Below are positions 1 to 64,000 of a stretch of DNA of 64,000 bases, in pieces (positions within the stretch are counted from its first letter, which is position 1; each line of letters opens with the position of its first letter). The position numbers and the translations under genes are program-made. The notes under the pieces are model-generated. The model was not told the DNA's origin. It did not search any database and was given only the letters and a program-made list of their open reading frames with translations. The stretch spans positions 1-64,000 of the forward strand of contig JAHDHQ010000014.1 in assembly GCA_020631235.1 (NCBI GenBank). The letters are read 5' to 3'. The stretch is from Saprospiraceae bacterium. Lineage in GTDB: Bacteria; Bacteroidota; Bacteroidia; Chitinophagales; Saprospiraceae.

Positions 1-12
1 TTAAGCATAAAT

Positions 13-51
13 AAAAAAGAGACTATCTCGATTTGAGACAGCCTCTTTTTT
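13..51 (+). terminator. Rho-independent terminator of an upstream gene outside the window
   Basis: A run of six A and GAG at 13-21 pairs with CTC and six T at 43-51, with an inner TCTC/GAGA stem around a short loop. The T-run on the plus strand fits the end of a plus-strand gene lying left of the window. The A-run on the other side would also let it work in reverse. Confidence 0.75.
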
Positions 52-84
52 ATTTCCATAATTGACTAAAGTAACAATCCATCT

Positions 85-107
85 TTTGAATAAAATATGT
101 ACATTTG
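85..107 (+). promoter_or_regulatory. Possible Bacteroidota promoter for the DAHP synthase/chorismate mutase gene
   Basis: TACATTTG at 100-107 matches the Bacteroidota -7 consensus TAnnTTTG. A TTTG lies at 85-88, but its spacing of 11 bases is shorter than usual for the -33 element, so only the -7 half is convincing. Transcription would begin a few bases downstream and leave a leader of about 85 bases before the ATG at 200. Confidence 0.35.
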
Positions 108-153
108 AATAGAAAGACAATAGCAAACATATATTGCTGTTTAATTAAAATTA

Positions 154-190
154 AAAAAGAGTCCATAACTTCAGAATGGACTCTTTTTAT
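154..190 (+). promoter_or_regulatory. Attenuator-like terminator hairpin in the leader of the DAHP synthase gene
   Basis: A perfect 13-bp inverted repeat (154-166 with 176-188) has a nine-base loop and ends in a T-run, the form of an intrinsic terminator. It stops only about ten bases before the start codon at 200. The preceding terminator at 13-51 already closes the upstream gene, and nothing recognisable is encoded between the two. Attenuation of aromatic amino-acid synthesis is therefore a reasonable reading. I see no leader peptide rich in Phe, Tyr or Trp, so the sensing mechanism is unknown. Confidence 0.5.
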
Positions 191-199
191 TTATAGAAT

Positions 200-1255
200 A
201 TGAAGAACGTTTTTGATATAATAAAAAGACCCATTTTAATAGCTGGGCCTTGTAGTGTGGAGACAGAAGAACAGTTTATTAACACTGCATTGAGACTTAA
301 AAAAGCTGGCAATGCTGATATTCTAAGAGGTGGTATTTGGAAGCCAAGAACTCGACCAGATTCTTTTGAAGGAATAGGAGCCAAAGGATTACCTTGGATG
401 GTCAAAGCTAGAGAATTAACGAACATTCCATTGACGGTAGAAGTAGCTAAAGCGAGACATGTAGAGTTGTGCTTGGACTTTGGCATAGATATGCTGTGGA
501 TAGGTGCTAGAACTACTGTAAATCCATTTGCTGTGCAAGAAATTGCCGATGCACTGAAAGGCACTAATATTCCCATCATGGTTAAAAACCCAATAAACCC
601 TGATTTAGCCTTATGGTTGGGAGCGATAGAACGACTCGAAAAAGTCGGACTCACACAAATCGGGGCAATACACAGGGGTTTTTCTAACTACTCTGAGCAC
701 TATTACCGAAATCGTCCGAATTGGCAAATACCCATCGCCTTCCGACAAGAAAGGCCTGAAATACCCATGTTATGTGATCCAAGTCACATTTGCGGACGCC
801 GAGATACTTTGTATGAAGTTTCTCAAACAGCGATGGATCTAAACTTTGATGGATTAATGGTAGAAAGCCATATAACTCCTGATGATGCATGGAGTGATGC
901 TGCTCAACAAATCACACCGGAAGCGCTTAAAGAACTGATTCAAAGCATTGCAGTCAGGGATGATGAATTTAGAGATAAAGCCCTTTTAAAGGAGATGAGA
1001 GAGGATATCGACAATTTGGATGATCAGATTGTCAAACTTTTAGGAGAAAGGATGAAGTTAGCCTTAAAAGTAGGCAAAGAGAAAAAAGAACAAAACATCA
1101 CCATATTAGACGAAAAAAGATGGAAAACAATCCGTGAAAAATATAAAGAAAAAGGCCTAGCATTAGGTTTGGGTGAAAATTTTCTAGATAAATTAGTGGG
1201 ACAAATTCATTTAGAAAGCATAAAGCAGCAATCTAAATATTTTCAAGAAAATTAA
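200..1255 (+). CDS. Bifunctional 3-deoxy-7-phosphoheptulonate synthase / chorismate mutase (type II)
   Basis: This enzyme joins two steps of aromatic amino-acid synthesis. DAHP synthase condenses phosphoenolpyruvate with erythrose 4-phosphate, and chorismate mutase converts chorismate to prephenate. Residues 1 to about 255 form the DAHP synthase barrel of the I-beta (KDO8P-like) type, with GPCSVE at 16-21, KPRTRP, GARTT, IHRGFS, the metal-site motif DPSHICGRRD and the C-terminal VESH. Residues 262-351 are an all-helical AroQ-type mutase (LDDQIVKLLGERM, GKEKKE). A C-terminal mutase is the arrangement known in Bacteroidota such as Porphyromonas; Bacillus has it N-terminal. Such fusions commonly let the mutase domain give feedback control by prephenate or chorismate. 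Expression may also be attenuated by the hairpin just upstream. The gene converges with ppk1, leaving two bases between stop codons. Confidence 0.95.
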   Translation: MKNVFDIIKRPILIAGPCSVETEEQFINTALRLKKAGNADILRGGIWKPRTRPDSFEGIGAKGLPWMVKARELTNIPLTVEVAKARHVELCLDFGIDMLWIGARTTVNPFAVQEIADALKGTNIPIMVKNPINPDLALWLGAIERLEKVGLTQIGAIHRGFSNYSEHYYRNRPNWQIPIAFRQERPEIPMLCDPSHICGRRDTLYEVSQTAMDLNFDGLMVESHITPDDAWSDAAQQITPEALKELIQSIAVRDDEFRDKALLKEMREDIDNLDDQIVKLLGERMKLALKVGKEKKEQNITILDEKRWKTIREKYKEKGLALGLGENFLDKLVGQIHLESIKQQSKYFQEN

Positions 1256-1257
1256 CA

Positions 1258-3330
1258 TCAGTTAATCCAGGCGTCGAGTTCTAAATTGCGTTTTATGTAA
1301 TGGTAAATTTCTACCTGAGATCTCACGGACAAATTACTATTGTCACTTTTGTAGTGATTAGCTTGTGACTTATCAATAATTCTAGCTTTGGTATTATCAC
1401 TAAACTGGATACCTAGAATTTTCTTAATAAATTTTCTTATCTCCTTATTATATACTGGCACTATGGTTTCTATACGATGATGTAAATTACGCACCATCCA
1501 ATCCGCTGAAGAAATAAACATTTTTTCTTTACCATTATTCTCAAAAATAAAGACTCTTGGATGTTCTAAAAATCGATCAATAATACTGATACATTCTATG
1601 TTTTTACTAAAATTAGCTAGATCAGGAACTAGTGAACAAATGCCGCGAACTATGATTTTTATCGTTACTCCAGCATTACTCGCTTTATACAAACGTTTAA
1701 TGATATCTTTATCTTGAAGGCTATTTAATTTGAGCGTTATTTTTGCTTTCTTACCTTCTTTAGCATTATGTATTTCCTGGTCAATGAGACCTTCTAATTC
1801 TTCGTTTAAATTAAATTGACCTACGAGTAAATTTTCAAATTTTTGTTCAGGTACGCGCTTCGTTTCAAGATACCTAAATAGCTTGATTACTTCATTTGTG
1901 ATGCGCTCATCAGCAGTAAACATCCCAAAATCTGTATACAACTTAGCGGTATCTTCATGAAAATTACCTGTACTAATGTATGAGTACAATTGTTCCTTTT
2001 TGTCTATAACCTTTCGAACAATAGCCATTTTTGAATGGACTTTTAAACCAGGCATACTATAAAAAACAGTAACTCCTGCCTCTTCTAATTTTTCGCCCCA
2101 TTGGAGGTTGGCTTCTTCATCAAACCGTGCTTTTATTTCTATAAACGCAGTGACTTGTTTCCCTTTCTTAACAGCTTTCATTAACGCATTCATGATACGC
2201 GAAACCTTGGCCACTCTATATTGAATAATTTTAATATGTGTCACCTTCGGATCATCCGCTGCTTGCTCAAAAAACTGGATAACGGACTCATAGCTGTGGT
2301 ATGGAAAATAAAGCATATGATCCCGCTTTGCTATCTTGTCAAAGATAGATTTTGCTTTTTCGAGCGGAGGATAACTCAGTGGATTAAGTACTGGATCCTT
2401 TAAGTTATTTAATCCAAAAGATGGAAACTTGAAAAAATCTGAATTATTGTGCTGCCTACCTTCTGGAGATAAATCGTATTTATGCAATCTAAAGGCATTC
2501 ATTAAATATTGGAGAAAGTCGTCAGGAATTTTTCGGTCATATACTAATCTGGAAGCCACACCAATATTTCGTTTGCTTAGACTCTTTTTAACTTTAGAAA
2601 TCAGATCACCTGAAAATTCGTCATCGATATACAGCTCAGCATCTCTAGATAATTTGATAGAATAGCTACCCACAATATCAAATCCCGGAAAAATGAGTTG
2701 TGCGGCATTCCTAACTATGTCATCGAGTAATACGACTACATTTTTATCTTTCTTTTTACTCGGCAACTCTATAAATCTGGGCTTTTTGTCAGAAGGTATT
2801 CTGAGTAAAGCATACATGATTTTAGCGTTGGGTTTTGATTTATCTTTTAATTGTAAAGCTAAATAGATGTTTGCGTTATTTAAAAAAGGCTTTACCTTGT
2901 CTTCCATTAAGATAATGGGATGTACATAAGGTTGTAAATGATCTATAAAGTATTCAGTCATAAAAGCGAGTTGATCCTCACTAAATTTCTTTGTTTTTAA
3001 CTGAATGCCTATTTTAATCAACTCGGGCAAAATCTCTTCCTCCAGTATTCGGGTAAATTCTTCTTGTTGAGTATTGACTATTTTTAATATCCTTACTAAA
3101 ACTTTCTCCGGCTCGAAAGCTAAGTTTTTTTGTGGTTTTTTACCTGCTCTAACTAGATTTCTATGATTAGCAACTCTCACTCTAAAAAACTCATCCAAAT
3201 TTGACGAATAGATAGCAAGAAATTTAACCCTTTCTAATAAGGGCACATTAGGGTCTTTTGCTTCTTGTAAAACCCTATAATTAAAGGATAACCAACTTAG
3301 ATCTCGATGTATGTATGGGATGACTTTCAT
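1258..3330 (-). CDS. ppk1: Polyphosphate kinase 1
   Basis: This enzyme reversibly polymerises the ATP gamma-phosphate into inorganic polyphosphate. At 690 residues it has normal PPK1 length. The N-terminal region begins with the typical RDLSWLSFN motif and continues with the NLDEFF segment of the helical domain. The phospholipase-D-like catalytic halves follow. His432 in KVHSKMAIV corresponds to the phospho-acceptor histidine, and the second half carries SSADWM and the HHRIE segment. The start overlaps the stop of the upstream DUF72 gene by one base (TAATG), so the two are probably translationally coupled. The product should be cytoplasmic or membrane-associated. Confidence 0.96.
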   Translation of the reverse strand: MKVIPYIHRDLSWLSFNYRVLQEAKDPNVPLLERVKFLAIYSSNLDEFFRVRVANHRNLVRAGKKPQKNLAFEPEKVLVRILKIVNTQQEEFTRILEEEILPELIKIGIQLKTKKFSEDQLAFMTEYFIDHLQPYVHPIILMEDKVKPFLNNANIYLALQLKDKSKPNAKIMYALLRIPSDKKPRFIELPSKKKDKNVVVLLDDIVRNAAQLIFPGFDIVGSYSIKLSRDAELYIDDEFSGDLISKVKKSLSKRNIGVASRLVYDRKIPDDFLQYLMNAFRLHKYDLSPEGRQHNNSDFFKFPSFGLNNLKDPVLNPLSYPPLEKAKSIFDKIAKRDHMLYFPYHSYESVIQFFEQAADDPKVTHIKIIQYRVAKVSRIMNALMKAVKKGKQVTAFIEIKARFDEEANLQWGEKLEEAGVTVFYSMPGLKVHSKMAIVRKVIDKKEQLYSYISTGNFHEDTAKLYTDFGMFTADERITNEVIKLFRYLETKRVPEQKFENLLVGQFNLNEELEGLIDQEIHNAKEGKKAKITLKLNSLQDKDIIKRLYKASNAGVTIKIIVRGICSLVPDLANFSKNIECISIIDRFLEHPRVFIFENNGKEKMFISSADWMVRNLHHRIETIVPVYNKEIRKFIKKILGIQFSDNTKARIIDKSQANHYKSDNSNLSVRSQVEIYHYIKRNLELDAWIN

Positions 3331-4232
3331 TAATCAAATAGGCTTGATTGTTTTGTAGTGTTTAAATTAATATTGTGTATTACAATATTCGTGCTATCCT
3401 TAAATTGCTCGCAAATATATTCACAAGTTATTGGTACTTGGTTCATATCGGGGTGATGTACCATAAAAAACAAATCAAAATGGCCGATTCTTGTCCATTG
3501 TTTTACGTGTTCAGCCCATTTTTTTAAGCGCAATTTGTTGTGTTTTGTGTGGTCATTCCCGACCCATCTTACTAAAAGTTGGTTTGTTGTAAATTGATGG
3601 TGATAGATATCTCTTCTACCTGCTACGTCTGTAACAACTAGTCCTATGTTCTTATTTTTACAAAAATGTTTCAAAGCTTCGAATGTGTCCTCACTGTAAA
3701 ACTGTTCATTTCTTAATTCTATTGTAAGACTAAAAAGATCACTAAACTTTGTTAAATGGTCTGATATTTCCATCAGTCTTGGATAATCAAAGTAATTAGG
3801 AAACTGTATAAACGAGCTACCTAATTTATGTTCAAATGCACGCATGACGTCAAACCACTGCATTAATGCACCCGTCGACATTCCGAAATCTTTTCTATGC
3901 GATATAGATTGGGGAAATTTTGGGCAAAACTTAAAATCTTCAGGTGTTTCCTTTATCCAGTTTTTTATTTTGTCCAATGTCGGGATACCATAAAAAGTAC
4001 TGTTTAATTCGATAGTTTTGAAACGAGTAGAATAATAATTTAGGTATTTATTGGCCTTTGCATTTGGTGGGTATAATAAGCCTTTCCATGAGTTATTACT
4101 CCAGCCTGTAGCGCCGAGATATATGTGCGTCGATGATTGCTCAGAAGTTTGTAAAATGGAAGTATCCTTTTTGTAGGTAGCTATATCATCATAATCTACT
4201 TCTAAGTATTGATCGATCCTGCCAAATTTCAT
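3330..4232 (-). CDS. DUF72 (YecE-like) family protein
   Basis: This is a 300-residue DUF72 protein, a TIM-barrel-like family of unknown biochemical role. The family signature is clear: YLGATGWSNNSWKGLLYPP near residue 38, YSTRFKTIELNSTFYGIP, FKFCPKFPQSISH, and FIQFPNYF followed by ELRN. The N-terminal 30 residues before the barrel contain no recognisable motif. The gene is coupled to ppk1 by a one-base overlap and is divergent from mqnA across a 136-base intergenic region in which I see no clear promoter motif. Any link to polyphosphate metabolism rests only on the shared operon. Confidence 0.9.
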   Translation of the reverse strand: MKFGRIDQYLEVDYDDIATYKKDTSILQTSEQSSTHIYLGATGWSNNSWKGLLYPPNAKANKYLNYYSTRFKTIELNSTFYGIPTLDKIKNWIKETPEDFKFCPKFPQSISHRKDFGMSTGALMQWFDVMRAFEHKLGSSFIQFPNYFDYPRLMEISDHLTKFSDLFSLTIELRNEQFYSEDTFEALKHFCKNKNIGLVVTDVAGRRDIYHHQFTTNQLLVRWVGNDHTKHNKLRLKKWAEHVKQWTRIGHFDLFFMVHHPDMNQVPITCEYICEQFKDSTNIVIHNINLNTTKQSSLFD

Positions 4233-4368
4233 GAAGTGAGCATTCTTTGTGTAAATATATTGTAATACTGTGTCTTTCTTAAGGCTTTCAATTTAATTAC
4301 CTTTACATTGATCAATACAACTAGGCAGCCTTAAACAATTGCCTTTAGGATTTGGTTAGAAATATACT

Positions 4369-5091
4369 ATGTCCCTTAGAATTGCCTATATAAATTATCA
4401 TAATACTGCAGCTTATAATTTTGCCTTTAACCATCTTTTAGTTGATCAATCTTACACAATTATAGATGAAGTTCCGGCTAAATGTGCAGAGCTGTTTAAT
4501 GAAAATAATGTAGATGTAGCATTAGTCCCTGTAGGAACTCTCAAAGAATTAAGCGATTACTCCATATTACCCAATTTTGGTATTGCTTGTGATGGTGCTG
4601 TAAGGACCGTTTGTCTCTTTGCAAATCAAAGCATTGAAAATATACACACCATTGTTCTGGACCCACATTCTCGTACTTCAAACGCTTTAATTCGCATTTT
4701 GTGTAATGAATATTGGCAAATACAACCTTCATTTGTGATGGGAGATTATGATAAGGAGCTTTCTGACGGAGAAGGGAGGGTAAGCATAGGCGATAAAGTT
4801 TTCAAGCATGAATCTAAGTATGCTATAAAATATGATTTGGGTCAATACTGGAAAGCATTTACAAATCTACCTTTCGTGTTTGCTGTGTGGGTTAAAAGAA
4901 ACAACTTAGAAGAAGGAGTGGAACAAGATATGCTCGATGCATTCGGTCAAGCACTCAATGATCCAGAAGCATGGTTGCCTGATCATAGCCATAAAATAAG
5001 TGGTTTACGTGCGTATCTTACAGAACATATAAAGTTTAGAATAAACGAAGACATGCAAAAAAGTCTTAAAGTTTTTCTGAATAAAATATGA
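4369..5091 (+). CDS. mqnA: Chorismate dehydratase MqnA, futalosine menaquinone pathway
   Basis: MqnA removes water from chorismate to give 3-enolpyruvylbenzoate, the first committed step of the futalosine route to menaquinone. The 240-residue protein has the periplasmic-binding-protein-like fold of the family: RIAYINYHNTAAYNF at the start, PAKCAELF, the VDVALVPVGTL strand-loop and the SRTSNALIRILC helix. The C-terminal helices (LRAYLTEHIKFRI) are also typical. There is no signal peptide, as expected for a cytoplasmic enzyme. It begins a plus-strand run with the MscS gene 30 bases downstream. No other mqn gene lies in the window. Confidence 0.9.
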   Translation: MSLRIAYINYHNTAAYNFAFNHLLVDQSYTIIDEVPAKCAELFNENNVDVALVPVGTLKELSDYSILPNFGIACDGAVRTVCLFANQSIENIHTIVLDPHSRTSNALIRILCNEYWQIQPSFVMGDYDKELSDGEGRVSIGDKVFKHESKYAIKYDLGQYWKAFTNLPFVFAVWVKRNNLEEGVEQDMLDAFGQALNDPEAWLPDHSHKISGLRAYLTEHIKFRINEDMQKSLKVFLNKI

Positions 5092-5121
5092 GCATTGTAA
5101 TATTGAGCATAAAATAATATT

Positions 5122-5943
5122 ATGGATCAAATTTATGATGTAGTAAGCTCTAACTTCAAGACTATTCTAGAATGGTCACCTCGATTAATAGCGGCTATTG
5201 CTGTTTTAGTTATCAGTTGGTGGGTCATCAAAAAACTAGAGATATTTGTTCGCGGAAAATTAGATAATTCAAGAATTGACCCTACGATAAAACCATTTAC
5301 TATGTCCATTATTTCTGTGGGCTTAAAATTAGTTTTATTGGCTATCGTTGCGGCAGTTTTAGGGATTAAAACCACTTCTTTTGTTGCTGTTTTTGGTGCC
5401 TTGGTTTTTGCCATTGGTATGGCATTACAAGGTTCTCTAGGTCATATTGCTTCAGGTGTTTTACTTTTAATTTTTAAACCTTATAAGGTAGGTGATTTCA
5501 TTACGATAGGAGACAATGCTGGTTTTGTAAAAGAGATTCAAATCATTAACACAATCATAGAAAGTCTGGACAATGAAATGATTATCATTCCTAATGGTAT
5601 GGCCATAGGTGAGGTTATCGTTAACTCCACAGGGGATGATGGTCTCATGCGTTTCAATGTTGATTTTTACATGCCTTACGAAGAACGTTTTGACAAAGTT
5701 CGTGACATTGTCCAAAATGTGCTTAGAGATTGCCAATACGTATCGCATAAAAAAGAAGCTTTAATCGGTATTGGAGCCTTCGAAAGTCATAATGTGAAAG
5801 TCGAAATTAAGCCTTATTGTACGATTGCAGATTATGAAAAAGCAATGATTGAAGTATCTGAAAAGGTGAAATCAGCTATGGGTAAAAATGACGTAAAAGC
5901 AGCATATTCTGAAGGAGTAGAGTTAGGTCCTATAGGTGTCTAA
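5122..5943 (+). CDS. Small-conductance mechanosensitive channel, MscS family
   Basis: This inner-membrane channel releases solutes when membrane tension rises. The 273-residue length is close to that of the basic three-helix MscS. Hydrophobic segments lie near residues 20-38, 57-77 and 85-105. The last is the pore-lining helix, rich in Gly and Ala (VFGALVFAIGMALQGSLG). A beta domain follows (FKPYKVGDFITIGDNAGFVKEI, IIIPNG) and then the alpha/beta cage. It follows mqnA closely, precedes the fabH-type gene by 42 bases, and may share their transcript. Confidence 0.93.
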   Translation: MDQIYDVVSSNFKTILEWSPRLIAAIAVLVISWWVIKKLEIFVRGKLDNSRIDPTIKPFTMSIISVGLKLVLLAIVAAVLGIKTTSFVAVFGALVFAIGMALQGSLGHIASGVLLLIFKPYKVGDFITIGDNAGFVKEIQIINTIIESLDNEMIIIPNGMAIGEVIVNSTGDDGLMRFNVDFYMPYEERFDKVRDIVQNVLRDCQYVSHKKEALIGIGAFESHNVKVEIKPYCTIADYEKAMIEVSEKVKSAMGKNDVKAAYSEGVELGPIGV

Positions 5944-5985
5944 TTTTTTCTTGCTATTTTCAATCTTACAAAACTTACATAATTT

Positions 5986-7047
5986 ATGGCTATTACAACA
6001 AAAATAGCTGGTATAGGGCATTTTGTTCCAGAGAACGTGGTAACAAACGATGATCTGACCAAGTACATGGACACATCGGATGAATGGATAAGAGAAAGGA
6101 CAGGAATAGAATCCAGAAGATACGCTACAAAACATGAAAATACCACCACTACCTTAGGTGCGGAAGCAGCAAAAATAGCTATAGAGCGGGCAGGTATTCA
6201 AAAAGAAGATGTAGATTTTATCATTTTTGCGACCTTAAGTCCGGACTATTATTTTCCAGGCTGTGGGGTGTTATTACAAAGAGAACTTGGTATTACTAAT
6301 ACTGAAGTAGGTGCACTTGATATCAGAAATCAATGCTCTGGTTTTATCTATGGTTTATCAGTAGCAGATCAGTTTATTAAAACAGGTATGTACAAAAACA
6401 TCCTTTTAGTGGGAGCTGAAATGCATTCTATGGGCTTGGATTTTTCTACGCAAGGTAGGGGAGTGACTGTTATCTTTGGAGATGGGGCTGGAGCCGTGAT
6501 TTTACAGCCAAGCACAGAAAAAGACCAAGGCATTCTCACTACTCACTTACATTCTGATGGCACGCATGCTGAAGAATTAGCTTTTATCAATCCAGGATCT
6601 CATGGTGGGTATCATGGAGAGAAAGAAAAATACGGTTTTCCTGACGAAGCCCAACCAGGAGGCATTTATATGACGCAAAAAATGCTGGATGATGATCTCA
6701 TCTATCCATATATGAATGGCCAATTAGTGTTTAAGAATGCCGTTAAGAAATTTCCTGAAGTCATTATGGAAGCACTGAATAAAACCGGATATACAACTGC
6801 TGATTTAACCATGCTAATTCCTCATCAAGCCAATCTTAGAATTGCAGGATTTGTACAGAAATTGTTAAAACTAAGGGATGATCAGGTATACAATAACATC
6901 CAAAAATATGGCAACACTACAGCTGCATCCATTCCTATTGCTTTATCTGAAGCATGGGAACAAAAATTGATAAAGGAAGGAGACTTAGTTTGCCTAGCTG
7001 CTTTTGGAAGTGGCTTTACATGGGGAAGTGCATTAATAAGATGGTAA
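5986..7047 (+). CDS. 3-oxoacyl-ACP synthase III (FabH-type ketoacyl synthase)
   Basis: The enzyme condenses an acyl-CoA primer with malonyl-ACP to start fatty-acid synthesis. The catalytic triad is visible: Cys117 in NQCSGF, His280 in PHQAN and Asn310 in YGNTTAAS, together with the FGDGAGA motif near residue 165. At 353 residues it is about 35 longer than E. coli FabH. The extra length is an insertion around residues 196-235 (HGGYHGEKEKYGF region), which I associate with a Bacteroidota subgroup. It could therefore be a paralogue with a different primer preference, and I give no gene symbol. bshB1 follows after four bases, so the two are almost certainly cotranscribed. Confidence 0.88.
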   Translation: MAITTKIAGIGHFVPENVVTNDDLTKYMDTSDEWIRERTGIESRRYATKHENTTTTLGAEAAKIAIERAGIQKEDVDFIIFATLSPDYYFPGCGVLLQRELGITNTEVGALDIRNQCSGFIYGLSVADQFIKTGMYKNILLVGAEMHSMGLDFSTQGRGVTVIFGDGAGAVILQPSTEKDQGILTTHLHSDGTHAEELAFINPGSHGGYHGEKEKYGFPDEAQPGGIYMTQKMLDDDLIYPYMNGQLVFKNAVKKFPEVIMEALNKTGYTTADLTMLIPHQANLRIAGFVQKLLKLRDDQVYNNIQKYGNTTAASIPIALSEAWEQKLIKEGDLVCLAAFGSGFTWGSALIRW

Positions 7048-7051
7048 AATT

Positions 7052-7774
7052 ATGATGGAAAAAATAGATATTTTAGCTATTGGTGTTCATCCAGATGATG
7101 TAGAACTTTGTTGCAGTGGAACCTTATTGAAACATATTGGTATGGGTTACACAGTAGGTATTTGCGATCTTACACAAGGCGAATTAGGTACAAGAGGAAA
7201 TGGGCCATTGCGTCTTATGGAAGCCGAAGATTCTAGACAATTATTGGGTGCAAAATTTCGCCTTAATTTAAAAATGCGCGATGGCTTTGCGGAGATAAAC
7301 GAAAAGAATTTATTGAGTATTATAGAAGTGATCAGAGCCTGTAAACCCAAAATGGTCTTGGCCAATGCACTGAGCGACAGGCACCCAGATCATGGTAGAG
7401 CAGGTAAAATGATCTCAAGAGCCTGTTTTTTATCGGGATTGAGGAAAATAGAGACAAAAAGCGAAGAAGGTAGTCAAGAAGCTTTTAGACCTCAAATGGT
7501 CTTGCATTATATTCAAGATCGCCATATAGAACCAGATATTCTTGTTGATATTTCAGACTACATTGAACAAAAAGAAAAAGCCATTTTATGTTTTAAATCT
7601 CAGTTTTTTCAGTCCGATTTAAATGAACCAGAAACGCCGATATCAAGTAAAGCCTTTCTGGATTATGTTAAAGCACGAGATCTAAGCTATGGCCGCCAAA
7701 TCAATGCTTTGGCCGCCGAAGGGTTTACTTCAGAGAAATACCTTGGAGTTGATGACTTATTTAAATTAAGATAA
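7052..7774 (+). CDS. bshB1: Bacillithiol biosynthesis deacetylase BshB1
   Basis: BshB1 removes the N-acetyl group from GlcNAc-malate to give GlcN-malate, the second step in making the thiol bacillithiol. The LmbE/PIG-L-type zinc motif GVHPDD sits near residues 11-16 and the distal histidine motif RHPDHGRA near 110. The segments LTQGELGTRG and MRDGF, and the C-terminal YGRQI, are typical of BshB1 rather than of MshB. The start is a double Met, so 7055 is an equally possible initiation site. It lies four bases after the fabH-type gene and one base before the hydrolase. bshA and bshC are not in the window. Confidence 0.93.
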   Translation: MMEKIDILAIGVHPDDVELCCSGTLLKHIGMGYTVGICDLTQGELGTRGNGPLRLMEAEDSRQLLGAKFRLNLKMRDGFAEINEKNLLSIIEVIRACKPKMVLANALSDRHPDHGRAGKMISRACFLSGLRKIETKSEEGSQEAFRPQMVLHYIQDRHIEPDILVDISDYIEQKEKAILCFKSQFFQSDLNEPETPISSKAFLDYVKARDLSYGRQINALAAEGFTSEKYLGVDDLFKLR

Positions 7775-7775
7775 A

Positions 7776-8906
7776 ATGATCAAAAAGATACTTAGTTGCT
7801 TACTCCTTTGTCTCGCTATGACCGGTGTTGCACAAGAATACGAAATTGGATTTATGGATGTTGCACTTTATGATGATGTCCGAAACAGAACTATAAATAC
7901 TACGTTTTTTTTTCCTGCATTGGAATTTGGTGAAAATTCGGAGGTAGCAAATGGTGAATTTGGAGTGATAAGTTTTGGTCATGGATTTGTGATGAACATT
8001 GAAGCCTACCAAAATATAGTAGATCATCTTGTACCGAGAGGTATGGCTATAATTATGGTGGATACTGAAAACAGTCTAAGTCCTAATCATCAAGATTTTG
8101 GTCTGGATATGGCCTTTGCCCTAAACACCATCACGCGATGGACTTATGATGATACTTCTATGTTTCATTATCGTTTAAAGGAATATGGAATATTAATGGG
8201 ACATTCGATGGGAGGTGGTGCAGCAATCTTGGCCGCAGAGCATGTCGATAAATTAGACATGATAATTTTAATGGCACCTGCAGAAACCCAACCTTCAGCG
8301 ATAGAAAAAGCCTCCACTTTAAATCATCGACTTTTGCTGGTTACAGGCGAAGGAGATTTAGTCACACCTACAGAAAGTCATGGCTTACCGATTTATGAGG
8401 CCATCCAAAACACGTGTAAAGTGCATATTGATATTATAGGAGGCGGTCATTGTTTGTTCGCAAATGAAAACTTCAACTGCGATCTCGGCGAATCTATAGC
8501 GGGCAGTAATATTGATATTAGTAGAGAAGATCAACATCAAATACTATTTGATTATTTCCCCAATTGGATAAATTTTAGCCAACTAGACGATATAAATGCA
8601 TACATAGACTTTGTTAATGCAGCAACAATTGATGAAAGAATTACTCTGAATAATGAATGTTTAATTCTAAGCCAAAATGACCTAGTTTCTCAAGAATTTC
8701 AGATAATACCAAATCCGGTAATAGACAATTTTGGAACATCATTAGAATATGATCGATTAACTATTTACAACCAGTTTGGGCAAGTGGTGCATCAATCAAG
8801 CCGGTATAACGAAATCATCGAAGTGAGCCATTTAGTCAATGGCAGTTACATTTTGCAGATTGATCATAATCAAAAGATCTATTATGCAAACTTTATAAAG
8901 TTATAG
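7776..8906 (+). CDS. Secreted alpha/beta hydrolase with T9SS type A sorting domain
   Basis: The 376-residue protein has a signal peptide ending near AQEY (about residue 20). The alpha/beta-hydrolase domain contains an FGHGF oxyanion-type loop and the nucleophile elbow GHSMGG with Ser144, plus a plausible acid in GEGD and a histidine in GGGHC. The fold resembles the chlorophyllase/polyester-hydrolase/dienelactone-hydrolase group, so the substrate is probably an ester but cannot be named. From about residue 305 a short T9SS type A sorting domain follows (IIPNPVIDNF, NQFGQVV, LVNGSYILQI), which predicts passage across the outer membrane. It starts one base after the bshB1 stop, an odd partner for a cytoplasmic thiol gene. 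Confidence 0.85.
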   Translation: MIKKILSCLLLCLAMTGVAQEYEIGFMDVALYDDVRNRTINTTFFFPALEFGENSEVANGEFGVISFGHGFVMNIEAYQNIVDHLVPRGMAIIMVDTENSLSPNHQDFGLDMAFALNTITRWTYDDTSMFHYRLKEYGILMGHSMGGGAAILAAEHVDKLDMIILMAPAETQPSAIEKASTLNHRLLLVTGEGDLVTPTESHGLPIYEAIQNTCKVHIDIIGGGHCLFANENFNCDLGESIAGSNIDISREDQHQILFDYFPNWINFSQLDDINAYIDFVNAATIDERITLNNECLILSQNDLVSQEFQIIPNPVIDNFGTSLEYDRLTIYNQFGQVVHQSSRYNEIIEVSHLVNGSYILQIDHNQKIYYANFIKL

Positions 8907-9093
8907 GACACCCATAATACTATAATTTTCCTCCTCATATATACCTCTTAGGGATACTGCTCCTATATCTGATCTTATTTAGAAATCCATAATAAGCCTG
9001 AAATTTCCATTTCCCGTGGGATAGTTACTGAAAATCGAAAGCCAGTAAAGAAGAATCAAGCTTCGACTGATCTTTACGCAAAGAATTAAACCT

Positions 9094-11862
9094 ATGAAAT
9101 ATCTAAACCAACTATTTAACCAACCCTTTTTAACGCTGAGTCTATTATCGTTATCTACATTACTAGTTAATGCGCAAGAAATTTGCAATAACAGAATTGA
9201 CGATGATGGTGATGGACTGATAGACTGTTTAGATCAGGATTGTGATGAAGATGTTTCTTGTTGGTCTTGTACTTCAGGTTTCTATCAAGTCCATTCTAAT
9301 ACAGAATTAGTTTCATTAGATCCTGTGAGTGGTAGTTTTACTACCATTGCAAATATTAGCGGAGCTTCTGCCATAAATGGAGCTCAATTTAATCATATAG
9401 ATGGTCATGTTTATGCACCATGTATGATAAATGGTAACCATGAATTAGGCATGCTTTATAGTGATGGATCTGTGGTTAGTACTGGTTTGTCTTTACCAGG
9501 CAGTGGCATATTTTATGTTGGAGCCATTGATGCCAACGGCAAGATGTATATCAGTAATGGTGGTCAAGGGATTAATACTATAGAATTAAACTCTGCCACA
9601 CTATCTGCAGTAAGCACAGGTGTTGCCCATCCTGGAGTAGCTGATTTTTCGTTTGATATTACGAATGGCCTTTTTTATGGTATTAGCGGCTCTGCTCAAT
9701 TAAAAGTATATAATCCATCTAATGGTACTGTCAGTTCATATGAATTATCTGGGAGCATTAATGATGATTATGGTGGATATGGGGCTACATGGTCTTGCAA
9801 TGATGGTTCCTTTTATGCTTATAATAATAATTCAGGAAAAATTTACACTGTCAATGTAAATGATATGACGGCAACCCAAGTAATTAATGCATCTGGTAAT
9901 TTAACAATAAACGATGGATTTAATTGTGTAAATGCTGATCCACCTTTCGAATCTAACTGTAATAATGGAATTGATGATGACGGTGATGGATTGATTGACT
10001 GTGATGATCCTGACTGTGATTCTTCTAACGAGTGTATTTTTGAAATCTGTGATAATGGTATCGATGATGATAATGACGGATGGACGGATTGCAGTGATTC
10101 CGAGTGTTATTATTTAGAACTTTGTCTAGAGATCTGTGATAATGATTTTGATGATAATGGGAATGGTCTGTACGATATGGAAGATCCACAATGTGGAGGA
10201 GCGAGTGGAATAGACGGAGGATTAGAGTCGAATAGAAGACTAAGTGAGGCTATTGCAAATAGAATGTATACAAGAAGAGCCCATCATTGGGCCGAGATTT
10301 TGGAAAAGCGTCAAGGCTTAGTCCCAATGGACAAAAATCTCAAAGGAGGATTCGAAACAAAGCAATTTATTCCAGACACAGAAGACTATTCTTTCATCGC
10401 AGAAACTTCACCTACGGACTTAATTCATTTAACGAATGCGACTGAAGTCTCAGCGGCTGATTTTTACAAAGATGCACTGAGAGTCGGCACAGTACTTCAA
10501 ATTTTAACAGAAAATGGAGTATACGAACATTCAAAATACATTTGCGATCGATTAGATGGTTCAAGATTGCTGGATATTTCTAAACTGCATACAAAGTACG
10601 GAGAACTCATCTCGTATGAGCTTTTAAATGATAAGGGAGAAGTAGAATACGTAAGCCACTTTTCTAGTTCATTTACAGCTAACGAAAGTAAAATAGAAAG
10701 TCATTGGAGTTTAAGCGATTACGCAAGTGAGGAAGTATATCTAAATACACAAATATGGGCTGTTTCCTATCCAGAATTAATCTCATTGACGGAAGAAACA
10801 CTTTCGTTAATCAATCAGATGTACAAAATTAAAAATGTACAAAGTTCAGATATTCCCATGGTATTTGTAACCGAAGCGGCATTGAAACAAGACAAAATAG
10901 AACTAACTATTAGAAACAGGAACCGATCTGATAAAGCTTTTATTAGTGCTAACTACACAGAAGTCGAAGGCGGTAATATATATGATTTTAATTATGAAGC
11001 AAATCTAGGATCGGGCAAAGAAACCAAAGTGCTCATTGACCAAACTCCATTATTTGATATCGGTATTTCTCTGTCTTCTTCGTCAGGAGATAGAGACGAA
11101 ATCTATCTCGCTGATGGAGCTTGGGGCGCTGATGAAGCCTATGAAAATGCAGAGATTATTTCTTTTGAAACTATCAAGAGTGAAATAGATCCTTCAGAAG
11201 AACGATTTAGTGTCAGCAGAAATGTAATATTAGAGGCTGAAGTAGGAGATTATTTAAATGTATTTCGTACGCTCAAACCGAAAGGTAAACCAGTAAATCT
11301 ACAGGCTTTTAATACACTTTCTTTTGAAGCCAAAGGATCAGGTTATATAGATGTTATTGTTTCAAAAGCTTCTATCACTGATTGGGATTTGCAAGCTAGA
11401 AAAAGAGTTAAAATTAGCGGGGACGAGCCGACAATTAGTATCCATAAAAGCGAGTTTTTGGGTTTGAATAATGAAGATTGGTCAGATGTAAATATGCTAG
11501 TTTTTAGTGTTATCAATGATTCAGAGGAAACTCAAAATTATAGACTCGAACTATCTAATGTTCACTTTTACAGTGATGACGATTATGAAGTAAACGATGG
11601 CGAATCTGCTAATCATGATTTCACCATTTACCCAAATCCAACGACTCGATTGGTCAATATAAAATCTTTGTCAAATAACGAAGCTATGACACAAGTGGTT
11701 TTGTTAGATGCTTTTGGAAAAGTAATTATGGATCAACCGATTAATCAAAATGAAAAGGAAGTGATGTTAGACTTAGATTCTTTTTCTCAAGGATTTTACC
11801 TCATGAAAATTTATAAAGGAACAGAAATAATATTCAAAGAAAGAATTATTAAAATCGATTAG
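9094..11862 (+). CDS. Large T9SS-sorted protein with DxDxDG repeats and a propeller-like domain
   Basis: This exported protein has 922 residues. The signal peptide ends near residue 28 (VNAQE). A Cys-flanked, Asp-rich motif (NRIDDDGDGLIDC) follows at once. Residues about 50-290 repeat short beta-rich elements (GHVYAP, GKMYISN, GLFYGIS, GSFYAYN) like the DUF6923 propeller-like family. Three more Asp-rich motifs at about 290-370 have the DxDxDG spacing of calcium loops. Residues about 380-830 are less clear. The part at 715-830 looks like a beta-sandwich carbohydrate-binding module of the CBM11/CIA30 kind. The last 80 residues form a T9SS type A sorting domain (FTIYPNPTTRLVNI, FSQGFYLMKIY). Surface attachment or release is expected. 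No catalytic motif was recognised, so the function is unknown. Confidence 0.8.
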   Translation: MKYLNQLFNQPFLTLSLLSLSTLLVNAQEICNNRIDDDGDGLIDCLDQDCDEDVSCWSCTSGFYQVHSNTELVSLDPVSGSFTTIANISGASAINGAQFNHIDGHVYAPCMINGNHELGMLYSDGSVVSTGLSLPGSGIFYVGAIDANGKMYISNGGQGINTIELNSATLSAVSTGVAHPGVADFSFDITNGLFYGISGSAQLKVYNPSNGTVSSYELSGSINDDYGGYGATWSCNDGSFYAYNNNSGKIYTVNVNDMTATQVINASGNLTINDGFNCVNADPPFESNCNNGIDDDGDGLIDCDDPDCDSSNECIFEICDNGIDDDNDGWTDCSDSECYYLELCLEICDNDFDDNGNGLYDMEDPQCGGASGIDGGLESNRRLSEAIANRMYTRRAHHWAEILEKRQGLVPMDKNLKGGFETKQFIPDTEDYSFIAETSPTDLIHLTNATEVSAADFYKDALRVGTVLQILTENGVYEHSKYICDRLDGSRLLDISKLHTKYGELISYELLNDKGEVEYVSHFSSSFTANESKIESHWSLSDYASEEVYLNTQIWAVSYPELISLTEETLSLINQMYKIKNVQSSDIPMVFVTEAALKQDKIELTIRNRNRSDKAFISANYTEVEGGNIYDFNYEANLGSGKETKVLIDQTPLFDIGISLSSSSGDRDEIYLADGAWGADEAYENAEIISFETIKSEIDPSEERFSVSRNVILEAEVGDYLNVFRTLKPKGKPVNLQAFNTLSFEAKGSGYIDVIVSKASITDWDLQARKRVKISGDEPTISIHKSEFLGLNNEDWSDVNMLVFSVINDSEETQNYRLELSNVHFYSDDDYEVNDGESANHDFTIYPNPTTRLVNIKSLSNNEAMTQVVLLDAFGKVIMDQPINQNEKEVMLDLDSFSQGFYLMKIYKGTEIIFKERIIKID

Positions 11863-11890
11863 TACTTAGTCGAAAAAAAGGGAATTGAAT

Positions 11891-11934
11891 AAAGTCTGTT
11901 TCTACCCATTGTGGTTGAGAAACAGACTTTTTTA
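11891..11934. terminator. Bidirectional terminator between convergent genes
   Basis: A 13-bp perfect inverted repeat (11891-11903 with 11918-11930) is followed by a T-run on the plus strand and has an A-run on its left flank. It sits between the stop of the plus-strand 922-aa gene and the stop of the minus-strand lipoprotein gene, so it can serve both. Confidence 0.8.
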
Positions 11935-11937
11935 TGT

Positions 11938-12492
11938 TTACTCTATTTCTATTAGAGGCATATTAAAATGACCACTAATTATTTCGCCATTAGAAAGCTC
12001 CAAATCAAAGATCAATTCTTTAGTATTAGTAAGGTCGTTGACTATTAAAGTACCTCCCACGATATCAAATTGTGAAGCTGCCGTTCCAGAAGAAGTGTCG
12101 ATCTCATGTAAAAACAATCCATTTGTAAATGTAAATGCAGACCTATCCGGACTATAAGCATAAGTGCCAGCTGCTAATACTCCTTCCTCCTCAACATTTA
12201 GGTCGACGTATATTGATTCTCCTACACCCATGTAGGTTAAGTTTTCAAAGGATAATTCTGCGGTCATCAAATAGATATCTATATCATAACTGCCACTGCC
12301 GTTATTATTTAAACCTAACTTTCGAATAAAACCTTTATCCAGAGCAAAAATTGTTTCTATGCCAGTATCGTCTTTAAAACTAAAATCGTTATTTGGAGCA
12401 CTAGGCACATCTGAATCAGCAGAACATGAAATATTTAGGAAACTAATTATTCCAAGGAAGACCATCGATTTTGTAAATAATATAAATTTCAT
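11938..12492 (-). CDS. Putative lipoprotein, function unknown
   Basis: The 184-residue product starts with a lipoprotein signal peptide whose lipobox ends at Cys23 (SFLNISC). The mature part is acidic and beta-rich, with alternating hydrophobic strands (GSYDIDIYLMTAEL, GGTLIVNDL) and no catalytic motif. It resembles small Bacteroidota lipoproteins of about 180 residues without assigned role. It is the last of several minus-strand lipoprotein genes, but 194 bases of apparently empty DNA separate it from the next one. Confidence 0.75.
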   Translation of the reverse strand: MKFILFTKSMVFLGIISFLNISCSADSDVPSAPNNDFSFKDDTGIETIFALDKGFIRKLGLNNNGSGSYDIDIYLMTAELSFENLTYMGVGESIYVDLNVEEEGVLAAGTYAYSPDRSAFTFTNGLFLHEIDTSSGTAASQFDIVGGTLIVNDLTNTKELIFDLELSNGEIISGHFNMPLIEIE

Positions 12493-12686
12493 TTGCTTAT
12501 TATATTTATTTGTGAATTCACATGGGTATTTATCTTTCCCATAAGCATAAGACCATTTTTGTAAGTAAATGGTTGGTAGTTAACTTTATTTTGAGCAAGC
12601 TTGTTTTTGAAAACTGAGTAATGTTCGGGATAACAACTTGGCCAATTAAATCAATTTATACATAAAACCAGCTATGGTTAAAAGGC

Positions 12687-13199
12687 TTAAATCTTGGCTC
12701 CTTTAAAAGTAAATTGATCAGCTAATCCCACATCTATAGCTTCCAGTATCATCAATGCGCTTAAGGAATCAGTTTCCGTATTTAATGTACCTGCTCCATC
12801 TATTTGTACATCTGAAGTGCCAAACATCGGAATCTCAAAATCAGGAACAAAGGAAGAAATAAAAATAGAATCGCCGGCTACCGTAGCTTCAGCTGGAATG
12901 ATGCCGTTTTCTGTTGTAATTTGGATGTTTACAATATTAGGTGTGCTTAAACCAGGAGAAATAGCAAATACAACTGAATCTGCATCCAACAACGCTCCAA
13001 AAGCATCAAATCTCAATTCCCCTAGATAATCTGAATAAAAATTATCTGCATCATAAGTGCAGCAATTATCGCAGTCCGAGTCAAAATCGCCTGCATTATT
13101 GGCGAAAGGATCATTGCAACCTTCCGTTTTTTTGCATGACGGAAAACAAACGGCAATGCAAACAATTAAACTAAGAAATAAAGGAAAGTTAATTTTCAT
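12687..13199 (-). CDS. Cysteine-rich lipoprotein, paralogue of the 13636-14139 product
   Basis: The 170-residue protein has a lipobox at Cys22 (CFPSC) and then a cysteine cluster of the pattern KTEGC.DP.ANN.GDFD...C..CCTYD. The rest is a small beta-rich domain ending DQFTFKGAKI. The cluster resembles the GCTDP...A.NY....C.Y motif common in exported Bacteroidota proteins. The gene at 13636-14139 encodes the same architecture with the same lipobox position and nearly the same C-terminus, which indicates tandem duplication. The role is unknown, and a disulfide-stabilised or metal-binding head at the membrane is only a guess. Confidence 0.8.
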   Translation of the reverse strand: MKINFPLFLSLIVCIAVCFPSCKKTEGCNDPFANNAGDFDSDCDNCCTYDADNFYSDYLGELRFDAFGALLDADSVVFAISPGLSTPNIVNIQITTENGIIPAEATVAGDSIFISSFVPDFEIPMFGTSDVQIDGAGTLNTETDSLSALMILEAIDVGLADQFTFKGAKI

Positions 13200-13209
13200 T
13201 TTAAGTGAT

Positions 13210-13518
13210 TTATTTGTGTTCTAATTTATTAACATAATCAAGCGTTCCCAATCGCATTCTGTAAGCAAATTTATGCTTAGGGTCTCGCTTGTTTTCTAAT
13301 TTGCAAAAGAAGCCTTGCTCAATTTTTGGGCAAATAAATCCACTAATCGAGTACTCTGATGCTCTCAAAAAGTCATAGTAGCTTGGTGATTTCAGTATTT
13401 CCAGCGTATCTACTTTTTGAATTGAATATTGTCCAAAGCTATATTCCGCATTGAAAAAGCCAATTGTCAGCATGGTAAGCACTATAAACTTTCGCTTAAA
13501 TAGGTAAGACTTTTTCAT
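13210..13518 (-). CDS. Small secreted protein, unknown function
   Basis: I prefer the Met at 13518 to an upstream in-frame Met at 13536 because it gives a proper signal peptide (MKKSYLFKRKF, cleavage after SFGQ). The mature protein has about 70 residues and two cysteines (FICPKIEQGFFCKLENK), possibly paired. It contains RMRLGTLDYV near the end and no recognised domain. It lies ten bases upstream of one Cys-rich lipoprotein gene and between the two paralogues, so it was probably transcribed with them or caught in the duplication. Confidence 0.65.
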   Translation of the reverse strand: MKKSYLFKRKFIVLTMLTIGFFNAEYSFGQYSIQKVDTLEILKSPSYYDFLRASEYSISGFICPKIEQGFFCKLENKRDPKHKFAYRMRLGTLDYVNKLEHK

Positions 13519-13635
13519 ATGGATAACAATGTACAAGGATTTAGAACATTAAGCAAATTCAGTAATGTAGAAATCAAAAAAGCTAACGCGTATGTGTAAG
13601 TGATTAGACAGGACCTGGTTTATAGTCGGTCCGCA

Positions 13636-14139
13636 TTAGATTTTCTTACCCTCAAATGTAAATTGATCACTTAAATTGTCTAAATCAGGTGCTGTAATGG
13701 TCATGTTTACTTTTAGTGAGTCAGCATCTTTATCTAATAGGCCTCCACCTTGCATGACCACATCAGAAGTGCCTAAAGGGCCCAGCTCGAAATTTGGTTG
13801 TAGCCCATTTATAATAATGGAATCTCCATCAATACGAGCACCTGGTGTAAATTCTTGAGTATCACTAGTTATTTTTATTGACACAGAATCCGGGCTGGAA
13901 GCTTCAGTAATATCAAATATTACATCTTCCGAGTCTAAGTCGCTAAAAATTAAAAAATCGATGTCTCCTAAATAGCTGCCGTGGAAATTTTCGGAGTCGT
14001 AGGTACAACAACAATTTAGATCATAATCTCCTGTATTGTTGGCTAATGGATCTGTACAACCTTCTGTTTCTTTACATGATGGGAATAAAAGAATTATCAA
14101 AAAACTAAATAGAACTGTGGGACTCAATAGATGTTTCAT
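13636..14139 (-). CDS. Cysteine-rich lipoprotein, paralogue of the 12687-13199 product
   Basis: The start at 14139 is chosen because it gives MKHLLSPTVLF and a lipobox with Cys22 (LFPSC). An in-frame Met at 14202 would add an unlikely 21-residue leader. The mature protein begins KETEGCTDPLANN, then CCCTYD, and ends DQFTFEGKKI, closely matching its neighbour at 12687-13199. The middle is an acidic beta-rich domain. It should be an anchored envelope protein of unknown role. The longer A-rich region between it and the next gene may contain its promoter, but I see no TAnnTTTG motif. Confidence 0.78.
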   Translation of the reverse strand: MKHLLSPTVLFSFLIILLFPSCKETEGCTDPLANNTGDYDLNCCCTYDSENFHGSYLGDIDFLIFSDLDSEDVIFDITEASSPDSVSIKITSDTQEFTPGARIDGDSIIINGLQPNFELGPLGTSDVVMQGGGLLDKDADSLKVNMTITAPDLDNLSDQFTFEGKKI

Positions 14140-14261
14140 TGTCTTTGCTTTATATTGTAAGACAATGGGTGTCTGAGAAATCGTTGGTGATTTTACATTC
14201 AAAGTGATTTTAAAAGCATCCTGAGTGTATTTAAAGACAAATCACCGTCATTATTTTTTAT

Positions 14262-15407
14262 TTATTTGGATTTAAACGCTTTTAATTTTCCTTCGAAAAT
14301 CTCATATTGATGCAATTTACAGGGTTTAGGACCATTAAAAAGATTTCTTTTGCTAGTAGGTTTTAATCCTATCTTTTTTAAGGCATCTAGATTACCAGTA
14401 ATAAGCCAGATATTGCTTCCTTTCATTTGATGTTTCATAACACTTCCAATGTTGCCGTAAAAAGCATTTATGTCCCTGATTTTTATTCTGTCATCATAAG
14501 GTGGATTTAAAAACACGGTGCTTGGAGGTAAATCTTTAATATCAAAATAGTCTGCTCTTTTTAATTTTAAGCCAGGAGCAAATGGCTTGAGTTTTTCAAA
14601 ATTTGCTTTAGCAAGACTAAGACTTTTATCATCTGTATCCGATGCTATAAAAGGGTAGCGCTGGATGCTTATGCCATCATCGGCTTCTTGTTTAATGTCA
14701 TTCCACAATTCTTCGTCATACATATTCCAATGCTGGAAAGAAAAGCTCGGGTTAAAATATCTAGCCGGAATATGATTAAGTTTCATAATGGCTTCACAAG
14801 TGAAGGTTCCTGATCCACACATTGGATCGATCATTTGTGGCAAACTATGGAAATGACTCCAATCAATAATGGCAGCTGCTAAAACCTCACTTACGGGCGC
14901 TGGACCAGAGAAACTTTTATATTTTCTGATGTGTAAAGATTCGCCCGAACTATCCAGCGAAATATTACATTGATCCTTATAAATCTGTACATTAATCCTT
15001 ATATCAGGTTTTTTTAGTTCAATGTTGGGACGCTTTCCAAACTTTGATCTAAATTGATCAACAATCGCATCTTTTGCTTTGAGTGCGACAAAATTAGAAT
15101 GGTTAAAATTTGAGGCAGTAGCTACAGCATCAATGGCTAATGTTTTATCTACATCAAAGAACTCATACCATTTTATGCTAGCTATTAAATCATACAAATC
15201 TTGCTGATTTTGTACACTCCCTGATTTTATATGGACTAAAACCCTAATAGCAGTTCGCAAACAATAATTAGCTTTATATAATAAATCTTTTCTCCCTTCG
15301 AAAGACACCGCTCTTCGGAGAATCTCTATGTTTTCGCCGCCTAGATTTTGAATTTCTTGAGCTAATAATTCTTCTACTCCTGCAATGGTTTTTGCAATAA
15401 TCTTCAT
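14262..15407 (-). CDS. THUMP-domain class I SAM-dependent RNA methyltransferase (RlmL/TrmN-like)
   Basis: The 381-residue protein has a THUMP RNA-binding domain at about residues 45-155. A Rossmann methyltransferase domain follows with the SAM motif DPMCGSGT at 194-201 and the catalytic FLNPPYDD motif near 300. NPPY is typical of N-methylation of guanine in RNA. It matches the family annotated as the 23S rRNA G2445 N2-methyltransferase (the N-terminal half of E. coli RlmL), but tRNA m2G enzymes share this plan, so the exact target is open. The carboxylase gene begins upstream and ends five bases before this start, which suggests cotranscription. Confidence 0.88.
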   Translation of the reverse strand: MKIIAKTIAGVEELLAQEIQNLGGENIEILRRAVSFEGRKDLLYKANYCLRTAIRVLVHIKSGSVQNQQDLYDLIASIKWYEFFDVDKTLAIDAVATASNFNHSNFVALKAKDAIVDQFRSKFGKRPNIELKKPDIRINVQIYKDQCNISLDSSGESLHIRKYKSFSGPAPVSEVLAAAIIDWSHFHSLPQMIDPMCGSGTFTCEAIMKLNHIPARYFNPSFSFQHWNMYDEELWNDIKQEADDGISIQRYPFIASDTDDKSLSLAKANFEKLKPFAPGLKLKRADYFDIKDLPPSTVFLNPPYDDRIKIRDINAFYGNIGSVMKHQMKGSNIWLITGNLDALKKIGLKPTSKRNLFNGPKPCKLHQYEIFEGKLKAFKSK

Positions 15408-15412
15408 GTAGT

Positions 15413-17038
15413 TTATGTTTGTATAACCCCAACATTAAAAGGCTTGATTTCCACTTTACTAGCCATTTCTAAGCCTAACTTAAGTACTTTTCTTGTATCT
15501 CTAGGATCTATAATTTCGTCTACCCATAATCTTGCAGCAGCATAATAAGGCGTTGTTTGCGCATCATATCTTTGTTTGATTTTTTCGATTAAGGCCTGTT
15601 CATCTTTTTCAGAGAATGATTCGCCTTTCGCTTTTTTGGATGAGATTTGGATTTGAGCGAGCACTTTGGCCGCTTGACTTCCACCCATCACGGCAAGTTT
15701 AGCTGATGGCCAAGCCACTATTAATCTTGGATCATAGGCTTTACCGCACATCGCATAATTACCCGCGCCGTAGGAATTACCTATAATTACAGAAAACTTA
15801 GGTACAGTTGAATTAGATACAGCATTGACCATCTTTGCTCCATCTTTAATTATACCACCATGCTCAGATCTTTTTCCCACCATAAAACCGCTCACGTCAT
15901 GGAAAAAGATGAGCGGGATTTTTTTCTGGTTACAATTTAAAATAAATCGAGTGGCTTTATCAGCAGAATCTGAATAGATCACTCCACCAAATTGCATTTC
16001 ACCTTTTCCATTTTTGACTACATCGCGATTGTTAGCCACTATGCCTACAGAAAAACCATCAATTTTAGCATAAGCACAAACAATCGTTTGACCATAAGTA
16101 TCTTTATAATAGGTCATTGATCCATCATCAACTATGCAAGCCAACAACCTTCTAACATCGTAAGGTTTGGTTCTTTCTTCAGGTAAAATGCCCAGTATAT
16201 CCTTGGATGATAAAGCTGGTTTTTTTGATTCTTTTCTAGAATAAGCCTCTGTTTTATTGGTGTTAATATTGGAAAAAATATCTCTGATTTTCTGTATGCA
16301 TGCCTCGTCATTCTCCATGATATAATCTGTAACTCCAGAAATAATCGAATGTGTTTCAGCTCCACCCAAGGTCTGCTTATCCACTTGTTCGCCTATCGCA
16401 GCTCTAACCAAATAAGGGCCTGCTAAAAAGATGGATCCAGTATCTTTGACAATAAGCGCTTCATCAGACATAATCGGGAGATAAGCACCACCTGCAACAC
16501 AAGCGCCCATGACTGCGGCTATTTGAGGAATACCTTTGGCAGACATGACTGCATTATTTCTAAAGATTCTCCCAAAATGTTCTTTATCAGGAAAGATTTC
16601 GTCTTGCATAGGTAAAAACACACCCGCACTATCTACTAAATAGACTATGGGCAATTCGTTTTCCATAGCGATTTCTTGTGCTCTTAAATTCTTTTTACCT
16701 GTAATGGGAAACCAGGCTCCGGCTTTAACGGTAGCGTCATTAGCTACAATGATACATTGGACTCCTTCCACATAAGCGATTTCGACGACAACTCCTCCTG
16801 CTGGTGCTCCTCCATATTCGGCATACATCTCGTAACCTGCAAATGTGCCTATTTCAAAAGAATCTTTGTCTTTATCTTTTAATAGATTGATTCTTTCTCT
16901 TGCGGTTAGCTTGCCTTTACTGTGCTGTTTTTCGATTTTCTTCTTACCTCCACCCAGCATGATTTTTTCTTTCAAACGATCTAGCTTTGATACCTCTAAA
17001 CCATTGAAGTCTGCATTTTTGTTAAACTCCAAATCCAT
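15413..17038 (-). CDS. Acyl-CoA carboxylase beta subunit, methylcrotonyl-CoA carboxylase-like
   Basis: This is the carboxyltransferase subunit of a biotin-dependent acyl-CoA carboxylase. I place the start at MDLEFNKNADF (17038), giving 541 residues; an in-frame Met at 17065 would add nine atypical residues. Paired crotonase-like domains are visible: GKLTARERI near residue 45, GAYLPIMSDE, DVSGFMVGKRSEHGGI and GNSYGAGNYAMCGKAYDPR. The C-terminal AARLWVDEIIDPRDTR and the GG.QAA.VLA segment are closer to methylcrotonyl-CoA carboxylase (leucine breakdown) than to the propionyl-CoA enzyme. The biotin-carboxylase alpha subunit is not in the window, so the substrate stays an inference. Confidence 0.88.
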   Translation of the reverse strand: MDLEFNKNADFNGLEVSKLDRLKEKIMLGGGKKKIEKQHSKGKLTARERINLLKDKDKDSFEIGTFAGYEMYAEYGGAPAGGVVVEIAYVEGVQCIIVANDATVKAGAWFPITGKKNLRAQEIAMENELPIVYLVDSAGVFLPMQDEIFPDKEHFGRIFRNNAVMSAKGIPQIAAVMGACVAGGAYLPIMSDEALIVKDTGSIFLAGPYLVRAAIGEQVDKQTLGGAETHSIISGVTDYIMENDEACIQKIRDIFSNINTNKTEAYSRKESKKPALSSKDILGILPEERTKPYDVRRLLACIVDDGSMTYYKDTYGQTIVCAYAKIDGFSVGIVANNRDVVKNGKGEMQFGGVIYSDSADKATRFILNCNQKKIPLIFFHDVSGFMVGKRSEHGGIIKDGAKMVNAVSNSTVPKFSVIIGNSYGAGNYAMCGKAYDPRLIVAWPSAKLAVMGGSQAAKVLAQIQISSKKAKGESFSEKDEQALIEKIKQRYDAQTTPYYAAARLWVDEIIDPRDTRKVLKLGLEMASKVEIKPFNVGVIQT

Positions 17039-17133
17039 AATAAACTTGGTTTGTTGAAGGCACAAAATAGTGATTTCAAACGGGAGCTAATGGTTAAATC
17101 GAGCGAATAAAAGAAAAAGATATAAGCCTGCTA

Positions 17134-18657
17134 TTATTGGCTAACATTTGACACTAAGTAACTGATGTGCTTAGATTGACTGAGTTGTATCAGTTTTACA
17201 CCCGACTCAGTAACACAAGTACTTATTTTACCTTCTTGAAAGTAAATATTAGCAGCACTAGCATTTATCAAGGAATTCGATTGGTCAGATACTAAATATG
17301 CTTCTCCATGAGTGGTATTGAAGAAAAGTATTTGAGACTTGCTTTTGTTTTTTAGGTTTAGTGATTTATAGCTGAGTGAGTTGTTTACTTTGCTGCTTTC
17401 ACTAGCATAGTTTTTCATGTTTGATAGATCTAAAAATGCCAAAGTTTCATAACTGCAAGCTTCTGGAGCATCAAGTTCTCCTGTAGCTTGTTGTCCAGTT
17501 GCCAGTGCTAAATTGGTCTTGGCTAATGTATTAATCCTTTCATCCTCACTAGAAGACAGTTTATGCAAGGTTTCCATTGGTGCAGCAGCTCTGGCTCCTA
17601 ATAAATTTTGAACTAAAGCTTCGGTCATTAATAGTGCAGGAAAGTCTTCAAAATCAATATTATTTCTTTTGGTTTCTAAGAATCCAAGAGCTTCATGATA
17701 GTTTTCCATCATGGCTAGACTGATCGCATAATTATTAACAGCTGCTGGATTGAAAGCATCTTGATTAAGCACTGCTTTAAACAACATTTGACCTTTTTCT
17801 ATCAGCTTTATTCTATGGGACATTTCTTCAGCATTTAGATCCTTAGAGTCACCTGTTTTCTTAGCTTTTTGCAGTCTATCACTTCCGCTAATCTCGATAG
17901 GGAAAATAAATGGATCGATAGTATAGCTCAATGAGTTTATAGCTTCTAATAAGTAGTTTACACCTGCATTGTTATTTACCTCACTGCCTTTGTATGTTTT
18001 GCTTATTTTTTCATAGCATTGGGCACTCAATTCGTGCTGACCAAGTAAGCTAAGTTTGGTGCCTGCATCAAAAAGCAGGATTAAAGAGTCTACTTGGTTT
18101 TTTACCTTTTCTGCCGTCTGATTACGTAGAGCTTTAGAAGGGTAATTAACTAATTGTTCGTCCGTCAACTCATACTGCTCATAAATCTTATTCAGTATTT
18201 CTGGGAAGACACGGTGTATTTTATAGCCAGCAACATAAGCACCAAAAGCACCAAAAATATCGGCTTCATGCTCTTTTTTCTTCAAAATATGGTGAGCACA
18301 TTTTGTGCTCACTTTATCATAAGCTAAAAAGCTAGTGTTTTCATCTTCATGAAGATGATCTTGAAAAGCATGTGCCAGTTCGTGCCCAATGATAAAAGCA
18401 ATGGCCGCATTTTTATCATCTCCAAAAGTTTGACAAATTTCCATGGCTTTTTCTTCGATTTGGATTTTGTTGCTTCCAGGGAAATAGGCAGCAACAAAAT
18501 CCTTTGATTGCACTAATTCGATGCTAGGTAGTTCTATTCGAGTATCTCCAAATTGTCTATACAAATCTTGTAAGATAACTTCAGCATCTGTAGTTGAGTT
18601 TGCCAAGAACAATTGGCATTGAGATATTAAGATAAAACACATAATGATCTTTCTCAT
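17134..18657 (-). CDS. Exported M48-family zinc metalloprotease with TPR-like C-terminal region
   Basis: The 507-residue protein has a signal peptide ending near LANST (about residue 20). The zinc motif HELAH is at 92-96, and the third ligand is probably Glu129 in EHEAD, as in M48 (HtpX/Oma1/BepA) peptidases. Residues about 180-400 are helical with repeat-like character (LGQHELSAQCYEKI, YHEALGFLETK), resembling TPRs. The last 90 residues are Ser-rich and contain a possible beta segment. It lacks the transmembrane helices of HtpX and resembles the BepA plan of a periplasmic protease plus TPR. It is the third gene after the ECF sigma factor and the membrane anti-sigma-like gene, so regulated proteolysis in that pathway is a plausible role. 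Confidence 0.82.
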   Translation of the reverse strand: MRKIIMCFILISQCQLFLANSTTDAEVILQDLYRQFGDTRIELPSIELVQSKDFVAAYFPGSNKIQIEEKAMEICQTFGDDKNAAIAFIIGHELAHAFQDHLHEDENTSFLAYDKVSTKCAHHILKKKEHEADIFGAFGAYVAGYKIHRVFPEILNKIYEQYELTDEQLVNYPSKALRNQTAEKVKNQVDSLILLFDAGTKLSLLGQHELSAQCYEKISKTYKGSEVNNNAGVNYLLEAINSLSYTIDPFIFPIEISGSDRLQKAKKTGDSKDLNAEEMSHRIKLIEKGQMLFKAVLNQDAFNPAAVNNYAISLAMMENYHEALGFLETKRNNIDFEDFPALLMTEALVQNLLGARAAAPMETLHKLSSSEDERINTLAKTNLALATGQQATGELDAPEACSYETLAFLDLSNMKNYASESSKVNNSLSYKSLNLKNKSKSQILFFNTTHGEAYLVSDQSNSLINASAANIYFQEGKISTCVTESGVKLIQLSQSKHISYLVSNVSQ

Positions 18658-18694
18658 AACTACTAAATTTTAAAAGTGATTTTTAAGGTATATC

Positions 18695-19594
18695 TTAAAG
18701 TATAGACAATAGTCCTTTTGCAGAGTCCTGGTGTTTATGTCCGTTGTTACCTGCAATATTACTTAGCATATCCGATGCGGTTTTTGTGTTTATGTGCAGA
18801 TTGCACAAAGCTAGTTCGTATTGAGCTTCTTGATTGACATCTTTGTCCTGTGATGTTTCCAAAAAGCTAGCTAAGGATTTAGCAGCAACTGCATAATCTC
18901 CATTATTCATGGCACTTTTTGCGTAGTGGTAAAGTGCAGTTTGGTAATCTGCTACAGGCTCACTGTATCTTTGTGTGTATTTATACAAGGTTTGTTTTGC
19001 ATCTGCCCACTTAGCCTTTTTAAATTGTTTTAAACCAATCGTGAGTGTATCTATTCTGTATTGTTCGGCTAATCTTTTGGCTTCCAATTCCTCAGGGGTT
19101 AAGCCTTGATAATCGGCCATGGCTGCAGAATCGCTGACCACTCCTCTAGCAAATCCCGAAGAGGCTAAAGCGTCCAGTTTGTCGTTTGCAAATTGGCTCT
19201 CCATAGTATAATTATCCGCCATGACTTGATTTAAATCAAGTGCTTTGTTTGTGGAGTTAAATAAGTAAAATGCTCCTGCTAACAATACAAAACTTGCGGC
19301 GATTAGGAAGAATTTTCTACTTCCGGCTGGTTTGTTTTTTTGATTGCTCATATCTATTATTTTTGATGTGTTATTTTGATTTTTATTTGATGTTATCAGC
19401 GCTTTCGCCGCTTGTTTAATCTTTTGATTTTCTTGTTTTTTGATTCCTTTTAAGATAGATTTATAGAGTACAAATTCGCGCTTGAAATCTTCGTTATTTT
19501 CTAACTTTTGATTAAAATCTTCTTGTTCTTTGTCCGTTAATTTCCCTTGAATAAAGGCATCAAAGAGATCTATGTTTTTTTCAAAGTTTTTCAT
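18695..19594 (-). CDS. Membrane protein with anti-sigma-like N-terminus and TPR-like outer domain
   Basis: Residues 1 to about 70 are a charged helical region (LFDAFIQGKLTDKEQEDF..KLENNEDFKREF), the pattern of the N-terminal sigma-binding part of many Bacteroidota anti-sigma factors. A single transmembrane segment lies at about 93-111 (FFLIAASFVLLAGAFYLF). The C-terminal 180 residues should be periplasmic and contain TPR-like helices (ALYHYAKSAMNNGDYAVAAKSL, AQYELALCNLHI). The gene begins 12 bases after the ECF sigma stop. The anti-sigma role is inferred from position and topology; no zinc-finger HxxxCxxC motif is present. Confidence 0.72.
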   Translation of the reverse strand: MKNFEKNIDLFDAFIQGKLTDKEQEDFNQKLENNEDFKREFVLYKSILKGIKKQENQKIKQAAKALITSNKNQNNTSKIIDMSNQKNKPAGSRKFFLIAASFVLLAGAFYLFNSTNKALDLNQVMADNYTMESQFANDKLDALASSGFARGVVSDSAAMADYQGLTPEELEAKRLAEQYRIDTLTIGLKQFKKAKWADAKQTLYKYTQRYSEPVADYQTALYHYAKSAMNNGDYAVAAKSLASFLETSQDKDVNQEAQYELALCNLHINTKTASDMLSNIAGNNGHKHQDSAKGLLSIL

Positions 19595-19606
19595 GATTTC
19601 AAAATT

Positions 19607-20149
19607 TTAATGCTTTAGAACTTTGTTTCGTAATCCATTCATGCATCGGTTCTTTTTTACTCTAGCAAATTGGTCAGTATAGCCCATGGTTTTCGCTATA
19701 TCTTTAAGCTTTTCTTTGTAGAAATAATACCTTTTTAGCATTTCTTTACATTCGTCAGCTAAAGTTTCAAGTGCTTCCATGATGGCGTCTATTTGCTCAT
19801 CTTTCTCCTCTTGTTCATCCACTTCATCATTTGTATATTCACTACTAAGTGTAAGGAACTGATTTTCGTTATCACTTATTTCGATTTTTTTCTTTCTCAA
19901 TTGGTTGAGCCAAGAATATTTGCATATACCGAATAGATAGGTAGACAAACTTGAGTCTCCTTTAAATTTTTTGGATCGTATGTTATTAACAAGGGTAACA
20001 CAAGATTCAGAGAAGATATCTTCAGCATCTTGTTCATTTCCTTTATTCTGTAAAATGTAGCTTTTGACTTTGGGATATGCCTCTTGATAGAGTATATTCA
20101 ACTGCTGATTTAGATCAAAAGAAAAGTCATCTAAATAGGACATAGGCAT
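19607..20149 (-). CDS. ECF-type RNA polymerase sigma factor
   Basis: The 180-residue protein has sigma region 2 (DAEDIFSESCVTLV, then STYLFGICKYSWLNQLRKKK, residues about 40-90), an acidic linker with many Glu and Asp (EVDEQEEKDEQID), and region 4 with a helix-turn-helix (CKEMLKRYYFYKEKLKDIAKTMGYT). It would direct polymerase to a dedicated promoter set. The start at 20149 is MPMSYLDD, and an alternative Met lies six bases downstream. It is the first gene of a sigma / anti-sigma-like / M48 operon and is divergent from the caspase gene across only 67 bases. Shared or autoregulated control is therefore likely. Confidence 0.88.
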   Translation of the reverse strand: MPMSYLDDFSFDLNQQLNILYQEAYPKVKSYILQNKGNEQDAEDIFSESCVTLVNNIRSKKFKGDSSLSTYLFGICKYSWLNQLRKKKIEISDNENQFLTLSSEYTNDEVDEQEEKDEQIDAIMEALETLADECKEMLKRYYFYKEKLKDIAKTMGYTDQFARVKKNRCMNGLRNKVLKH

Positions 20150-20216
20150 GTAGACTTGTTTCTAATATTTATTAACTTGTATTCCATACATCTAAATTAA
20201 TGGGAATTTTTACCCA
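20150..20216. promoter_or_regulatory. Short divergent promoter region between ECF sigma and caspase genes
   Basis: These 67 A+T-rich bases must carry promoters for both directions. No TAnnTTTG element is visible on either strand. An AAC trinucleotide at about 20173-20175 could belong to an ECF-type -35 (GAAC-like) element, but I cannot define a matching -10. Control by the neighbouring ECF factor itself is an inference from the arrangement. Confidence 0.4.
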
Positions 20217-23200
20217 ATGATGCATCGGAAAAAAATGAAAAATAATACAAAAATCTCGTTAATCGGCATCTTGATTATCTCATTATTGATGATCAGAGCT
20301 TCCGTGAGCGATCTTACCTACAATTGGATGTATACTTTCGACGGCAAACCTGGAGATAATTATCAAGCGGTGTTGGAGAATTCTTTAGGCGAATACGTTG
20401 CTTTTGGTCAGACAAACAACTTTAGATATAAAGGTGAAGATGTGCTGATAACCAAGTGGGAAAAATCAGGAAGAGTCCTGCTGGATAAAAATGTTGGAGG
20501 TTTAGAAGATGAATTTGTCAAAGATGCTCAAATATACAAGAGTGGTTATGTAATAGTTGGATACACGAAATCTGCAAATAGCCAAACTCCTTGGCTTGCT
20601 TTTTTTGATAAACAGCTCAATTTAGTCAAAGACTTCTCTTTTGATGCCTACGATCAAGGAGTCTTTAATAAACTTATAATCAATGATGATCATATATATT
20701 TATTTGGTCATAATGGAAAAGAATCATTGGCTCTAAAAGTGAATGATCAAGGTGAAATATTGGCCACTTTTGATGATCCACAAAAAGGAGAAATGGTAGA
20801 TGCAGAATGGATCAATAATCATCTGTATATTTTAGCTAAAGCCTGCATAGATTGTTACACTTCAAAATCAGTCTATTCTTTGCTAATAAAAGCTGATGCA
20901 GAAACGCTTGTTAAGCAGCAATCAGAAGTGTTGAGAAAAAACCAAATAGAAATAGCTGAGCAATTAGAATACGTCAATGATCAATTATACGCAATAGGAT
21001 TATTTTTTGATCCCAAATTAAACATACAATCCAGTCTTGTTAGCTATAATTTGGACAATCTACAGGACGAAAAATTTGCAAGTTATGGAAAGAACTGGGA
21101 AGATGAACTTTTAGGTATAGAACCACAAAGTAATGGAGATCTTTTGCTTTATGGGAAGTCCTTATCAGATGCTGAGTCTCGAAAAAGAAGAGAAACTTAT
21201 CGTGCTTGGCAATTTCGAGTAAATAAAGATCTACAAGTAGTCGGTGATGAGATGTTTTATGGGAAGGGAAAGTATAATGTCTTCAATGATGCAATGATGA
21301 GTATTGATGGTTCGCTAGTAGTTGTTGGCTCATCCGATGATTTACCATTTTTAATTGATCTTGGGAATACTGAAAACCAAAAAATTCCAACTGGACAAAC
21401 CAAAAATAAAGTATTCTTATTAGATGATTATTTTGTCGAAGAAGCAACGGATGGTACGCTAGAAATTACAGAAAACTTCGAATATGTTTTTGATATCGAA
21501 AACAGATCAGACACAAAGATTAATAAAGTAAAACTTGATGTTAAACTGGAAGGATTAGATGGCAATGAAGTAGAAGTGCCTCCTTACATTGTAATACCTA
21601 GTTTAAAACCTAGAAAAACCACTAAAGCGGTTATCCCAATAACGCCCAAAAAATTAGTGGATGGGACCTTCGAAATAATTGTGGAATTAGATGGTGAAAT
21701 ACTTACAAAAACTGAAGTAAGAACAAAGGAATTAAAGACAGTTGTTGTAGATTTGGCACCTTCAATCGAACTAATATCCATCGATTCTAGCAATTTCACC
21801 GCTATAGCTCAATTAAACTTAATGTGGTCAAATTTAGGAAACAAGGCATTGGACCAAGCAAAAATCACTTTATCACCTAGCAGTAATTATAATGTGATCG
21901 AAGCTTCTCCGCCGCCTGAAAGTTTAAATCCAGCTGAAAATTTTGAATCAAATCTAATTTTATCTTTAGGTGATTTAGATCAAGATCAACTCTTTTTTAA
22001 TCTGGTCATTACTGATGATGAAGGCTATGAAAAATTAGAACAGTTTTCTTTAGATGTCCAAAATATAAATCAAACCCTTGATCAATACAAAGAAGCTACA
22101 GAATTGGCCAAAATAAAAGAAAGTAGAGCTGCAAACCTCACCAATTTAGTTAGATTAAGCAATATTTCGACGAACTTAGAAAAGACCACAGATCGAAAGT
22201 TGCCCACCGATTTACCTGCTATTGAAGCTGTCACCAAAATAGATATCGCCAAAGTATTTTCGAATATGAGCATACATTGGGAAGGAGTTCAAGGGAGAGA
22301 CTTCGTCGAAACCAAGAAAGAAAAGGCAAGCATTAATGTATCCATTCAAAATATGGACGAATCCATAGATAGCCTTAGGATAATATATAATGATCAACCA
22401 CTCACTCTCGCTAAAAACCATATCCGCTCCAGCTATCAACAAGAAGTGTTTGAAAGTGAAGAAGGACTGGGCACATTTATAACTTCGGAGATACTTCTAA
22501 TTGATGGAAAAAATGAGTTCTCTTGTGAGTTTTTTGTGGGTGAACATTCTTTTGTTATTGATGACAAATTAAACTATCAATACGAAGAAGAAAAAGGGAC
22601 TTTGCATTTAGTTTCCATTGGTGTGCCTGACTTAGTCGGTGCTGAGAAAGATCGCTTGAAATACACCACAAAAGATGCTGAAGACTTTGTGGGCTTATTC
22701 AAATCATCAAATGTGAAAGATGATTATAAGGAGATAAAAGAACATGTGCTGAATACAGAAGAAACTACAACACAACTGGCGATCATGCAATTTATCAGAG
22801 ATTTCGAATTACAATTAGAATCGCCTAAAGATTTATTAGTAGTATATCTATCTTCTCATGGTTTTATTTCTCAAAACAATGGAGAGCTTTATATCTCTAC
22901 CAGTGACTACAGCCATAAATCGAAAGAGTTTTCTTGCATCAATTTTCAAGACGTTATTTTATTAAAACTGCTTGATTTGTCCATCCCTAAAGTGCTGTTT
23001 TTAGATGTATGCCATAGTGGAGCGATTATTAATGAAGCTGGTGATTCTGAAGTCTCAGAAGAATCACAAAAAATCAATACCTTTTTAGAACAAAAGGTGG
23101 CTGCAGATAAGCAGCTATATATGGTCTCTTCCTCTAATAAAGGTCAATATTCTTATGAGTTTTCCAAGCTTGAAAATTCTGCTTTTATCGCAGCTATTAA

Positions 23201-23411
23201 AGAATCAATAAACAATGAGGCGTATAGTGCATGTGCACTTGGCGATATATATCCAGATGCTAATGATGACGGAGTTTTAAAACTGACTGAGATGTTTCAG
23301 TTTGTCAGCTTGCGAGTGCCTTGCATCGTAAAAACTAATCGAAAAAATGCTGCTCAAAACCCAATGAGCAAAACCGTAGAAAGAGACCTGAAATTGTTTG
23401 ATTATTTTTAG
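20217..23411 (+). CDS. Exported caspase-family (C14-like) cysteine protease with large N-terminal sensor-like region
   Basis: The 1064-residue protein has an N-terminal hydrophobic segment (residues about 14-27) after a basic start, so it is exported or membrane-anchored. Residues 30-400 show repeated beta motifs (EYVAFGQTNN, GYVIVGYTKS, HIYLFGHNG, SLVVVGSSDD) like a propeller. Residues about 410-640 look like one or two CARDB/immunoglobulin-like domains. The C-terminal part from about 800 is a caspase p20-like domain. The catalytic dyad is His881 in SSHGF and Cys932 in LDVCHSG, and both are intact. Caspase-fold proteases usually cut after Arg, Lys or Asp; the specificity here is unknown. It is divergent from the ECF operon and followed by a small secreted protein gene. 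Double Met at the start leaves 20217 or 20220. Confidence 0.82.
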   Translation: MMHRKKMKNNTKISLIGILIISLLMIRASVSDLTYNWMYTFDGKPGDNYQAVLENSLGEYVAFGQTNNFRYKGEDVLITKWEKSGRVLLDKNVGGLEDEFVKDAQIYKSGYVIVGYTKSANSQTPWLAFFDKQLNLVKDFSFDAYDQGVFNKLIINDDHIYLFGHNGKESLALKVNDQGEILATFDDPQKGEMVDAEWINNHLYILAKACIDCYTSKSVYSLLIKADAETLVKQQSEVLRKNQIEIAEQLEYVNDQLYAIGLFFDPKLNIQSSLVSYNLDNLQDEKFASYGKNWEDELLGIEPQSNGDLLLYGKSLSDAESRKRRETYRAWQFRVNKDLQVVGDEMFYGKGKYNVFNDAMMSIDGSLVVVGSSDDLPFLIDLGNTENQKIPTGQTKNKVFLLDDYFVEEATDGTLEITENFEYVFDIENRSDTKINKVKLDVKLEGLDGNEVEVPPYIVIPSLKPRKTTKAVIPITPKKLVDGTFEIIVELDGEILTKTEVRTKELKTVVVDLAPSIELISIDSSNFTAIAQLNLMWSNLGNKALDQAKITLSPSSNYNVIEASPPPESLNPAENFESNLILSLGDLDQDQLFFNLVITDDEGYEKLEQFSLDVQNINQTLDQYKEATELAKIKESRAANLTNLVRLSNISTNLEKTTDRKLPTDLPAIEAVTKIDIAKVFSNMSIHWEGVQGRDFVETKKEKASINVSIQNMDESIDSLRIIYNDQPLTLAKNHIRSSYQQEVFESEEGLGTFITSEILLIDGKNEFSCEFFVGEHSFVIDDKLNYQYEEEKGTLHLVSIGVPDLVGAEKDRLKYTTKDAEDFVGLFKSSNVKDDYKEIKEHVLNTEETTTQLAIMQFIRDFELQLESPKDLLVVYLSSHGFISQNNGELYISTSDYSHKSKEFSCINFQDVILLKLLDLSIPKVLFLDVCHSGAIINEAGDSEVSEESQKINTFLEQKVAADKQLYMVSSSNKGQYSYEFSKLENSAFIAAIKESINNEAYSACALGDIYPDANDDGVLKLTEMFQFVSLRVPCIVKTNRKNAAQNPMSKTVERDLKLFDYF

Positions 23412-23517
23412 AAAGCCATTTTATTTTAAGATAAGATGATAACCTTTTCTTGGCTACAACACTAAGTGGTGTAAAGAGTGTATAGACACTTAAATATTAA
23501 ATATAAAACTTAGAGTT

Positions 23518-23847
23518 ATGAGAGCTATTATTCCAATGTTGACTTTTCTATTTGCTTTTACAAGTACATATGCTGAAATGACGAATCCAATTAATCCACC
23601 AGTGGCGGCTGTCCAGTTTGATCTACAAAAGGAATTTGTATTCATTACTTTTTCTGACAAAGTAGCCATTGAAAAAAAGTGCCTTATTGAAGTTTTTAAT
23701 GAAAAAGGCAAGCGCATTTTTAAAAGTAAAACAAAGAAAGGTGAGAAAATATCTGAGTTGAATATGCATCAATTAAAACAAGGTACATACTTGATTCAAA
23801 CCACAGTGGGCGAAGTAGTTTACAGAGAAACTTACAGAAAAGCCTAA
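23518..23847 (+). CDS. Small secreted protein resembling a stand-alone sorting-type beta domain
   Basis: The 109-residue product has a signal peptide ending near TYAEM (about residue 20). The remaining 89 residues have the strand pattern of a T9SS type A sorting domain or a DUF3244-like immunoglobulin domain: LIEVFNEKGKRIFKSK, then LNMHQLKQGTYLIQTT and a final EVVYRETYRK. No cargo domain precedes it, which is unusual. It lies 106 bases downstream of the caspase gene and is closed by a clear terminator. A role as partner, inhibitor or substrate of the caspase is speculative. The 103-residue product of 47612-47923 has a similar design. Confidence 0.65.
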   Translation: MRAIIPMLTFLFAFTSTYAEMTNPINPPVAAVQFDLQKEFVFITFSDKVAIEKKCLIEVFNEKGKRIFKSKTKKGEKISELNMHQLKQGTYLIQTTVGEVVYRETYRKA

Positions 23848-23865
23848 GCGTGAAATTGATATAGT

Positions 23866-23909
23866 AGGAGCAAGCGCCTAAAATAATAGACCCTTGCTCC
23901 TGATTTTTA
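23866..23909 (+). terminator. Rho-independent terminator after the small secreted protein gene
   Basis: AGGAGCAAG at 23866-23874 pairs perfectly with CTTGCTCCT at 23893-23901, followed by a T-rich run. It separates the caspase block from the PorP/SprF block. Confidence 0.8.
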
Positions 23910-23921
23910 GCTTGGTTTGTT

Positions 23922-23929
23922 TATTTTTG
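23922..23929 (+). promoter_or_regulatory. Bacteroidota -7 promoter element (TATTTTTG) for the PorP/SprF gene
   Basis: TATTTTTG matches TAnnTTTG and lies 33 bases before the ATG at 23962, directly after the preceding terminator. I see no well-spaced TTTG at -33. The position also argues against the upstream in-frame ATG at 23917 as the start. Confidence 0.45.
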
Positions 23930-23961
23930 AATGTTACCCAATAATCGGTAAAATTAAACGG

Positions 23962-24960
23962 ATGACTGCCTTGCCTATCTTGAGAACTGTACTGATAAAT
24001 ATTTGCTTGTGCATAACCACATGGCAATTATGCGCACAGCAATTGCCGTTATTTACTCAGTATAGCGAATATCAAGGGGTTATAAATCCAGCATCCATCA
24101 ACTACGATTATTTTCAAGATGGCTTTGAAATCGCATTAGGGACATCTGTTAGAGAGCAATGGAACGGCATACCTACTTCTCCAAAAACTCAATTAATGCG
24201 TGGCGAGTATTTTTATGAAACCCGCAACAAATTTAGTTTGTTGTCCGGTGGGTATTTGATTAACGATAAAGTAGGCCATGTCTCGACTACCGGAATTTAC
24301 GGTCGTATTGCTTCGGTATTGCGATTAGATGATGGCTGGGGTGCCAGTGTTTCCAATGGTGGATTATCCGTCGGTTTATTGGGAGGACTAGTACAATATA
24401 GAATCGACACAGAAAAATTGCGAACCATCGATCAAAGCGAAGATCCAAGATTAGCTGGAGGAATTAATTTGATCAGGCCTGATTTTGGCTTAGGAGTGAG
24501 TTTTTACAAACGGATTGGTAGAGGACGATGGTATGATTATTTTTTTGCAGGAATTTCGATTCCTCAAATCTTAGGACCCAATATAGAATTTACATCAGTC
24601 GATGGCAATCAATTTAAGATTGATCGGGTAGCTCATTATTATGGCAGTCTTTCCTATTACTACACTTTAGGAGAAGATACACATATTGAATTTTCATCTT
24701 GGCTGCGCTGGGTTAAAAATGTGCCCCTTAGTTTTGATTTTGTTTTTAAATATAGATTTAGCCAATGGATGTGGGTAGGAGCTGGATTAAATTCGGCAAG
24801 ACATTTTCATGCTGAATTTGGACTTAGTTTTGATGAAGTAATGGCCAGTAATAACCGGGTAAAGTTGGCTTTTTCGTACAATCCTTTAGGACCTGACTTC
24901 ACTGCACAATTTGGTAACACTTTCGAAATTAATTTGTCCTATATGATTGATAATTATTAA
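23962..24960 (+). CDS. PorP/SprF family T9SS outer-membrane protein
   Basis: The protein belongs to the PorP/SprF family of outer-membrane beta-barrel-like proteins that assist secretion or anchoring of T9SS substrates. The start at 23962 (332 aa) gives a good signal peptide cut after LCAQ. The mature start QLPLFTQYSEYQGVINPAS is the family hallmark (..P.y.qy....~NPA~). Alternating strands with aromatic ends fill the rest, including RFSQWMWVGAGLNS and the C-terminal INLSYMID. Two giant T9SS type B substrates follow, the first only 51 bases downstream. This repeats the known pairing of SprF-type proteins with adhesin-like substrates such as SprB. Confidence 0.9.
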   Translation: MTALPILRTVLINICLCITTWQLCAQQLPLFTQYSEYQGVINPASINYDYFQDGFEIALGTSVREQWNGIPTSPKTQLMRGEYFYETRNKFSLLSGGYLINDKVGHVSTTGIYGRIASVLRLDDGWGASVSNGGLSVGLLGGLVQYRIDTEKLRTIDQSEDPRLAGGINLIRPDFGLGVSFYKRIGRGRWYDYFFAGISIPQILGPNIEFTSVDGNQFKIDRVAHYYGSLSYYYTLGEDTHIEFSSWLRWVKNVPLSFDFVFKYRFSQWMWVGAGLNSARHFHAEFGLSFDEVMASNNRVKLAFSYNPLGPDFTAQFGNTFEINLSYMIDNY

Positions 24961-25011
24961 TGGCCCGTTCTTAGCAAAACATGACATTAAGTTACGAGTG
25001 AATGGTATAAA

Positions 25012-28000
25012 ATGAAGATTTCCAAAAAAGACATATTCGCTTATTTGGTTTTTATTTGGTTTTTTCAATGCCAAATAATAGCACAAGCACCAACTTCTTT
25101 ATGTTTGGATGCACCCATCATGTGTGATCTTGATGATTTGGATGGCTTTAGCGGAACAATGAGCGCTATACCTACCTTAGGCCCTAATCCTTTGTGTTCA
25201 AGCACCATGCCCAATAATATGCATTGGTGGGCTTTTGTAGCTAATGGTACAGTAATAAGTATCGATGTATTATTGTCTAATTGCACCTTAGAAAGTGGTA
25301 TGATGGGTGCAAATTTTGGAGTATATGAGAGTTGTAGTTTTGGAACACCTGTTTGGTGTAGTGATTTTTGTTTTGATGGTTTGTCTACTAATCTACCTAT
25401 TACAGGTTTAACCATTGGGCAGTCTTATTATTTGTATATGGATGGGTGTAATGGGAGTGTGTGTGATTATACTTTTGCTATTAATAGTGGAGGCGGAGGT
25501 GTTGTTCATCCAAATGATGCATGTTCAGGCGCTATTGGTTTAACAGATGGAATATCAGTGACCGGAGCTACTAATGTATGTGCAACTCCAGATTATGATG
25601 ATTGTAGTAATGGTGGGAATACTAATACCGTTTGGTATTCTTTTACCCTAGGACCTTCAGACAACTCGGCTTCCTTTATTATTACCTCTAATGACGATGG
25701 AATAAGTGATTTCAATGCAGAATTATACACTGATTGTGCGGGTTCTTTTGTAGCAAGCAATTGTAGCAATGCTGATGGAATGCTGGTCGAATTTTCTTGT
25801 TTGATACCTAATACAACTTACTTTTTGCAAATAGGTACAGACGAAATCAATGCTTCAGCTAATTATGAAATTTTACCAGATTTTTTTGATGCAGGAGGTT
25901 TCGACAGTTGCACTGATCCAAACTTGTTAAGTCCTATAAGTTGTGGTGTTACTTTAAGTGAAATTGAAAATATTACAGGTTTTTGCCCAGAATTTTCCGA
26001 CTTAGGAACAAGCTGTTCTTTTTCTACTACTTCGACGGCATGGTATGAATTCAGTGTTCCTCCCGGCGAAGAAATATTTAGCATTACAAATCATACAGGT
26101 CCTGGTTATGCCTTATTTAATATGCAGTGTCCCACGGGTTCACCCATTGGCAATGACTGTTTTATGGGAGATCATGATTATGATGTTTCTGCAGGTGGAA
26201 CATTTTATTTGGCAATGATGGGCGATGGTGCTGGAGACTATATTTTTGATTATTCCTTTAATTATCAAGGAGGAGCATGCGGGCTTGCGACGGATTTAGG
26301 ACCCTTGGATTTAAATTGTATCCAAAATACTTTTACAGGTGTTCCAGAATCTTGTCCAGATGGTGCGGCTACGGGTTGTATGTCTGGAATGGATGGAAGT
26401 TGGTATACCTTTACACTTAATGCAAGTTTGGGAACAGAGATCGAAGTTGAAGATTTAGACGGCGGATCTGCCTTTGAAATTTATACAGGTACAGATTGCA
26501 ATAATCTAACAAGAGTTTCAGACTGTCAGCTTAGTTTTTCTGCCAATGTTGGGAATCAATATTGGGTGTTCCTCAGTCAGAACTCACTAATCGCCTTAAC
26601 TTCTTGTCCATGTGATATCACTAATGTTCTGCCGATTGTCAATTGTTTAGACAATAGCACAACAGATAATAATCTAGATGATATTATTGAGGTAAGCCTA
26701 CAGGTAGCTGGTCAAAACTTAGGTTCTTCCTATGGAATCACAACTGATATAGGCAGTATAACTCCACAAAATGGTAATTATTTAACCTTAACAACATTCC
26801 AGTTGCAGGCTGGATCTGCTGGATCGGGAGATGTTATGCTGACACTAACTGATGATGTGGATCCCAATTGTACCTTCACCTTGACAATTACTGATCCAGG
26901 CTCCTGTTCTCCTGATTGTGCTATCGTTGAAAGTGGCCTTACAAATATAGATTGTGATGATAACCTAAGCCCTGATAATAATGGCGATGATCTAATAACT
27001 TTTGATTTGAACCCAAGCGGTTTTAATTTAGGCTCAATATATTCAGTGAGTAGTACATCGGGTGCAGTTATTCCCACAAGTGGCTTTTACGGAGAAACAA
27101 CTAGTTTTAGTCTAGATCCAGGCACTGCCGGAGGAGGCAATGTAACGATCACTTTACAGGATGTAGCAAACATTGGTTGTGATTTAGACGACTTGATTAT
27201 TGATCCAGGATCGTGTTCTTCAGATGTGGGTGGAGAGATAACTTATTCTATTAGTAACACCTGTTTAGCAAAGGAAAGAGATTTTAATTTTGGAGGGACC
27301 GCAACAGATAATTTGACAGATGTCCTTGTTTTAGACAATAGTGATTATTTATTTGTAGGTACTTCTGAGTCATCAGATCAAGATGTGTCCGATAACTTTG
27401 GATCAACAGATGTTTGGGTATATAGATGGAATGAAGTGGATGGGATCATTTGGGAAAGAAACTATGGAGGTTCTCTCGAAGAATCTTTTTCGAAAATATT
27501 GGCTCTGCCAAATAACGAATTTTTAATTGCTTGCAATTCTTTCTCATCTGATGGGGATGTCAGTGCAAATTACGGCGATCAAGATGTTTGGCTTTTTAAA
27601 ATCGATGAAACAGGGAATATTATTTGGGAACAAAATTTTGGTGGCAGTCAAGAGGAGATATTTAATGATTTTATTGCAGTTGGCAATAATGAATATGTAA
27701 TAGTTGGAAGCACGCAATCAAATGATGTCGATGTTTCCAATAATTATGGTGGAGTAGATGGATGGATGGTTAAGATAGATGGATTGGGCAATATTATTTG
27801 GGAGAGAAACTATGGAGGTTCGGGAGGAGATAGATTTTATGCCGCAGTTTTACATTCTAACCAAACTTTTTTTATTGGAGGGTCCTCATCTTCTCAAGAT
27901 GGTGACATAAATAATTCAATAGGTTCTGGTGACGGATGGATTTTAAATATTGATCAAAGTGGCAATATTCTTTGGGAACAATCCTATGGAGGAACTGGTT

Positions 28001-31000
28001 CTGAACAAATAAATGAAATTATCTCCCTATCCAATGGCAATCTAGTTTTTGCTGGAATTTCAAACTCAACAGATATTGATTTACCATCTAATTATGGATG
28101 TGTTGATGGCTGGGTTGGGATGATTAATAACGCAGGCGATCAACTATGGTCAAGAAATATTGGTGGATCTCAATGTGATTATTTTTGGAATGGAGCTGAA
28201 GCCTCCAATGGTATATGTTTCGTTGGAAATACCGAATCTATCGATTTTGATTTAAATAGCAATTATGGAAGTAGAGATGTTTGGCTCGCGTTTTTAGGTT
28301 TTGATGGTAACTTAAATTGGTCACGCAACTATGGGGGACCTAGCTTAGATCTTGGTAACAAAATTGAAATTATTGGTGAAGATAATATGCTGTTATTGGG
28401 GAATGTTGTAAGTTCTGGCAATGATGTGTCTAATCATTATCTGTTAGAAGATCATTGGGTTTTAGAGTTTTTTGGCCAATGCAGTGAATCTTTTATTACC
28501 ACATGGCAAACAGATAACCCCGGGGTCAGTTGCAATTCTTGTGTGACGATTCCTACTTTTTCTGGAGAGACGTATGCATACGACGTAGATTGGGAAAATG
28601 ATGGGGTTTTTGATGACTTTGGTGTAACAGGAAGCATCACCCACGATTATTTGGTGCCAGGAGAATATTCCATCGCCATCAGAGGCGATTTTCCTAGAAT
28701 TTATTTCAATTTAGGAGGAGATAGAGAAAAAATAATCAGTATTGAACAATGGGGAAATATTCAGTGGTCTAGCATGGAATCTGCGTTCGCAGGATGTACA
28801 AACCTTATGGGTAATGCAGCAGATACACCTAACTTGTCAAACGTCACCGAATTACAAAGCATGTTTTTGGGGGCTTCTTCATTTAACCAAGATATAAATG
28901 CTTGGGATGTGTCTAACATTACTAATATGAATGGCATGTTTTTTCAAGCAAGCAACTTTAATCAATCATTAAATGACTGGGATGTTTCGAATGTAATCAA
29001 CATGATCAACATGTTTTATGAAGCCAGCAGTTTTAATGGCAATATTGCTGACTGGGATATATCAAACGTCAATAGCATGTTTGGTATGTTTGTTCGAGCT
29101 TCTGTATTTAATGGAGACCTAAGTGGATGGGATGTTTCTAATGTGCAATCCTTGAATAACTTGTTTGAAGATGCCATTAGTTTTAATCAGTCTTTAAATG
29201 CTTGGGATGTCTCTAATTGTACTGATTTTAGTGCAATGTTTTTTAATGCTAGCAGTTTTGATCAATCCTTAGGATCATGGAATGTTGGAGCTGGCATTGA
29301 ATTCCAAAATATGTTTGAAGGTGCTTCTTCATTTAATCAGGATTTATCTAATTGGAATGTTGCTAATGCTAATCGAATGTCAGCCATGTTTAGATCAGCT
29401 TCTGCTTTTGATCATTCCCTAGAAAATTGGAACTTAACGAGTGTCAATAATAATGATTTGGTCTTCGATGGCATAGAAGCTATGCTTGATAATTCAGGGC
29501 TTTCGCGCAATAATTATGAAGCAACACTTAATGCCTGGGCCACTAACCCCAATACACCAAACAATCTTGAATTAGGAGCTTTAAGCTTACAATATTGTGA
29601 TGAAACCGGTCGGAATATTTTGTTAATAGACAATACTTGGACCATTACAGGAGATGTCCAAAGTTGCGACCAAAGACCGTTTATAACTACTTGGACGACG
29701 GATAACTCAGGGACTTCTTGCAATTCATGTGTGTTAATACCTACTAATCCAGCGTATGTTTACAGTTATGATATTGACTGGGAAAACGATGGAGTATATG
29801 ACGAATTTGGCTTAACCGGCAATGCCACACATGATTACGGTGCATTGGGTACATATACTATTGCCATTCGGGGTGATTTCCCTCATTTCTTTTTTGAAAC
29901 TGATGCAGAGGATAATGATAAATTAATAGAAATAAATCAATGGGGAGATATGCAATGGTCAAACATGTCCAAATCATTTTTCGATTGTAATAATGTAAAT
30001 ATTTTAGCTGATGATGCACCAGTTCTAGACCTAGTCACAAATATGAGTAGCATGTTCCATAATGCGACATCAATGAATGTTGACTTAAATACCTGGGATG
30101 TTTCAGGAGTTGAAGATATGTCCTTTTTATTTTACAATGCTGCAACATTTAATCAAATACTCAATAATTGGGACGTATCCAATGTATTGACAATGGAAGG
30201 TATGTTTGCGAATACTGTATTATTTAATGGATCAATAGAAAATTGGGATGTTAGTAATGTAATAAACATGAGTAGCATGTTTGCTAGTTCATTAGGTTTT
30301 AACCGGGATATCAGCAGTTGGGATGTTGGAACTGTTTCAGATATGGAGGGAATGTTTGCCGGCACATTAATTTTTAATACTGACTTAAATATTTGGGATG
30401 TTAGTAATGTACAGAATATGAGCAGAATGTTTATGAGCGCTAATGGGTTTAATCAAAATCTGACAGATTGGAATTTGTCTAGTCTGACAAATGCAGAAAA
30501 CATGTTAGATAATGGACCTATGAGCTCAGCAAACTATGAAGTTACATTAAATGGCTGGGCCTCAAATCCCAATACTCCAAACAATCTAAATCTAGGCTCT
30601 CTAAACTTAGAATATTGTGATGATTCTGGAAGAAATATGTTAATTAACGATAAAGGGTGGGTAATAAATGGAGATCTAAAATCATGCGATAACTGCCCTA
30701 ATTTTGCTGATAATTGCAATGATCCATCTATTGTCACCTTAAGTCCAACAACCAACACTAACATGCTTGATTTTGAGTGTGCAGTGGGTTGTATTGAAAA
30801 TGCGAGTCCGGTAATTGGGATTACTGATTGCGGTTTTGATTTTAGACCCACAGTATGGTTCCAATTGCAAACAGACGCATCCGCCGTCCAAACTTTTGTC
30901 AGAGTAAATACGGCTTGTGGTTGGGATCCGGTTTATGCTATTTTTAAATCTTCTTCAGGTGATTGTACTCAAGAATTAGACCTTGTATTTAGTGCTGGCT

Positions 31001-34000
31001 TTCCAGGTTGTAGCCTTAATTGGGCGGACCCATCTGGATTTAGTCAAGGTTTAGAAGCTAATACAATCTATTGGATTGGGGTAGGCACTTCTTTTTTTGA
31101 AGATGGAATGTGCGATGATTTTGAACTTTGTGTGGCAACATCATTAATTGAGGTACCTTGTTTTGGAGATGGTACTTGTAGTCCTTTATCTACTAACCAA
31201 ACAAGCAACAGTCTAGGGCAGCAGATTGATCCTGCAAATGATGCCTTAAGCCCAGGAGAAACATATACCATATGTGAATCATTTTTTTATGATTCTTCAG
31301 AATCAGGTTCAGAGTGGTTAATGGGAATTGTGCCATTCTTTGAAGGATGGGATTTAAGTGATTTTGATCCGCAAAATGTAACGATTACAGGTAACGGAAT
31401 ACAAGCAACTTGGTATGAGGAAGTGTACTTACAAGAAACACTAAATAATGTATGTACATATACGGATGAATCAGGAAGATTGCAATTATGTAATACATTA
31501 TGTGATGTTTGTCCGTGTACACCTCCATCAAATCAAGGAGATTTGCTGCCAGGAGGTTGGTACTGGACGAATGGTTCTTCTGACTGTACTAATGATGGCC
31601 ACCCCAATAATAGTTGGGGTATTGGAATGGATCAAGTTATGGTGGATTTCTGCTTGGACTTACAAACACCTAATTACATTGATCTACAAGATTGTGAAGC
31701 AAACACCAATTTAAAATTCGGTTTTCAGACCTTCTCAGATGGGGTAGTAGGATGTTGGGATGATCCAGTAGGCGAGTGCCTTATAGATGAATCCCAATTC
31801 ATTAACTATACCCTGGATTGCTCCTCATTAAATCAAAATAGTTTTATCACGACTTGGAAAACAGATAATATAGGAACAAGTTGTAATTCGTGTGTAAGTA
31901 TTCCTACAAACACGTCAGCTTACACTTATAATTATGATATTGATTGGGAAAATGATGGTGTGTTTGATGAGTTTGGACTTACGGGTGATGCATTACACGA
32001 CTATGGATTAGCCGGTACTTACGAAATTGCCATAAGAGGTGAATTCCCGCACTTAAACCATCAAATAAGTAGTGACAACCCTAAACTAGTAGACGTCAAT
32101 CAATGGGGAGACATTGTCTGGAACGACTTAAGTTTTATGTTTGCAGATTGTGAAAACTTGGCAAACTTTTCTGCCACTGACGTACCAAACTTAAGTGGAG
32201 TGAACCGTTCCTCTGCTTGTTTCCAAAACGCTTCTAATTTTAATGGGAATATTGAAAGCTGGGATATGAGTAATATCACGAATACTTCCTTTATGTTTTC
32301 TGGGGCAAGCGCATTCAATAGCCCCCTAGAAAACTGGGATGTGAGTTCAGTTCAGGATATGACAGCTATGTTTAATCAAGCATCCAGTTTTAACCAAACA
32401 TTGAATGGCTGGAATACGATTTCTGTTACAGTTATGAATGGAATGTTTCTTGGTGCAACTTCGTTTAATCGCCCAATAAATGATTGGGATGTTTCAAATA
32501 CAGTGGATTTTGGAAGCATGTTTACTAGTGCCACCAATTTTAATCAAACATTAGAAGGTTGGAACACTTCTAGTGCCATTTCTATGCAAAGTATGTTTGC
32601 TGATGCTGTTGGTTTTAATGGCAATATATCCTCTTGGAATGTCTCGGCTGTAGAAAATACAAGTTTCATGTTTAGTAGAGCCGTGAATTTCAATGCTGAT
32701 CTGAGTAGTTGGAATATGGAGAATGTCGTGGACGCAAGTTTTATGTTTTTCGAAGCAGCGGGCTTTGATCAAGACCTCTCATTATGGAGATTAAATACAT
32801 TAAACATAGCCAATAATATGTTTGATAACTGTGGCTTGTCTACGGCTAATTATGAGAATGCTCTACTGGCATGGTCACAGAATATTTCTACTGTTTCAGG
32901 CATTAACCTTGGAGTAGAAAACTTAGTTTACTGTGATGAAGAAGGACGCGATGGTCTAATTAATGATTATGGATGGACTTTTATTGGAGACAATCAGGAT
33001 CCAGCTTGCGCTTGTCCTCCAGTCAATGCAGGAGATAGTTTTGACGCTAATTATTGCCAAGGACAAAGCGCTGTAGATTTAGCTATTCAGATGTTTAATT
33101 TTGATCCAAACGGCGTCTGGGAGGATCCATTAAATACCGGTCTTGATTTATCCAATATACTTTTAGTGGATGTCGGCACTTTAAGCGATGGTGATTATTA
33201 CTTCTATTATATTGTTGGAGAGGAGGGGTGTCCAATGGACACAAATATTGTGAACTTCACGGTACATCCTATGTATGATATATCTATTTCAGAAACAATT
33301 TGTTTTGGCGAATCAGTGACTATCGGGACAGAAACATTTAATACTACTGGAATACATAATGTTGCACTGAGCACCGCGGAAAACTGTGATAGTTTAATCG
33401 AATTAGATCTGGTTGTTTTGCCACAAATTGAAGGCGAGTGGTCAGCATCTGGTTGCCCTGGTGACATATACATTATTAATGGAGAAAACTTCACCTTTGC
33501 AGATGTAGGACCTTATGAAGAAACTCAAATTTTACAGAGTATAGAGTTCCCAGAGTGTGATAGTATCTTGACCATAACGATGAATGTAAAGGAAGATATT
33601 GAAGTTGATTTTACTGGCTTTATATGTGGTGATGAAACGATTGATATTGGTGGGATGAACTTTGATAAAGAATTTCCGAATGGCGATGTTTTTCTATTGG
33701 GTTCTAATTTTTGTGATAGCATCGTACATGTTGACTTAATCCATGTAGATTCTATAGAATTGGTGGGAAGCAATATAGCTTTAGATGGGAATACATTAAG
33801 TATAGATGTTTTATCCGATGCCACCTACGATAACCAGCTCAATTATACAATAGAAGCCATTAATATCAATGAAGATAAAATATTAAACATAGAATCATCA
33901 GCTGAATTTGGCGTGTTTGACATTGAGTTTTTTCCCAATGTGGAGTCTATTGTATCCATAGAGTTTGAAATGTGCCATGAATCATGTAACATTTGTGATA

Positions 34001-34350
34001 CGGCCATTTGGAATATAAATAAAACCATTGCAGGATATACCGAACTGGTCATTACTTGTAATGGTGATGGCGTAAATGATCGCTTAATTATGTCTGAGTT
34101 TATTGAAAACCTGGAAACGGAATTTCCTTGCAATAAAATCATCATTTTTAATCGATGGGGACAGCCAGTTTATGAAGCGGCACCCTATGCTAATGATTGG
34201 TGTGGCACCTACATGAACACTGGAAATCCTATTCCAGAAGGGAGCTATTATTTCACGCTTGATCTACTAAGCCCTGAGTCAAATTGTACGGGTTCTGACC
34301 AAGCCATCCAAAGAGAGTTCATTTACGGAGTGATCACATTGCTGAGATAG
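25012..34350 (+). CDS. Giant mosaic surface protein with beta-propeller, BspA-like repeats and T9SS type B domain
   Basis: The 3112-residue protein starts with a signal peptide cut near IIAQA. Residues about 27-740 hold Cys-containing beta-sandwich domains of PPC-like type. Residues about 757-1155 form seven blades of 57-60 residues, each ending W.RNYGG, a likely seven-bladed propeller. Three modules follow (about 1160-1553, 1557-1893, 2277-2667). Each has a 'TTW.TDN..SCN.C' plus 'DWENDG' PKD-like head and then 8, 6 and 8 BspA-like (DUF285) repeats of 25 residues (MF..AS.FNQ.L..WDVSN). Another PPC-like region lies at 1897-2273. Three C.GE...CDS units precede the CHU_C domain (3004-3112: VITCNGDGVNDR, IFNRWGQPVYEA, PEGSYYFTLDL). 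A surface adhesin or glycan-binding filament is likely, exported with the adjacent PorP/SprF protein. Confidence 0.88.
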   Translation: MKISKKDIFAYLVFIWFFQCQIIAQAPTSLCLDAPIMCDLDDLDGFSGTMSAIPTLGPNPLCSSTMPNNMHWWAFVANGTVISIDVLLSNCTLESGMMGANFGVYESCSFGTPVWCSDFCFDGLSTNLPITGLTIGQSYYLYMDGCNGSVCDYTFAINSGGGGVVHPNDACSGAIGLTDGISVTGATNVCATPDYDDCSNGGNTNTVWYSFTLGPSDNSASFIITSNDDGISDFNAELYTDCAGSFVASNCSNADGMLVEFSCLIPNTTYFLQIGTDEINASANYEILPDFFDAGGFDSCTDPNLLSPISCGVTLSEIENITGFCPEFSDLGTSCSFSTTSTAWYEFSVPPGEEIFSITNHTGPGYALFNMQCPTGSPIGNDCFMGDHDYDVSAGGTFYLAMMGDGAGDYIFDYSFNYQGGACGLATDLGPLDLNCIQNTFTGVPESCPDGAATGCMSGMDGSWYTFTLNASLGTEIEVEDLDGGSAFEIYTGTDCNNLTRVSDCQLSFSANVGNQYWVFLSQNSLIALTSCPCDITNVLPIVNCLDNSTTDNNLDDIIEVSLQVAGQNLGSSYGITTDIGSITPQNGNYLTLTTFQLQAGSAGSGDVMLTLTDDVDPNCTFTLTITDPGSCSPDCAIVESGLTNIDCDDNLSPDNNGDDLITFDLNPSGFNLGSIYSVSSTSGAVIPTSGFYGETTSFSLDPGTAGGGNVTITLQDVANIGCDLDDLIIDPGSCSSDVGGEITYSISNTCLAKERDFNFGGTATDNLTDVLVLDNSDYLFVGTSESSDQDVSDNFGSTDVWVYRWNEVDGIIWERNYGGSLEESFSKILALPNNEFLIACNSFSSDGDVSANYGDQDVWLFKIDETGNIIWEQNFGGSQEEIFNDFIAVGNNEYVIVGSTQSNDVDVSNNYGGVDGWMVKIDGLGNIIWERNYGGSGGDRFYAAVLHSNQTFFIGGSSSSQDGDINNSIGSGDGWILNIDQSGNILWEQSYGGTGSEQINEIISLSNGNLVFAGISNSTDIDLPSNYGCVDGWVGMINNAGDQLWSRNIGGSQCDYFWNGAEASNGICFVGNTESIDFDLNSNYGSRDVWLAFLGFDGNLNWSRNYGGPSLDLGNKIEIIGEDNMLLLGNVVSSGNDVSNHYLLEDHWVLEFFGQCSESFITTWQTDNPGVSCNSCVTIPTFSGETYAYDVDWENDGVFDDFGVTGSITHDYLVPGEYSIAIRGDFPRIYFNLGGDREKIISIEQWGNIQWSSMESAFAGCTNLMGNAADTPNLSNVTELQSMFLGASSFNQDINAWDVSNITNMNGMFFQASNFNQSLNDWDVSNVINMINMFYEASSFNGNIADWDISNVNSMFGMFVRASVFNGDLSGWDVSNVQSLNNLFEDAISFNQSLNAWDVSNCTDFSAMFFNASSFDQSLGSWNVGAGIEFQNMFEGASSFNQDLSNWNVANANRMSAMFRSASAFDHSLENWNLTSVNNNDLVFDGIEAMLDNSGLSRNNYEATLNAWATNPNTPNNLELGALSLQYCDETGRNILLIDNTWTITGDVQSCDQRPFITTWTTDNSGTSCNSCVLIPTNPAYVYSYDIDWENDGVYDEFGLTGNATHDYGALGTYTIAIRGDFPHFFFETDAEDNDKLIEINQWGDMQWSNMSKSFFDCNNVNILADDAPVLDLVTNMSSMFHNATSMNVDLNTWDVSGVEDMSFLFYNAATFNQILNNWDVSNVLTMEGMFANTVLFNGSIENWDVSNVINMSSMFASSLGFNRDISSWDVGTVSDMEGMFAGTLIFNTDLNIWDVSNVQNMSRMFMSANGFNQNLTDWNLSSLTNAENMLDNGPMSSANYEVTLNGWASNPNTPNNLNLGSLNLEYCDDSGRNMLINDKGWVINGDLKSCDNCPNFADNCNDPSIVTLSPTTNTNMLDFECAVGCIENASPVIGITDCGFDFRPTVWFQLQTDASAVQTFVRVNTACGWDPVYAIFKSSSGDCTQELDLVFSAGFPGCSLNWADPSGFSQGLEANTIYWIGVGTSFFEDGMCDDFELCVATSLIEVPCFGDGTCSPLSTNQTSNSLGQQIDPANDALSPGETYTICESFFYDSSESGSEWLMGIVPFFEGWDLSDFDPQNVTITGNGIQATWYEEVYLQETLNNVCTYTDESGRLQLCNTLCDVCPCTPPSNQGDLLPGGWYWTNGSSDCTNDGHPNNSWGIGMDQVMVDFCLDLQTPNYIDLQDCEANTNLKFGFQTFSDGVVGCWDDPVGECLIDESQFINYTLDCSSLNQNSFITTWKTDNIGTSCNSCVSIPTNTSAYTYNYDIDWENDGVFDEFGLTGDALHDYGLAGTYEIAIRGEFPHLNHQISSDNPKLVDVNQWGDIVWNDLSFMFADCENLANFSATDVPNLSGVNRSSACFQNASNFNGNIESWDMSNITNTSFMFSGASAFNSPLENWDVSSVQDMTAMFNQASSFNQTLNGWNTISVTVMNGMFLGATSFNRPINDWDVSNTVDFGSMFTSATNFNQTLEGWNTSSAISMQSMFADAVGFNGNISSWNVSAVENTSFMFSRAVNFNADLSSWNMENVVDASFMFFEAAGFDQDLSLWRLNTLNIANNMFDNCGLSTANYENALLAWSQNISTVSGINLGVENLVYCDEEGRDGLINDYGWTFIGDNQDPACACPPVNAGDSFDANYCQGQSAVDLAIQMFNFDPNGVWEDPLNTGLDLSNILLVDVGTLSDGDYYFYYIVGEEGCPMDTNIVNFTVHPMYDISISETICFGESVTIGTETFNTTGIHNVALSTAENCDSLIELDLVVLPQIEGEWSASGCPGDIYIINGENFTFADVGPYEETQILQSIEFPECDSILTITMNVKEDIEVDFTGFICGDETIDIGGMNFDKEFPNGDVFLLGSNFCDSIVHVDLIHVDSIELVGSNIALDGNTLSIDVLSDATYDNQLNYTIEAININEDKILNIESSAEFGVFDIEFFPNVESIVSIEFEMCHESCNICDTAIWNINKTIAGYTELVITCNGDGVNDRLIMSEFIENLETEFPCNKIIIFNRWGQPVYEAAPYANDWCGTYMNTGNPIPEGSYYFTLDLLSPESNCTGSDQAIQREFIYGVITLLR
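28850..29440 (+). repeat. First BspA-like repeat block in the 3112-aa gene, 75-bp period
   Basis: Eight consecutive 25-codon units are visible, each starting MF or LF and ending with a WDVSN-type motif (WDVSN, WDISN, WNVG). The period is 75 bases and is reflected in the DNA by recurring versions of 'tgggatgt'. Similar blocks lie at about 30045-30500 (six units) and 32215-32810 (eight units). Confidence 0.8.
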
Positions 34351-34462
34351 AATCAAGGGAGTCATAGTGAGGATGCAACAAAAAAATAAGGTGCAGATTT
34401 TTATCCATTGTTATTCACTTTTTCTAATGCAGACTTTTTATTTTTAACAATCATTTGCGTCC

Positions 34463-34470
34463 TATTTTTG
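34463..34470 (+). promoter_or_regulatory. Bacteroidota -7 promoter element (TATTTTTG) before the second giant gene
   Basis: TATTTTTG matches TAnnTTTG and ends 18 bases before the ATG at 34489. The 138-base intergenic region has no clear terminator for the first giant gene. The second giant gene can therefore be read both from its own promoter and by read-through. The -33 element is not clear. Confidence 0.4.
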
Positions 34471-34488
34471 ACTATTGTTTAAACCTAC

Positions 34489-37400
34489 ATGCTGAGAATT
34501 TTTCTTATACTTATTTTCTTATCCCAATACGTTTGGCTATCAGTCAGTTCAGACATAACATCTACTAGTCATGAAATGAATGGGCCAGTAAATGCTCAAG
34601 CACAGTTTGTAGGAAATTGCATTGTTACAACTAAAAATGATGCAGGTGTTGGATCATTAAGAGAAGCCATCAATTGTGCTAATAACAATATTGGACCAGA
34701 TACTATAGTATTCGAAATTCCGGATGAAGGACCTCATGTTATTTTGTTAGAATCTCCTTTACCTATTATCTCTGATGACCATTTATTGATCAGTACAGAT
34801 GATCATGGTAGCATTTGGGTGGACGGTTCATTTATTGAAACAGCATCTGCTGGCTTTGAAATTGGTCCAGGTGTAGAACATATTGTCATTGGATACTTAG
34901 ATGTTAGAAATTTTCAAGGACCAGCATTCCGAATAGGTGCCGGGTCTAAACACATCAATATCATGAGCAATCGAATTGTGTACAATGATATGGGCGTAGA
35001 AGCCAGCCGGGTGGATAGTTGTGAAATAAAATACAATGCTATTTTTTACAACCAAACAAGCATTGTACTTAATGGTGGAACATACAACTCAATATTTGAT
35101 AATAACATAAGCGGATTAGAAGTGGAAGGTCCAACAGATATAGGTATACAAATCATAGAAAATGGACCAACTCACAACAATCAAATCATAGAAAACAATG
35201 TCAGTAGGCACGACGAAGAAGGAGTCCGTTTAATTGGAGAAGTCACAGAAACCGAAATCTTACAAAACAGGATAGAATGTAATGGAGGGAAAGGAATTGA
35301 TCTAGGTCCAGCCGGGAATAATCAGCAGGTAAAACCAGTGATTATTTCAGCTACTATCGAAGAAATAAATGTTTCCACAGGACAGGTGGGGGACCTCATT
35401 GAAGTTTTTTCAAACGCCAGTGCCTGTGACACTTGCCAAGGTAAAACCACCTTAGGTTTTTGTCTTGATAATGGCGATGGTACCTATACACTAAACACAA
35501 TAGGCTATTATTCAGGAGATTTATTAAGTGCAACCTCAACTACTGATAAAAACACGTCAGAATTTTCGGATTGTTTTGCAGTGGTTTCCGCAGATTGCAA
35601 TAGAATGCAAGATTCTTTAGAACTCGTCTCACTATACAATAATACTAATGGAGCCCAATGGACTAACACTTGGGACTTAAACCAACCCATGGATACTTGG
35701 TATGGAATTAAGGTAAGCCCCAAAGGCTGCGTAGAAGCCATAGATCTAGATGGTAATGTTAATTACCTAGTAGATTCTGGCTCATCAGGGAATAGATTGT
35801 CTGGATTTATGCCTGATTTGCAACTCCCTAACCTTTTGCTTCTTTCATTATGCGCTAATGAAATAGTTGGGGGTGTGCCTAATTTTACTGGCATACCTAA
35901 AGTCAGACATATATGTTTTGGTAGAAACCCATTGACAGAACCCTTGCCAGAATTTCAGTATGTCCCTGATTTGCTTACCTTCTCATGTTTTAGTACAGAT
36001 ATAGATGGACCCATACCGAGCTTCCAAAATTGTCCACTGATTCAGGAAATTTCTGTGTATAATAATGAGCACACAGGAAGCATTCCTGCGGTGAACTCCT
36101 TGAGTGAATTAGTCTATTACGGATGTTCCTCCAATGAATTAACTGGACCACTCCCAGATATATCAAATATGGAGCATTTATTTAGATTTCAAGCCCATTT
36201 TAATAATTTGTCAGGAACTATACCTAATATTTCTAACTGTCCCGAACTAGAAACCTATACCGTCGATCGAAATCAACTAACCGGAGTTGTTCCGAATTTT
36301 TCTAATCTACCAAAACTTAGAATCTTTGGGGCCGGTTATAATCAGCTAAAAGGACCTCTACCTGATTTTTCTGGATTTCCGGTGATTGAAAGTCTAGAGC
36401 TATCAAATAATGAAATAGATGGTCAAATCCCCGATTTTTCCTTTATGCCGGTTTTAGGATCGATTTCTCTTTTCAATAATGAATTAGAAGGAGAGATACC
36501 AAACTTTAGCAATTTACCTAATGTATGGGGCATCAATGTTTATAACAACCAATTGAGTGGAGAAATCCCTGATTTTGATAAAATGCCCACCTTGACGTCA
36601 ATAAATGTCAACAATAATGCACTGGAAGGGGCCATTCCTGATTTTGGACAATTACCAAATCTAGCATTTATTATAGCGTACGATAATCTGCTAGATGGAG
36701 AGATTCCGGACTTATCCGAAAACTGTCCAAATTTAAAAAGTTTAAGGGTCAACAATAATCGTCTGACCTTTGAAGACCTACTGCCCGGATTACCGAATAA
36801 TGTGGCTACAGTTGCTATCAATAGTGAAACGGTATGGGATTCTGTTTTTTATGAGGACCAACCCATGGTTTTTAAGGACACGACTATCACTCTTCCACAA
36901 TTATCATTACTTGATGTTGATTTAGGCTTTGACGAATTAATACAAGATAATGTATACACATGGTATAAAAATGGAGTGTTATATGATACCGTCATTGGCA
37001 ATAATAATCTTACCATACCTTACTTAAAATTAAGTGATGCAGGCGACTACCATGTAGTGGTTACCAATCCACAAGCGGATCGATTAACACTCACGAGCTA
37101 TACCATTACACTCATCGTAGAGGAGGTCCCATGCATTACTAGAGATAGTACCATTTTAATGGCCGTGTACCAAGCCACCAATGGAGATGATTGGTTTAAT
37201 AATCAAGCTTGGGGAGATTCAGATATTTTGAACAATTGGTTTGGGGTGGAAACTAATGCGGATGGTTGTGTTACCTGCTTGAACCTGAGTGGACCTTCTG
37301 ATCCTTGCCTTGAATCCAACGGTTCGGGAAACAACCTCGTCGGTTCCATTCCCAATATTATAGGAGAATTAAGCCATTTAGAACACTTAAATCTTAGTGG

Positions 37401-40400
37401 TAATGCACTCATTGGAGAAATCCCAGACGAAATTGGGCAATTAGGTCAACTAAACAGTCTAAGCGTTTCAGCCAACCAATTATCGGGTGAAATACCTACA
37501 AATTGGCAAAGCACAAATAATCTAAGTTGGTTAGATTTGAGTGATAATTTATTAGTCGGAACTATTCCTGCTTGGATAGGTGATTTGACAAACATACAGA
37601 CCCTAGCTTTAAATGATAATCAATTAGTCGGTTCCATCCCTTCGTTTTTGGCTAATCAAAATTACCTGGAACTAGATTGTTCGAATAATCAATTGTCTGG
37701 ATGCTTTCCCAACGAACTCATTAACAATTGTAATGATCCTTTAATAAATTTCACCAACAATCCAATGCTGCCGTGGAATGGCGATTTTCAGAGGTTTTGT
37801 GATGGCGAACAAGTGGTTGGGGCAGCCTGTGATGATGGGAACCCTAATTCTTTAAATGACGTCATTTTACCAGATTGTTCATGTGCAGGGACAGTAGGCC
37901 TAGCTTTTGTCACTACTTGGAAAACGGATAATTTAGGGACAAGTTGCAACACCTGCATCCAAGTTCCGAGCTTTCCGGGAGAGCTCTATAATTATGATAT
38001 AGATTGGGAAAATGATGGAGTTTATGACGATTTTAACCTCACCGGAGATGCTATCCATGATTATGGCATAGCAGGAAATTACCAAGTGGCCATTAGAGGA
38101 AACTTTCCGCGAATCTATTTTAATGGTCTGGGGGATGCGGCTAAAATACAGAGCATAGACCAATGGGGAAGTCAAGAATGGACAAGCATGGAATCAGCAT
38201 TTGCTGGATGCATTAATCTCACGGGTTTAGCTGAGGATATACCCAATCTTAGTAAGGTTAGTACTACCGAAAGGATGTTTGCTGGAGCTACAAACTTTAA
38301 TCAAGACTTGAACGACTGGGATCTAAGTCAAGTAGAAAATATGCGATTTATGTTTGCTGATGCAAGCACTTTTAATGGAAATATTAGCTCGTGGAATACG
38401 TCTATGGTCACAGATTTTACAAGCATGTTTACAAGAGCCAATAGCTTTAATCAGGACATTGGCAATTGGGATGTTAGCAGTGGAACTACCATGGCTAATT
38501 TATTTTTTGGGGCCACTGATTTTAATCAAGATATTGGCTCTTGGGATGTAAGTCAGATTACTGATTTTAGTTTTATGTTCAGCAGTGCAAGGAGCTTTAA
38601 TCAAGACATTGGCAATTGGGATGTGAGTAATGGAGTTCTCTTTAATAACATGTTTGAAGATGCTACTGTATTTAATCAAGCACTTAATGGATGGCAACTG
38701 AGTAATGCCGAAAATTTGGAGGTGATGTTCGCCGTTGCTACCGAATTTAACCAAGATATAAGCAACTGGAATGTTTCCAACGTAACTGACATGTCAAACA
38801 TGTTTTTGTTAGCTACAGCTTTTAATCAAGATCTGAATAATTGGGACGTCGGAAAGGTTACGAATATGGCCTATATGTTTGAAGGTGCATCGTCTTTTAA
38901 CCAGCATTTAGCGAGTTGGGATTTGGCCAATATCATAAATAACCCTAACCTAGCTGATGGTTTAGCATTTATGTTGTCCAATTGTGGAATGGATCAAATC
39001 AATTATGAAACAACACTAAATGCATGGGCGAACGCAAATAGTACTCCTGCTGATCTAGAACTGGGAGCTGATGCCTTGACCTATTGTGATGATAGCGGAA
39101 GAAATATATTAATAGGAGACAAAAATTGGCTAATAAATGGCGACCAAAAAGCTTGTGCCCAAAAACCTTGGATCAGTCGATGGAAAACAGACAATAATGG
39201 TAACTCATGCAATGCATGTATTGCTATACCGACTAATAATGCCTATACCTATAATTATGATATAGACTGGGAAAATGACGGTATTTATGATGAATTTGGC
39301 TTAACAACAGATGCCTTTCATATGTATCCATCTGCTGGGTCTTATGAAGTTGCTATCCGAGGTGATTTTCCGCATCTAAACCATGAGAACATAGAAGATA
39401 ATGATAAACTAATAGATATCATACAATGGGGAGAAATCGAATGGTTAAGCATTGATTTTATGTTTCATGCATGCCGTAATATTGTCGATTTTAGTGCCAC
39501 CGATACACCTATGCTTTCGGGTGTAAATCAGGCAATATCTACTTTCGAAGCAGCGACTCAATTTGATGGACGTATTAATGATTGGTCCATACAAAGCATG
39601 ACCAATTTGTCTAGGATGTTTGCAGGTGCCAGCTCGTTTAATCAAATAATAGATAGCTGGAACACGGCCAACGTTGAAGATATGAGCGGTATGTTTAGCA
39701 ACGCGACTATGTTTAACCGCGACATTAGCGCATGGAATACAGGCAAACTCACCAATATGGAAGCCATGTTTGTTAATTGTATAAACTTTAGTACTACCAT
39801 TAATGATTGGGATGTTTCCAATGTGGTCAATTTTGCAAGGCTTTTCGAAGGGGCGTCAAATTTTAATCGTTCGCTCAATGATTGGGATGTTTCAAAGGCT
39901 CAAACGATGGATCACATGTTTGACGGAGCTTCTAATTTTGATGGAGCTATTACGAATTGGGATATTAGCAATGTATCTACGGCCCAATATATGTTTTCCG
40001 ACGCCATCAATTTTAAACAAGACATTAGTGTGTGGAGCACAACTAATCTGCAAAACTCTACTGGAATGTTTGCAAATGCCATAAGCTTTAATCATGCATT
40101 AGGAACATGGAACTTGACAAATTTGATAGAGGCAGAACATATGCTAGATGCTTGTGGAATGTCTACACCGAATTATGAGGCGACCTTACTTGGATGGTCT
40201 TCTAACGTAAATACTTCCAATGATTTAGGCTTAGGTGCTTTAGATTTAGTTTACTGTGATGATACAGGAAGAAATGCCTTGATCAATACTTTTGGTTGGC
40301 AAATTGTGGGTGATTCACAAGATCCGAGCTGTGGCTGTCCTTCCGTAAATGCAGGCGAGTCGATGGTAGGAATGTATTGCACCGAGCAAGAGATGATTAG

Positions 40401-42006
40401 TCTATTAGCTTTATTGTCCAATGCCGATGTAAATGGAAACTGGGAAGATCCTTTAAATACAGGTATTGATCTATCTGACCCTACGCAAGTCGATGTAGGT
40501 GCTTTGGATGCAGGCGAATACTATTTTTATTATATCCTAGGTGAGATAGGTTGTCCTATGGATACGAATGTGGTGAATATTAATATCTCCAGCAGTTATA
40601 GCAGCCAAAGACAAGAAACACTTTGCTTCGGTGAAAGTATAGAAATAGGCAATGAAGTCTTTGATGCAACAGGTATGTATGAAATTAAACTACAGGCACT
40701 GAATCAATGTGATAGCATCATTTTATTAGATTTAGAAGTCTTAGATCCAATTAGCGAAACATTAGATGTAGAAGCTTGTTTTGGCGAAGAACTAGAAATC
40801 GGAGGACAAATCATTGTAGTCAATCAAACTTCGCCTTTCAGTGAAACTATTTTGCTTAATAGCTTGTCACACCCTCAATGTGATAGTTTATTAAGTATTA
40901 CTATTTACCCGATAGAAACCACTAGCTTCGAATACGAAGATGACATCTGCACAGGCGAAGTAGTGGAGATCGGAGGAATAATTTTTGATGCCTCAAACTT
41001 AACAGGTGAGGTGACATTGGACAACATGAATGCCCAAGGTTGTGATAGCATTATATACGTTAATCTCAATATTAAAGAAGCAACTGAGGGATTTATCATG
41101 CTAGAAGGTTGTCCTGGCGATCTGATTGAATTAAATGGAGAAAGCATTGTCATTGCTGATGAAGGCCCGTATACACTGACTCAAAACTTACAAAGTGATG
41201 AATTTCCGAGTTGTGATAGTCTTCTGACTATAAATGTAAGTGTGAAAGAAGATGTAGTCATCATGTATGAGGATTTTATTTGTGGTGATGAAGAAAAAAT
41301 GATAGGGGATCAATTATTTAATAAGGACTTTTTATCTAGCCAACTAGTCTTCGAGGGAGTAGACTATTGTGATAGTATTGTAAATGTACAATTCACGCAT
41401 ATAGATTCTATCGATGGTTTGATGATGGACACAGTCACTCAATCCAGCCTAATAGCCATTGACGTGTTAGAAGGGTTTGCATATGATTATTCTCAGGGTA
41501 TAAATCTGGAAGTAATCGACTACGACCAAGACAAAATTATTTCAGTAGACGAGCAGTCCATTCCTGGAATATTCGAAATCGAATTTAATCAAAATGTAGA
41601 ATCGGATGTCGAGATACAATTTGAGATGTGTTATGAAGATTGCTCGATGTGTGCAACCAGTATCTGGCGCATCAGCAAATCCATAGATGGGTATGTAGAA
41701 TTTGTCATTACATGCAATGATGACGGCATAAACGATAATGTTTTGATTTCCGAATATGTGCCTAATTTGTTTATTGATTTTCCGTGTAATGAAATCGTTA
41801 TTTTCAATCGTTGGGGGCAGCCTGTTTATGAAGCCCAACCATATCTTGATGATTGGTGCGGAACTTATATGAATACTGGAAATCCACTGCCAGAAGGTAG
41901 TTATTATTTCACTTTGGACTTATATAGCCCTAATGCAAATTGTGCGGAGTCACAAGCTGGTATCGATCGTCGGTTTATCTATGGTTTAATTACCTTACTT
42001 CGTTAG
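34489..42006 (+). CDS. Giant mosaic surface protein with LRRs, BspA-like repeats and T9SS type B domain
   Basis: The 2505-residue protein has a signal peptide. Residues about 38-281 look like a right-handed beta-helix (GSLREAINCANNN start). Residues 378-771 contain about 13 leucine-rich repeats of roughly 23 residues with the plant-like L.G.IP core (LSGEIPDF). An Ig-like domain lies at about 788-878, and a second, more regular LRR domain with a typical N-cap (ATNGDDWFNN) at 884-1091. Two modules with the 'TTW.TDN' / 'DWENDG' head follow, with 9 and 8 BspA-like 25-residue repeats (1139-1554, 1560-1948). Five C.GE...CDS units precede the CHU_C domain at about 2401-2505, which is nearly identical in motif content to that of the upstream giant gene. 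The two are partial paralogues with exchanged N-terminal domains. Surface binding is the likely role. Confidence 0.88.
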   Translation: MLRIFLILIFLSQYVWLSVSSDITSTSHEMNGPVNAQAQFVGNCIVTTKNDAGVGSLREAINCANNNIGPDTIVFEIPDEGPHVILLESPLPIISDDHLLISTDDHGSIWVDGSFIETASAGFEIGPGVEHIVIGYLDVRNFQGPAFRIGAGSKHINIMSNRIVYNDMGVEASRVDSCEIKYNAIFYNQTSIVLNGGTYNSIFDNNISGLEVEGPTDIGIQIIENGPTHNNQIIENNVSRHDEEGVRLIGEVTETEILQNRIECNGGKGIDLGPAGNNQQVKPVIISATIEEINVSTGQVGDLIEVFSNASACDTCQGKTTLGFCLDNGDGTYTLNTIGYYSGDLLSATSTTDKNTSEFSDCFAVVSADCNRMQDSLELVSLYNNTNGAQWTNTWDLNQPMDTWYGIKVSPKGCVEAIDLDGNVNYLVDSGSSGNRLSGFMPDLQLPNLLLLSLCANEIVGGVPNFTGIPKVRHICFGRNPLTEPLPEFQYVPDLLTFSCFSTDIDGPIPSFQNCPLIQEISVYNNEHTGSIPAVNSLSELVYYGCSSNELTGPLPDISNMEHLFRFQAHFNNLSGTIPNISNCPELETYTVDRNQLTGVVPNFSNLPKLRIFGAGYNQLKGPLPDFSGFPVIESLELSNNEIDGQIPDFSFMPVLGSISLFNNELEGEIPNFSNLPNVWGINVYNNQLSGEIPDFDKMPTLTSINVNNNALEGAIPDFGQLPNLAFIIAYDNLLDGEIPDLSENCPNLKSLRVNNNRLTFEDLLPGLPNNVATVAINSETVWDSVFYEDQPMVFKDTTITLPQLSLLDVDLGFDELIQDNVYTWYKNGVLYDTVIGNNNLTIPYLKLSDAGDYHVVVTNPQADRLTLTSYTITLIVEEVPCITRDSTILMAVYQATNGDDWFNNQAWGDSDILNNWFGVETNADGCVTCLNLSGPSDPCLESNGSGNNLVGSIPNIIGELSHLEHLNLSGNALIGEIPDEIGQLGQLNSLSVSANQLSGEIPTNWQSTNNLSWLDLSDNLLVGTIPAWIGDLTNIQTLALNDNQLVGSIPSFLANQNYLELDCSNNQLSGCFPNELINNCNDPLINFTNNPMLPWNGDFQRFCDGEQVVGAACDDGNPNSLNDVILPDCSCAGTVGLAFVTTWKTDNLGTSCNTCIQVPSFPGELYNYDIDWENDGVYDDFNLTGDAIHDYGIAGNYQVAIRGNFPRIYFNGLGDAAKIQSIDQWGSQEWTSMESAFAGCINLTGLAEDIPNLSKVSTTERMFAGATNFNQDLNDWDLSQVENMRFMFADASTFNGNISSWNTSMVTDFTSMFTRANSFNQDIGNWDVSSGTTMANLFFGATDFNQDIGSWDVSQITDFSFMFSSARSFNQDIGNWDVSNGVLFNNMFEDATVFNQALNGWQLSNAENLEVMFAVATEFNQDISNWNVSNVTDMSNMFLLATAFNQDLNNWDVGKVTNMAYMFEGASSFNQHLASWDLANIINNPNLADGLAFMLSNCGMDQINYETTLNAWANANSTPADLELGADALTYCDDSGRNILIGDKNWLINGDQKACAQKPWISRWKTDNNGNSCNACIAIPTNNAYTYNYDIDWENDGIYDEFGLTTDAFHMYPSAGSYEVAIRGDFPHLNHENIEDNDKLIDIIQWGEIEWLSIDFMFHACRNIVDFSATDTPMLSGVNQAISTFEAATQFDGRINDWSIQSMTNLSRMFAGASSFNQIIDSWNTANVEDMSGMFSNATMFNRDISAWNTGKLTNMEAMFVNCINFSTTINDWDVSNVVNFARLFEGASNFNRSLNDWDVSKAQTMDHMFDGASNFDGAITNWDISNVSTAQYMFSDAINFKQDISVWSTTNLQNSTGMFANAISFNHALGTWNLTNLIEAEHMLDACGMSTPNYEATLLGWSSNVNTSNDLGLGALDLVYCDDTGRNALINTFGWQIVGDSQDPSCGCPSVNAGESMVGMYCTEQEMISLLALLSNADVNGNWEDPLNTGIDLSDPTQVDVGALDAGEYYFYYILGEIGCPMDTNVVNINISSSYSSQRQETLCFGESIEIGNEVFDATGMYEIKLQALNQCDSIILLDLEVLDPISETLDVEACFGEELEIGGQIIVVNQTSPFSETILLNSLSHPQCDSLLSITIYPIETTSFEYEDDICTGEVVEIGGIIFDASNLTGEVTLDNMNAQGCDSIIYVNLNIKEATEGFIMLEGCPGDLIELNGESIVIADEGPYTLTQNLQSDEFPSCDSLLTINVSVKEDVVIMYEDFICGDEEKMIGDQLFNKDFLSSQLVFEGVDYCDSIVNVQFTHIDSIDGLMMDTVTQSSLIAIDVLEGFAYDYSQGINLEVIDYDQDKIISVDEQSIPGIFEIEFNQNVESDVEIQFEMCYEDCSMCATSIWRISKSIDGYVEFVITCNDDGINDNVLISEYVPNLFIDFPCNEIVIFNRWGQPVYEAQPYLDDWCGTYMNTGNPLPEGSYYFTLDLYSPNANCAESQAGIDRRFIYGLITLLR
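38265..38940 (+). repeat. BspA-like repeat block in the 2505-aa gene, 75-bp period
   Basis: Nine 25-codon units run in tandem (MFAGATNFNQDLNDWDLSQ and relatives). The phrase SFNQDIGNWDVS recurs with little change, so neighbouring units are probably recent duplicates. A second block of eight units lies at about 39540-40130. Confidence 0.8.
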
Positions 42007-42034
42007 AAAACCTGATTTGAGTCGGAGGTTTTTT
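42007..42034 (+). terminator. Terminator after the second giant gene
   Basis: AAAACCT at 42007-42013 pairs with AGGTTTT at 42026-42032 and is followed by more T, directly after the stop codon. The following 230 bases, to the next start at 42267, are A+T-rich and contain nothing I recognise. Confidence 0.65.
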
Positions 42035-42266
42035 GCTTTAAATCTATGGAGTTATATTTATCGGCCTAGTTACACTATTTTTAAACTGAGCAATCTAGCA
42101 CATAATAATTATGATGTGTTAACAATAATTCAAAAAGAAAAATTACCACATTATCCGATTAGCCATATCAGAGAAATAATGAGGGATAAATAATAATATA
42201 CAAAACCAACGAACTTTATATTCGAAACGTCAAATAAGTGTTGTCAAGATATGCGCAAATTTAATT

Positions 42267-43367
42267 ATGAAAAACTTCCATACATTCATTGGTACAATTC
42301 TTCTAACATTAATCATATCTAGTTGTTATGTTCCTGACATCGAAGAGACAAGTATCACAGAGGAGATTATTTGGACTGATACATTATCGAATCTGAAAGA
42401 AATCATTTACGGGGGAATAAGAGAAGAATATTACTACTACTATGCCTTGGATCAAGATAGTCTATACAGATTTACCAAGATAAATGCTGAGGATGGAAAT
42501 GAATTGGCTTCTATAACAATTGACAGAATAATATCTGCTAGAAATAACATGTTCTTTATAGATGATTGGATTCATTTTAACAACTTATTGATTTCTCCAG
42601 ATAACTTAGAAGTTGTTTATGAGTTAGAAAATTATCAGATATTTAGATTTCTGGGAATAATTAATAATGGACTAGCTTACTATAGTGCAGATAATCCATT
42701 CAGAATAGTAGAGTATAATTTAGAATCAAAAGACACTTTATCTAAAGTTGTGCCTTCCGAAAACGTAAACTTGTCAGTGCTATTTGATGTCTTCTTAGAA
42801 AAGCAAAACGATATAGTATCTATTTATCTCAGTTATTTCTCTACTGACTCGTTGAGATTAATTTCTAAAATAAATATTGATGGTGAGGTTGAATGGACAA
42901 AAGAAACTACTTTTGTTTTAAAAGAAATATTATTCCATAAAGATTATTTAGTTTTAGCTCATTCGCATCAGTTAGAATTTATCGACCGCAATACAGGTGA
43001 AACTCTTTCCCTTCAAGATTTTGGTGATAATTTCATAACTAATGTTTCTGTACATAATGATTTGGTTTTTTTAGAAGTCGAAGGTTGTATGTATGAAACG
43101 TATGACGATTTTGTTGAAATTGCTTCTTCATCCCAATTATGTCTCTTTTTCAGCACTAATAATAAACTGGTAGGCAATTATTATATTGATGGGAGATTAA
43201 GTAATGGAAGTCGCTTTTTCAATATCACCAATGGCGTTAATTTTATGACGACTAAGTTTACGCAAATTGGATCGGTAGGTTATTATGAGCCGGCCAATTT
43301 GTACATAGGGGACCAAAATATTGAAGATAGTATCGTATCGCTTAATGGCGTGATATTTACCGAATAG
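42267..43367 (+). CDS. Lipoprotein with repeated beta motifs, unknown function
   Basis: The 366-residue protein has a lipoprotein signal peptide with Cys20 (TLIISSC). The mature sequence has recurring beta segments with aromatic and acidic residues (YYYYALDQDSLYRFTKINAEDG, SKINIDGEVEWTKETTFV, LEFIDRNTGETLSLQDFG). Some follow the PQQ/YVTN propeller style, in which a value is carried and compared across blades. I see no catalytic motif. It stands alone between the terminator of the giant locus and the carotenoid genes, so neighbours do not help. Confidence 0.72.
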   Translation: MKNFHTFIGTILLTLIISSCYVPDIEETSITEEIIWTDTLSNLKEIIYGGIREEYYYYYALDQDSLYRFTKINAEDGNELASITIDRIISARNNMFFIDDWIHFNNLLISPDNLEVVYELENYQIFRFLGIINNGLAYYSADNPFRIVEYNLESKDTLSKVVPSENVNLSVLFDVFLEKQNDIVSIYLSYFSTDSLRLISKINIDGEVEWTKETTFVLKEILFHKDYLVLAHSHQLEFIDRNTGETLSLQDFGDNFITNVSVHNDLVFLEVEGCMYETYDDFVEIASSSQLCLFFSTNNKLVGNYYIDGRLSNGSRFFNITNGVNFMTTKFTQIGSVGYYEPANLYIGDQNIEDSIVSLNGVIFTE

Positions 43368-43515
43368 ATTCAGTCTCAAATATTGTTCGATTTATAAAAA
43401 AGTCAATAATTGAAAGAACTATTGATAAGAATAGGTAATCACAGCATATCTGATCGTCCCTCATAGATAAGCACCGCATTTCAGGACGCTGGATACCATA
43501 ATCCCTTATACGAAT

Positions 43516-44232
43516 ATGAATCAACAAGTTACTACGATTACTTTTTTTAGGTACCCAAACTTTATGAGTAAAGTATGGGCTTTCGGAATGATGCAGTTTG
43601 GTCACAGTTATTTAGGGAAAACGATAGGACTGCAGTTCTATAAACTTTTAGGTAGTGGCAAAGGGATGGGGTTTAGTCCGTATCCAGATTGGTCTGTATA
43701 CAGTCTATTGCAAGTGTGGGAATCTGAAGAAGTGGCACAACAGTTTTTAGAAACTAGCTTATTAATGAAAAAGTACAGAGATCACAGCTCTGAACAATGG
43801 ACCATTTTTCTAAAAAATATAAAAGCACATGGGAAATGGGCAGGTACTAATCCATTTATGAGTGATACAAGCTTAGATGACCAAAAGGGCCCTATTGCTG
43901 TCATTACGAGAGCCAGCATAAAAACTAAATATCTAAGGACTTTTTGGAAATATGTGCCTATTTCAGAAAAACCGCTCATTGATAATCAACATCTAATATT
44001 TACCAAAGGGATAGGAGAGATGCCCATTAAACAAATGGCTACACTTAGTATTTGGACACATATGGATGCTATTAAACAATTTGCTTATCAAAGTAAAGAA
44101 CATCAGAAAGCCATTCAAATGACAAGAAATCTTGGATGGTACAAGGAAGAATTATTCGCTCGATTTAAACCTTATCATCAAGTAGGAACATGGGGAGGGA
44201 TAGAAAAAAAACTTAGTTCGCTGTTGCAATAG
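43516..44232 (+). CDS. Spheroidene monooxygenase (CrtA)-like protein
   Basis: The 238-residue protein matches the CrtA family, haem-dependent monooxygenases that oxidise C-2 of acyclic carotenoid ends. Visible family motifs are TITFFRYPN near the start, WAFGMMQFG, KLLGSGKGMGFSPYPDWSVY, a W...WTIFL....HGKWAG.NPF segment and VITRASIKTKY. Its 3' end overlaps that of the converging methyltransferase gene by 20 bases. CruF-like and CrtD-like genes lie 1.0-3.9 kb away on the other strand. In that setting C-2' hydroxylation or ketolation of a psi-end carotenoid (a myxol-like product) is a reasonable inference. No regulator is visible in the 148-base upstream gap. Confidence 0.82.
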   Translation: MNQQVTTITFFRYPNFMSKVWAFGMMQFGHSYLGKTIGLQFYKLLGSGKGMGFSPYPDWSVYSLLQVWESEEVAQQFLETSLLMKKYRDHSSEQWTIFLKNIKAHGKWAGTNPFMSDTSLDDQKGPIAVITRASIKTKYLRTFWKYVPISEKPLIDNQHLIFTKGIGEMPIKQMATLSIWTHMDAIKQFAYQSKEHQKAIQMTRNLGWYKEELFARFKPYHQVGTWGGIEKKLSSLLQ

Positions 44233-45145
44233 CAGTCATCACTCCTAGAGATTTGCTCTTTTTACTCCATCTTTTAGGAGCAAAAAGCATCATATTGACC
44301 ACAAAGGCTAAAAACCTTGGCTCCATGGATGTACTCCAAGATATTTTCCGCTTTTCCATTTCACTCATCCAATAAAGTAAATAGGGATCTAAGGTTCCAT
44401 AATTTAAGACTTCCAAAACTTTCCAGCCAGTATCGTTTAACAACCCTCTAAGATTGGAAGGTGAAAAAAGGGAAGTATGTCTAGATGTATGCCACCCAGC
44501 CCAAAATTCGCCGTACTTCTGACGACTATCAGATGCTACATTCGGTACTTCGATAATGAGATAGGTGCCAGGATGTGATAAATTTCTTAAATACCTTAAA
44601 TTTTCATAAGGCTTGTAATCATGTTCTAGATAATGCCACATACTAATAAGATCTGGCTGAATTTCCTTACTTAACTCTTGGATTTCCTTGACTTCTAAGT
44701 GGAGTGATGCAAAAGTATTTGGAGATTGCTTCCAACCTGCATCGCTAAAATCAATTCCGTGCGCTCTGCATTCATATTTGTCATGTAGCTGTTTAAGAAA
44801 ACTTGGTTTACCACAACCCACATCTAAAACTTTAGATTGTTCGGTTAAATTGGGTAGGTATTTTGACACTAAGGCCACTCTTCGCTTATCTAATTTAGCT
44901 TGACTTTTTTCAACCAGATGTTTGTACTTGCCCCACGCTGAAGCACCACGATAAGGAAGATAATAGTCTGTATAATAATCCATCAATTCATCCATGGGTA
45001 CACGTGGATTTAGGAAGACTAATTGGCAATCACGACATTGATCAAAATTAAAAAGCTGCTCGGTAGGGTGCATCTGGGCTTTTGTCTTGATGAAAGCTTC
45101 AAAATGCCTAGACTGACAGATAGGACAAGTTTGAAGGTGTATCAT
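44213..45145 (-). CDS. Class I SAM-dependent methyltransferase with N-terminal zinc ribbon
   Basis: The 310-residue protein starts with a putative zinc ribbon (Cys7, Cys10, Cys37, Cys40). A Methyltransf_23-type domain follows with the SAM motif VLDVGCGKPSF near residue 107, an acidic segment ending strand beta 2, and MWHYLEH near strand 4 (the WH.LEH motif of this group). A Pro-rich hinge and a C-terminal helical region with ILLFA-like hydrophobic residues may contact the membrane. Members often methylate sugars, lipids or quinone-like compounds, and the substrate cannot be stated. The gene lies inside the carotenoid region, but its 114-base separation from cruF and the different family from CrtF make a carotenoid role uncertain. 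Confidence 0.8.
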   Translation of the reverse strand: MIHLQTCPICQSRHFEAFIKTKAQMHPTEQLFNFDQCRDCQLVFLNPRVPMDELMDYYTDYYLPYRGASAWGKYKHLVEKSQAKLDKRRVALVSKYLPNLTEQSKVLDVGCGKPSFLKQLHDKYECRAHGIDFSDAGWKQSPNTFASLHLEVKEIQELSKEIQPDLISMWHYLEHDYKPYENLRYLRNLSHPGTYLIIEVPNVASDSRQKYGEFWAGWHTSRHTSLFSPSNLRGLLNDTGWKVLEVLNYGTLDPYLLYWMSEMEKRKISWSTSMEPRFLAFVVNMMLFAPKRWSKKSKSLGVMTAIATAN

Positions 45146-45259
45146 ACAAAACAGAATATTAATTGAAACTATGAGAATAATCCATTCCCTTCTCCTAAGT
45201 TAATACAAATCGCACGACCAAAACATCGAGACAAACTTTAATCACTTAATCACTTTCTG

Positions 45260-45925
45260 TTATCCCATATGGAAATACAAGTAGAAATACATAAAGAATA
45301 CCAGTTGGCAAAAATAGAGATGAACAGAAATTTTAAAACTTCCATTTAACTTTAATAATAAGTATACAATCTGTAGTACCATAGCTACACAAAACCAACC
45401 TATATAATTTTGCAATGGAGCAAATCCTTCTTTAAAGGTCCAAAAATCAAAGATTGGAGCCACACCTTCCATAAAAAAGTCGAGCACAAGCATGAGCAAA
45501 CTTCCAATTACGGGTCGAAGCCATTGAGCCTCTACCCATTCCTCTGCGAGTTTAGCCGTTATAAAAATTAAAATAGCCCAGTTCACACCAATTAACCAAG
45601 GGACATCATCGATTTTATATCCAAGATTTTCACCATAAACATAATCTCCAAAAATAAAACCGTATTTGACCCCAAGCCATTCGGCAAAAATACCTACTGC
45701 AGCAAAAAAGATAAAAGACAAGAAAAACTTTTTAGAAGTAATAGGAAAAAACAAGAAAAGTACGGTGGCTGTAACCAACAGATTTAAAGGCGTCTTACTA
45801 ATAAACCAATCGAAGTAACCTAAAGTGACGCCAATGATAGCCGATATATGAAAAAGCCAAATGATAAAAACGCCAAAGTGGGTCTTATCTATGTGGTCAT
45901 ATATTTTGTTTTTTAAGGCAAACAT
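45260..45925 (-). CDS. Carotenoid biosynthesis protein, CruF-like (DUF422)
   Basis: This is a 221-residue polytopic membrane protein with about six or seven hydrophobic segments. The conserved family core is present: FAEWLGVKYGFIFGDYVYG followed by GVNWAIL, and VLDFFMEGVAPIFDFW. Family members such as CruF hydrate the 1',2' double bond of psi-end carotenoids to give a 1'-hydroxyl. It follows the CrtD/CrtI-type gene by five bases, so both are in one operon. Conserved acidic residues in the core (D and E in DFFMEG) are probable active-site residues; I infer this from the family pattern. Confidence 0.85.
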   Translation of the reverse strand: MFALKNKIYDHIDKTHFGVFIIWLFHISAIIGVTLGYFDWFISKTPLNLLVTATVLFLFFPITSKKFFLSFIFFAAVGIFAEWLGVKYGFIFGDYVYGENLGYKIDDVPWLIGVNWAILIFITAKLAEEWVEAQWLRPVIGSLLMLVLDFFMEGVAPIFDFWTFKEGFAPLQNYIGWFCVAMVLQIVYLLLKLNGSFKISVHLYFCQLVFFMYFYLYFHMG

Positions 45926-45930
45926 ATCTT

Positions 45931-47400
45931 TTAGGTTGATTCTACGAAGTCAGTGGCAATTTTAGCTGATAAAAGACAGAGCGGAATGCCTCCTCCCGGA
46001 TGCACAGACCCACCACAAAAGTATAAGTTCTTTATCTGGCTGGAAAAATTAGGATGACGTATAAAAGCAGCAAATTTAGAGTTGCTGGACGCTCCATATA
46101 GAGCTCCTTGATGAGAACGTGTTCTGGCTTCGATACCTGCCGGGTCTAGTACGATTTCTTCCTTAATACTTGCCGCTACATCTACATTTAGTATTCTCGA
46201 GAGTTTAGCTATTATGGAATCTCGAGCCTTAAGTCTCAGCTTTCCCCAATCTTGACCCATATTACCAGGTGTATTGATCATGACAAACCAATTTTCACAT
46301 CCTTTTGGAGCATGATTTTCTTCCTCCTTACTCGTGATGTTTATATACACTGTGGGATCATTATACAAAGTGCCATGCTTAAAAATAGCAGCAAATTCTT
46401 CTTTGTATTCACTGCTGAAAAATATGTTGTGTAAATCTAGGGTCGGAAATTTTCGATTCATACCCCAATAAAAAATCATCGCTGAGCTAGATCTTTCTTG
46501 CTTTAACACTCTCTCTGGACGAGGCACGTCTTTTAAAAGATGATGGTAAGTTCCAAATACATCCGCATTGGATATGATTAGATCTGCATCTATTTGTCCT
46601 TTGCTCGTCATCACGCCAGTAACTTTATTATTTGAGTGCAAGATCCTATTAACCAAAGTGCCTAATTTAAATCGTATTCCTTTTTCTATACTTAAGTTAA
46701 CTAAACTGTCAACAATGGCATGCATCCCACCTTTTGGATAAAAAGTGCCATAATGCATTTCCAGATGTGGAATTAGGGACATAATTCCTGGGGTCTGATA
46801 GGGTGAAGAACCGTTATAGGTAGCATAACGATTAAAAAGCTGCACCAACTTTGAGTTGTCAGAAAAGTATTTTTCGTTCACCTCACTGAGTGTAGAACTC
46901 ATATGGAGTTTGTGTATTTGTAATAAAGAAGCTAATACATCTTTAGACAGCCATGTCTTCCATTTATGAAGGGATTTTTCTAAAAAAGTGGATGCTGTTA
47001 ATTCATATTTTTCTTTATTCCTTTTAAGATAGTCGGCGATTATTTGGGTAGAAATATTGAAGGTTTTCGAAGTCTGAGAAATAAATTCTTCACGATCTGC
47101 TACAGCAGAAAAGCGTGTGCCATCTTCCCAGAAATAATGGCAAAGTGTCTCCTTTTTATTGTAAGAGAAGTATTTATTGGGATCAAGATCGAAGAGGCGA
47201 AAAAGATCATCAACAAGATTCGGCATAGTAAATAATGATGGGCCAGCATCCCATTGAAAACCACCTTGATGATATACATGCATTTTACCACCAGGATAAT
47301 CGTTGGCTTCAATAACTTCTACATCATACCCTTTAGCACGCAGACGAAGACCTGCAGCTATTCCACCTATACCTGCACCAATGACTACCGCCTTTTTCAT
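45931..47400 (-). CDS. Carotenoid desaturase, CrtI/CrtD family
   Basis: The start at 47400 gives MKKAVVIGAGIGGI, the FAD-binding Rossmann motif at the N-terminus; an in-frame Met at 47430 would add ten residues in front of it. The 489-residue length and the motifs EANDYPGGKMHVY, GPSLFTMP, YPKGGMHAIVDSL and the C-terminal FCGGSVHPGGGIP belong to the phytoene desaturase superfamily. Pairing with a CruF-like hydratase favours 1'-hydroxycarotenoid 3',4'-desaturase (CrtD) over phytoene desaturase (CrtI), but the sequence alone does not settle this. Product genes crtB, crtY and crtZ are absent from the window. Confidence 0.85.
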   Translation of the reverse strand: MKKAVVIGAGIGGIAAGLRLRAKGYDVEVIEANDYPGGKMHVYHQGGFQWDAGPSLFTMPNLVDDLFRLFDLDPNKYFSYNKKETLCHYFWEDGTRFSAVADREEFISQTSKTFNISTQIIADYLKRNKEKYELTASTFLEKSLHKWKTWLSKDVLASLLQIHKLHMSSTLSEVNEKYFSDNSKLVQLFNRYATYNGSSPYQTPGIMSLIPHLEMHYGTFYPKGGMHAIVDSLVNLSIEKGIRFKLGTLVNRILHSNNKVTGVMTSKGQIDADLIISNADVFGTYHHLLKDVPRPERVLKQERSSSAMIFYWGMNRKFPTLDLHNIFFSSEYKEEFAAIFKHGTLYNDPTVYINITSKEEENHAPKGCENWFVMINTPGNMGQDWGKLRLKARDSIIAKLSRILNVDVAASIKEEIVLDPAGIEARTRSHQGALYGASSNSKFAAFIRHPNFSSQIKNLYFCGGSVHPGGGIPLCLLSAKIATDFVEST

Positions 47401-47503
47401 GTATAAACGTTCTAGATATAGAGCTAACAAAAATTCCTCCTTTTGGTTTGAAGACTGCTAAAACGATTGTGCCTAATAGGCTTATTTATAGTTTTCAAAA
47501 GTG

Positions 47504-47527
47504 GAGATTGTAATACTTACAAATCTC
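47504..47527. promoter_or_regulatory. Interrupted palindrome upstream of the carotenoid desaturase operon
   Basis: GAGATT.GTAA and TTACAAATCTC form an inverted repeat with a three-base centre (TAC) and one bulged base, about 105 bases before the start of the desaturase gene. It could be an operator or an mRNA hairpin. No gene for a regulator lies beside it. Confidence 0.35.
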
Positions 47528-47611
47528 TGCAAAATTTAATGCGGATATATGTATCATGTCTATGTCCCATTTTTTAGTAATGGGTCACAAATTGTAGATG
47601 TAAATGGATAA

Positions 47612-47923
47612 CTATTGATGAAGAGTGATGGACTTCCACTCGACCGTTTTATCATACTGAATGTAAAACCAATATTGTCCATGCGCTAATTCATTGAAAT
47701 TGAATTGCATCACTTGATTTTTCTTTTTCAATGTTTTCGAGAATATTTTGTCTCCTTTTTGATTCCTCAATATCATTTTTGCTTTTTTACTTTGGAAGGC
47801 ATCTTTGTCCATGAGGAAAGTATAAACATTATTATATTCTATGAGCTCAAAACAGTGCGTTGTTTTTATCTCATTAGTATTCATAACAATAGAAAATAGG
47901 AATAATAGCAAACTTAGTTTCAT
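47612..47923 (-). CDS. Small secreted protein resembling a stand-alone sorting-type beta domain
   Basis: The 103-residue protein has a short N-terminal hydrophobic segment (KLSLLLFLFSIVM) that is probably a signal peptide. The rest alternates strands in the order of a T9SS sorting or DUF3244-like domain: MILRNQKGDKIFSKTL, FNFNELAHGQYWFYI, VEWKSITLHQ. It resembles the 109-residue product of 23518-23847 in size and design, though identity is low. It is followed by no clear terminator, although a hairpin without a T-run lies at 47567-47585. Function unknown. Confidence 0.62.
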   Translation of the reverse strand: MKLSLLLFLFSIVMNTNEIKTTHCFELIEYNNVYTFLMDKDAFQSKKAKMILRNQKGDKIFSKTLKKKNQVMQFNFNELAHGQYWFYIQYDKTVEWKSITLHQ

Positions 47924-48055
47924 GATTGGCTAGTTTTGGATAAATTGAGCATTTTATTTTTCACCTCATATCAAATGGTGTTTGATCATAATTTAAAAGA
48001 TTTACACCTTCTTTAATGACTTAAATTACAATAGACAGACGCTTTTATATTTTAT

Positions 48056-48223
48056 TTAATCAGCTACTTCTTCAGTAATCGTTTTTATGGCTGGTAAATG
48101 TGTTGGAACTTTTATTTCATTATCTGTGATTTTAGCTGGGCAGCCATATTTGCATGTAGTACACGCGCCAAATAATGAAACAACACAAAGGACGAAGAAA
48201 CACTTAATTATTAGATTTTTCAT
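48056..48223 (-). CDS. Small 55-residue lipoprotein with a cysteine cluster
   Basis: A minus-strand reading frame from ATG at 48223 to TAA at 48056 encodes 55 residues: a signal peptide of about 20 residues and the lipobox SLFGAC with Cys21. Three further Cys residues lie within the next ten positions or so (CTTCKYGCPAK), and a hydrophilic tail ends EEVAD. The perfect lipoprotein signal supports a real gene despite its size. The Cys spacing (CxxCxxxC, starting at the lipidated Cys) could bind a metal or form a disulfide. It stands alone between the small secreted protein gene and the CotH-family gene. Confidence 0.7.
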   Translation of the reverse strand: MKNLIIKCFFVLCVVSLFGACTTCKYGCPAKITDNEIKVPTHLPAIKTITEEVAD

Positions 48224-48276
48224 AACACTAGATTTATGACTGAGTGTATGAAAAAATAAATAGTTATCAGTACCTT

Positions 48277-50424
48277 TTAAATTTTCACAAATTTTATGAG
48301 TTGACTAGCTTGCTTATCTGCAAATCTTATTTGTAAGAAGTACGTCCCTTTAGGCAAGTGAGCAATATCAATGGGTTTAATTCCTTCGATTTGATCGGTA
48401 TAAATATCCTGTTGTGGAACACCCAAAATATTAAGTATTTGACAGCTTTGCACATTTTGTAGATTCGCGAAATCGAGAAATATTTGATGGCTAGCTGGGT
48501 TAGGGTAGACCTTATGCTCTTCTTGATTAATGGATTGGGTTTCAGAGACACAGGATCCATACATATTATCATCCATCCAATTAAGCCTGTTCGCAATAAA
48601 TGTTTTTAAGTAAGCTTTTTCGCCAATGTAGCTTCCTTCCACTGTGAAATTTGGCCAGATGTATTCATTGAGGATATCAAAACGTTCGAAGTTTCTCACT
48701 TGAGCTTCTTCCAGTAGATCTGCTTGCTGATCAATGTAGGCGAAAATACTGTCTCTGTGGAATGGTCCTTCACGATATTCCGCCCATTTACAAGCCAGGA
48801 TCTGAGTAAATGCTGGTTCTTGTAACAGTCGATCATACCAAAATGGATTAGCCCCACAATGAACATCATAAATCCATCCACTGGTCGACCATCCAAAACA
48901 ATATTCTGCATTCCCGAAGGCTAGATTAAAATCCCAGATTGGGCCAGCTTTTAACAAGCCACCATTACTATCTTTATCCTTATGTAAATAGCTACTCAAT
49001 CGATAAGCATCTACATTTTTACCTAGTTCGCTTATGATAAAATGTTCTGCAAATGAGGCTAAATCCATATACTCATAGTAGTATTTTCCACCATAAGGTT
49101 CTAAAGGATTGTTTAGCGCTCTTTCAAAACTATCGACATAGCTCTGGATATAATCTTCTTGCTGAGGAGTAATTTTATTCCTCGAAGGACTAACATATTG
49201 GAAAGCTAATTTTTGTCCAGGCAGACTAAAAACATCAAAAGATGACAACCAGTCTGATTCACCATGATCTAGTCTTATGATATATCCTCCAGTCAGATCA
49301 TCACCCTCATTTTCATCAATTCCTAACTTCGCGATATCCACTCGGTTTTCATCCCTTTTTATTCGTTCCATTAATAAATAGATGCCTTCATATTGATCAT
49401 TTAATAGCAATTCTACAAATCTTGTTTTACTTGCATATTGGCCCACACTTCTGGCTAAATGCATTACGAGATCATTTCTCAAGAGTGATTTGTCAGAATA
49501 AGGTCCATGCAAAATAAAGTCTTCTTCGGCAGGAAAATTGAGAAAACTAGTATCCATATCTTCGCCTAGTTCATTTTTCATTTCAATACCATAATTTTTC
49601 TTTGGGAAAAAGAATTGCGAACTATTGCCTCTTGTCTCGATATCTATAGGACCGAAGTATTCATTGGGTGTTGCATCGGAAAAATTTAAGCTGCCATCTT
49701 CATTCCATACAATTCCCATGGTGGCGGGAACAGCTGGATCATCCGGAATACCGACATTGTTTGTGTTTATTTTTACGATAGGTAAATTGGAGGATAGAGT
49801 GTTGGGTATTAACCATTCTGGTGGATCGCTCCATAAGCTAGTATCAGTGCTCAAAAATGATAACCAATAAAGCGCACTAAGATCGCTGCTATTTTCTCCA
49901 AAATTGTGCGTTTGGATAGCAAGTGTATTTTCACCTTCTACTAATATATCTGCCAAGATATCATTAGTTAAAAAGTAAGAGTTTGGTAAACCGCCTTGAT
50001 ATATTTGCGCCTCTCTAAATTCGTTTGCAGAGACATCATAATTGGGAAATAGTCCATCTATATTCGCTCTTGCTATTTCTACACCATTTATATAGGCAAC
50101 GAATGCGTCATCATAATCTGCATTAAAAATGGCATCTGCAAGATTCGATAAATCACTTATTTCAAAGTTTGCTCGCATAAAAACCGAAGATACATTCGGA
50201 ATGATCGTATTGTCATCTCCATCAGCATAACCTACTCCACCAGGGCCCTCTAACCAGTCGTTATCATTATAATCTCCACTTCTCCAATCACTGCTTATGG
50301 TATCTTGAGTGATCGTATATTTCCAGGCTTGTTCTGCAAATACAGCTGTTCTCCACGTAGGTGTTTGTCCGTAAATAGTCGCAACATTGGACAGAATAAA
50401 AAAGAAAAAAAATATACGATACAT
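48277..50424 (-). CDS. CotH-family kinase-like protein with T9SS type A sorting domain
   Basis: The 715-residue protein has a signal peptide cut near IYGQT. Residues about 20-205 resemble a galactose-binding-like beta-sandwich (VFMRANFEI, DDAFVAYINGVEIARANI, GENTLAIQTHN). Residues about 215-600 are the CotH domain: ETRGNSSQFFFPKKNYGIEM, the R/K-rich SKTRFVELLLNDQYEGIYLLMERI core, GGYIIRLDHGE, and IWDFNLAFGN with the likely metal-binding Asp. CotH proteins are atypical kinases known from spore coats. The C-terminal 80 residues are a type A sorting domain (KVYPNPASHQIFL, LPKGTYFLQIRF). An exported kinase raises the question of its nucleotide supply. A paralogue with a different layout lies at 52834-55110. 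Confidence 0.85.
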   Translation of the reverse strand: MYRIFFFFFILSNVATIYGQTPTWRTAVFAEQAWKYTITQDTISSDWRSGDYNDNDWLEGPGGVGYADGDDNTIIPNVSSVFMRANFEISDLSNLADAIFNADYDDAFVAYINGVEIARANIDGLFPNYDVSANEFREAQIYQGGLPNSYFLTNDILADILVEGENTLAIQTHNFGENSSDLSALYWLSFLSTDTSLWSDPPEWLIPNTLSSNLPIVKINTNNVGIPDDPAVPATMGIVWNEDGSLNFSDATPNEYFGPIDIETRGNSSQFFFPKKNYGIEMKNELGEDMDTSFLNFPAEEDFILHGPYSDKSLLRNDLVMHLARSVGQYASKTRFVELLLNDQYEGIYLLMERIKRDENRVDIAKLGIDENEGDDLTGGYIIRLDHGESDWLSSFDVFSLPGQKLAFQYVSPSRNKITPQQEDYIQSYVDSFERALNNPLEPYGGKYYYEYMDLASFAEHFIISELGKNVDAYRLSSYLHKDKDSNGGLLKAGPIWDFNLAFGNAEYCFGWSTSGWIYDVHCGANPFWYDRLLQEPAFTQILACKWAEYREGPFHRDSIFAYIDQQADLLEEAQVRNFERFDILNEYIWPNFTVEGSYIGEKAYLKTFIANRLNWMDDNMYGSCVSETQSINQEEHKVYPNPASHQIFLDFANLQNVQSCQILNILGVPQQDIYTDQIEGIKPIDIAHLPKGTYFLQIRFADKQASQLIKFVKI

Positions 50425-50482
50425 AGACTTAGTTAGCTACCTAAAAGTAAGCCTAGAATATTAATTATCGTAGCTTCTAATA

Positions 50483-51904
50483 CTAAATATTGATGTCGAA
50501 GATGTATGGGTAATCTCCAGGATAATTTTCGTAAAAACCTTCGAGGTAGATTTTACCCTGCTTGTTTAATATCTCTACAAGATCATCCACAGTCTCGATG
50601 GGTTTTTCATTACATCGCGTGATGATATATCCAGGATCGATATTCGTTTTTGCTAAAATACTTCCCTTCTTGACCGAGACCACATAAACGCCTTGACGTC
50701 TCATACGACGAGATTCTTTCGTGTCTAGATTGCGAAGTTCTACACCTAATTTTTTAAGAATGGGATCTTTTCGGATAGAAATATAATCAGTAGTATTTAA
50801 TTGGTTGCGAAGTATCACCGTTTTGGTGATTTCTTTACCATCTCGTAATAGCTTAACAGAAAGTTTATCACCAGGTCTGTATAAGGCTAATTGTTCGGTA
50901 AATTGTGACTTATTAATGATGGCGCTACCATTTATATACTGGATAATGTCGTCTTTCTTTAATCCAGCAGAGGCGGCGGCACCTTCTTTTTCTACTACAT
51001 CTATAAATACTCCTTTGGTACCATTGCTAAGTTGCCTACTTCTTTCTAAATCAGAAACATTAAATACCCTGATACCCATCCAAGCACGCTGAACACTTCC
51101 AAACTCAATGATGTCAAACATGACCTTTTGCACTAAATTAGAAGGGATAGCAAAAGAGAAACCTTCACTATTTCCTGATTCTGACATAATGGCTGTGTTA
51201 ATCCCTACTAATTCTCCATTAGTGTTTATTAAGGCTCCGCCACTATTGCCTGGGTTTACAGCAGCATCTGTCTGTATAAAGGATTCTATGCCTTGAGTTT
51301 GTAATACATTAATATCTCTAGCTTTTGCACTTACAATACCTGCCGTGACTGAAGATTGTAAATTATAGGGATTACCTACAGCTAAAACCCATTCGCCTAC
51401 CTGTATGGAATCTGAGTTTCCAATAGCCATATAGGGTAGTTGTGTGCCTTCTACTTTTAATAGAGCAATATCAGTAAACTCATCATAACCTACCACTTTT
51501 CCTGCAAATTGCTTTTGCTCGTCTGTTGTGATTTTTATATTGCTTGATTCCTTGATGACGTGGTAATTGGTAACTACATAACCATCCGAACTGATAATCA
51601 CTCCGGATCCATGCGAAGCATTCATTTTTCTTTGCGACTTATTATAATTTTCAGGGTCAAAGGTACTTATGGCTACAGTGGCTTTACGACCTTTGCTTGC
51701 TGCAGATGTAAAATCTGTAGGTGAAGAAGAGGTAAAAAGAGATCGAAGAGACCCTTCTAAGTTGAGTTGATTATTACTGACGAGCGTAGAAAACTCATCT
51801 AAATGTTGTGGAGCATGATAAGGTTTTGACACATGATCGTATATAACGATTGTCACTATGGAAACCAAGCAACTTACTAGTAATATATAAACTGTGTTTT
51901 TCAT
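50483..51904 (-). CDS. HtrA/DegP-like serine protease with two PDZ domains
   Basis: The 473-residue protein has an N-terminal signal anchor (residues about 5-22). The trypsin-like domain has the full catalytic triad: His115 in TNYHVI, Asp145 in FTDIALLK and Ser221 in PGNSGGA. PDZ domain 1 spans about 285-370 (GVFIDVVEKEGAAASAGLKKDDII) and a second PDZ about 395-460 (GVYVVSVKKGSILAKTNI, GYIITRCNE). It should act in the periplasm as a quality-control protease or chaperone. It lies 145 bases from the divergent dapF gene. The downstream CotH gene follows after 58 bases and may be cotranscribed. Confidence 0.93.
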   Translation of the reverse strand: MKNTVYILLVSCLVSIVTIVIYDHVSKPYHAPQHLDEFSTLVSNNQLNLEGSLRSLFTSSSPTDFTSAASKGRKATVAISTFDPENYNKSQRKMNASHGSGVIISSDGYVVTNYHVIKESSNIKITTDEQKQFAGKVVGYDEFTDIALLKVEGTQLPYMAIGNSDSIQVGEWVLAVGNPYNLQSSVTAGIVSAKARDINVLQTQGIESFIQTDAAVNPGNSGGALINTNGELVGINTAIMSESGNSEGFSFAIPSNLVQKVMFDIIEFGSVQRAWMGIRVFNVSDLERSRQLSNGTKGVFIDVVEKEGAAASAGLKKDDIIQYINGSAIINKSQFTEQLALYRPGDKLSVKLLRDGKEITKTVILRNQLNTTDYISIRKDPILKKLGVELRNLDTKESRRMRRQGVYVVSVKKGSILAKTNIDPGYIITRCNEKPIETVDDLVEILNKQGKIYLEGFYENYPGDYPYIFDINI

Positions 51905-52013
51905 ACCTCTTAATTCCTTACATTACCAACGAGACTTCTATTCGATTTAATATCTTTAAGCCCAATTTTGACAACATTTAATCAGCTAAATACTTACAAA
52001 TATACATATTATT

Positions 52014-52021
52014 TATTTTTG
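52014..52021 (+). promoter_or_regulatory. Bacteroidota -7 promoter element (TATTTTTG) before dapF
   Basis: TATTTTTG, 28 bases upstream of the dapF ATG, is identical to the elements before the PorP/SprF and second giant genes. The surrounding sequence is very A+T-rich, so a chance match is possible. Confidence 0.4.
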
Positions 52022-52049
52022 TAATATAACTAAATTAAAGCACTTATCC

Positions 52050-52844
52050 ATGCAACTTAATTTTACTAAATACCATGGTACAGGTAATGATTTTATCATC
52101 ATAAATAACATGGATGGGGACATAGACATATCTTCAATCGAACATACATTTGAGGGTATTTGTCATAGACGATTTGGTATTGGAGCAGATGGTTTGATCT
52201 TCCTTTGTCCTCACGATACCGCTGATTTTACGATGGTTTATTATAATTCGGATGGGAAAAAAAGCAGCATGTGCGGAAATGGTGGTCGATGTATTGTACA
52301 TTTTGCTAAGAGCCTTGGTGTCATCAAGGATCATTGCACCTTTGAAGCCATTGATGGCATGCATGAAGCAAGTATTTCTGATAATATAGTTTCTTTAAAA
52401 ATGTCCAATGTTGCTGAAATAACGAACTTCGAGCATGATTATATCTTAGATACTGGTTCTCCCCATTATGTATCATTTAAAGAAAATGTCGAACATCTAA
52501 ATGTAAAAAGAGCAGGTTTTCAAATTAGACATTCTTCACCATTTGCAGAAAAGGGAATCAATGTAAATTTTGTGCATGAAGAAAATGGGGGATTATTGGT
52601 TCGCACTTACGAACGAGGAGTAGAGGATGAAACGTACTCTTGTGGGACAGGAGTAGTGGCTGCATCTTTAGCCTTTGCCCATAAGTCACGCTCAAAGCAT
52701 CAAGCAGTTAAGATTAGAACACTCGGTGGTTCATTACAAGTCACTTTTGAAAAGACCGGTGATCAATACGAAAACATACGTTTAATTGGTCCAGCCGTGA
52801 AGTCTTTTGAAGGTAGAGTAGAGACGAATGATTTTAATGTTTGA
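52050..52844 (+). CDS. dapF: Diaminopimelate epimerase
   Basis: DapF converts LL- to meso-diaminopimelate for lysine and peptidoglycan synthesis. The 264-residue protein contains both catalytic cysteines, Cys75 in MCGNGGRC and Cys198 in SCGTG, and the N-terminal KYHGTGNDFIII signature. Other family motifs are FGIGADGLI, YNSDG and TYERGVEDET. It is a cytoplasmic homodimer in other species. The gene stands alone on the plus strand. Its last 11 bases overlap the 3' end of the converging CotH-family gene. Confidence 0.96.
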   Translation: MQLNFTKYHGTGNDFIIINNMDGDIDISSIEHTFEGICHRRFGIGADGLIFLCPHDTADFTMVYYNSDGKKSSMCGNGGRCIVHFAKSLGVIKDHCTFEAIDGMHEASISDNIVSLKMSNVAEITNFEHDYILDTGSPHYVSFKENVEHLNVKRAGFQIRHSSPFAEKGINVNFVHEENGGLLVRTYERGVEDETYSCGTGVVAASLAFAHKSRSKHQAVKIRTLGGSLQVTFEKTGDQYENIRLIGPAVKSFEGRVETNDFNV

Positions 52845-55110
52845 TAAATGATAAGCAAATATTTTCGTTTCCTGTGATAACTTGTACATAATAAAGCCCG
52901 CTTGGCCATTGTTGAATGTTGATCACTCCATTTTTAAGTTCAGCCCGCATGTTTTCTCCTTGAGTATTATAGACCCTAAAATCGGAAATGACTTCATTGT
53001 TTAGAGTTAGATAAACATAATCATTAGCAGGATTAGGATATAGCCCAATGTCGTTTATCGAAGGAAGCTTAGTTTTTGTTTCTATATCATTATTTTCTTC
53101 AGGTGTAGCTGTTTCATCGGCAGCAAAGCTGCCAATGCCATTGGGCATTCTTGCTTGACTAACATCTGTGGTTTGTGGTCCGAAGTTCACTTCATCAATA
53201 ATAGCAAAATGGTTCTTTTTACTATCAAATAAACCTAAGTACTCGCCTGATTTACTGAGTTTAAAATTAGCATGATGATCTCCTTGGTAGCCTTGACCAT
53301 CAGTCCATATTATTTTATATTCTCCCGGGTTTAGTGACTCGTTTGGTAGTTGCCATTTGCTTGGTTTGTCTGGGTCGTCAGACAAATAGAGAAATCGTAA
53401 AGAATAAGGTTGATTACCTGCATTGTATATTTCGACCCAATCGTCATACTCTCCAAATTCATCGGCAATTGTAGCTGTATTATCGGCCATATATTCATTG
53501 ATCACAAGATTGGGCCTTGCTTGATAATTTAGATAAACTTGTTCAAAATCACAATATGGGAATGATCGCGATTCGTCAGAATTATCGGTTAATTTAACAA
53601 AGTACTTTAGACTCCCTGATTCGGTAGCCATAAAAGCAAAACTACTTGTTTGGTCATTGATGACTAATGATTCGCTCTGCCAAGCTTGTTCGTTTACTTG
53701 ATAATGAAATTCGCATTCGTTTACTTGACCATCATCTAAAAAATGAAAGGTGAAATTTATTTGTTCAGGTGACCAATCAATATCAGTATGTGTTAGAATG
53801 GGTAGTATGTTTTGGCTGTTCAACTGGCTAAGAGCTTCGTTTTTACGAACGGTTATGTAGTTTTTGAGCGCATAAGGAACATGACCGCCTAATGGAGAGG
53901 TGTAACTTTCTATAAATTGGTCGTATGACCACCCATAATCTAAATTAGCAAAGGTATCTATCGCTCGATAATCATCTATGAGTGCTAGTTTTTCATCTAG
54001 ATAAGGGCCTAGGTTTGATATATTGAAAAAAGAATCAATGCTTTTTTGCAGATAAAAACTGTATCTATTTCTATACTCGGGTACACTTAATATTTCTGTA
54101 ATAAGTGGTCGATATTCATTAAAAAAAGATGGCCATTGATAGATGTTTTCTTTGGCCCAATCATGGTTAAAAAAATCGATGCCGAATGTGTTATCTAAAT
54201 CATAGGGAATATAGCTAAACTTACCAGTTAAAAAATCTTCGTATAGATAAAAGTTGTTTTTATTGATGGGCCCATCCCAATTGGCTGTCAAAACATCCAT
54301 AACAAGCGCTTTTAAGAAATTATCTACATCAAAAATGGATTCAATCTCACATATGAATTGGTCCGGAGGCGTGTTGTTGAGAATATCGATAAACTTGGCT
54401 AAACCGGTATAGTCATCTTTTTCAGTATTGGTTTTTAAATCATAAGCTTTACGCCCCCAAAATGATTCCTTATATATATCCGAACCAGGACCTTTATAAT
54501 GCAGATCTGCAGGCCATAAACACTTAAAAAGATTTCCTCTATCATTTGAAAATCGATGATCTATAAACTCTTCATCGATATGTTCTGTGTTTAGATATAG
54601 ACCAAGATAGAGCTCATTTACAAATAACTGTACATGATTACTTCTTGCGGCAGGTACCGCTAATGTCTCACAAAAGTCCCAAGCCACTTTTGAGCGAATG
54701 ATGGAAGGGTCATTGTGCTCTCCATTAAGATTGAGTTTTTCGACACCTTGGTATTTTCTGCCAGGTACGAAGGTGTTAAAAGAAACTTTGTACGATTTTT
54801 TAGCTGCGTTTCTAGAGCTGTTTCCTCGAACTCTAAAGCCTATATTTTCGATGGTATCGACACTTTCAGAATGGGAAAAAATAAGCCTTGCTGGGTATTC
54901 CACATTGCTTTCTGGGTTAGCTTTTATTGCTTGCCAGTCTTCTTCAGCAAGGGAAATGCTCAATGAAGCTACTTCTGTATCGTCATATAATATCCCATCA
55001 GCAGGATGCAACAACTGACTTAATCCGACATTGGAAAAAAGAATAAGTAATATGAATATTTGTACAGAATTAATGCGCAATATTAATTTTTTGAGCAAAG
55101 GTACGATCAT
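52834..55110 (-). CDS. CotH-family protein with lamin-tail domain and T9SS type A sorting domain
   Basis: The 758-residue protein carries a CotH kinase-like domain at about 50-430: RVRGNSSRNAAKKSYKVSFN, VNELYLGLYLNTEHID and PYDLDNTFG with the probable metal-binding Asp. Ig-like strands are followed at about 545-665 by a lamin-tail (LTD) domain (LVINEYMADN, DDWVEIYNAG, EVNFGPQ). The last 70 residues form a sorting domain (IGLYPNPANDYVYL). The ATG at 55110 overlaps the GH13 gene by 41 bases. A TTG at 55080 would give a cleaner signal peptide (RINSVQIFILLILF) and is a serious alternative. The tight overlap places the gene in the glucan-utilisation operon, an unexpected home for a kinase-like protein. 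Confidence 0.83.
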   Translation of the reverse strand: MIVPLLKKLILRINSVQIFILLILFSNVGLSQLLHPADGILYDDTEVASLSISLAEEDWQAIKANPESNVEYPARLIFSHSESVDTIENIGFRVRGNSSRNAAKKSYKVSFNTFVPGRKYQGVEKLNLNGEHNDPSIIRSKVAWDFCETLAVPAARSNHVQLFVNELYLGLYLNTEHIDEEFIDHRFSNDRGNLFKCLWPADLHYKGPGSDIYKESFWGRKAYDLKTNTEKDDYTGLAKFIDILNNTPPDQFICEIESIFDVDNFLKALVMDVLTANWDGPINKNNFYLYEDFLTGKFSYIPYDLDNTFGIDFFNHDWAKENIYQWPSFFNEYRPLITEILSVPEYRNRYSFYLQKSIDSFFNISNLGPYLDEKLALIDDYRAIDTFANLDYGWSYDQFIESYTSPLGGHVPYALKNYITVRKNEALSQLNSQNILPILTHTDIDWSPEQINFTFHFLDDGQVNECEFHYQVNEQAWQSESLVINDQTSSFAFMATESGSLKYFVKLTDNSDESRSFPYCDFEQVYLNYQARPNLVINEYMADNTATIADEFGEYDDWVEIYNAGNQPYSLRFLYLSDDPDKPSKWQLPNESLNPGEYKIIWTDGQGYQGDHHANFKLSKSGEYLGLFDSKKNHFAIIDEVNFGPQTTDVSQARMPNGIGSFAADETATPEENNDIETKTKLPSINDIGLYPNPANDYVYLTLNNEVISDFRVYNTQGENMRAELKNGVINIQQWPSGLYYVQVITGNENICLSFIKH

Positions 55111-57913
55111 TGTTTTTTAGGCTTAGGATATATATTCCTGCTGGAACATCAGGGCATTCTAAAATGTATCCATGGTCTGATGGTTCTGCAGAGATGGATA
55201 TATAATCACCCATCAATGATTGCAAATAAATAGAATAATCAGCATTCGTTTCCGCATGAATATAAATCTGTTTTCCGCTTAAAACAGGATTCGGGCTGAC
55301 GTGGATGTTTAATGCATTGACTTGTTTAGTTTCAGTAAAATATCCATCAGGCGGGCTGAGTGGTTCCGAAGTATATATCCGATACTCACCTGCATGAAAG
55401 TTTAATGATTCTTGAGTGTTCTGTACCACAAGTTCATTCCCGCTAAAATACTCATACCAACTACCCTCATATGGAAAGTTGGGATTAAGATCTGCCGCCG
55501 TAACATTAAAATTAGCCAAGCAAACTAAATCTAAGGAAGGATCATTTAAATAGACTTTCTTTATATAACTGTCGGAGTCATCAAAGAAATAATCTGTGGT
55601 GTTAAAACACGCTTGGGTTCTTTTTAAGTGATTAATGGCAGCAATTTTATCATACAAATTCCTTCGATCTTCATGGTCAAAATAATCCCATCTTATCGGT
55701 TTAGGATCTAATCGGCAATTATTGTTTACAGTGCCATCCACACAGGTGTTTATCGAGTAATCATAGCCTAATTCGTAAAATTGCCAATACATTTTTGGTC
55801 CAGGTATAGACATATAAACAGCAGCAGCTGCAGCCATACGATTAGTGCCTACTTCTACGCTTTTTGTACTATAGCTACCTTCTGCATTGCCCCAAGTTTT
55901 GAGTTTATATCCCATGCGTTCTTCATCATGGCTTTCAGCATAGGATATTAAATGAGGCTCGTCCCAATTTCTTTCTGAATAATCAGCCCAATTTAAATCA
56001 CTGTCGTAACCCATAGCTGCTTCGGCAAAATCCCAGCTAATATTACCCCACAACATCATACCATATTCGGCTAATTCTCTTTCTTCTGGATTAACCGCAA
56101 AGTGCTCTAGAATGACATAAGCCTCTTCATCTAATGACCAAATATGATCGGCGTAATCTTTCAGTATAGCTACTCGTCCACTATCATATTGAGACATCAA
56201 TTCTCCGTTATTGCCCGAGTCTTTTTGGGTCAATCCCTTAGACAAATCAAAGCGAAAACCATCAAAGCGAAAATCTTCGATCCAATACGCCAAAACCTGC
56301 TTCACCCATTCTTTGGTGTAGACACTTTCGTGATTAAAATCATATCCTACATTGTAAGGGTGCTTGGCTACTTCATTTAGATATGGACTATCGGCAGACG
56401 GCCTAAATGCAGTAGGATTCCAATACATCTGACAAAGTGGACTTTGCGAAAATGCATGGTTAAAGACTACGTCAAGAATAACCATGATTCCTCTTTGATG
56501 ACAAGCGTCTATGAACTGTTTTAATTGGTCTCTAGAACCATAGTATTTGTCGACAGCTTGATGGAAACTGGGATTATAGCCCCAACTTTGATTGCCTTCA
56601 AACTCTTGTATAGGCATTAACTCTATGGCATTAACACCTAATTTGTCCAAATAATCAAGCGTGTCAATCAGTGAATTATAGCTATGGTCTTCTAAAAAAT
56701 CTCTTAGCAGAATTTCATAAATGATGAGTGATTCATTGGAAGGTTTAATGTAGTCGTTACTTTGCCAATTATAGTTTGGTTTCTCTTTGTCAAAAGCAGT
56801 TACGAGGCCCGTTGTAAACTCAGTAGGGTAGTCTGCTAATTCATTTAATACTTCCTCGTTTATGTCATCATCATTCCAAGGGTCTAAAATGACTTGGGCG
56901 AAAGGATCTGCTATTTTGATTGAACCATCAATGTAATATTGGTAAGTGTGTTGTTTGTCTGAAAACTTATCGGCTTCTAGTTCTATCCAAAAATAGTCGC
57001 CATTAGTAGACTTGGTCATTTGATAGTTTAAATCTACCTTGTATTCATTGTCAGAGCACAAGAAAAAACAATGATTTTTATTGGGTGCAGTAAGTTTAAA
57101 AAGGTAATTGCCATTAGATAAGTAATTGATTCCATTGATCATCGTTTCACTAGCGTCAGCCGTTTCTTCATTGTTGTCCAAAACTAAATAAGCAGTATTA
57201 ATGATAACTTCATCCTCTTCATTTTGCACTATGATTTCTAGTTGATGATTACCTAAAGCTGCATTTTCGATATCGAAATTTACCTCGCTGACTGAGCTTG
57301 TATTGTAAATTTCAATGTTGTTATCCAGTATACGAACATTTGCTTCTACATTGATTAGAATGTTGACAGCTAATATTTCACCTTGATATATTATTGAAGG
57401 GTCGTTTGCTGGTGCAACAACATTGACCAATAAACCATCCTCGGGTGGATATAGATCGTGGAATATATCGGATCCATCGGTGTCTCGGCCTACAATGGAC
57501 CCATCTCCATTACGAAAGACAAAAGCCAATTTTTCAGCAACTTCTCCATTAGGCAAGCCATAAAATTCTTCTACATTGTAACTGATAGAATAGATGTTAT
57601 CGCCTTCATCAGTCATTAGGACCTTCTCATCTAAAGTGCCCCAAGTCCCTTGCACAAATTTCCAATCATTAGGAGCTGTACTGCTGGATGTAATCAAGCC
57701 GGTGTGTGCATAAACATCTCCGCTAAAGTCAGCGAGTGCGGCATTACCTTCGCTAGCATCAAAATAGACAGTTATATCATCAAATTGTGTAGGGAAAGCA
57801 GGCTCAGTCCAGACTAACTCACCTGGCGGATTTGCCATCAAGTATACTGGCAGAACTATGTATCCTGCAAGCTGAATAAACCTAAAAATAAAGTTGGAAC
57901 TTGCTAGATACAT
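55070..57913 (-). CDS. GH13 alpha-amylase-family glycoside hydrolase with T9SS type A sorting domain
   Basis: The 947-residue exported enzyme has an N-terminal hydrophobic signal (residues about 10-26). Beta-sandwich regions follow up to about residue 390, the part near 260-370 looking like a CBM48-type module. The GH13 barrel carries all four conserved regions: DVVFNH, GFRFDLSKG with nucleophile Asp556, ILEHF with acid/base Glu603, and ESHDEER with Asp663. A C-terminal beta domain and a type A sorting domain (VSPNPVLSGKQIYI, VPAGIYILSLKN) follow. It should cleave alpha-1,4-glucans at the surface. Unlike SusG of Bacteroides, a lipoprotein, it seems to reach the surface through T9SS. It begins 18 bases after susD. 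Confidence 0.9.
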   Translation of the reverse strand: MYLASSNFIFRFIQLAGYIVLPVYLMANPPGELVWTEPAFPTQFDDITVYFDASEGNAALADFSGDVYAHTGLITSSSTAPNDWKFVQGTWGTLDEKVLMTDEGDNIYSISYNVEEFYGLPNGEVAEKLAFVFRNGDGSIVGRDTDGSDIFHDLYPPEDGLLVNVVAPANDPSIIYQGEILAVNILINVEANVRILDNNIEIYNTSSVSEVNFDIENAALGNHQLEIIVQNEEDEVIINTAYLVLDNNEETADASETMINGINYLSNGNYLFKLTAPNKNHCFFLCSDNEYKVDLNYQMTKSTNGDYFWIELEADKFSDKQHTYQYYIDGSIKIADPFAQVILDPWNDDDINEEVLNELADYPTEFTTGLVTAFDKEKPNYNWQSNDYIKPSNESLIIYEILLRDFLEDHSYNSLIDTLDYLDKLGVNAIELMPIQEFEGNQSWGYNPSFHQAVDKYYGSRDQLKQFIDACHQRGIMVILDVVFNHAFSQSPLCQMYWNPTAFRPSADSPYLNEVAKHPYNVGYDFNHESVYTKEWVKQVLAYWIEDFRFDGFRFDLSKGLTQKDSGNNGELMSQYDSGRVAILKDYADHIWSLDEEAYVILEHFAVNPEERELAEYGMMLWGNISWDFAEAAMGYDSDLNWADYSERNWDEPHLISYAESHDEERMGYKLKTWGNAEGSYSTKSVEVGTNRMAAAAAVYMSIPGPKMYWQFYELGYDYSINTCVDGTVNNNCRLDPKPIRWDYFDHEDRRNLYDKIAAINHLKRTQACFNTTDYFFDDSDSYIKKVYLNDPSLDLVCLANFNVTAADLNPNFPYEGSWYEYFSGNELVVQNTQESLNFHAGEYRIYTSEPLSPPDGYFTETKQVNALNIHVSPNPVLSGKQIYIHAETNADYSIYLQSLMGDYISISAEPSDHGYILECPDVPAGIYILSLKNNDRTFAQKINIAH

Positions 57914-57931
57914 GCTTAATTGCTTTTGATT

Positions 57932-59494
57932 TTAATAACCTGGGTTTTGCACTAAATTAGGATTAGCTAAAAGATCAGATGCAGGTATTGGAAAAATATC
58001 TCTAAATTTCTCAGTGGTACGACCTTCTTTTACATTTCCTTTCCATGGCCAGACGCCATTTTCCGTAAATTGATTGTACCTAACCAAATCGATTCTCCGG
58101 GTTCCTTCCCAATATAATTCTCTCACTCGTTCATCAAGTACAAAATCCAAATCTAGATCGACCATTTCAATTTGTCCAGAACCTTCTCCATAAGCTCTGG
58201 TGCGTAGCTGATTTATCAAGTCGGTAGCTTCTTGTAGAGAGCCTCCAGATCCTCCCCTCAATATAGCCTCGGCATACATCAGGTACGCATCTGCAAGTCT
58301 AAATAAAGGCAAGTCAGTATCTACATGTGTAGGATCAGAACCTGGGGTGCCATCGGGACTTATATTTTTATATTTTGGAACTGCAATACCTTCCTCAAAG
58401 GTACCGACATTATCAATCTCTTCACTCTGACCGTCGTAATAAAATAGAGCTCTATTATCAATGTCTGCTACATCAGCAAATTTTTCTAACATAGCCGTTG
58501 TGGTCCGTAGTCCTGCCCATCCTCCACCTGGTACGCCGTATTCTTCTGGGGCCATGGTCCCACCAATCGCAGCTTGCACTAAAAAGGTAGTACAACCCCA
58601 GCTTTGAGTGTTCTTGCCATCAGAGTTAAGTGCAAAAATAATCTCAGGTGAGGTATGATTTTCAGTCATGAAAAGAGCAGCATAATCATCTTGAATTTCA
58701 TATCCAGCATTGATGATTTTTGAACAAGCTTCTACACACTCTGAATAATAATCTTCGCCTATCATACTTTCTGCATTTAGATATAGTTTTGCTTGGAGCA
58801 TCCAACAAGCGGCTTGATCTGCACGTCCATATTCGTTTGTCCGTGGTGCTTTCATGCCTTCTTCAATATCCGACAGTTCGCTTGAAATAAAGTTAAATAC
58901 TTCTTCAGGTGGTGCTTGAGCTGGAAAACCAGCCGAAATATCGGTAGCTAAAGGTATGTTACGGAAAAGATCTAAAGCATGCCAGAGTGCCATAGCTCTT
59001 AAAAATCTTGCTTCAAGAATGTATTCTTGGATCAAGGCTTGGTCTTCAGCGGAGATGCCATTTTCTTGTAACTTTTCGTCTGATGATTGTTTTAAAAAGT
59101 CATTCGCAATCGAGACAATGAGCGCAATCCTATAATATAAGACACGGACAAATTGGTTTTCCGAGGACCAAGAATGTTCATGTAAATCTCTAATACCCGC
59201 ATCGGTCCATGTGATGACTGCTTCGTCGGTAGTTAGCTCTTGGGCTTTCCAATAAGCTCTTATGTAAGAAGTAAAACCTTCGTCATTAACTATAGAAATA
59301 TCAGCATCTCCATTCGGGCCATCTTGACCCGTTAGAGAATAAGAGGCATATAATTTTGCAAGGTATGATTTGTATGCTTCACCATCAGTAAATACTTCAA
59401 ACTCGGTAAAAGCATCTTCTGGTCTTATATCTAAATCTGTACATTGAGAAAAACTAAAAATCATTAAAGCGCTAAAAAAAAGTAATTTTTTCAT
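57932..59494 (-). CDS. SusD/RagB family surface glycan-binding lipoprotein
   Basis: The 520-residue lipoprotein has a lipobox with Cys18 (FSFSQC) and the SusD signature LDIRPEDAFTEFEVF, followed by helical TPR-like repeats and the C-terminal domain with ELYWEGTRRIDLVRYNQF and DIFPIPASDLLANPNLVQNPGY, both standard for the family. It sits as a lid on SusC and captures glycans. The gene lies ten bases after susC, and the GH13 gene 18 bases further on points to an alpha-glucan ligand. Confidence 0.95.
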   Translation of the reverse strand: MKKLLFFSALMIFSFSQCTDLDIRPEDAFTEFEVFTDGEAYKSYLAKLYASYSLTGQDGPNGDADISIVNDEGFTSYIRAYWKAQELTTDEAVITWTDAGIRDLHEHSWSSENQFVRVLYYRIALIVSIANDFLKQSSDEKLQENGISAEDQALIQEYILEARFLRAMALWHALDLFRNIPLATDISAGFPAQAPPEEVFNFISSELSDIEEGMKAPRTNEYGRADQAACWMLQAKLYLNAESMIGEDYYSECVEACSKIINAGYEIQDDYAALFMTENHTSPEIIFALNSDGKNTQSWGCTTFLVQAAIGGTMAPEEYGVPGGGWAGLRTTTAMLEKFADVADIDNRALFYYDGQSEEIDNVGTFEEGIAVPKYKNISPDGTPGSDPTHVDTDLPLFRLADAYLMYAEAILRGGSGGSLQEATDLINQLRTRAYGEGSGQIEMVDLDLDFVLDERVRELYWEGTRRIDLVRYNQFTENGVWPWKGNVKEGRTTEKFRDIFPIPASDLLANPNLVQNPGY

Positions 59495-59504
59495 GATTTA
59501 GATT

Positions 59505-62500
59505 TTAAAAGTTAAGATTTAATCCAACTAAGAAGTTTCGGCTGACAGGGTAGATATTATTATCTATACCTCCATTAAACTGTGGTAATTCTGGATCCAA
59601 ACCAGAATAATTAGTGAGCGTCAGAATGTTACTCACTGTCACAAAACAACGCATATTTCTCACGATATTGGTAGGAGCAAAATTATAACCTAAAGTAAAA
59701 TTGTCTAGTTTTAAGAAACTTGCATTTTCTATATAGTAATCGGATTTAAGTTGTCGAGTATTAAAATTAACGACGAAAGCAGATTCATGAACATTGTTAG
59801 TTTCGCGATCCGTAAGTCTTTCGAAGTATCCTTTACTTGATGCTACGTTATTATACACATAATTGCCAATGTGCGATCGCAAAGTAGCTGCTAAGTCAAA
59901 TTGTTTAAATCTAACACCCGTTGTGAGTCCCAGTATTAAATCAGGGTCGGCCTTTTTGCCAGTGACCAAATCATTTTCGTTGATGATACCATCTCCGTCG
60001 ATATCTTCATAAATATCTAATAATGTTTTCAGCCCATCTCCATTCCAGTCTTCTGTATCTGTTCTTGGTAGACCTTCGTCGTTCAGGATGTGTTTATATG
60101 TTCTGAAGGTTCCTACACTTTCGCCCACTTTAAGAATCTGTATGGTTTGACCGACATCTCCCGAGATTCCGCCGGTCTCGTAATTTATCCCATCTTCTTC
60201 TGATGAGTTATCCAGTTTTAAAATGGTGTTTTTATTGTACGATGCATTAAAACCCACATTCCAGTTCCATGTTTTGTTATCTTTCAATACCGTGTTAAGG
60301 CTTAATTCGACTCCTTTATTTTCCATCTGACCAATATTGGTAACTAGACGGTCACTTAGATTGGTAAAAGCACTTGTGGCCACCAAGAATAAAAGATCAC
60401 TTGTTAATTTTCGGTACACATCGACACTTCCCGTAAAACGGTTATTCCAAAAACCGAAATCCAATCCTGCATTTAGTGAACTTGTTTCTTCCCATTTTAT
60501 ACTTGGATCGACCCCTGTTCCTCTAAGTGTTTGGATAAATTCATTACCGAATTGATAGCTAGCATCATTTGTACCATAACTATAAAAAGTAGTAAATAAA
60601 AAGTCCTCAATATCTTCATTACCGGTAACACCCCAAGATAATCTTAGTTTTAGATCCGTAAAGGTGTTGTTTAATGGGCTGGCAAAGTCCTCTTCTAGCA
60701 CTCTCCAAGCTACCGCAGCGGCTGGAAATAATCCCCATTTGTTTTCATCTCCAAAACGCGAAGATCCATCTCTTCTTAATGAGCCTGTTAATAAATATTT
60801 GTTGTTAATATTGATATTCGTACGACCAAAAAAGGAAATCAGTCTATTGGTTACTAAAAAAGAATCTTGTCTGATATCAGTGGTGTAGTTATATTCTCCA
60901 TCCACTAACTCTAAGCCATTACCTTCTTCCCATCGATTTTCTCGATCTGTTTCTTGCCAAGTGTGACCTGCGACCAACTCGAAGCTAGAATTTGCACCCA
61001 CTTCTCTTTTGTAAGTTCCAAAATTCTCTAATAATGAAGTATAATTTCTTAGTTCCTCATTAAAAAGATAGCCTCCTTTTTGGAAAAGGTCACCTTCCTT
61101 CAAGAGTGGGTCTTTTTCATTTCTTTTCGTCCCAGTTGTATAATCGTAACTGGCGTTTGTAGTATAGGACAAACCTTTAACAAAGGGTAAATTTATTTTT
61201 AGTGTAGCATTGTTGAGACTCCGTGTAGTTTGCCCTCTTTCATTAGTTTGGTTCAATGTTGCGACTGGGTTATTTACCGCGAGTGCATCATTCCATTGGA
61301 AGTAGCCATCATAAGGAGATTCTTCATCAAATACTGGACGTGTAGGGTCAAAGTCTAAGGCTGCCCCCAAAACATCCGGTGTGAATCGGTCATTGGCAAA
61401 GCCAGTTTTTGATTTGATATTGAGATTTATTAAATTATCAAAGAGTTTGGTGTTTATATTAAGTCCTATTGATTTATTTTCATGAGAAGAGGTTCTTAAG
61501 ACTCCATTTGATTTAAGGTAACCTCCGCTTACATAATAATTAAATGATTCGCTTCCACCTGAGAAGTTTACATTGTGTTCTGTGCTCAAGGCATTTTGTG
61601 TGACTTCTTTAACCCAGTCTGTTTCTTCGTCACCTAAGAATTCTAGTTCCTGAGGTGCCTTAGCACTTATGGCAGCTCTGAAATTAGAAGGACTTAGCAT
61701 ATCGCTTCTTCCATTAAATTGAGAAACATTTACGTTGCCGTTATAATTAACTCTCAATTTTCCATTGGCTCCAGTTTTGGTAGTAATGATGATCACACCA
61801 TTTGCACCTCTTGAACCATAAATCGCAGCGGCTGAAGCATCTTTTAACACGGTCATGCTTTCGATGTCTTGTGCATTTACAAAGTTTAGAGGGTTTCTAC
61901 CACTAGCGTTGTATCTTGTATCCATTGGCACTCCATCGATCACAATAAGTGGATCACTGGATGCATCTAGTGAAGTACCTCCTCTTAGCCTTATTCTATT
62001 TTCGCCTCCGGGCTCTCCATTATTACTAATTTGCAATCCGGCTACTTTTCCGTTTAGCAAATTTTCAGGAGAACTGATCGATCCTTTATTAAAGTCTCTA
62101 GCCTTGATTTTAGATACAACACCGGTTAAATCTTTTTTACCCACCGAACCATATCCGACAACGACTACTTCGCTCAGCAATTCTGAGGACTCACTCATGA
62201 TTACAGTTAGTGGTGTATTATTTTCTAATGTGATGGTTTGTTCTTGATATCCAACATAGGTAAAACTGAGTTGATCTCCTGCATTAGCTTGAATCGAAAA
62301 TGATCCATCGATGTCACTGATCGTACCAATGTTATCAGCTCCCAGAACAGTTACATTTACACCAATTAATGGATCGCCTGAGAGAGCATCAGTAATCACT
62401 CCATTGATTTGGCCATTTAGTAGATTAGAACAACTAAAGAAGCATGTAAATAAAGCAAAAAGCTTAATGGCCTTATTTAGCTTGGTGGGAATGGATGTAT

Positions 62501-62510
62501 TTTGTTTCAC
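59505..62510 (-). CDS. SusC/RagA family TonB-dependent glycan transporter
   Basis: This outer-membrane transporter has 1001 residues. After a signal peptide cut near LNGQ comes a carboxypeptidase-D-like beta-sandwich (INGVITDALSGDPLIGVNV), a plug domain (LSEVVVVGYGSVGKKDLTG, IVIDGVPMDTR, DASAAAIYGSRGANGVIII) and a 22-strand-type barrel ending NFLVGLNLNF. The start codon is GTG at 62510. No in-frame ATG lies upstream before a stop, and the signal peptide requires a start here. A ten-codon ORF ends in TGA overlapping this GTG by two bases. With SusD it should import oligosaccharides released by the GH13 enzyme. Confidence 0.93.
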   Translation of the reverse strand: MKQNTSIPTKLNKAIKLFALFTCFFSCSNLLNGQINGVITDALSGDPLIGVNVTVLGADNIGTISDIDGSFSIQANAGDQLSFTYVGYQEQTITLENNTPLTVIMSESSELLSEVVVVGYGSVGKKDLTGVVSKIKARDFNKGSISSPENLLNGKVAGLQISNNGEPGGENRIRLRGGTSLDASSDPLIVIDGVPMDTRYNASGRNPLNFVNAQDIESMTVLKDASAAAIYGSRGANGVIIITTKTGANGKLRVNYNGNVNVSQFNGRSDMLSPSNFRAAISAKAPQELEFLGDEETDWVKEVTQNALSTEHNVNFSGGSESFNYYVSGGYLKSNGVLRTSSHENKSIGLNINTKLFDNLINLNIKSKTGFANDRFTPDVLGAALDFDPTRPVFDEESPYDGYFQWNDALAVNNPVATLNQTNERGQTTRSLNNATLKINLPFVKGLSYTTNASYDYTTGTKRNEKDPLLKEGDLFQKGGYLFNEELRNYTSLLENFGTYKREVGANSSFELVAGHTWQETDRENRWEEGNGLELVDGEYNYTTDIRQDSFLVTNRLISFFGRTNININNKYLLTGSLRRDGSSRFGDENKWGLFPAAAVAWRVLEEDFASPLNNTFTDLKLRLSWGVTGNEDIEDFLFTTFYSYGTNDASYQFGNEFIQTLRGTGVDPSIKWEETSSLNAGLDFGFWNNRFTGSVDVYRKLTSDLLFLVATSAFTNLSDRLVTNIGQMENKGVELSLNTVLKDNKTWNWNVGFNASYNKNTILKLDNSSEEDGINYETGGISGDVGQTIQILKVGESVGTFRTYKHILNDEGLPRTDTEDWNGDGLKTLLDIYEDIDGDGIINENDLVTGKKADPDLILGLTTGVRFKQFDLAATLRSHIGNYVYNNVASSKGYFERLTDRETNNVHESAFVVNFNTRQLKSDYYIENASFLKLDNFTLGYNFAPTNIVRNMRCFVTVSNILTLTNYSGLDPELPQFNGGIDNNIYPVSRNFLVGLNLNF

Positions 62511-62539
62511 TTGTGTAGATTTAAGGTATAAACGCGCAT
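62507..62539 (-). promoter_or_regulatory. Ten-codon upstream ORF overlapping the susC GTG start
   Basis: ATG at 62539 opens a frame encoding MRVYTLNLHK, and its TGA (62509-62507) overlaps the susC GTG (62510-62508) in the bases TG. This layout is typical of translational coupling: a ribosome stopping here can restart at the rare GTG. Whether it is translated is unproven. Confidence 0.45.
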
Positions 62540-62540
62540 A

Positions 62541-62554
62541 TAGAGAAATCTCTA
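62541..62554. promoter_or_regulatory. Perfect palindrome just upstream of the susC leader ORF
   Basis: TAGAGA and TCTCTA form a perfect six-base inverted repeat around two A. It lies directly before the ATG of the leader ORF, where it could be an operator or hide the initiation site in a hairpin. Confidence 0.35.
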
Positions 62555-62580
62555 TTCCTTATTAAATAGTCTTAATTCTG

Positions 62581-62618
62581 AAAAAAAAATGGGCTAACCA
62601 ACTTTGTGATTAGCCCAT
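62581..62618 (-). terminator. Rho-independent terminator after the SusE/F-like gene
   Basis: TGGGCTAA at 62590-62597 pairs with TTAGCCCA at 62610-62617. On the minus strand the hairpin is followed by nine T. It ends the SusE/F-like transcript before susC, so susC probably has its own promoter within the roughly 70 bases left. Confidence 0.85.
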
Positions 62619-62630
62619 GAAATATTATTC

Positions 62631-64000
62631 TTATTGAGGATCGATAGTTGCTGTGTATGTTTCACCATCATAGGATAAAACAACATTGTAATCACCATCA
62701 GCATCTACGCTAAGGTTATCACCATCAGCAGATAATCCTGCTGTATCACCACCTAAGTTGTAAGCCCAGTCATCTGCAGCTCTAAACTTAAACTGACCAC
62801 CACTTGTAAATGTTCCGCTTACAGAATACGTTGTAATACCATCTGTGAAACCATCTGCAGTCATATCTATGTCTGCATCCCAGTTTCCTTGAGGCGAACC
62901 ATCACCAATGATTCCCCAACCAAGCGCTTCCATTGATGCATTCCAACTCACACCTTCATCAGCTGTGCTTATAGTAATGAAATAAGCTCCTGCTCCTGGA
63001 GAAGCAATATCTGCACCATCTCTTTCTAGTGTAGTAAGTCCAGCTCCAGGTTCAAGTATACCTCCAATGTTTAAACCCCAATCATCATTAATTCTAAACT
63101 TGAAGTTTCCGTCACCTAAAGTAACTACACCTAACCAAGTATGAGCACCATCGATTAAACCTTTGTAGTACATGTTTCTATCTGCATCCCAGCTATTAGC
63201 TGTTGCATCACCTATAACTCCCCATCTGTGCTCAGCTGGATCAAATTCTAAATCAGGAGCTGGTCCTGTTTTATCAGCAATCATACTAAATCCATCTTGT
63301 GGAGACCAGTTTACAGTCAGTGTATATGTTCCTTCATCATCAACACTTACAGGGAAATTTCCATCATCGTTTCCAGGTGTTAAATTGTCGGGCGTTCCAC
63401 CAAAATTGGTAAATAATTGATATCCATTGGAAGCATCAAATCCAGCAGTAGGATCTATTCTTCTATCAAGGTTCCATCGGCAATTTAATCTCAACTTATA
63501 TTCTCCTTGACGTAAAACAGCTCCTTCAAGAGTCCAACTAGCTCCATCAGCATTTATCGTTCCTGCTAAAGGAGTATCAGCACTCCATCCATTATCAGTA
63601 GCAGAACCAATTACACCCATTGATTCAATTTGGTATAGAACAATTTCATTAGTCATAGCATCGTGAGTAACTTTATAAAGCCCATCATTAGCAACATTAA
63701 ATGCAGGTCCTCCATCACTGGCTGCAACCAATGTGTAATCATTATATCCACAATCAGATGACATGTCTGTAATAGTTGTTGCACTACCACCAATAGAACC
63801 AACTTCTTCTTTATCTTCTACTTGTAAAATGGTGTAGTTTCCAGCACTTAAATACATGTATCCTGCAGAAAATCCATCTCTACTTTGAGATTGGAAATCC
63901 GAATCTTCAACTGACTCTGCACTTAGACCAGCACTTGAAGATGGATCAGCTCCATCAGCTTTTAAGTAGCTTCCATTTGCTAGCTGATACGTTCCTTCTC
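62631..64000 (-). CDS. SusE/SusF-like starch-binding outer-membrane protein, 5' end outside the window
   Basis: The reading frame is open to the window edge. The Met at 63857 is internal, because about 47 codons without a stop precede it, including QLANGSYLKADGADPSSS. About 455 residues are visible. They contain three tandem beta-sandwich domains, each starting with a G.IG.(A/S)...W..D motif: GVIGSATDNGWSADTP, GVIGDATANSWDADRN and GIIGDGSPQGNWDADI. Each includes FKFR.N(D)DW or LRLNCRWN segments with the aromatic platforms expected for starch binding. This matches the SusE/SusF family, surface lipoproteins that hold starch near SusCD. The missing N-terminus should carry a lipobox. It lies upstream of susC, behind its own terminator. 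Confidence 0.87.
   Translation of the reverse strand, partial: EGTYQLANGSYLKADGADPSSSAGLSAESVEDSDFQSQSRDGFSAGYMYLSAGNYTILQVEDKEEVGSIGGSATTITDMSSDCGYNDYTLVAASDGGPAFNVANDGLYKVTHDAMTNEIVLYQIESMGVIGSATDNGWSADTPLAGTINADGASWTLEGAVLRQGEYKLRLNCRWNLDRRIDPTAGFDASNGYQLFTNFGGTPDNLTPGNDDGNFPVSVDDEGTYTLTVNWSPQDGFSMIADKTGPAPDLEFDPAEHRWGVIGDATANSWDADRNMYYKGLIDGAHTWLGVVTLGDGNFKFRINDDWGLNIGGILEPGAGLTTLERDGADIASPGAGAYFITISTADEGVSWNASMEALGWGIIGDGSPQGNWDADIDMTADGFTDGITTYSVSGTFTSGGQFKFRAADDWAYNLGGDTAGLSADGDNLSVDADGDYNVVLSYDGETYTATIDPQ

Follow-up and report, generated by a model that had tools for sequence, protein, structure and literature searches.

The sigmaE-RseA-DegS-RseP pathway of regulated proteolysis involves a membrane anti-sigma factor with an outer domain. 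The gene module described here appears to share this arrangement, and a site-2 protease gene (PF02163, 186 bits; G000:C6:14626-15876) is present in the same genome, but the candidate site-1 enzymes of the module are a caspase and an M48, papain-type (C1), or CHAT protease, encoded together with the sigma factor. Among type III CRISPR systems, the relays CalpL-CalpT-CalpS and SAVED-CHAT-PCaspase are cytoplasmic and activated by cyclic oligoadenylate; they follow a similar protease, anti-sigma, and ECF sigma logic, with a caspase-type protease in the second. By analogy, the logic of the module resembles that of CRISPR protease-inhibitor-sigma relays, apparently moved outside the cytoplasm. To our knowledge, bacterial caspase homologues are widespread and mostly have no known role, and the gene for the metalloprotease BepA is not known to adjoin a sigma/anti-sigma pair or a caspase gene.

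In type III-E Craspase/CASP (Csx29 TPR-CHAT, Csx30, and CASP-sigma), a clan CD cysteine protease is also genetically tied to an ECF-type sigma factor and an inhibitor, and cleavage is proposed to relieve sigma inhibition (PMC10028731). However, the protease in the window (the whole 64,000-nucleotide stretch of Saprospiraceae DNA analyzed) is an exported C14 caspase rather than a TPR-CHAT protein, with CHAT proteases occurring in other module loci. The module inhibitor also differs in being a membrane protein and a candidate substrate, and the second protease is of the M48 or C1 type. Operons of metacaspase and sigma-70 genes likewise combine a caspase homologue with a sigma factor. They are described for Myxococcus, Anaeromyxobacter, Haliangium, Sorangium, Ralstonia, and Fibrobacter, and section 13 of the source names no Bacteroidota among these sigma operons and mentions no anti-sigma factor with them (PMC3501461). 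The same source counts 28 metacaspases in Haliscomenobacter hydrossis (Bacteroidetes) and leaves 70 of 217 caspase operons without known function. For the ECF54 group, a gene context of CHAT, subtilase, and carboxypeptidase genes led to the proposal of proteolytic sigma control; these factors are said to act without an anti-sigma factor (PMC8999054), whereas a TPR-like anti-sigma candidate adjoins the window sigma. Finally, BepA (YfgC) of Escherichia coli is an M48 protease of the periplasm that carries a TPR domain and targets components of outer-membrane assembly (PMC7950410). In the window protein, too, the exported M48 domain precedes a part that is weakly TPR-like. A literature search, with most subscription papers outside its coverage, found no description of this gene set.

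Composition of the locus

The coordinates of all five genes in the original prediction were confirmed by the open reading frames of the window, and family matches agree with the proposed set, in which the genes for an ECF sigma factor, a TPR-like anti-sigma, and an exported M48 protease run in the opposite direction to that for an exported C14 caspase. The sigma gene (19607-20149, minus strand) encodes 180 amino acids and matches TIGR02937 (82.3 bits; cut-off 42.9) and Sigma70_r2 (36.4 bits; cut-off 24). The product is a small protein with regions 2 and 4 only, as expected of an ECF sigma factor, although the region-4 Pfam models scored below threshold (17.0 and 16.9). The intergenic region between the sigma and caspase genes has 67 bases (20150-20216), and a block of approximately 25 bases within it is kept in the sole same-genus relative carrying the module.

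The membrane anti-sigma candidate (18695-19594, minus strand), whose gene adjoins that of the sigma factor in most module loci, consists of an N-terminal helical part, a transmembrane segment (about 19253-19312), and an outer TPR-like part (about 18701-19234). The match to NF052375 in NCBIfam is weak (19.4 bits; cut-off 100). Among relatives, the strongest hydrophobic segment begins at residues 79-124 in 44 of 52 proteins. The AF2 model is helical and of low confidence (mean pLDDT 61.5), and the TPR-like part scored under every Pfam TPR cut-off listed.

The M48 gene (17134-18657, minus strand) encodes an exported metallopeptidase of 507 amino acids (PF01435, 22.0 bits; cut-off 20.3) that has the HELAH motif (residues 92-96; 18370-18384) and a downstream Glu129 (18271-18273) expected of an M48 peptidase. 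Among the aligned relatives, HExxH is conserved in 49/49 and Glu129 in 47/49 (Asp in the other two), and the N-terminus is hydrophobic in 48/49. The C-terminal half is weakly TPR-like (TPR_12, 18.1 bits; cut-off 30.1 in Pfam), and no BepA model was found among the NCBIfam matches of this protein. On the opposite strand, the caspase (20217-23411; 1064 amino acids) matches PF00656 (52.8 bits; cut-off 21.4 in Pfam). A hydrophobic N-terminal helix is followed by a beta-propeller (about residues 37-384; 20325-21368), Ig-like domains, and the caspase domain (about 22656-23366), based on AF2 and Foldseek (mean pLDDT 76, pTM 0.48). The predicted catalytic dyad that defines a C14 caspase, His881 (22857-22859) and Cys932 (23010-23012), appears intact as claimed, being invariant in 17/17 aligned relatives and kept in 72/73 (His) and 71/73 (Cys) of a larger set that includes the window. 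Catalytic residues are thus conserved in the relatives of both proteases. In addition, hydrophobic N-termini put both enzymes in a predicted compartment outside the cytoplasm, and the position of the transmembrane segment puts the outer anti-sigma part there too, in line with the earlier expectation. No relative was found by phmmer among known structures for the caspase, anti-sigma, and M48 proteins (E up to 0.1) or for the sigma factor (E up to 0.001).

Downstream of the caspase lies a gene for a protein of 109 amino acids (23518-23847, plus strand) with a T9SS type-A C-terminal domain (PF18962, 29.0 bits, cut-off 27; TIGR04183, 25.2 bits, cut-off 23) and an exact TGATAAC upstream (23437-23443). 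This small secreted protein had been listed with the other four genes, but it is retained in a same-genus genome (G188) in which the four module genes are missing, and therefore this fifth gene falls outside the unit. It is followed on the plus strand by two associated neighbors, a PorP/SprF-family outer-membrane protein (23917-24960; PF11751, 106.8 bits) and a surface protein of 3112 amino acids (25012-34350) with PARCEL-type repeats (TIGR02167, 33.4 bits; cut-off 30) and a type-B T9SS sorting domain that is weakly matched (TIGR04131, 31.7 bits; below the cut-off of 35).

Recurrence and modularity of the gene set

With the M48 protein as the sole bait, and neighbors within 3 kb scored for the ECF sigma in Saprospiraceae loci, 20 further loci of this family had an ECF sigma in 18, an anti-sigma in 19, a caspase in 14 (12 confirmed by Pfam), and a CHAT protease in six. 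Random placement is expected to yield 0.35 caspase loci among 20, with tail probabilities of 2e-17 for 12 and 1e-21 for 14. Another 12 loci had the same genes in seven, six, five, and one, respectively. Among eight loci from other Bacteroidia families, the counts were two, two, five, and two, and in six of these loci the M48 gene has neither a sigma nor an anti-sigma gene nearby. In six M48 loci (L244, L245, L249, L250, L254, and L281), sigma, anti-sigma, M48, and caspase genes share one strand. Elsewhere, the M48 slot is filled by a C1 or CHAT protease, such that the M48 enzyme of the original set is present in the window but is one of three protease types found in that position. At least five C1 loci (L037, L042, L046, L051, and L061) have a same-strand order of sigma, anti-sigma, C1, caspase, and PorP, and two cultured bacteria, Fibrisoma limi BUZ 3 and F. 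montanum (L151 and L152), have C1, caspase, sigma, and anti-sigma in a row. In Flavilitoribacter nigricans (L101), the stretch showed no sigma gene. A recurrent gene of about 196 amino acids in the C1/caspase loci was considered as a sigma factor and rejected; it has no match in Pfam and was therefore left out of the counts. A sigma factor and its putative membrane inhibitor are recurrently packed with secreted proteases, including caspases, in Saprospiraceae and some related Bacteroidota. The original prediction had proposed a co-occurrence search among relatives, with a non-conserved neighborhood as grounds for refutation; because the neighborhood is conserved and modular, it withstood that test.

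Most module sigmas form a group separate from the other sampled sigmas of the window genome. The window sigma falls in a set of 25 rows, made up of sigmas from M48 loci (95/93), that is separate from 29 further sigmas of the same genome. Placed among the other sigmas are those of L281, L294, L295, and Fibrisoma, together with an additional sigma of L250. Sorting by protease type gives no clean clades, with seven changes for M48 and five for C1.

Upstream regions were searched for shared elements among the module genes of M48 loci. The heptamer TGATAAC occurs upstream of 14/25 module sigmas and 4/19 caspases; in both sets it ranks first among 420 permutations of its letters. Three of the four caspase matches come from one genus. 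Compared with shuffles, the count upstream of sigmas is 14 versus 10; no 6-mer exceeds the shuffle maximum (GATAAC, 15 versus 16), and a spaced dyad search found nothing above shuffles. Within the window genome, the heptamer is found upstream of 0/30 sigmas, the module sigma included, and neither the window sigma nor the caspase has it within one mismatch in 200 upstream bases. Some sites at gene junctions, before the anti-sigma or M48 gene in L244, L247, and L248, could instead belong to the final codons of a gene, and they were not counted as promoters. Genome-wide searches in two relatives gave an excess of the pattern over its reverse (24 versus 11 and 14 versus 5), and 9 of 11 inspected stretches had only intragenic sites or no sense gene within 200 bases. 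TGATAAC is also found upstream of a patatin-like gene, recognized by eye, in module locus L253.

A candidate relay outside the cytoplasm and its alternatives

These patterns point to an undescribed protease-linked circuit for surface sensing. We consider it an evenly balanced proposition that the locus encodes a modular envelope signaling unit, in which proteases in the periplasm and a dedicated ECF sigma form one circuit. The membrane anti-sigma would hold the sigma factor, with its TPR-like domain projecting out of the cytoplasm toward the exported caspase and a second enzyme (M48 in the window, C1 or CHAT elsewhere). The proteases would respond to a cue at the envelope. The caspase propeller or the TPR domains may bind this cue, and PorP/T9SS surface proteins may have a connection with it. 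Once the anti-sigma is cut in its outer domain and then by the M50 site-2 protease, the sigma factor would be free and the response would be amplified; the sigma would act on its own operon and on the protease genes directly or by read-through. The dedicated sigma probably drives the protease genes, as read only from shared strands, gene blocks, and the heptamer in some relatives. Likewise, the one-strand M48 and C1 loci and the upstream element shared in some relatives fit a caspase expressed with or by the sigma, and control of the caspase by the sigma is likely. Several observations speak against the circuit: an ECF sigma is near only 17/73 propeller caspases and 14/73 have no scored neighbor, with many contigs being short; the heptamer is missing before the window sigma and caspase; some module sigmas group with the other sigmas; and most M48 loci of other families lack the sigma pair. 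That the anti-sigma is a protease substrate is a hypothetical step and, on balance, somewhat doubtful. More tentatively, and with less likelihood, the caspase may be an extracytoplasmic site-1 enzyme, or it may start a cascade in which it acts first and an M48, C1, or CHAT protease second; either way, the TPR domain of the anti-sigma would be cut and surface events would be linked to transcription. Such a system, with its exchangeable proteases, would correspond to the Craspase and CalpL relays in a CRISPR-free form and might be related to them. The recurrent tie between exported caspases and a sigma/anti-sigma pair offers the anti-sigma as a definite candidate for a substrate and the sigma promoters as a readout, and the function of the module is now open to testing. 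This tie would take caspase-linked transcription beyond CRISPR immunity and point to an exchangeable design of protease, anti-sigma, and sigma in Bacteroidota.

Alternatively, the proteases could be outputs only. In this envelope-stress regulon, general proteases would release the sigma factor, and the caspase and a BepA-like M48 enzyme would clear envelope proteins that are wrongly assembled, either PorP or giant T9SS cargo, and never touch the anti-sigma. This explanation is a serious contender, if a doubtful one. The gene blocks or upstream element that protease genes have in common with the sigma agree with it, as do the action of BepA on the outer membrane (PMC7950410) and the presence of PorP near 37/73 propeller caspases. 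However, the likeness to BepA is tentative (TPR scores of the window protein below threshold), and the family of the second protease varies (M48, C1, or CHAT) beside a constant sigma and TPR-like anti-sigma. A further interaction of the proteases with this conserved regulatory part would explain such variation more easily.

PorP may also indicate that the propeller caspase belongs to the T9SS surface apparatus (PorP/SprF and giant cargo), for example as a processing or quality-control protease, with the sigma module as an optional regulator. Several of the PorP-associated caspases have caspase, giant protein, and PorP in a row, and PorP and then a giant protein lie downstream in the window, in a genome with only 11 PorP matches. 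We nevertheless regard this explanation as rather unlikely. None of the 40 M48-bait loci (0/20, 0/12, and 0/8) has PorP within 8 kb, including two with propeller caspases, and no T9SS type A or B sorting domain was found in the window caspase among Pfam and NCBIfam matches up to E 0.1.

A role in defense or regulated cell death, with killing or arrest of the cell by the caspase or by the sigma once released, is improbable. A clan CD protease, a sigma inhibitor, and an ECF sigma do operate together in CRISPR type III-E (PMC10028731), and the patatin-like gene of L253 would suit such a role, but the proteases of the module look exported. A CRISPR or defense locus is unsupported: a PADLOC scan of the four module proteins of the window, with matches accepted up to E 0.01, gave none, so no gRAMP or other CRISPR partner was seen among them, and the direct repeats at 8000-25000 of the window are two families of imperfect copies, neither resembling an array. 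Chance adjacency of the sigma operon and the caspase gene is almost certainly wrong because the neighborhood is conserved: this family has many ECF sigmas and caspases (43 ECF matches for the window genome; up to 27 caspase matches per genome among 30 searched), but co-occurrence with the M48 bait is far above random placement, all four genes are absent together in G188, and one-strand blocks and the Fibrisoma arrangement recur.

The sigma, anti-sigma and protease unit

An ECF sigma factor, a TPR-type membrane anti-sigma factor and exported proteases, one of which usually belongs to clan CD, form a recurrent, modular genetic unit. In the window, all five open reading frames of the original prediction were confirmed, as were their family assignments. 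The minus strand carries the ECF sigma (19607-20149), the anti-sigma (18695-19594; a membrane protein whose outer part is TPR-like) and the M48 metallopeptidase (17134-18657), which is exported and has the HELAH motif. An exported C14 caspase of 1064 aa (20217-23411) lies on the plus strand, 67 bases from the sigma gene. Downstream of it come genes for a 109-aa protein with a T9SS type-A CTD, a member of the PorP/SprF family and a 3112-aa protein whose type-B sorting domain is weak.

An M48 bait, built from a four-row alignment and blind to caspases, matched 76 of 248 genomes of the family; 8 other matches among 345 class-sampled genomes all lie outside the family. Forty M48 neighbourhoods, part of the matches listed, were read, with scoring distances of 3 kb for the ECF sigma and TPR anti-sigma and 8 kb for the caspase. 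The first set (n = 20; 14 genera) was the top of the list after four seeds, with two high-ranking loci placed instead in the second set. It has an ECF sigma at 18 loci, a TPR anti-sigma at 19, a caspase at 14 (11 genera) and CHAT at 6. The corresponding counts are 7, 6, 5 and 1 in the second set (n = 12) and 2, 2, 5 and 2 in the other-family set (n = 8); PorP was scored at none of the loci in any set. Given the number of caspases in each genome, random placement would put a caspase at 0.35 of 20 loci. Tail probabilities are 1e-21 for the 14 loci and 2e-17 for those confirmed by PF00656 (at least 12 of 20, among matches listed), both assuming an independence that genome relatedness violates. 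The L244 caspase was recognized by a profile made for this analysis and is not among its genome's listed PF00656 matches. Two genomes (G089 and G109) have one PF00656 match each among matches listed, in both cases inside the module.

A natural absence was found in G188, a genome of the window's genus with 0 M48 matches and 0 matches to the window caspase. Its syntenic stretch (L267, on a 186-kb contig) retains the carboxylase gene found after M48 in the window (83% identical), with the small T9SS gene (44% identical) lying 146 bases from it; the M48, anti-sigma, sigma and caspase genes are all absent between them. Because these four are missing together while the small T9SS protein stays, the comparison suggests that they behave as a unit of which the small protein is not a member. 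Since the PorP and giant genes on the small protein's other side are absent too, a larger rearrangement is possible.

Propeller caspases and gene orders

In the AF2 model of the window caspase (mean pLDDT 76, pTM 0.48), the N-terminal helix is followed by an all-beta stretch and by Ig-like domains; a long helix (615-650) then precedes the caspase domain. The all-beta stretch (about residues 37-384) may be read as a propeller; CylK, sialidases, DDB1 and a BAM-complex chain, known as propeller proteins, are among its top Foldseek matches. Of 17 aligned rows, only the two from the same genus cover the long helix completely. The window's genome has one other caspase match (G000:C38:7836-8630; 650 aa), with its caspase domain at the N-terminus, an architecture unlike that of the window caspase; its contig carries a single ECF match, about 39 kb away.

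Matches to the window caspase occur in 44 of 150 same-family genomes. From 60 fetched stretches, the window and 80 named loci, we assembled a set of 73 distinct propeller caspases with a minimum length of 600 aa, leaving out split or shorter ones. A second protease lies within six genes of 46 of the 73: papain-type C1 at 30, CHAT at 12 and M48 at 5, with C1 and CHAT together at one locus (papain and CHAT identities are from Pfam scans of representatives). PorP is nearby in 37/73 and an ECF sigma in 17/73. TPR anti-sigma and second protease are also present at 16 of these 17 loci. No scored neighbour was found for 14/73; many contigs end nearby, and the sigma profile seems to overlook divergent sigmas (L080).

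Gene order varies among loci. Sigma, anti-sigma, M48 and caspase share one strand at L244, L245, L249, L250, L254 and L281, the last of which belongs to a different family within the class. Across these six loci the genes take three orders, separated by gaps of -142 to 197 bases. The window's divergent layout of caspase and sigma recurs at L246, L247, L248, L251 and L257. A shared strand also holds sigma, anti-sigma, C1, caspase and PorP at L037, L042, L046, L051 and L061 (gaps of -58 to 257 bases). C1, caspase, ECF sigma and TPR anti-sigma are consecutive on one strand in Fibrisoma limi (L151 7081-12638) and F. montanum (L152 7116-12628); the caspase there is about 740 aa long and has a WD-repeat-like start by eye. 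Both species are cultured Spirosomataceae and thus provide the module in culturable form beyond Saprospiraceae.

Other arrangements were also observed. Caspase, giant protein and PorP/SprF are consecutive at L043, L052, L060, L062, L068, L069 and L128; the L043 and L052 giants have weak T9SS type-B sorting domains below the cut-off. At L057, L059, L063, L065 and L066, propeller and caspase are encoded separately, close to a C1 protease gene and to two proteins (about 195 and 260 aa) without a Pfam match, and no sigma or anti-sigma was found at these five loci. Within a sigma-anti-sigma-C1 block, a caspase-like protein in which neither catalytic residue, His or Cys, is apparent by eye (L056 2861-4249) directly precedes an intact propeller caspase and is possibly a pseudo-protease partner.

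Compartment, catalysis and known systems

By a crude hydropathy test of the N-terminus, rather than a signal-peptide predictor, hydrophobic N-terminal stretches are present in 67/73 propeller caspases, 27/27 other caspases, 48/49 M48, 41/41 C1 and 17/19 CHAT proteins, compared with 12/51 sigmas. The strongest hydrophobic segment of the anti-sigmas begins at residues 79-124 in 44/52, and further segments may exist. Catalytic residues are largely intact: His in 72/73 (one gap) and Cys in 71/73 (two Ser) propeller caspases, both in 25/25 other caspases, HExxH in 49/49 M48 proteins, and Cys in 40/41 and His in 41/41 C1 proteases.

The anti-sigma is a possible target of the proteases. In type III-E CASP, Csx30 binds and inhibits CASP-sigma and Csx29 cleaves Csx30 (PMC10028731). 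This system and RseA/DegS/RseP share the protease, sigma inhibitor and ECF sigma logic of the module, which differs in its C14 caspase, exchangeable second protease and placement outside the cytoplasm. This kind of system is already known in outline, since a 2012 paper reports operons joining caspase and sigma genes in Myxococcus and other bacteria (PMC3501461), and a protease context that includes CHAT is described for ECF54 (PMC8999054). No published description of this gene set was found in the literature searched, a scope mostly outside subscription papers.

Sigma lineage and the upstream heptamer

In a tree of 79 sigmas, including 29 others from the window's genome, the window sigma falls within a 25-row set composed entirely of M48-locus sigmas (support 95/93). 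A wider 42-row set (29 M48-, 11 C1- and 2 CHAT-locus sigmas) has weak support (87/80) and contains 0/29 of the genome's other sigmas. Four M48-labelled sigmas (those of L281, L294 and L295 and the second of L250) and the two Fibrisoma rows group with the other sigmas. Protease-type labels are clustered (0/500 shuffles as low) but do not form single clades (7 changes for M48 and 5 for C1), a pattern compatible with protease exchange and also with independent recruitment.

The protease genes are likely under control of the sigma. The heptamer TGATAAC occurs in sense within 150 bases upstream of 14/25 module sigmas, several of them same-genus pairs (its 420 letter permutations average 0.35, and none reaches this count); 8 of the 14 sites lie 26-33 bases before the annotated start. 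Because the heptamer was discovered in the sigma set, the caspases provide a fairer test: 4/19 (L247, L248 and L258, of one genus, and L064) have it within 100 bases upstream (permutation mean 0.14, none as high). It precedes 3/25 M48 genes (no permutation as high) and 3/23 anti-sigma genes (5 other permutations equal or higher).

TGATAAC was found upstream of 0/30 sigmas of the window's genome, the module sigma included, and the upstream regions of the window sigma and caspase have none even with one mismatch allowed. A single exact copy is located 81 bases upstream of the window's small T9SS gene. Within the sigma-caspase gap, a block of approximately 25 bases is shared with the one relative in the window's genus, which is too little to call a promoter. 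Small secreted proteins, alike by eye, are encoded in two genera at L245 9047-9484 (145 aa) and L296 3302-3721 (139 aa), with TGATAAC 74 and 28 bases upstream, respectively; these genes are possibly further targets of module sigmas. A patatin-like gene by eye (L253 6252-7379), with TGATAAC 74 bases upstream, sits between the caspase and the M48/sigma/anti-sigma genes.
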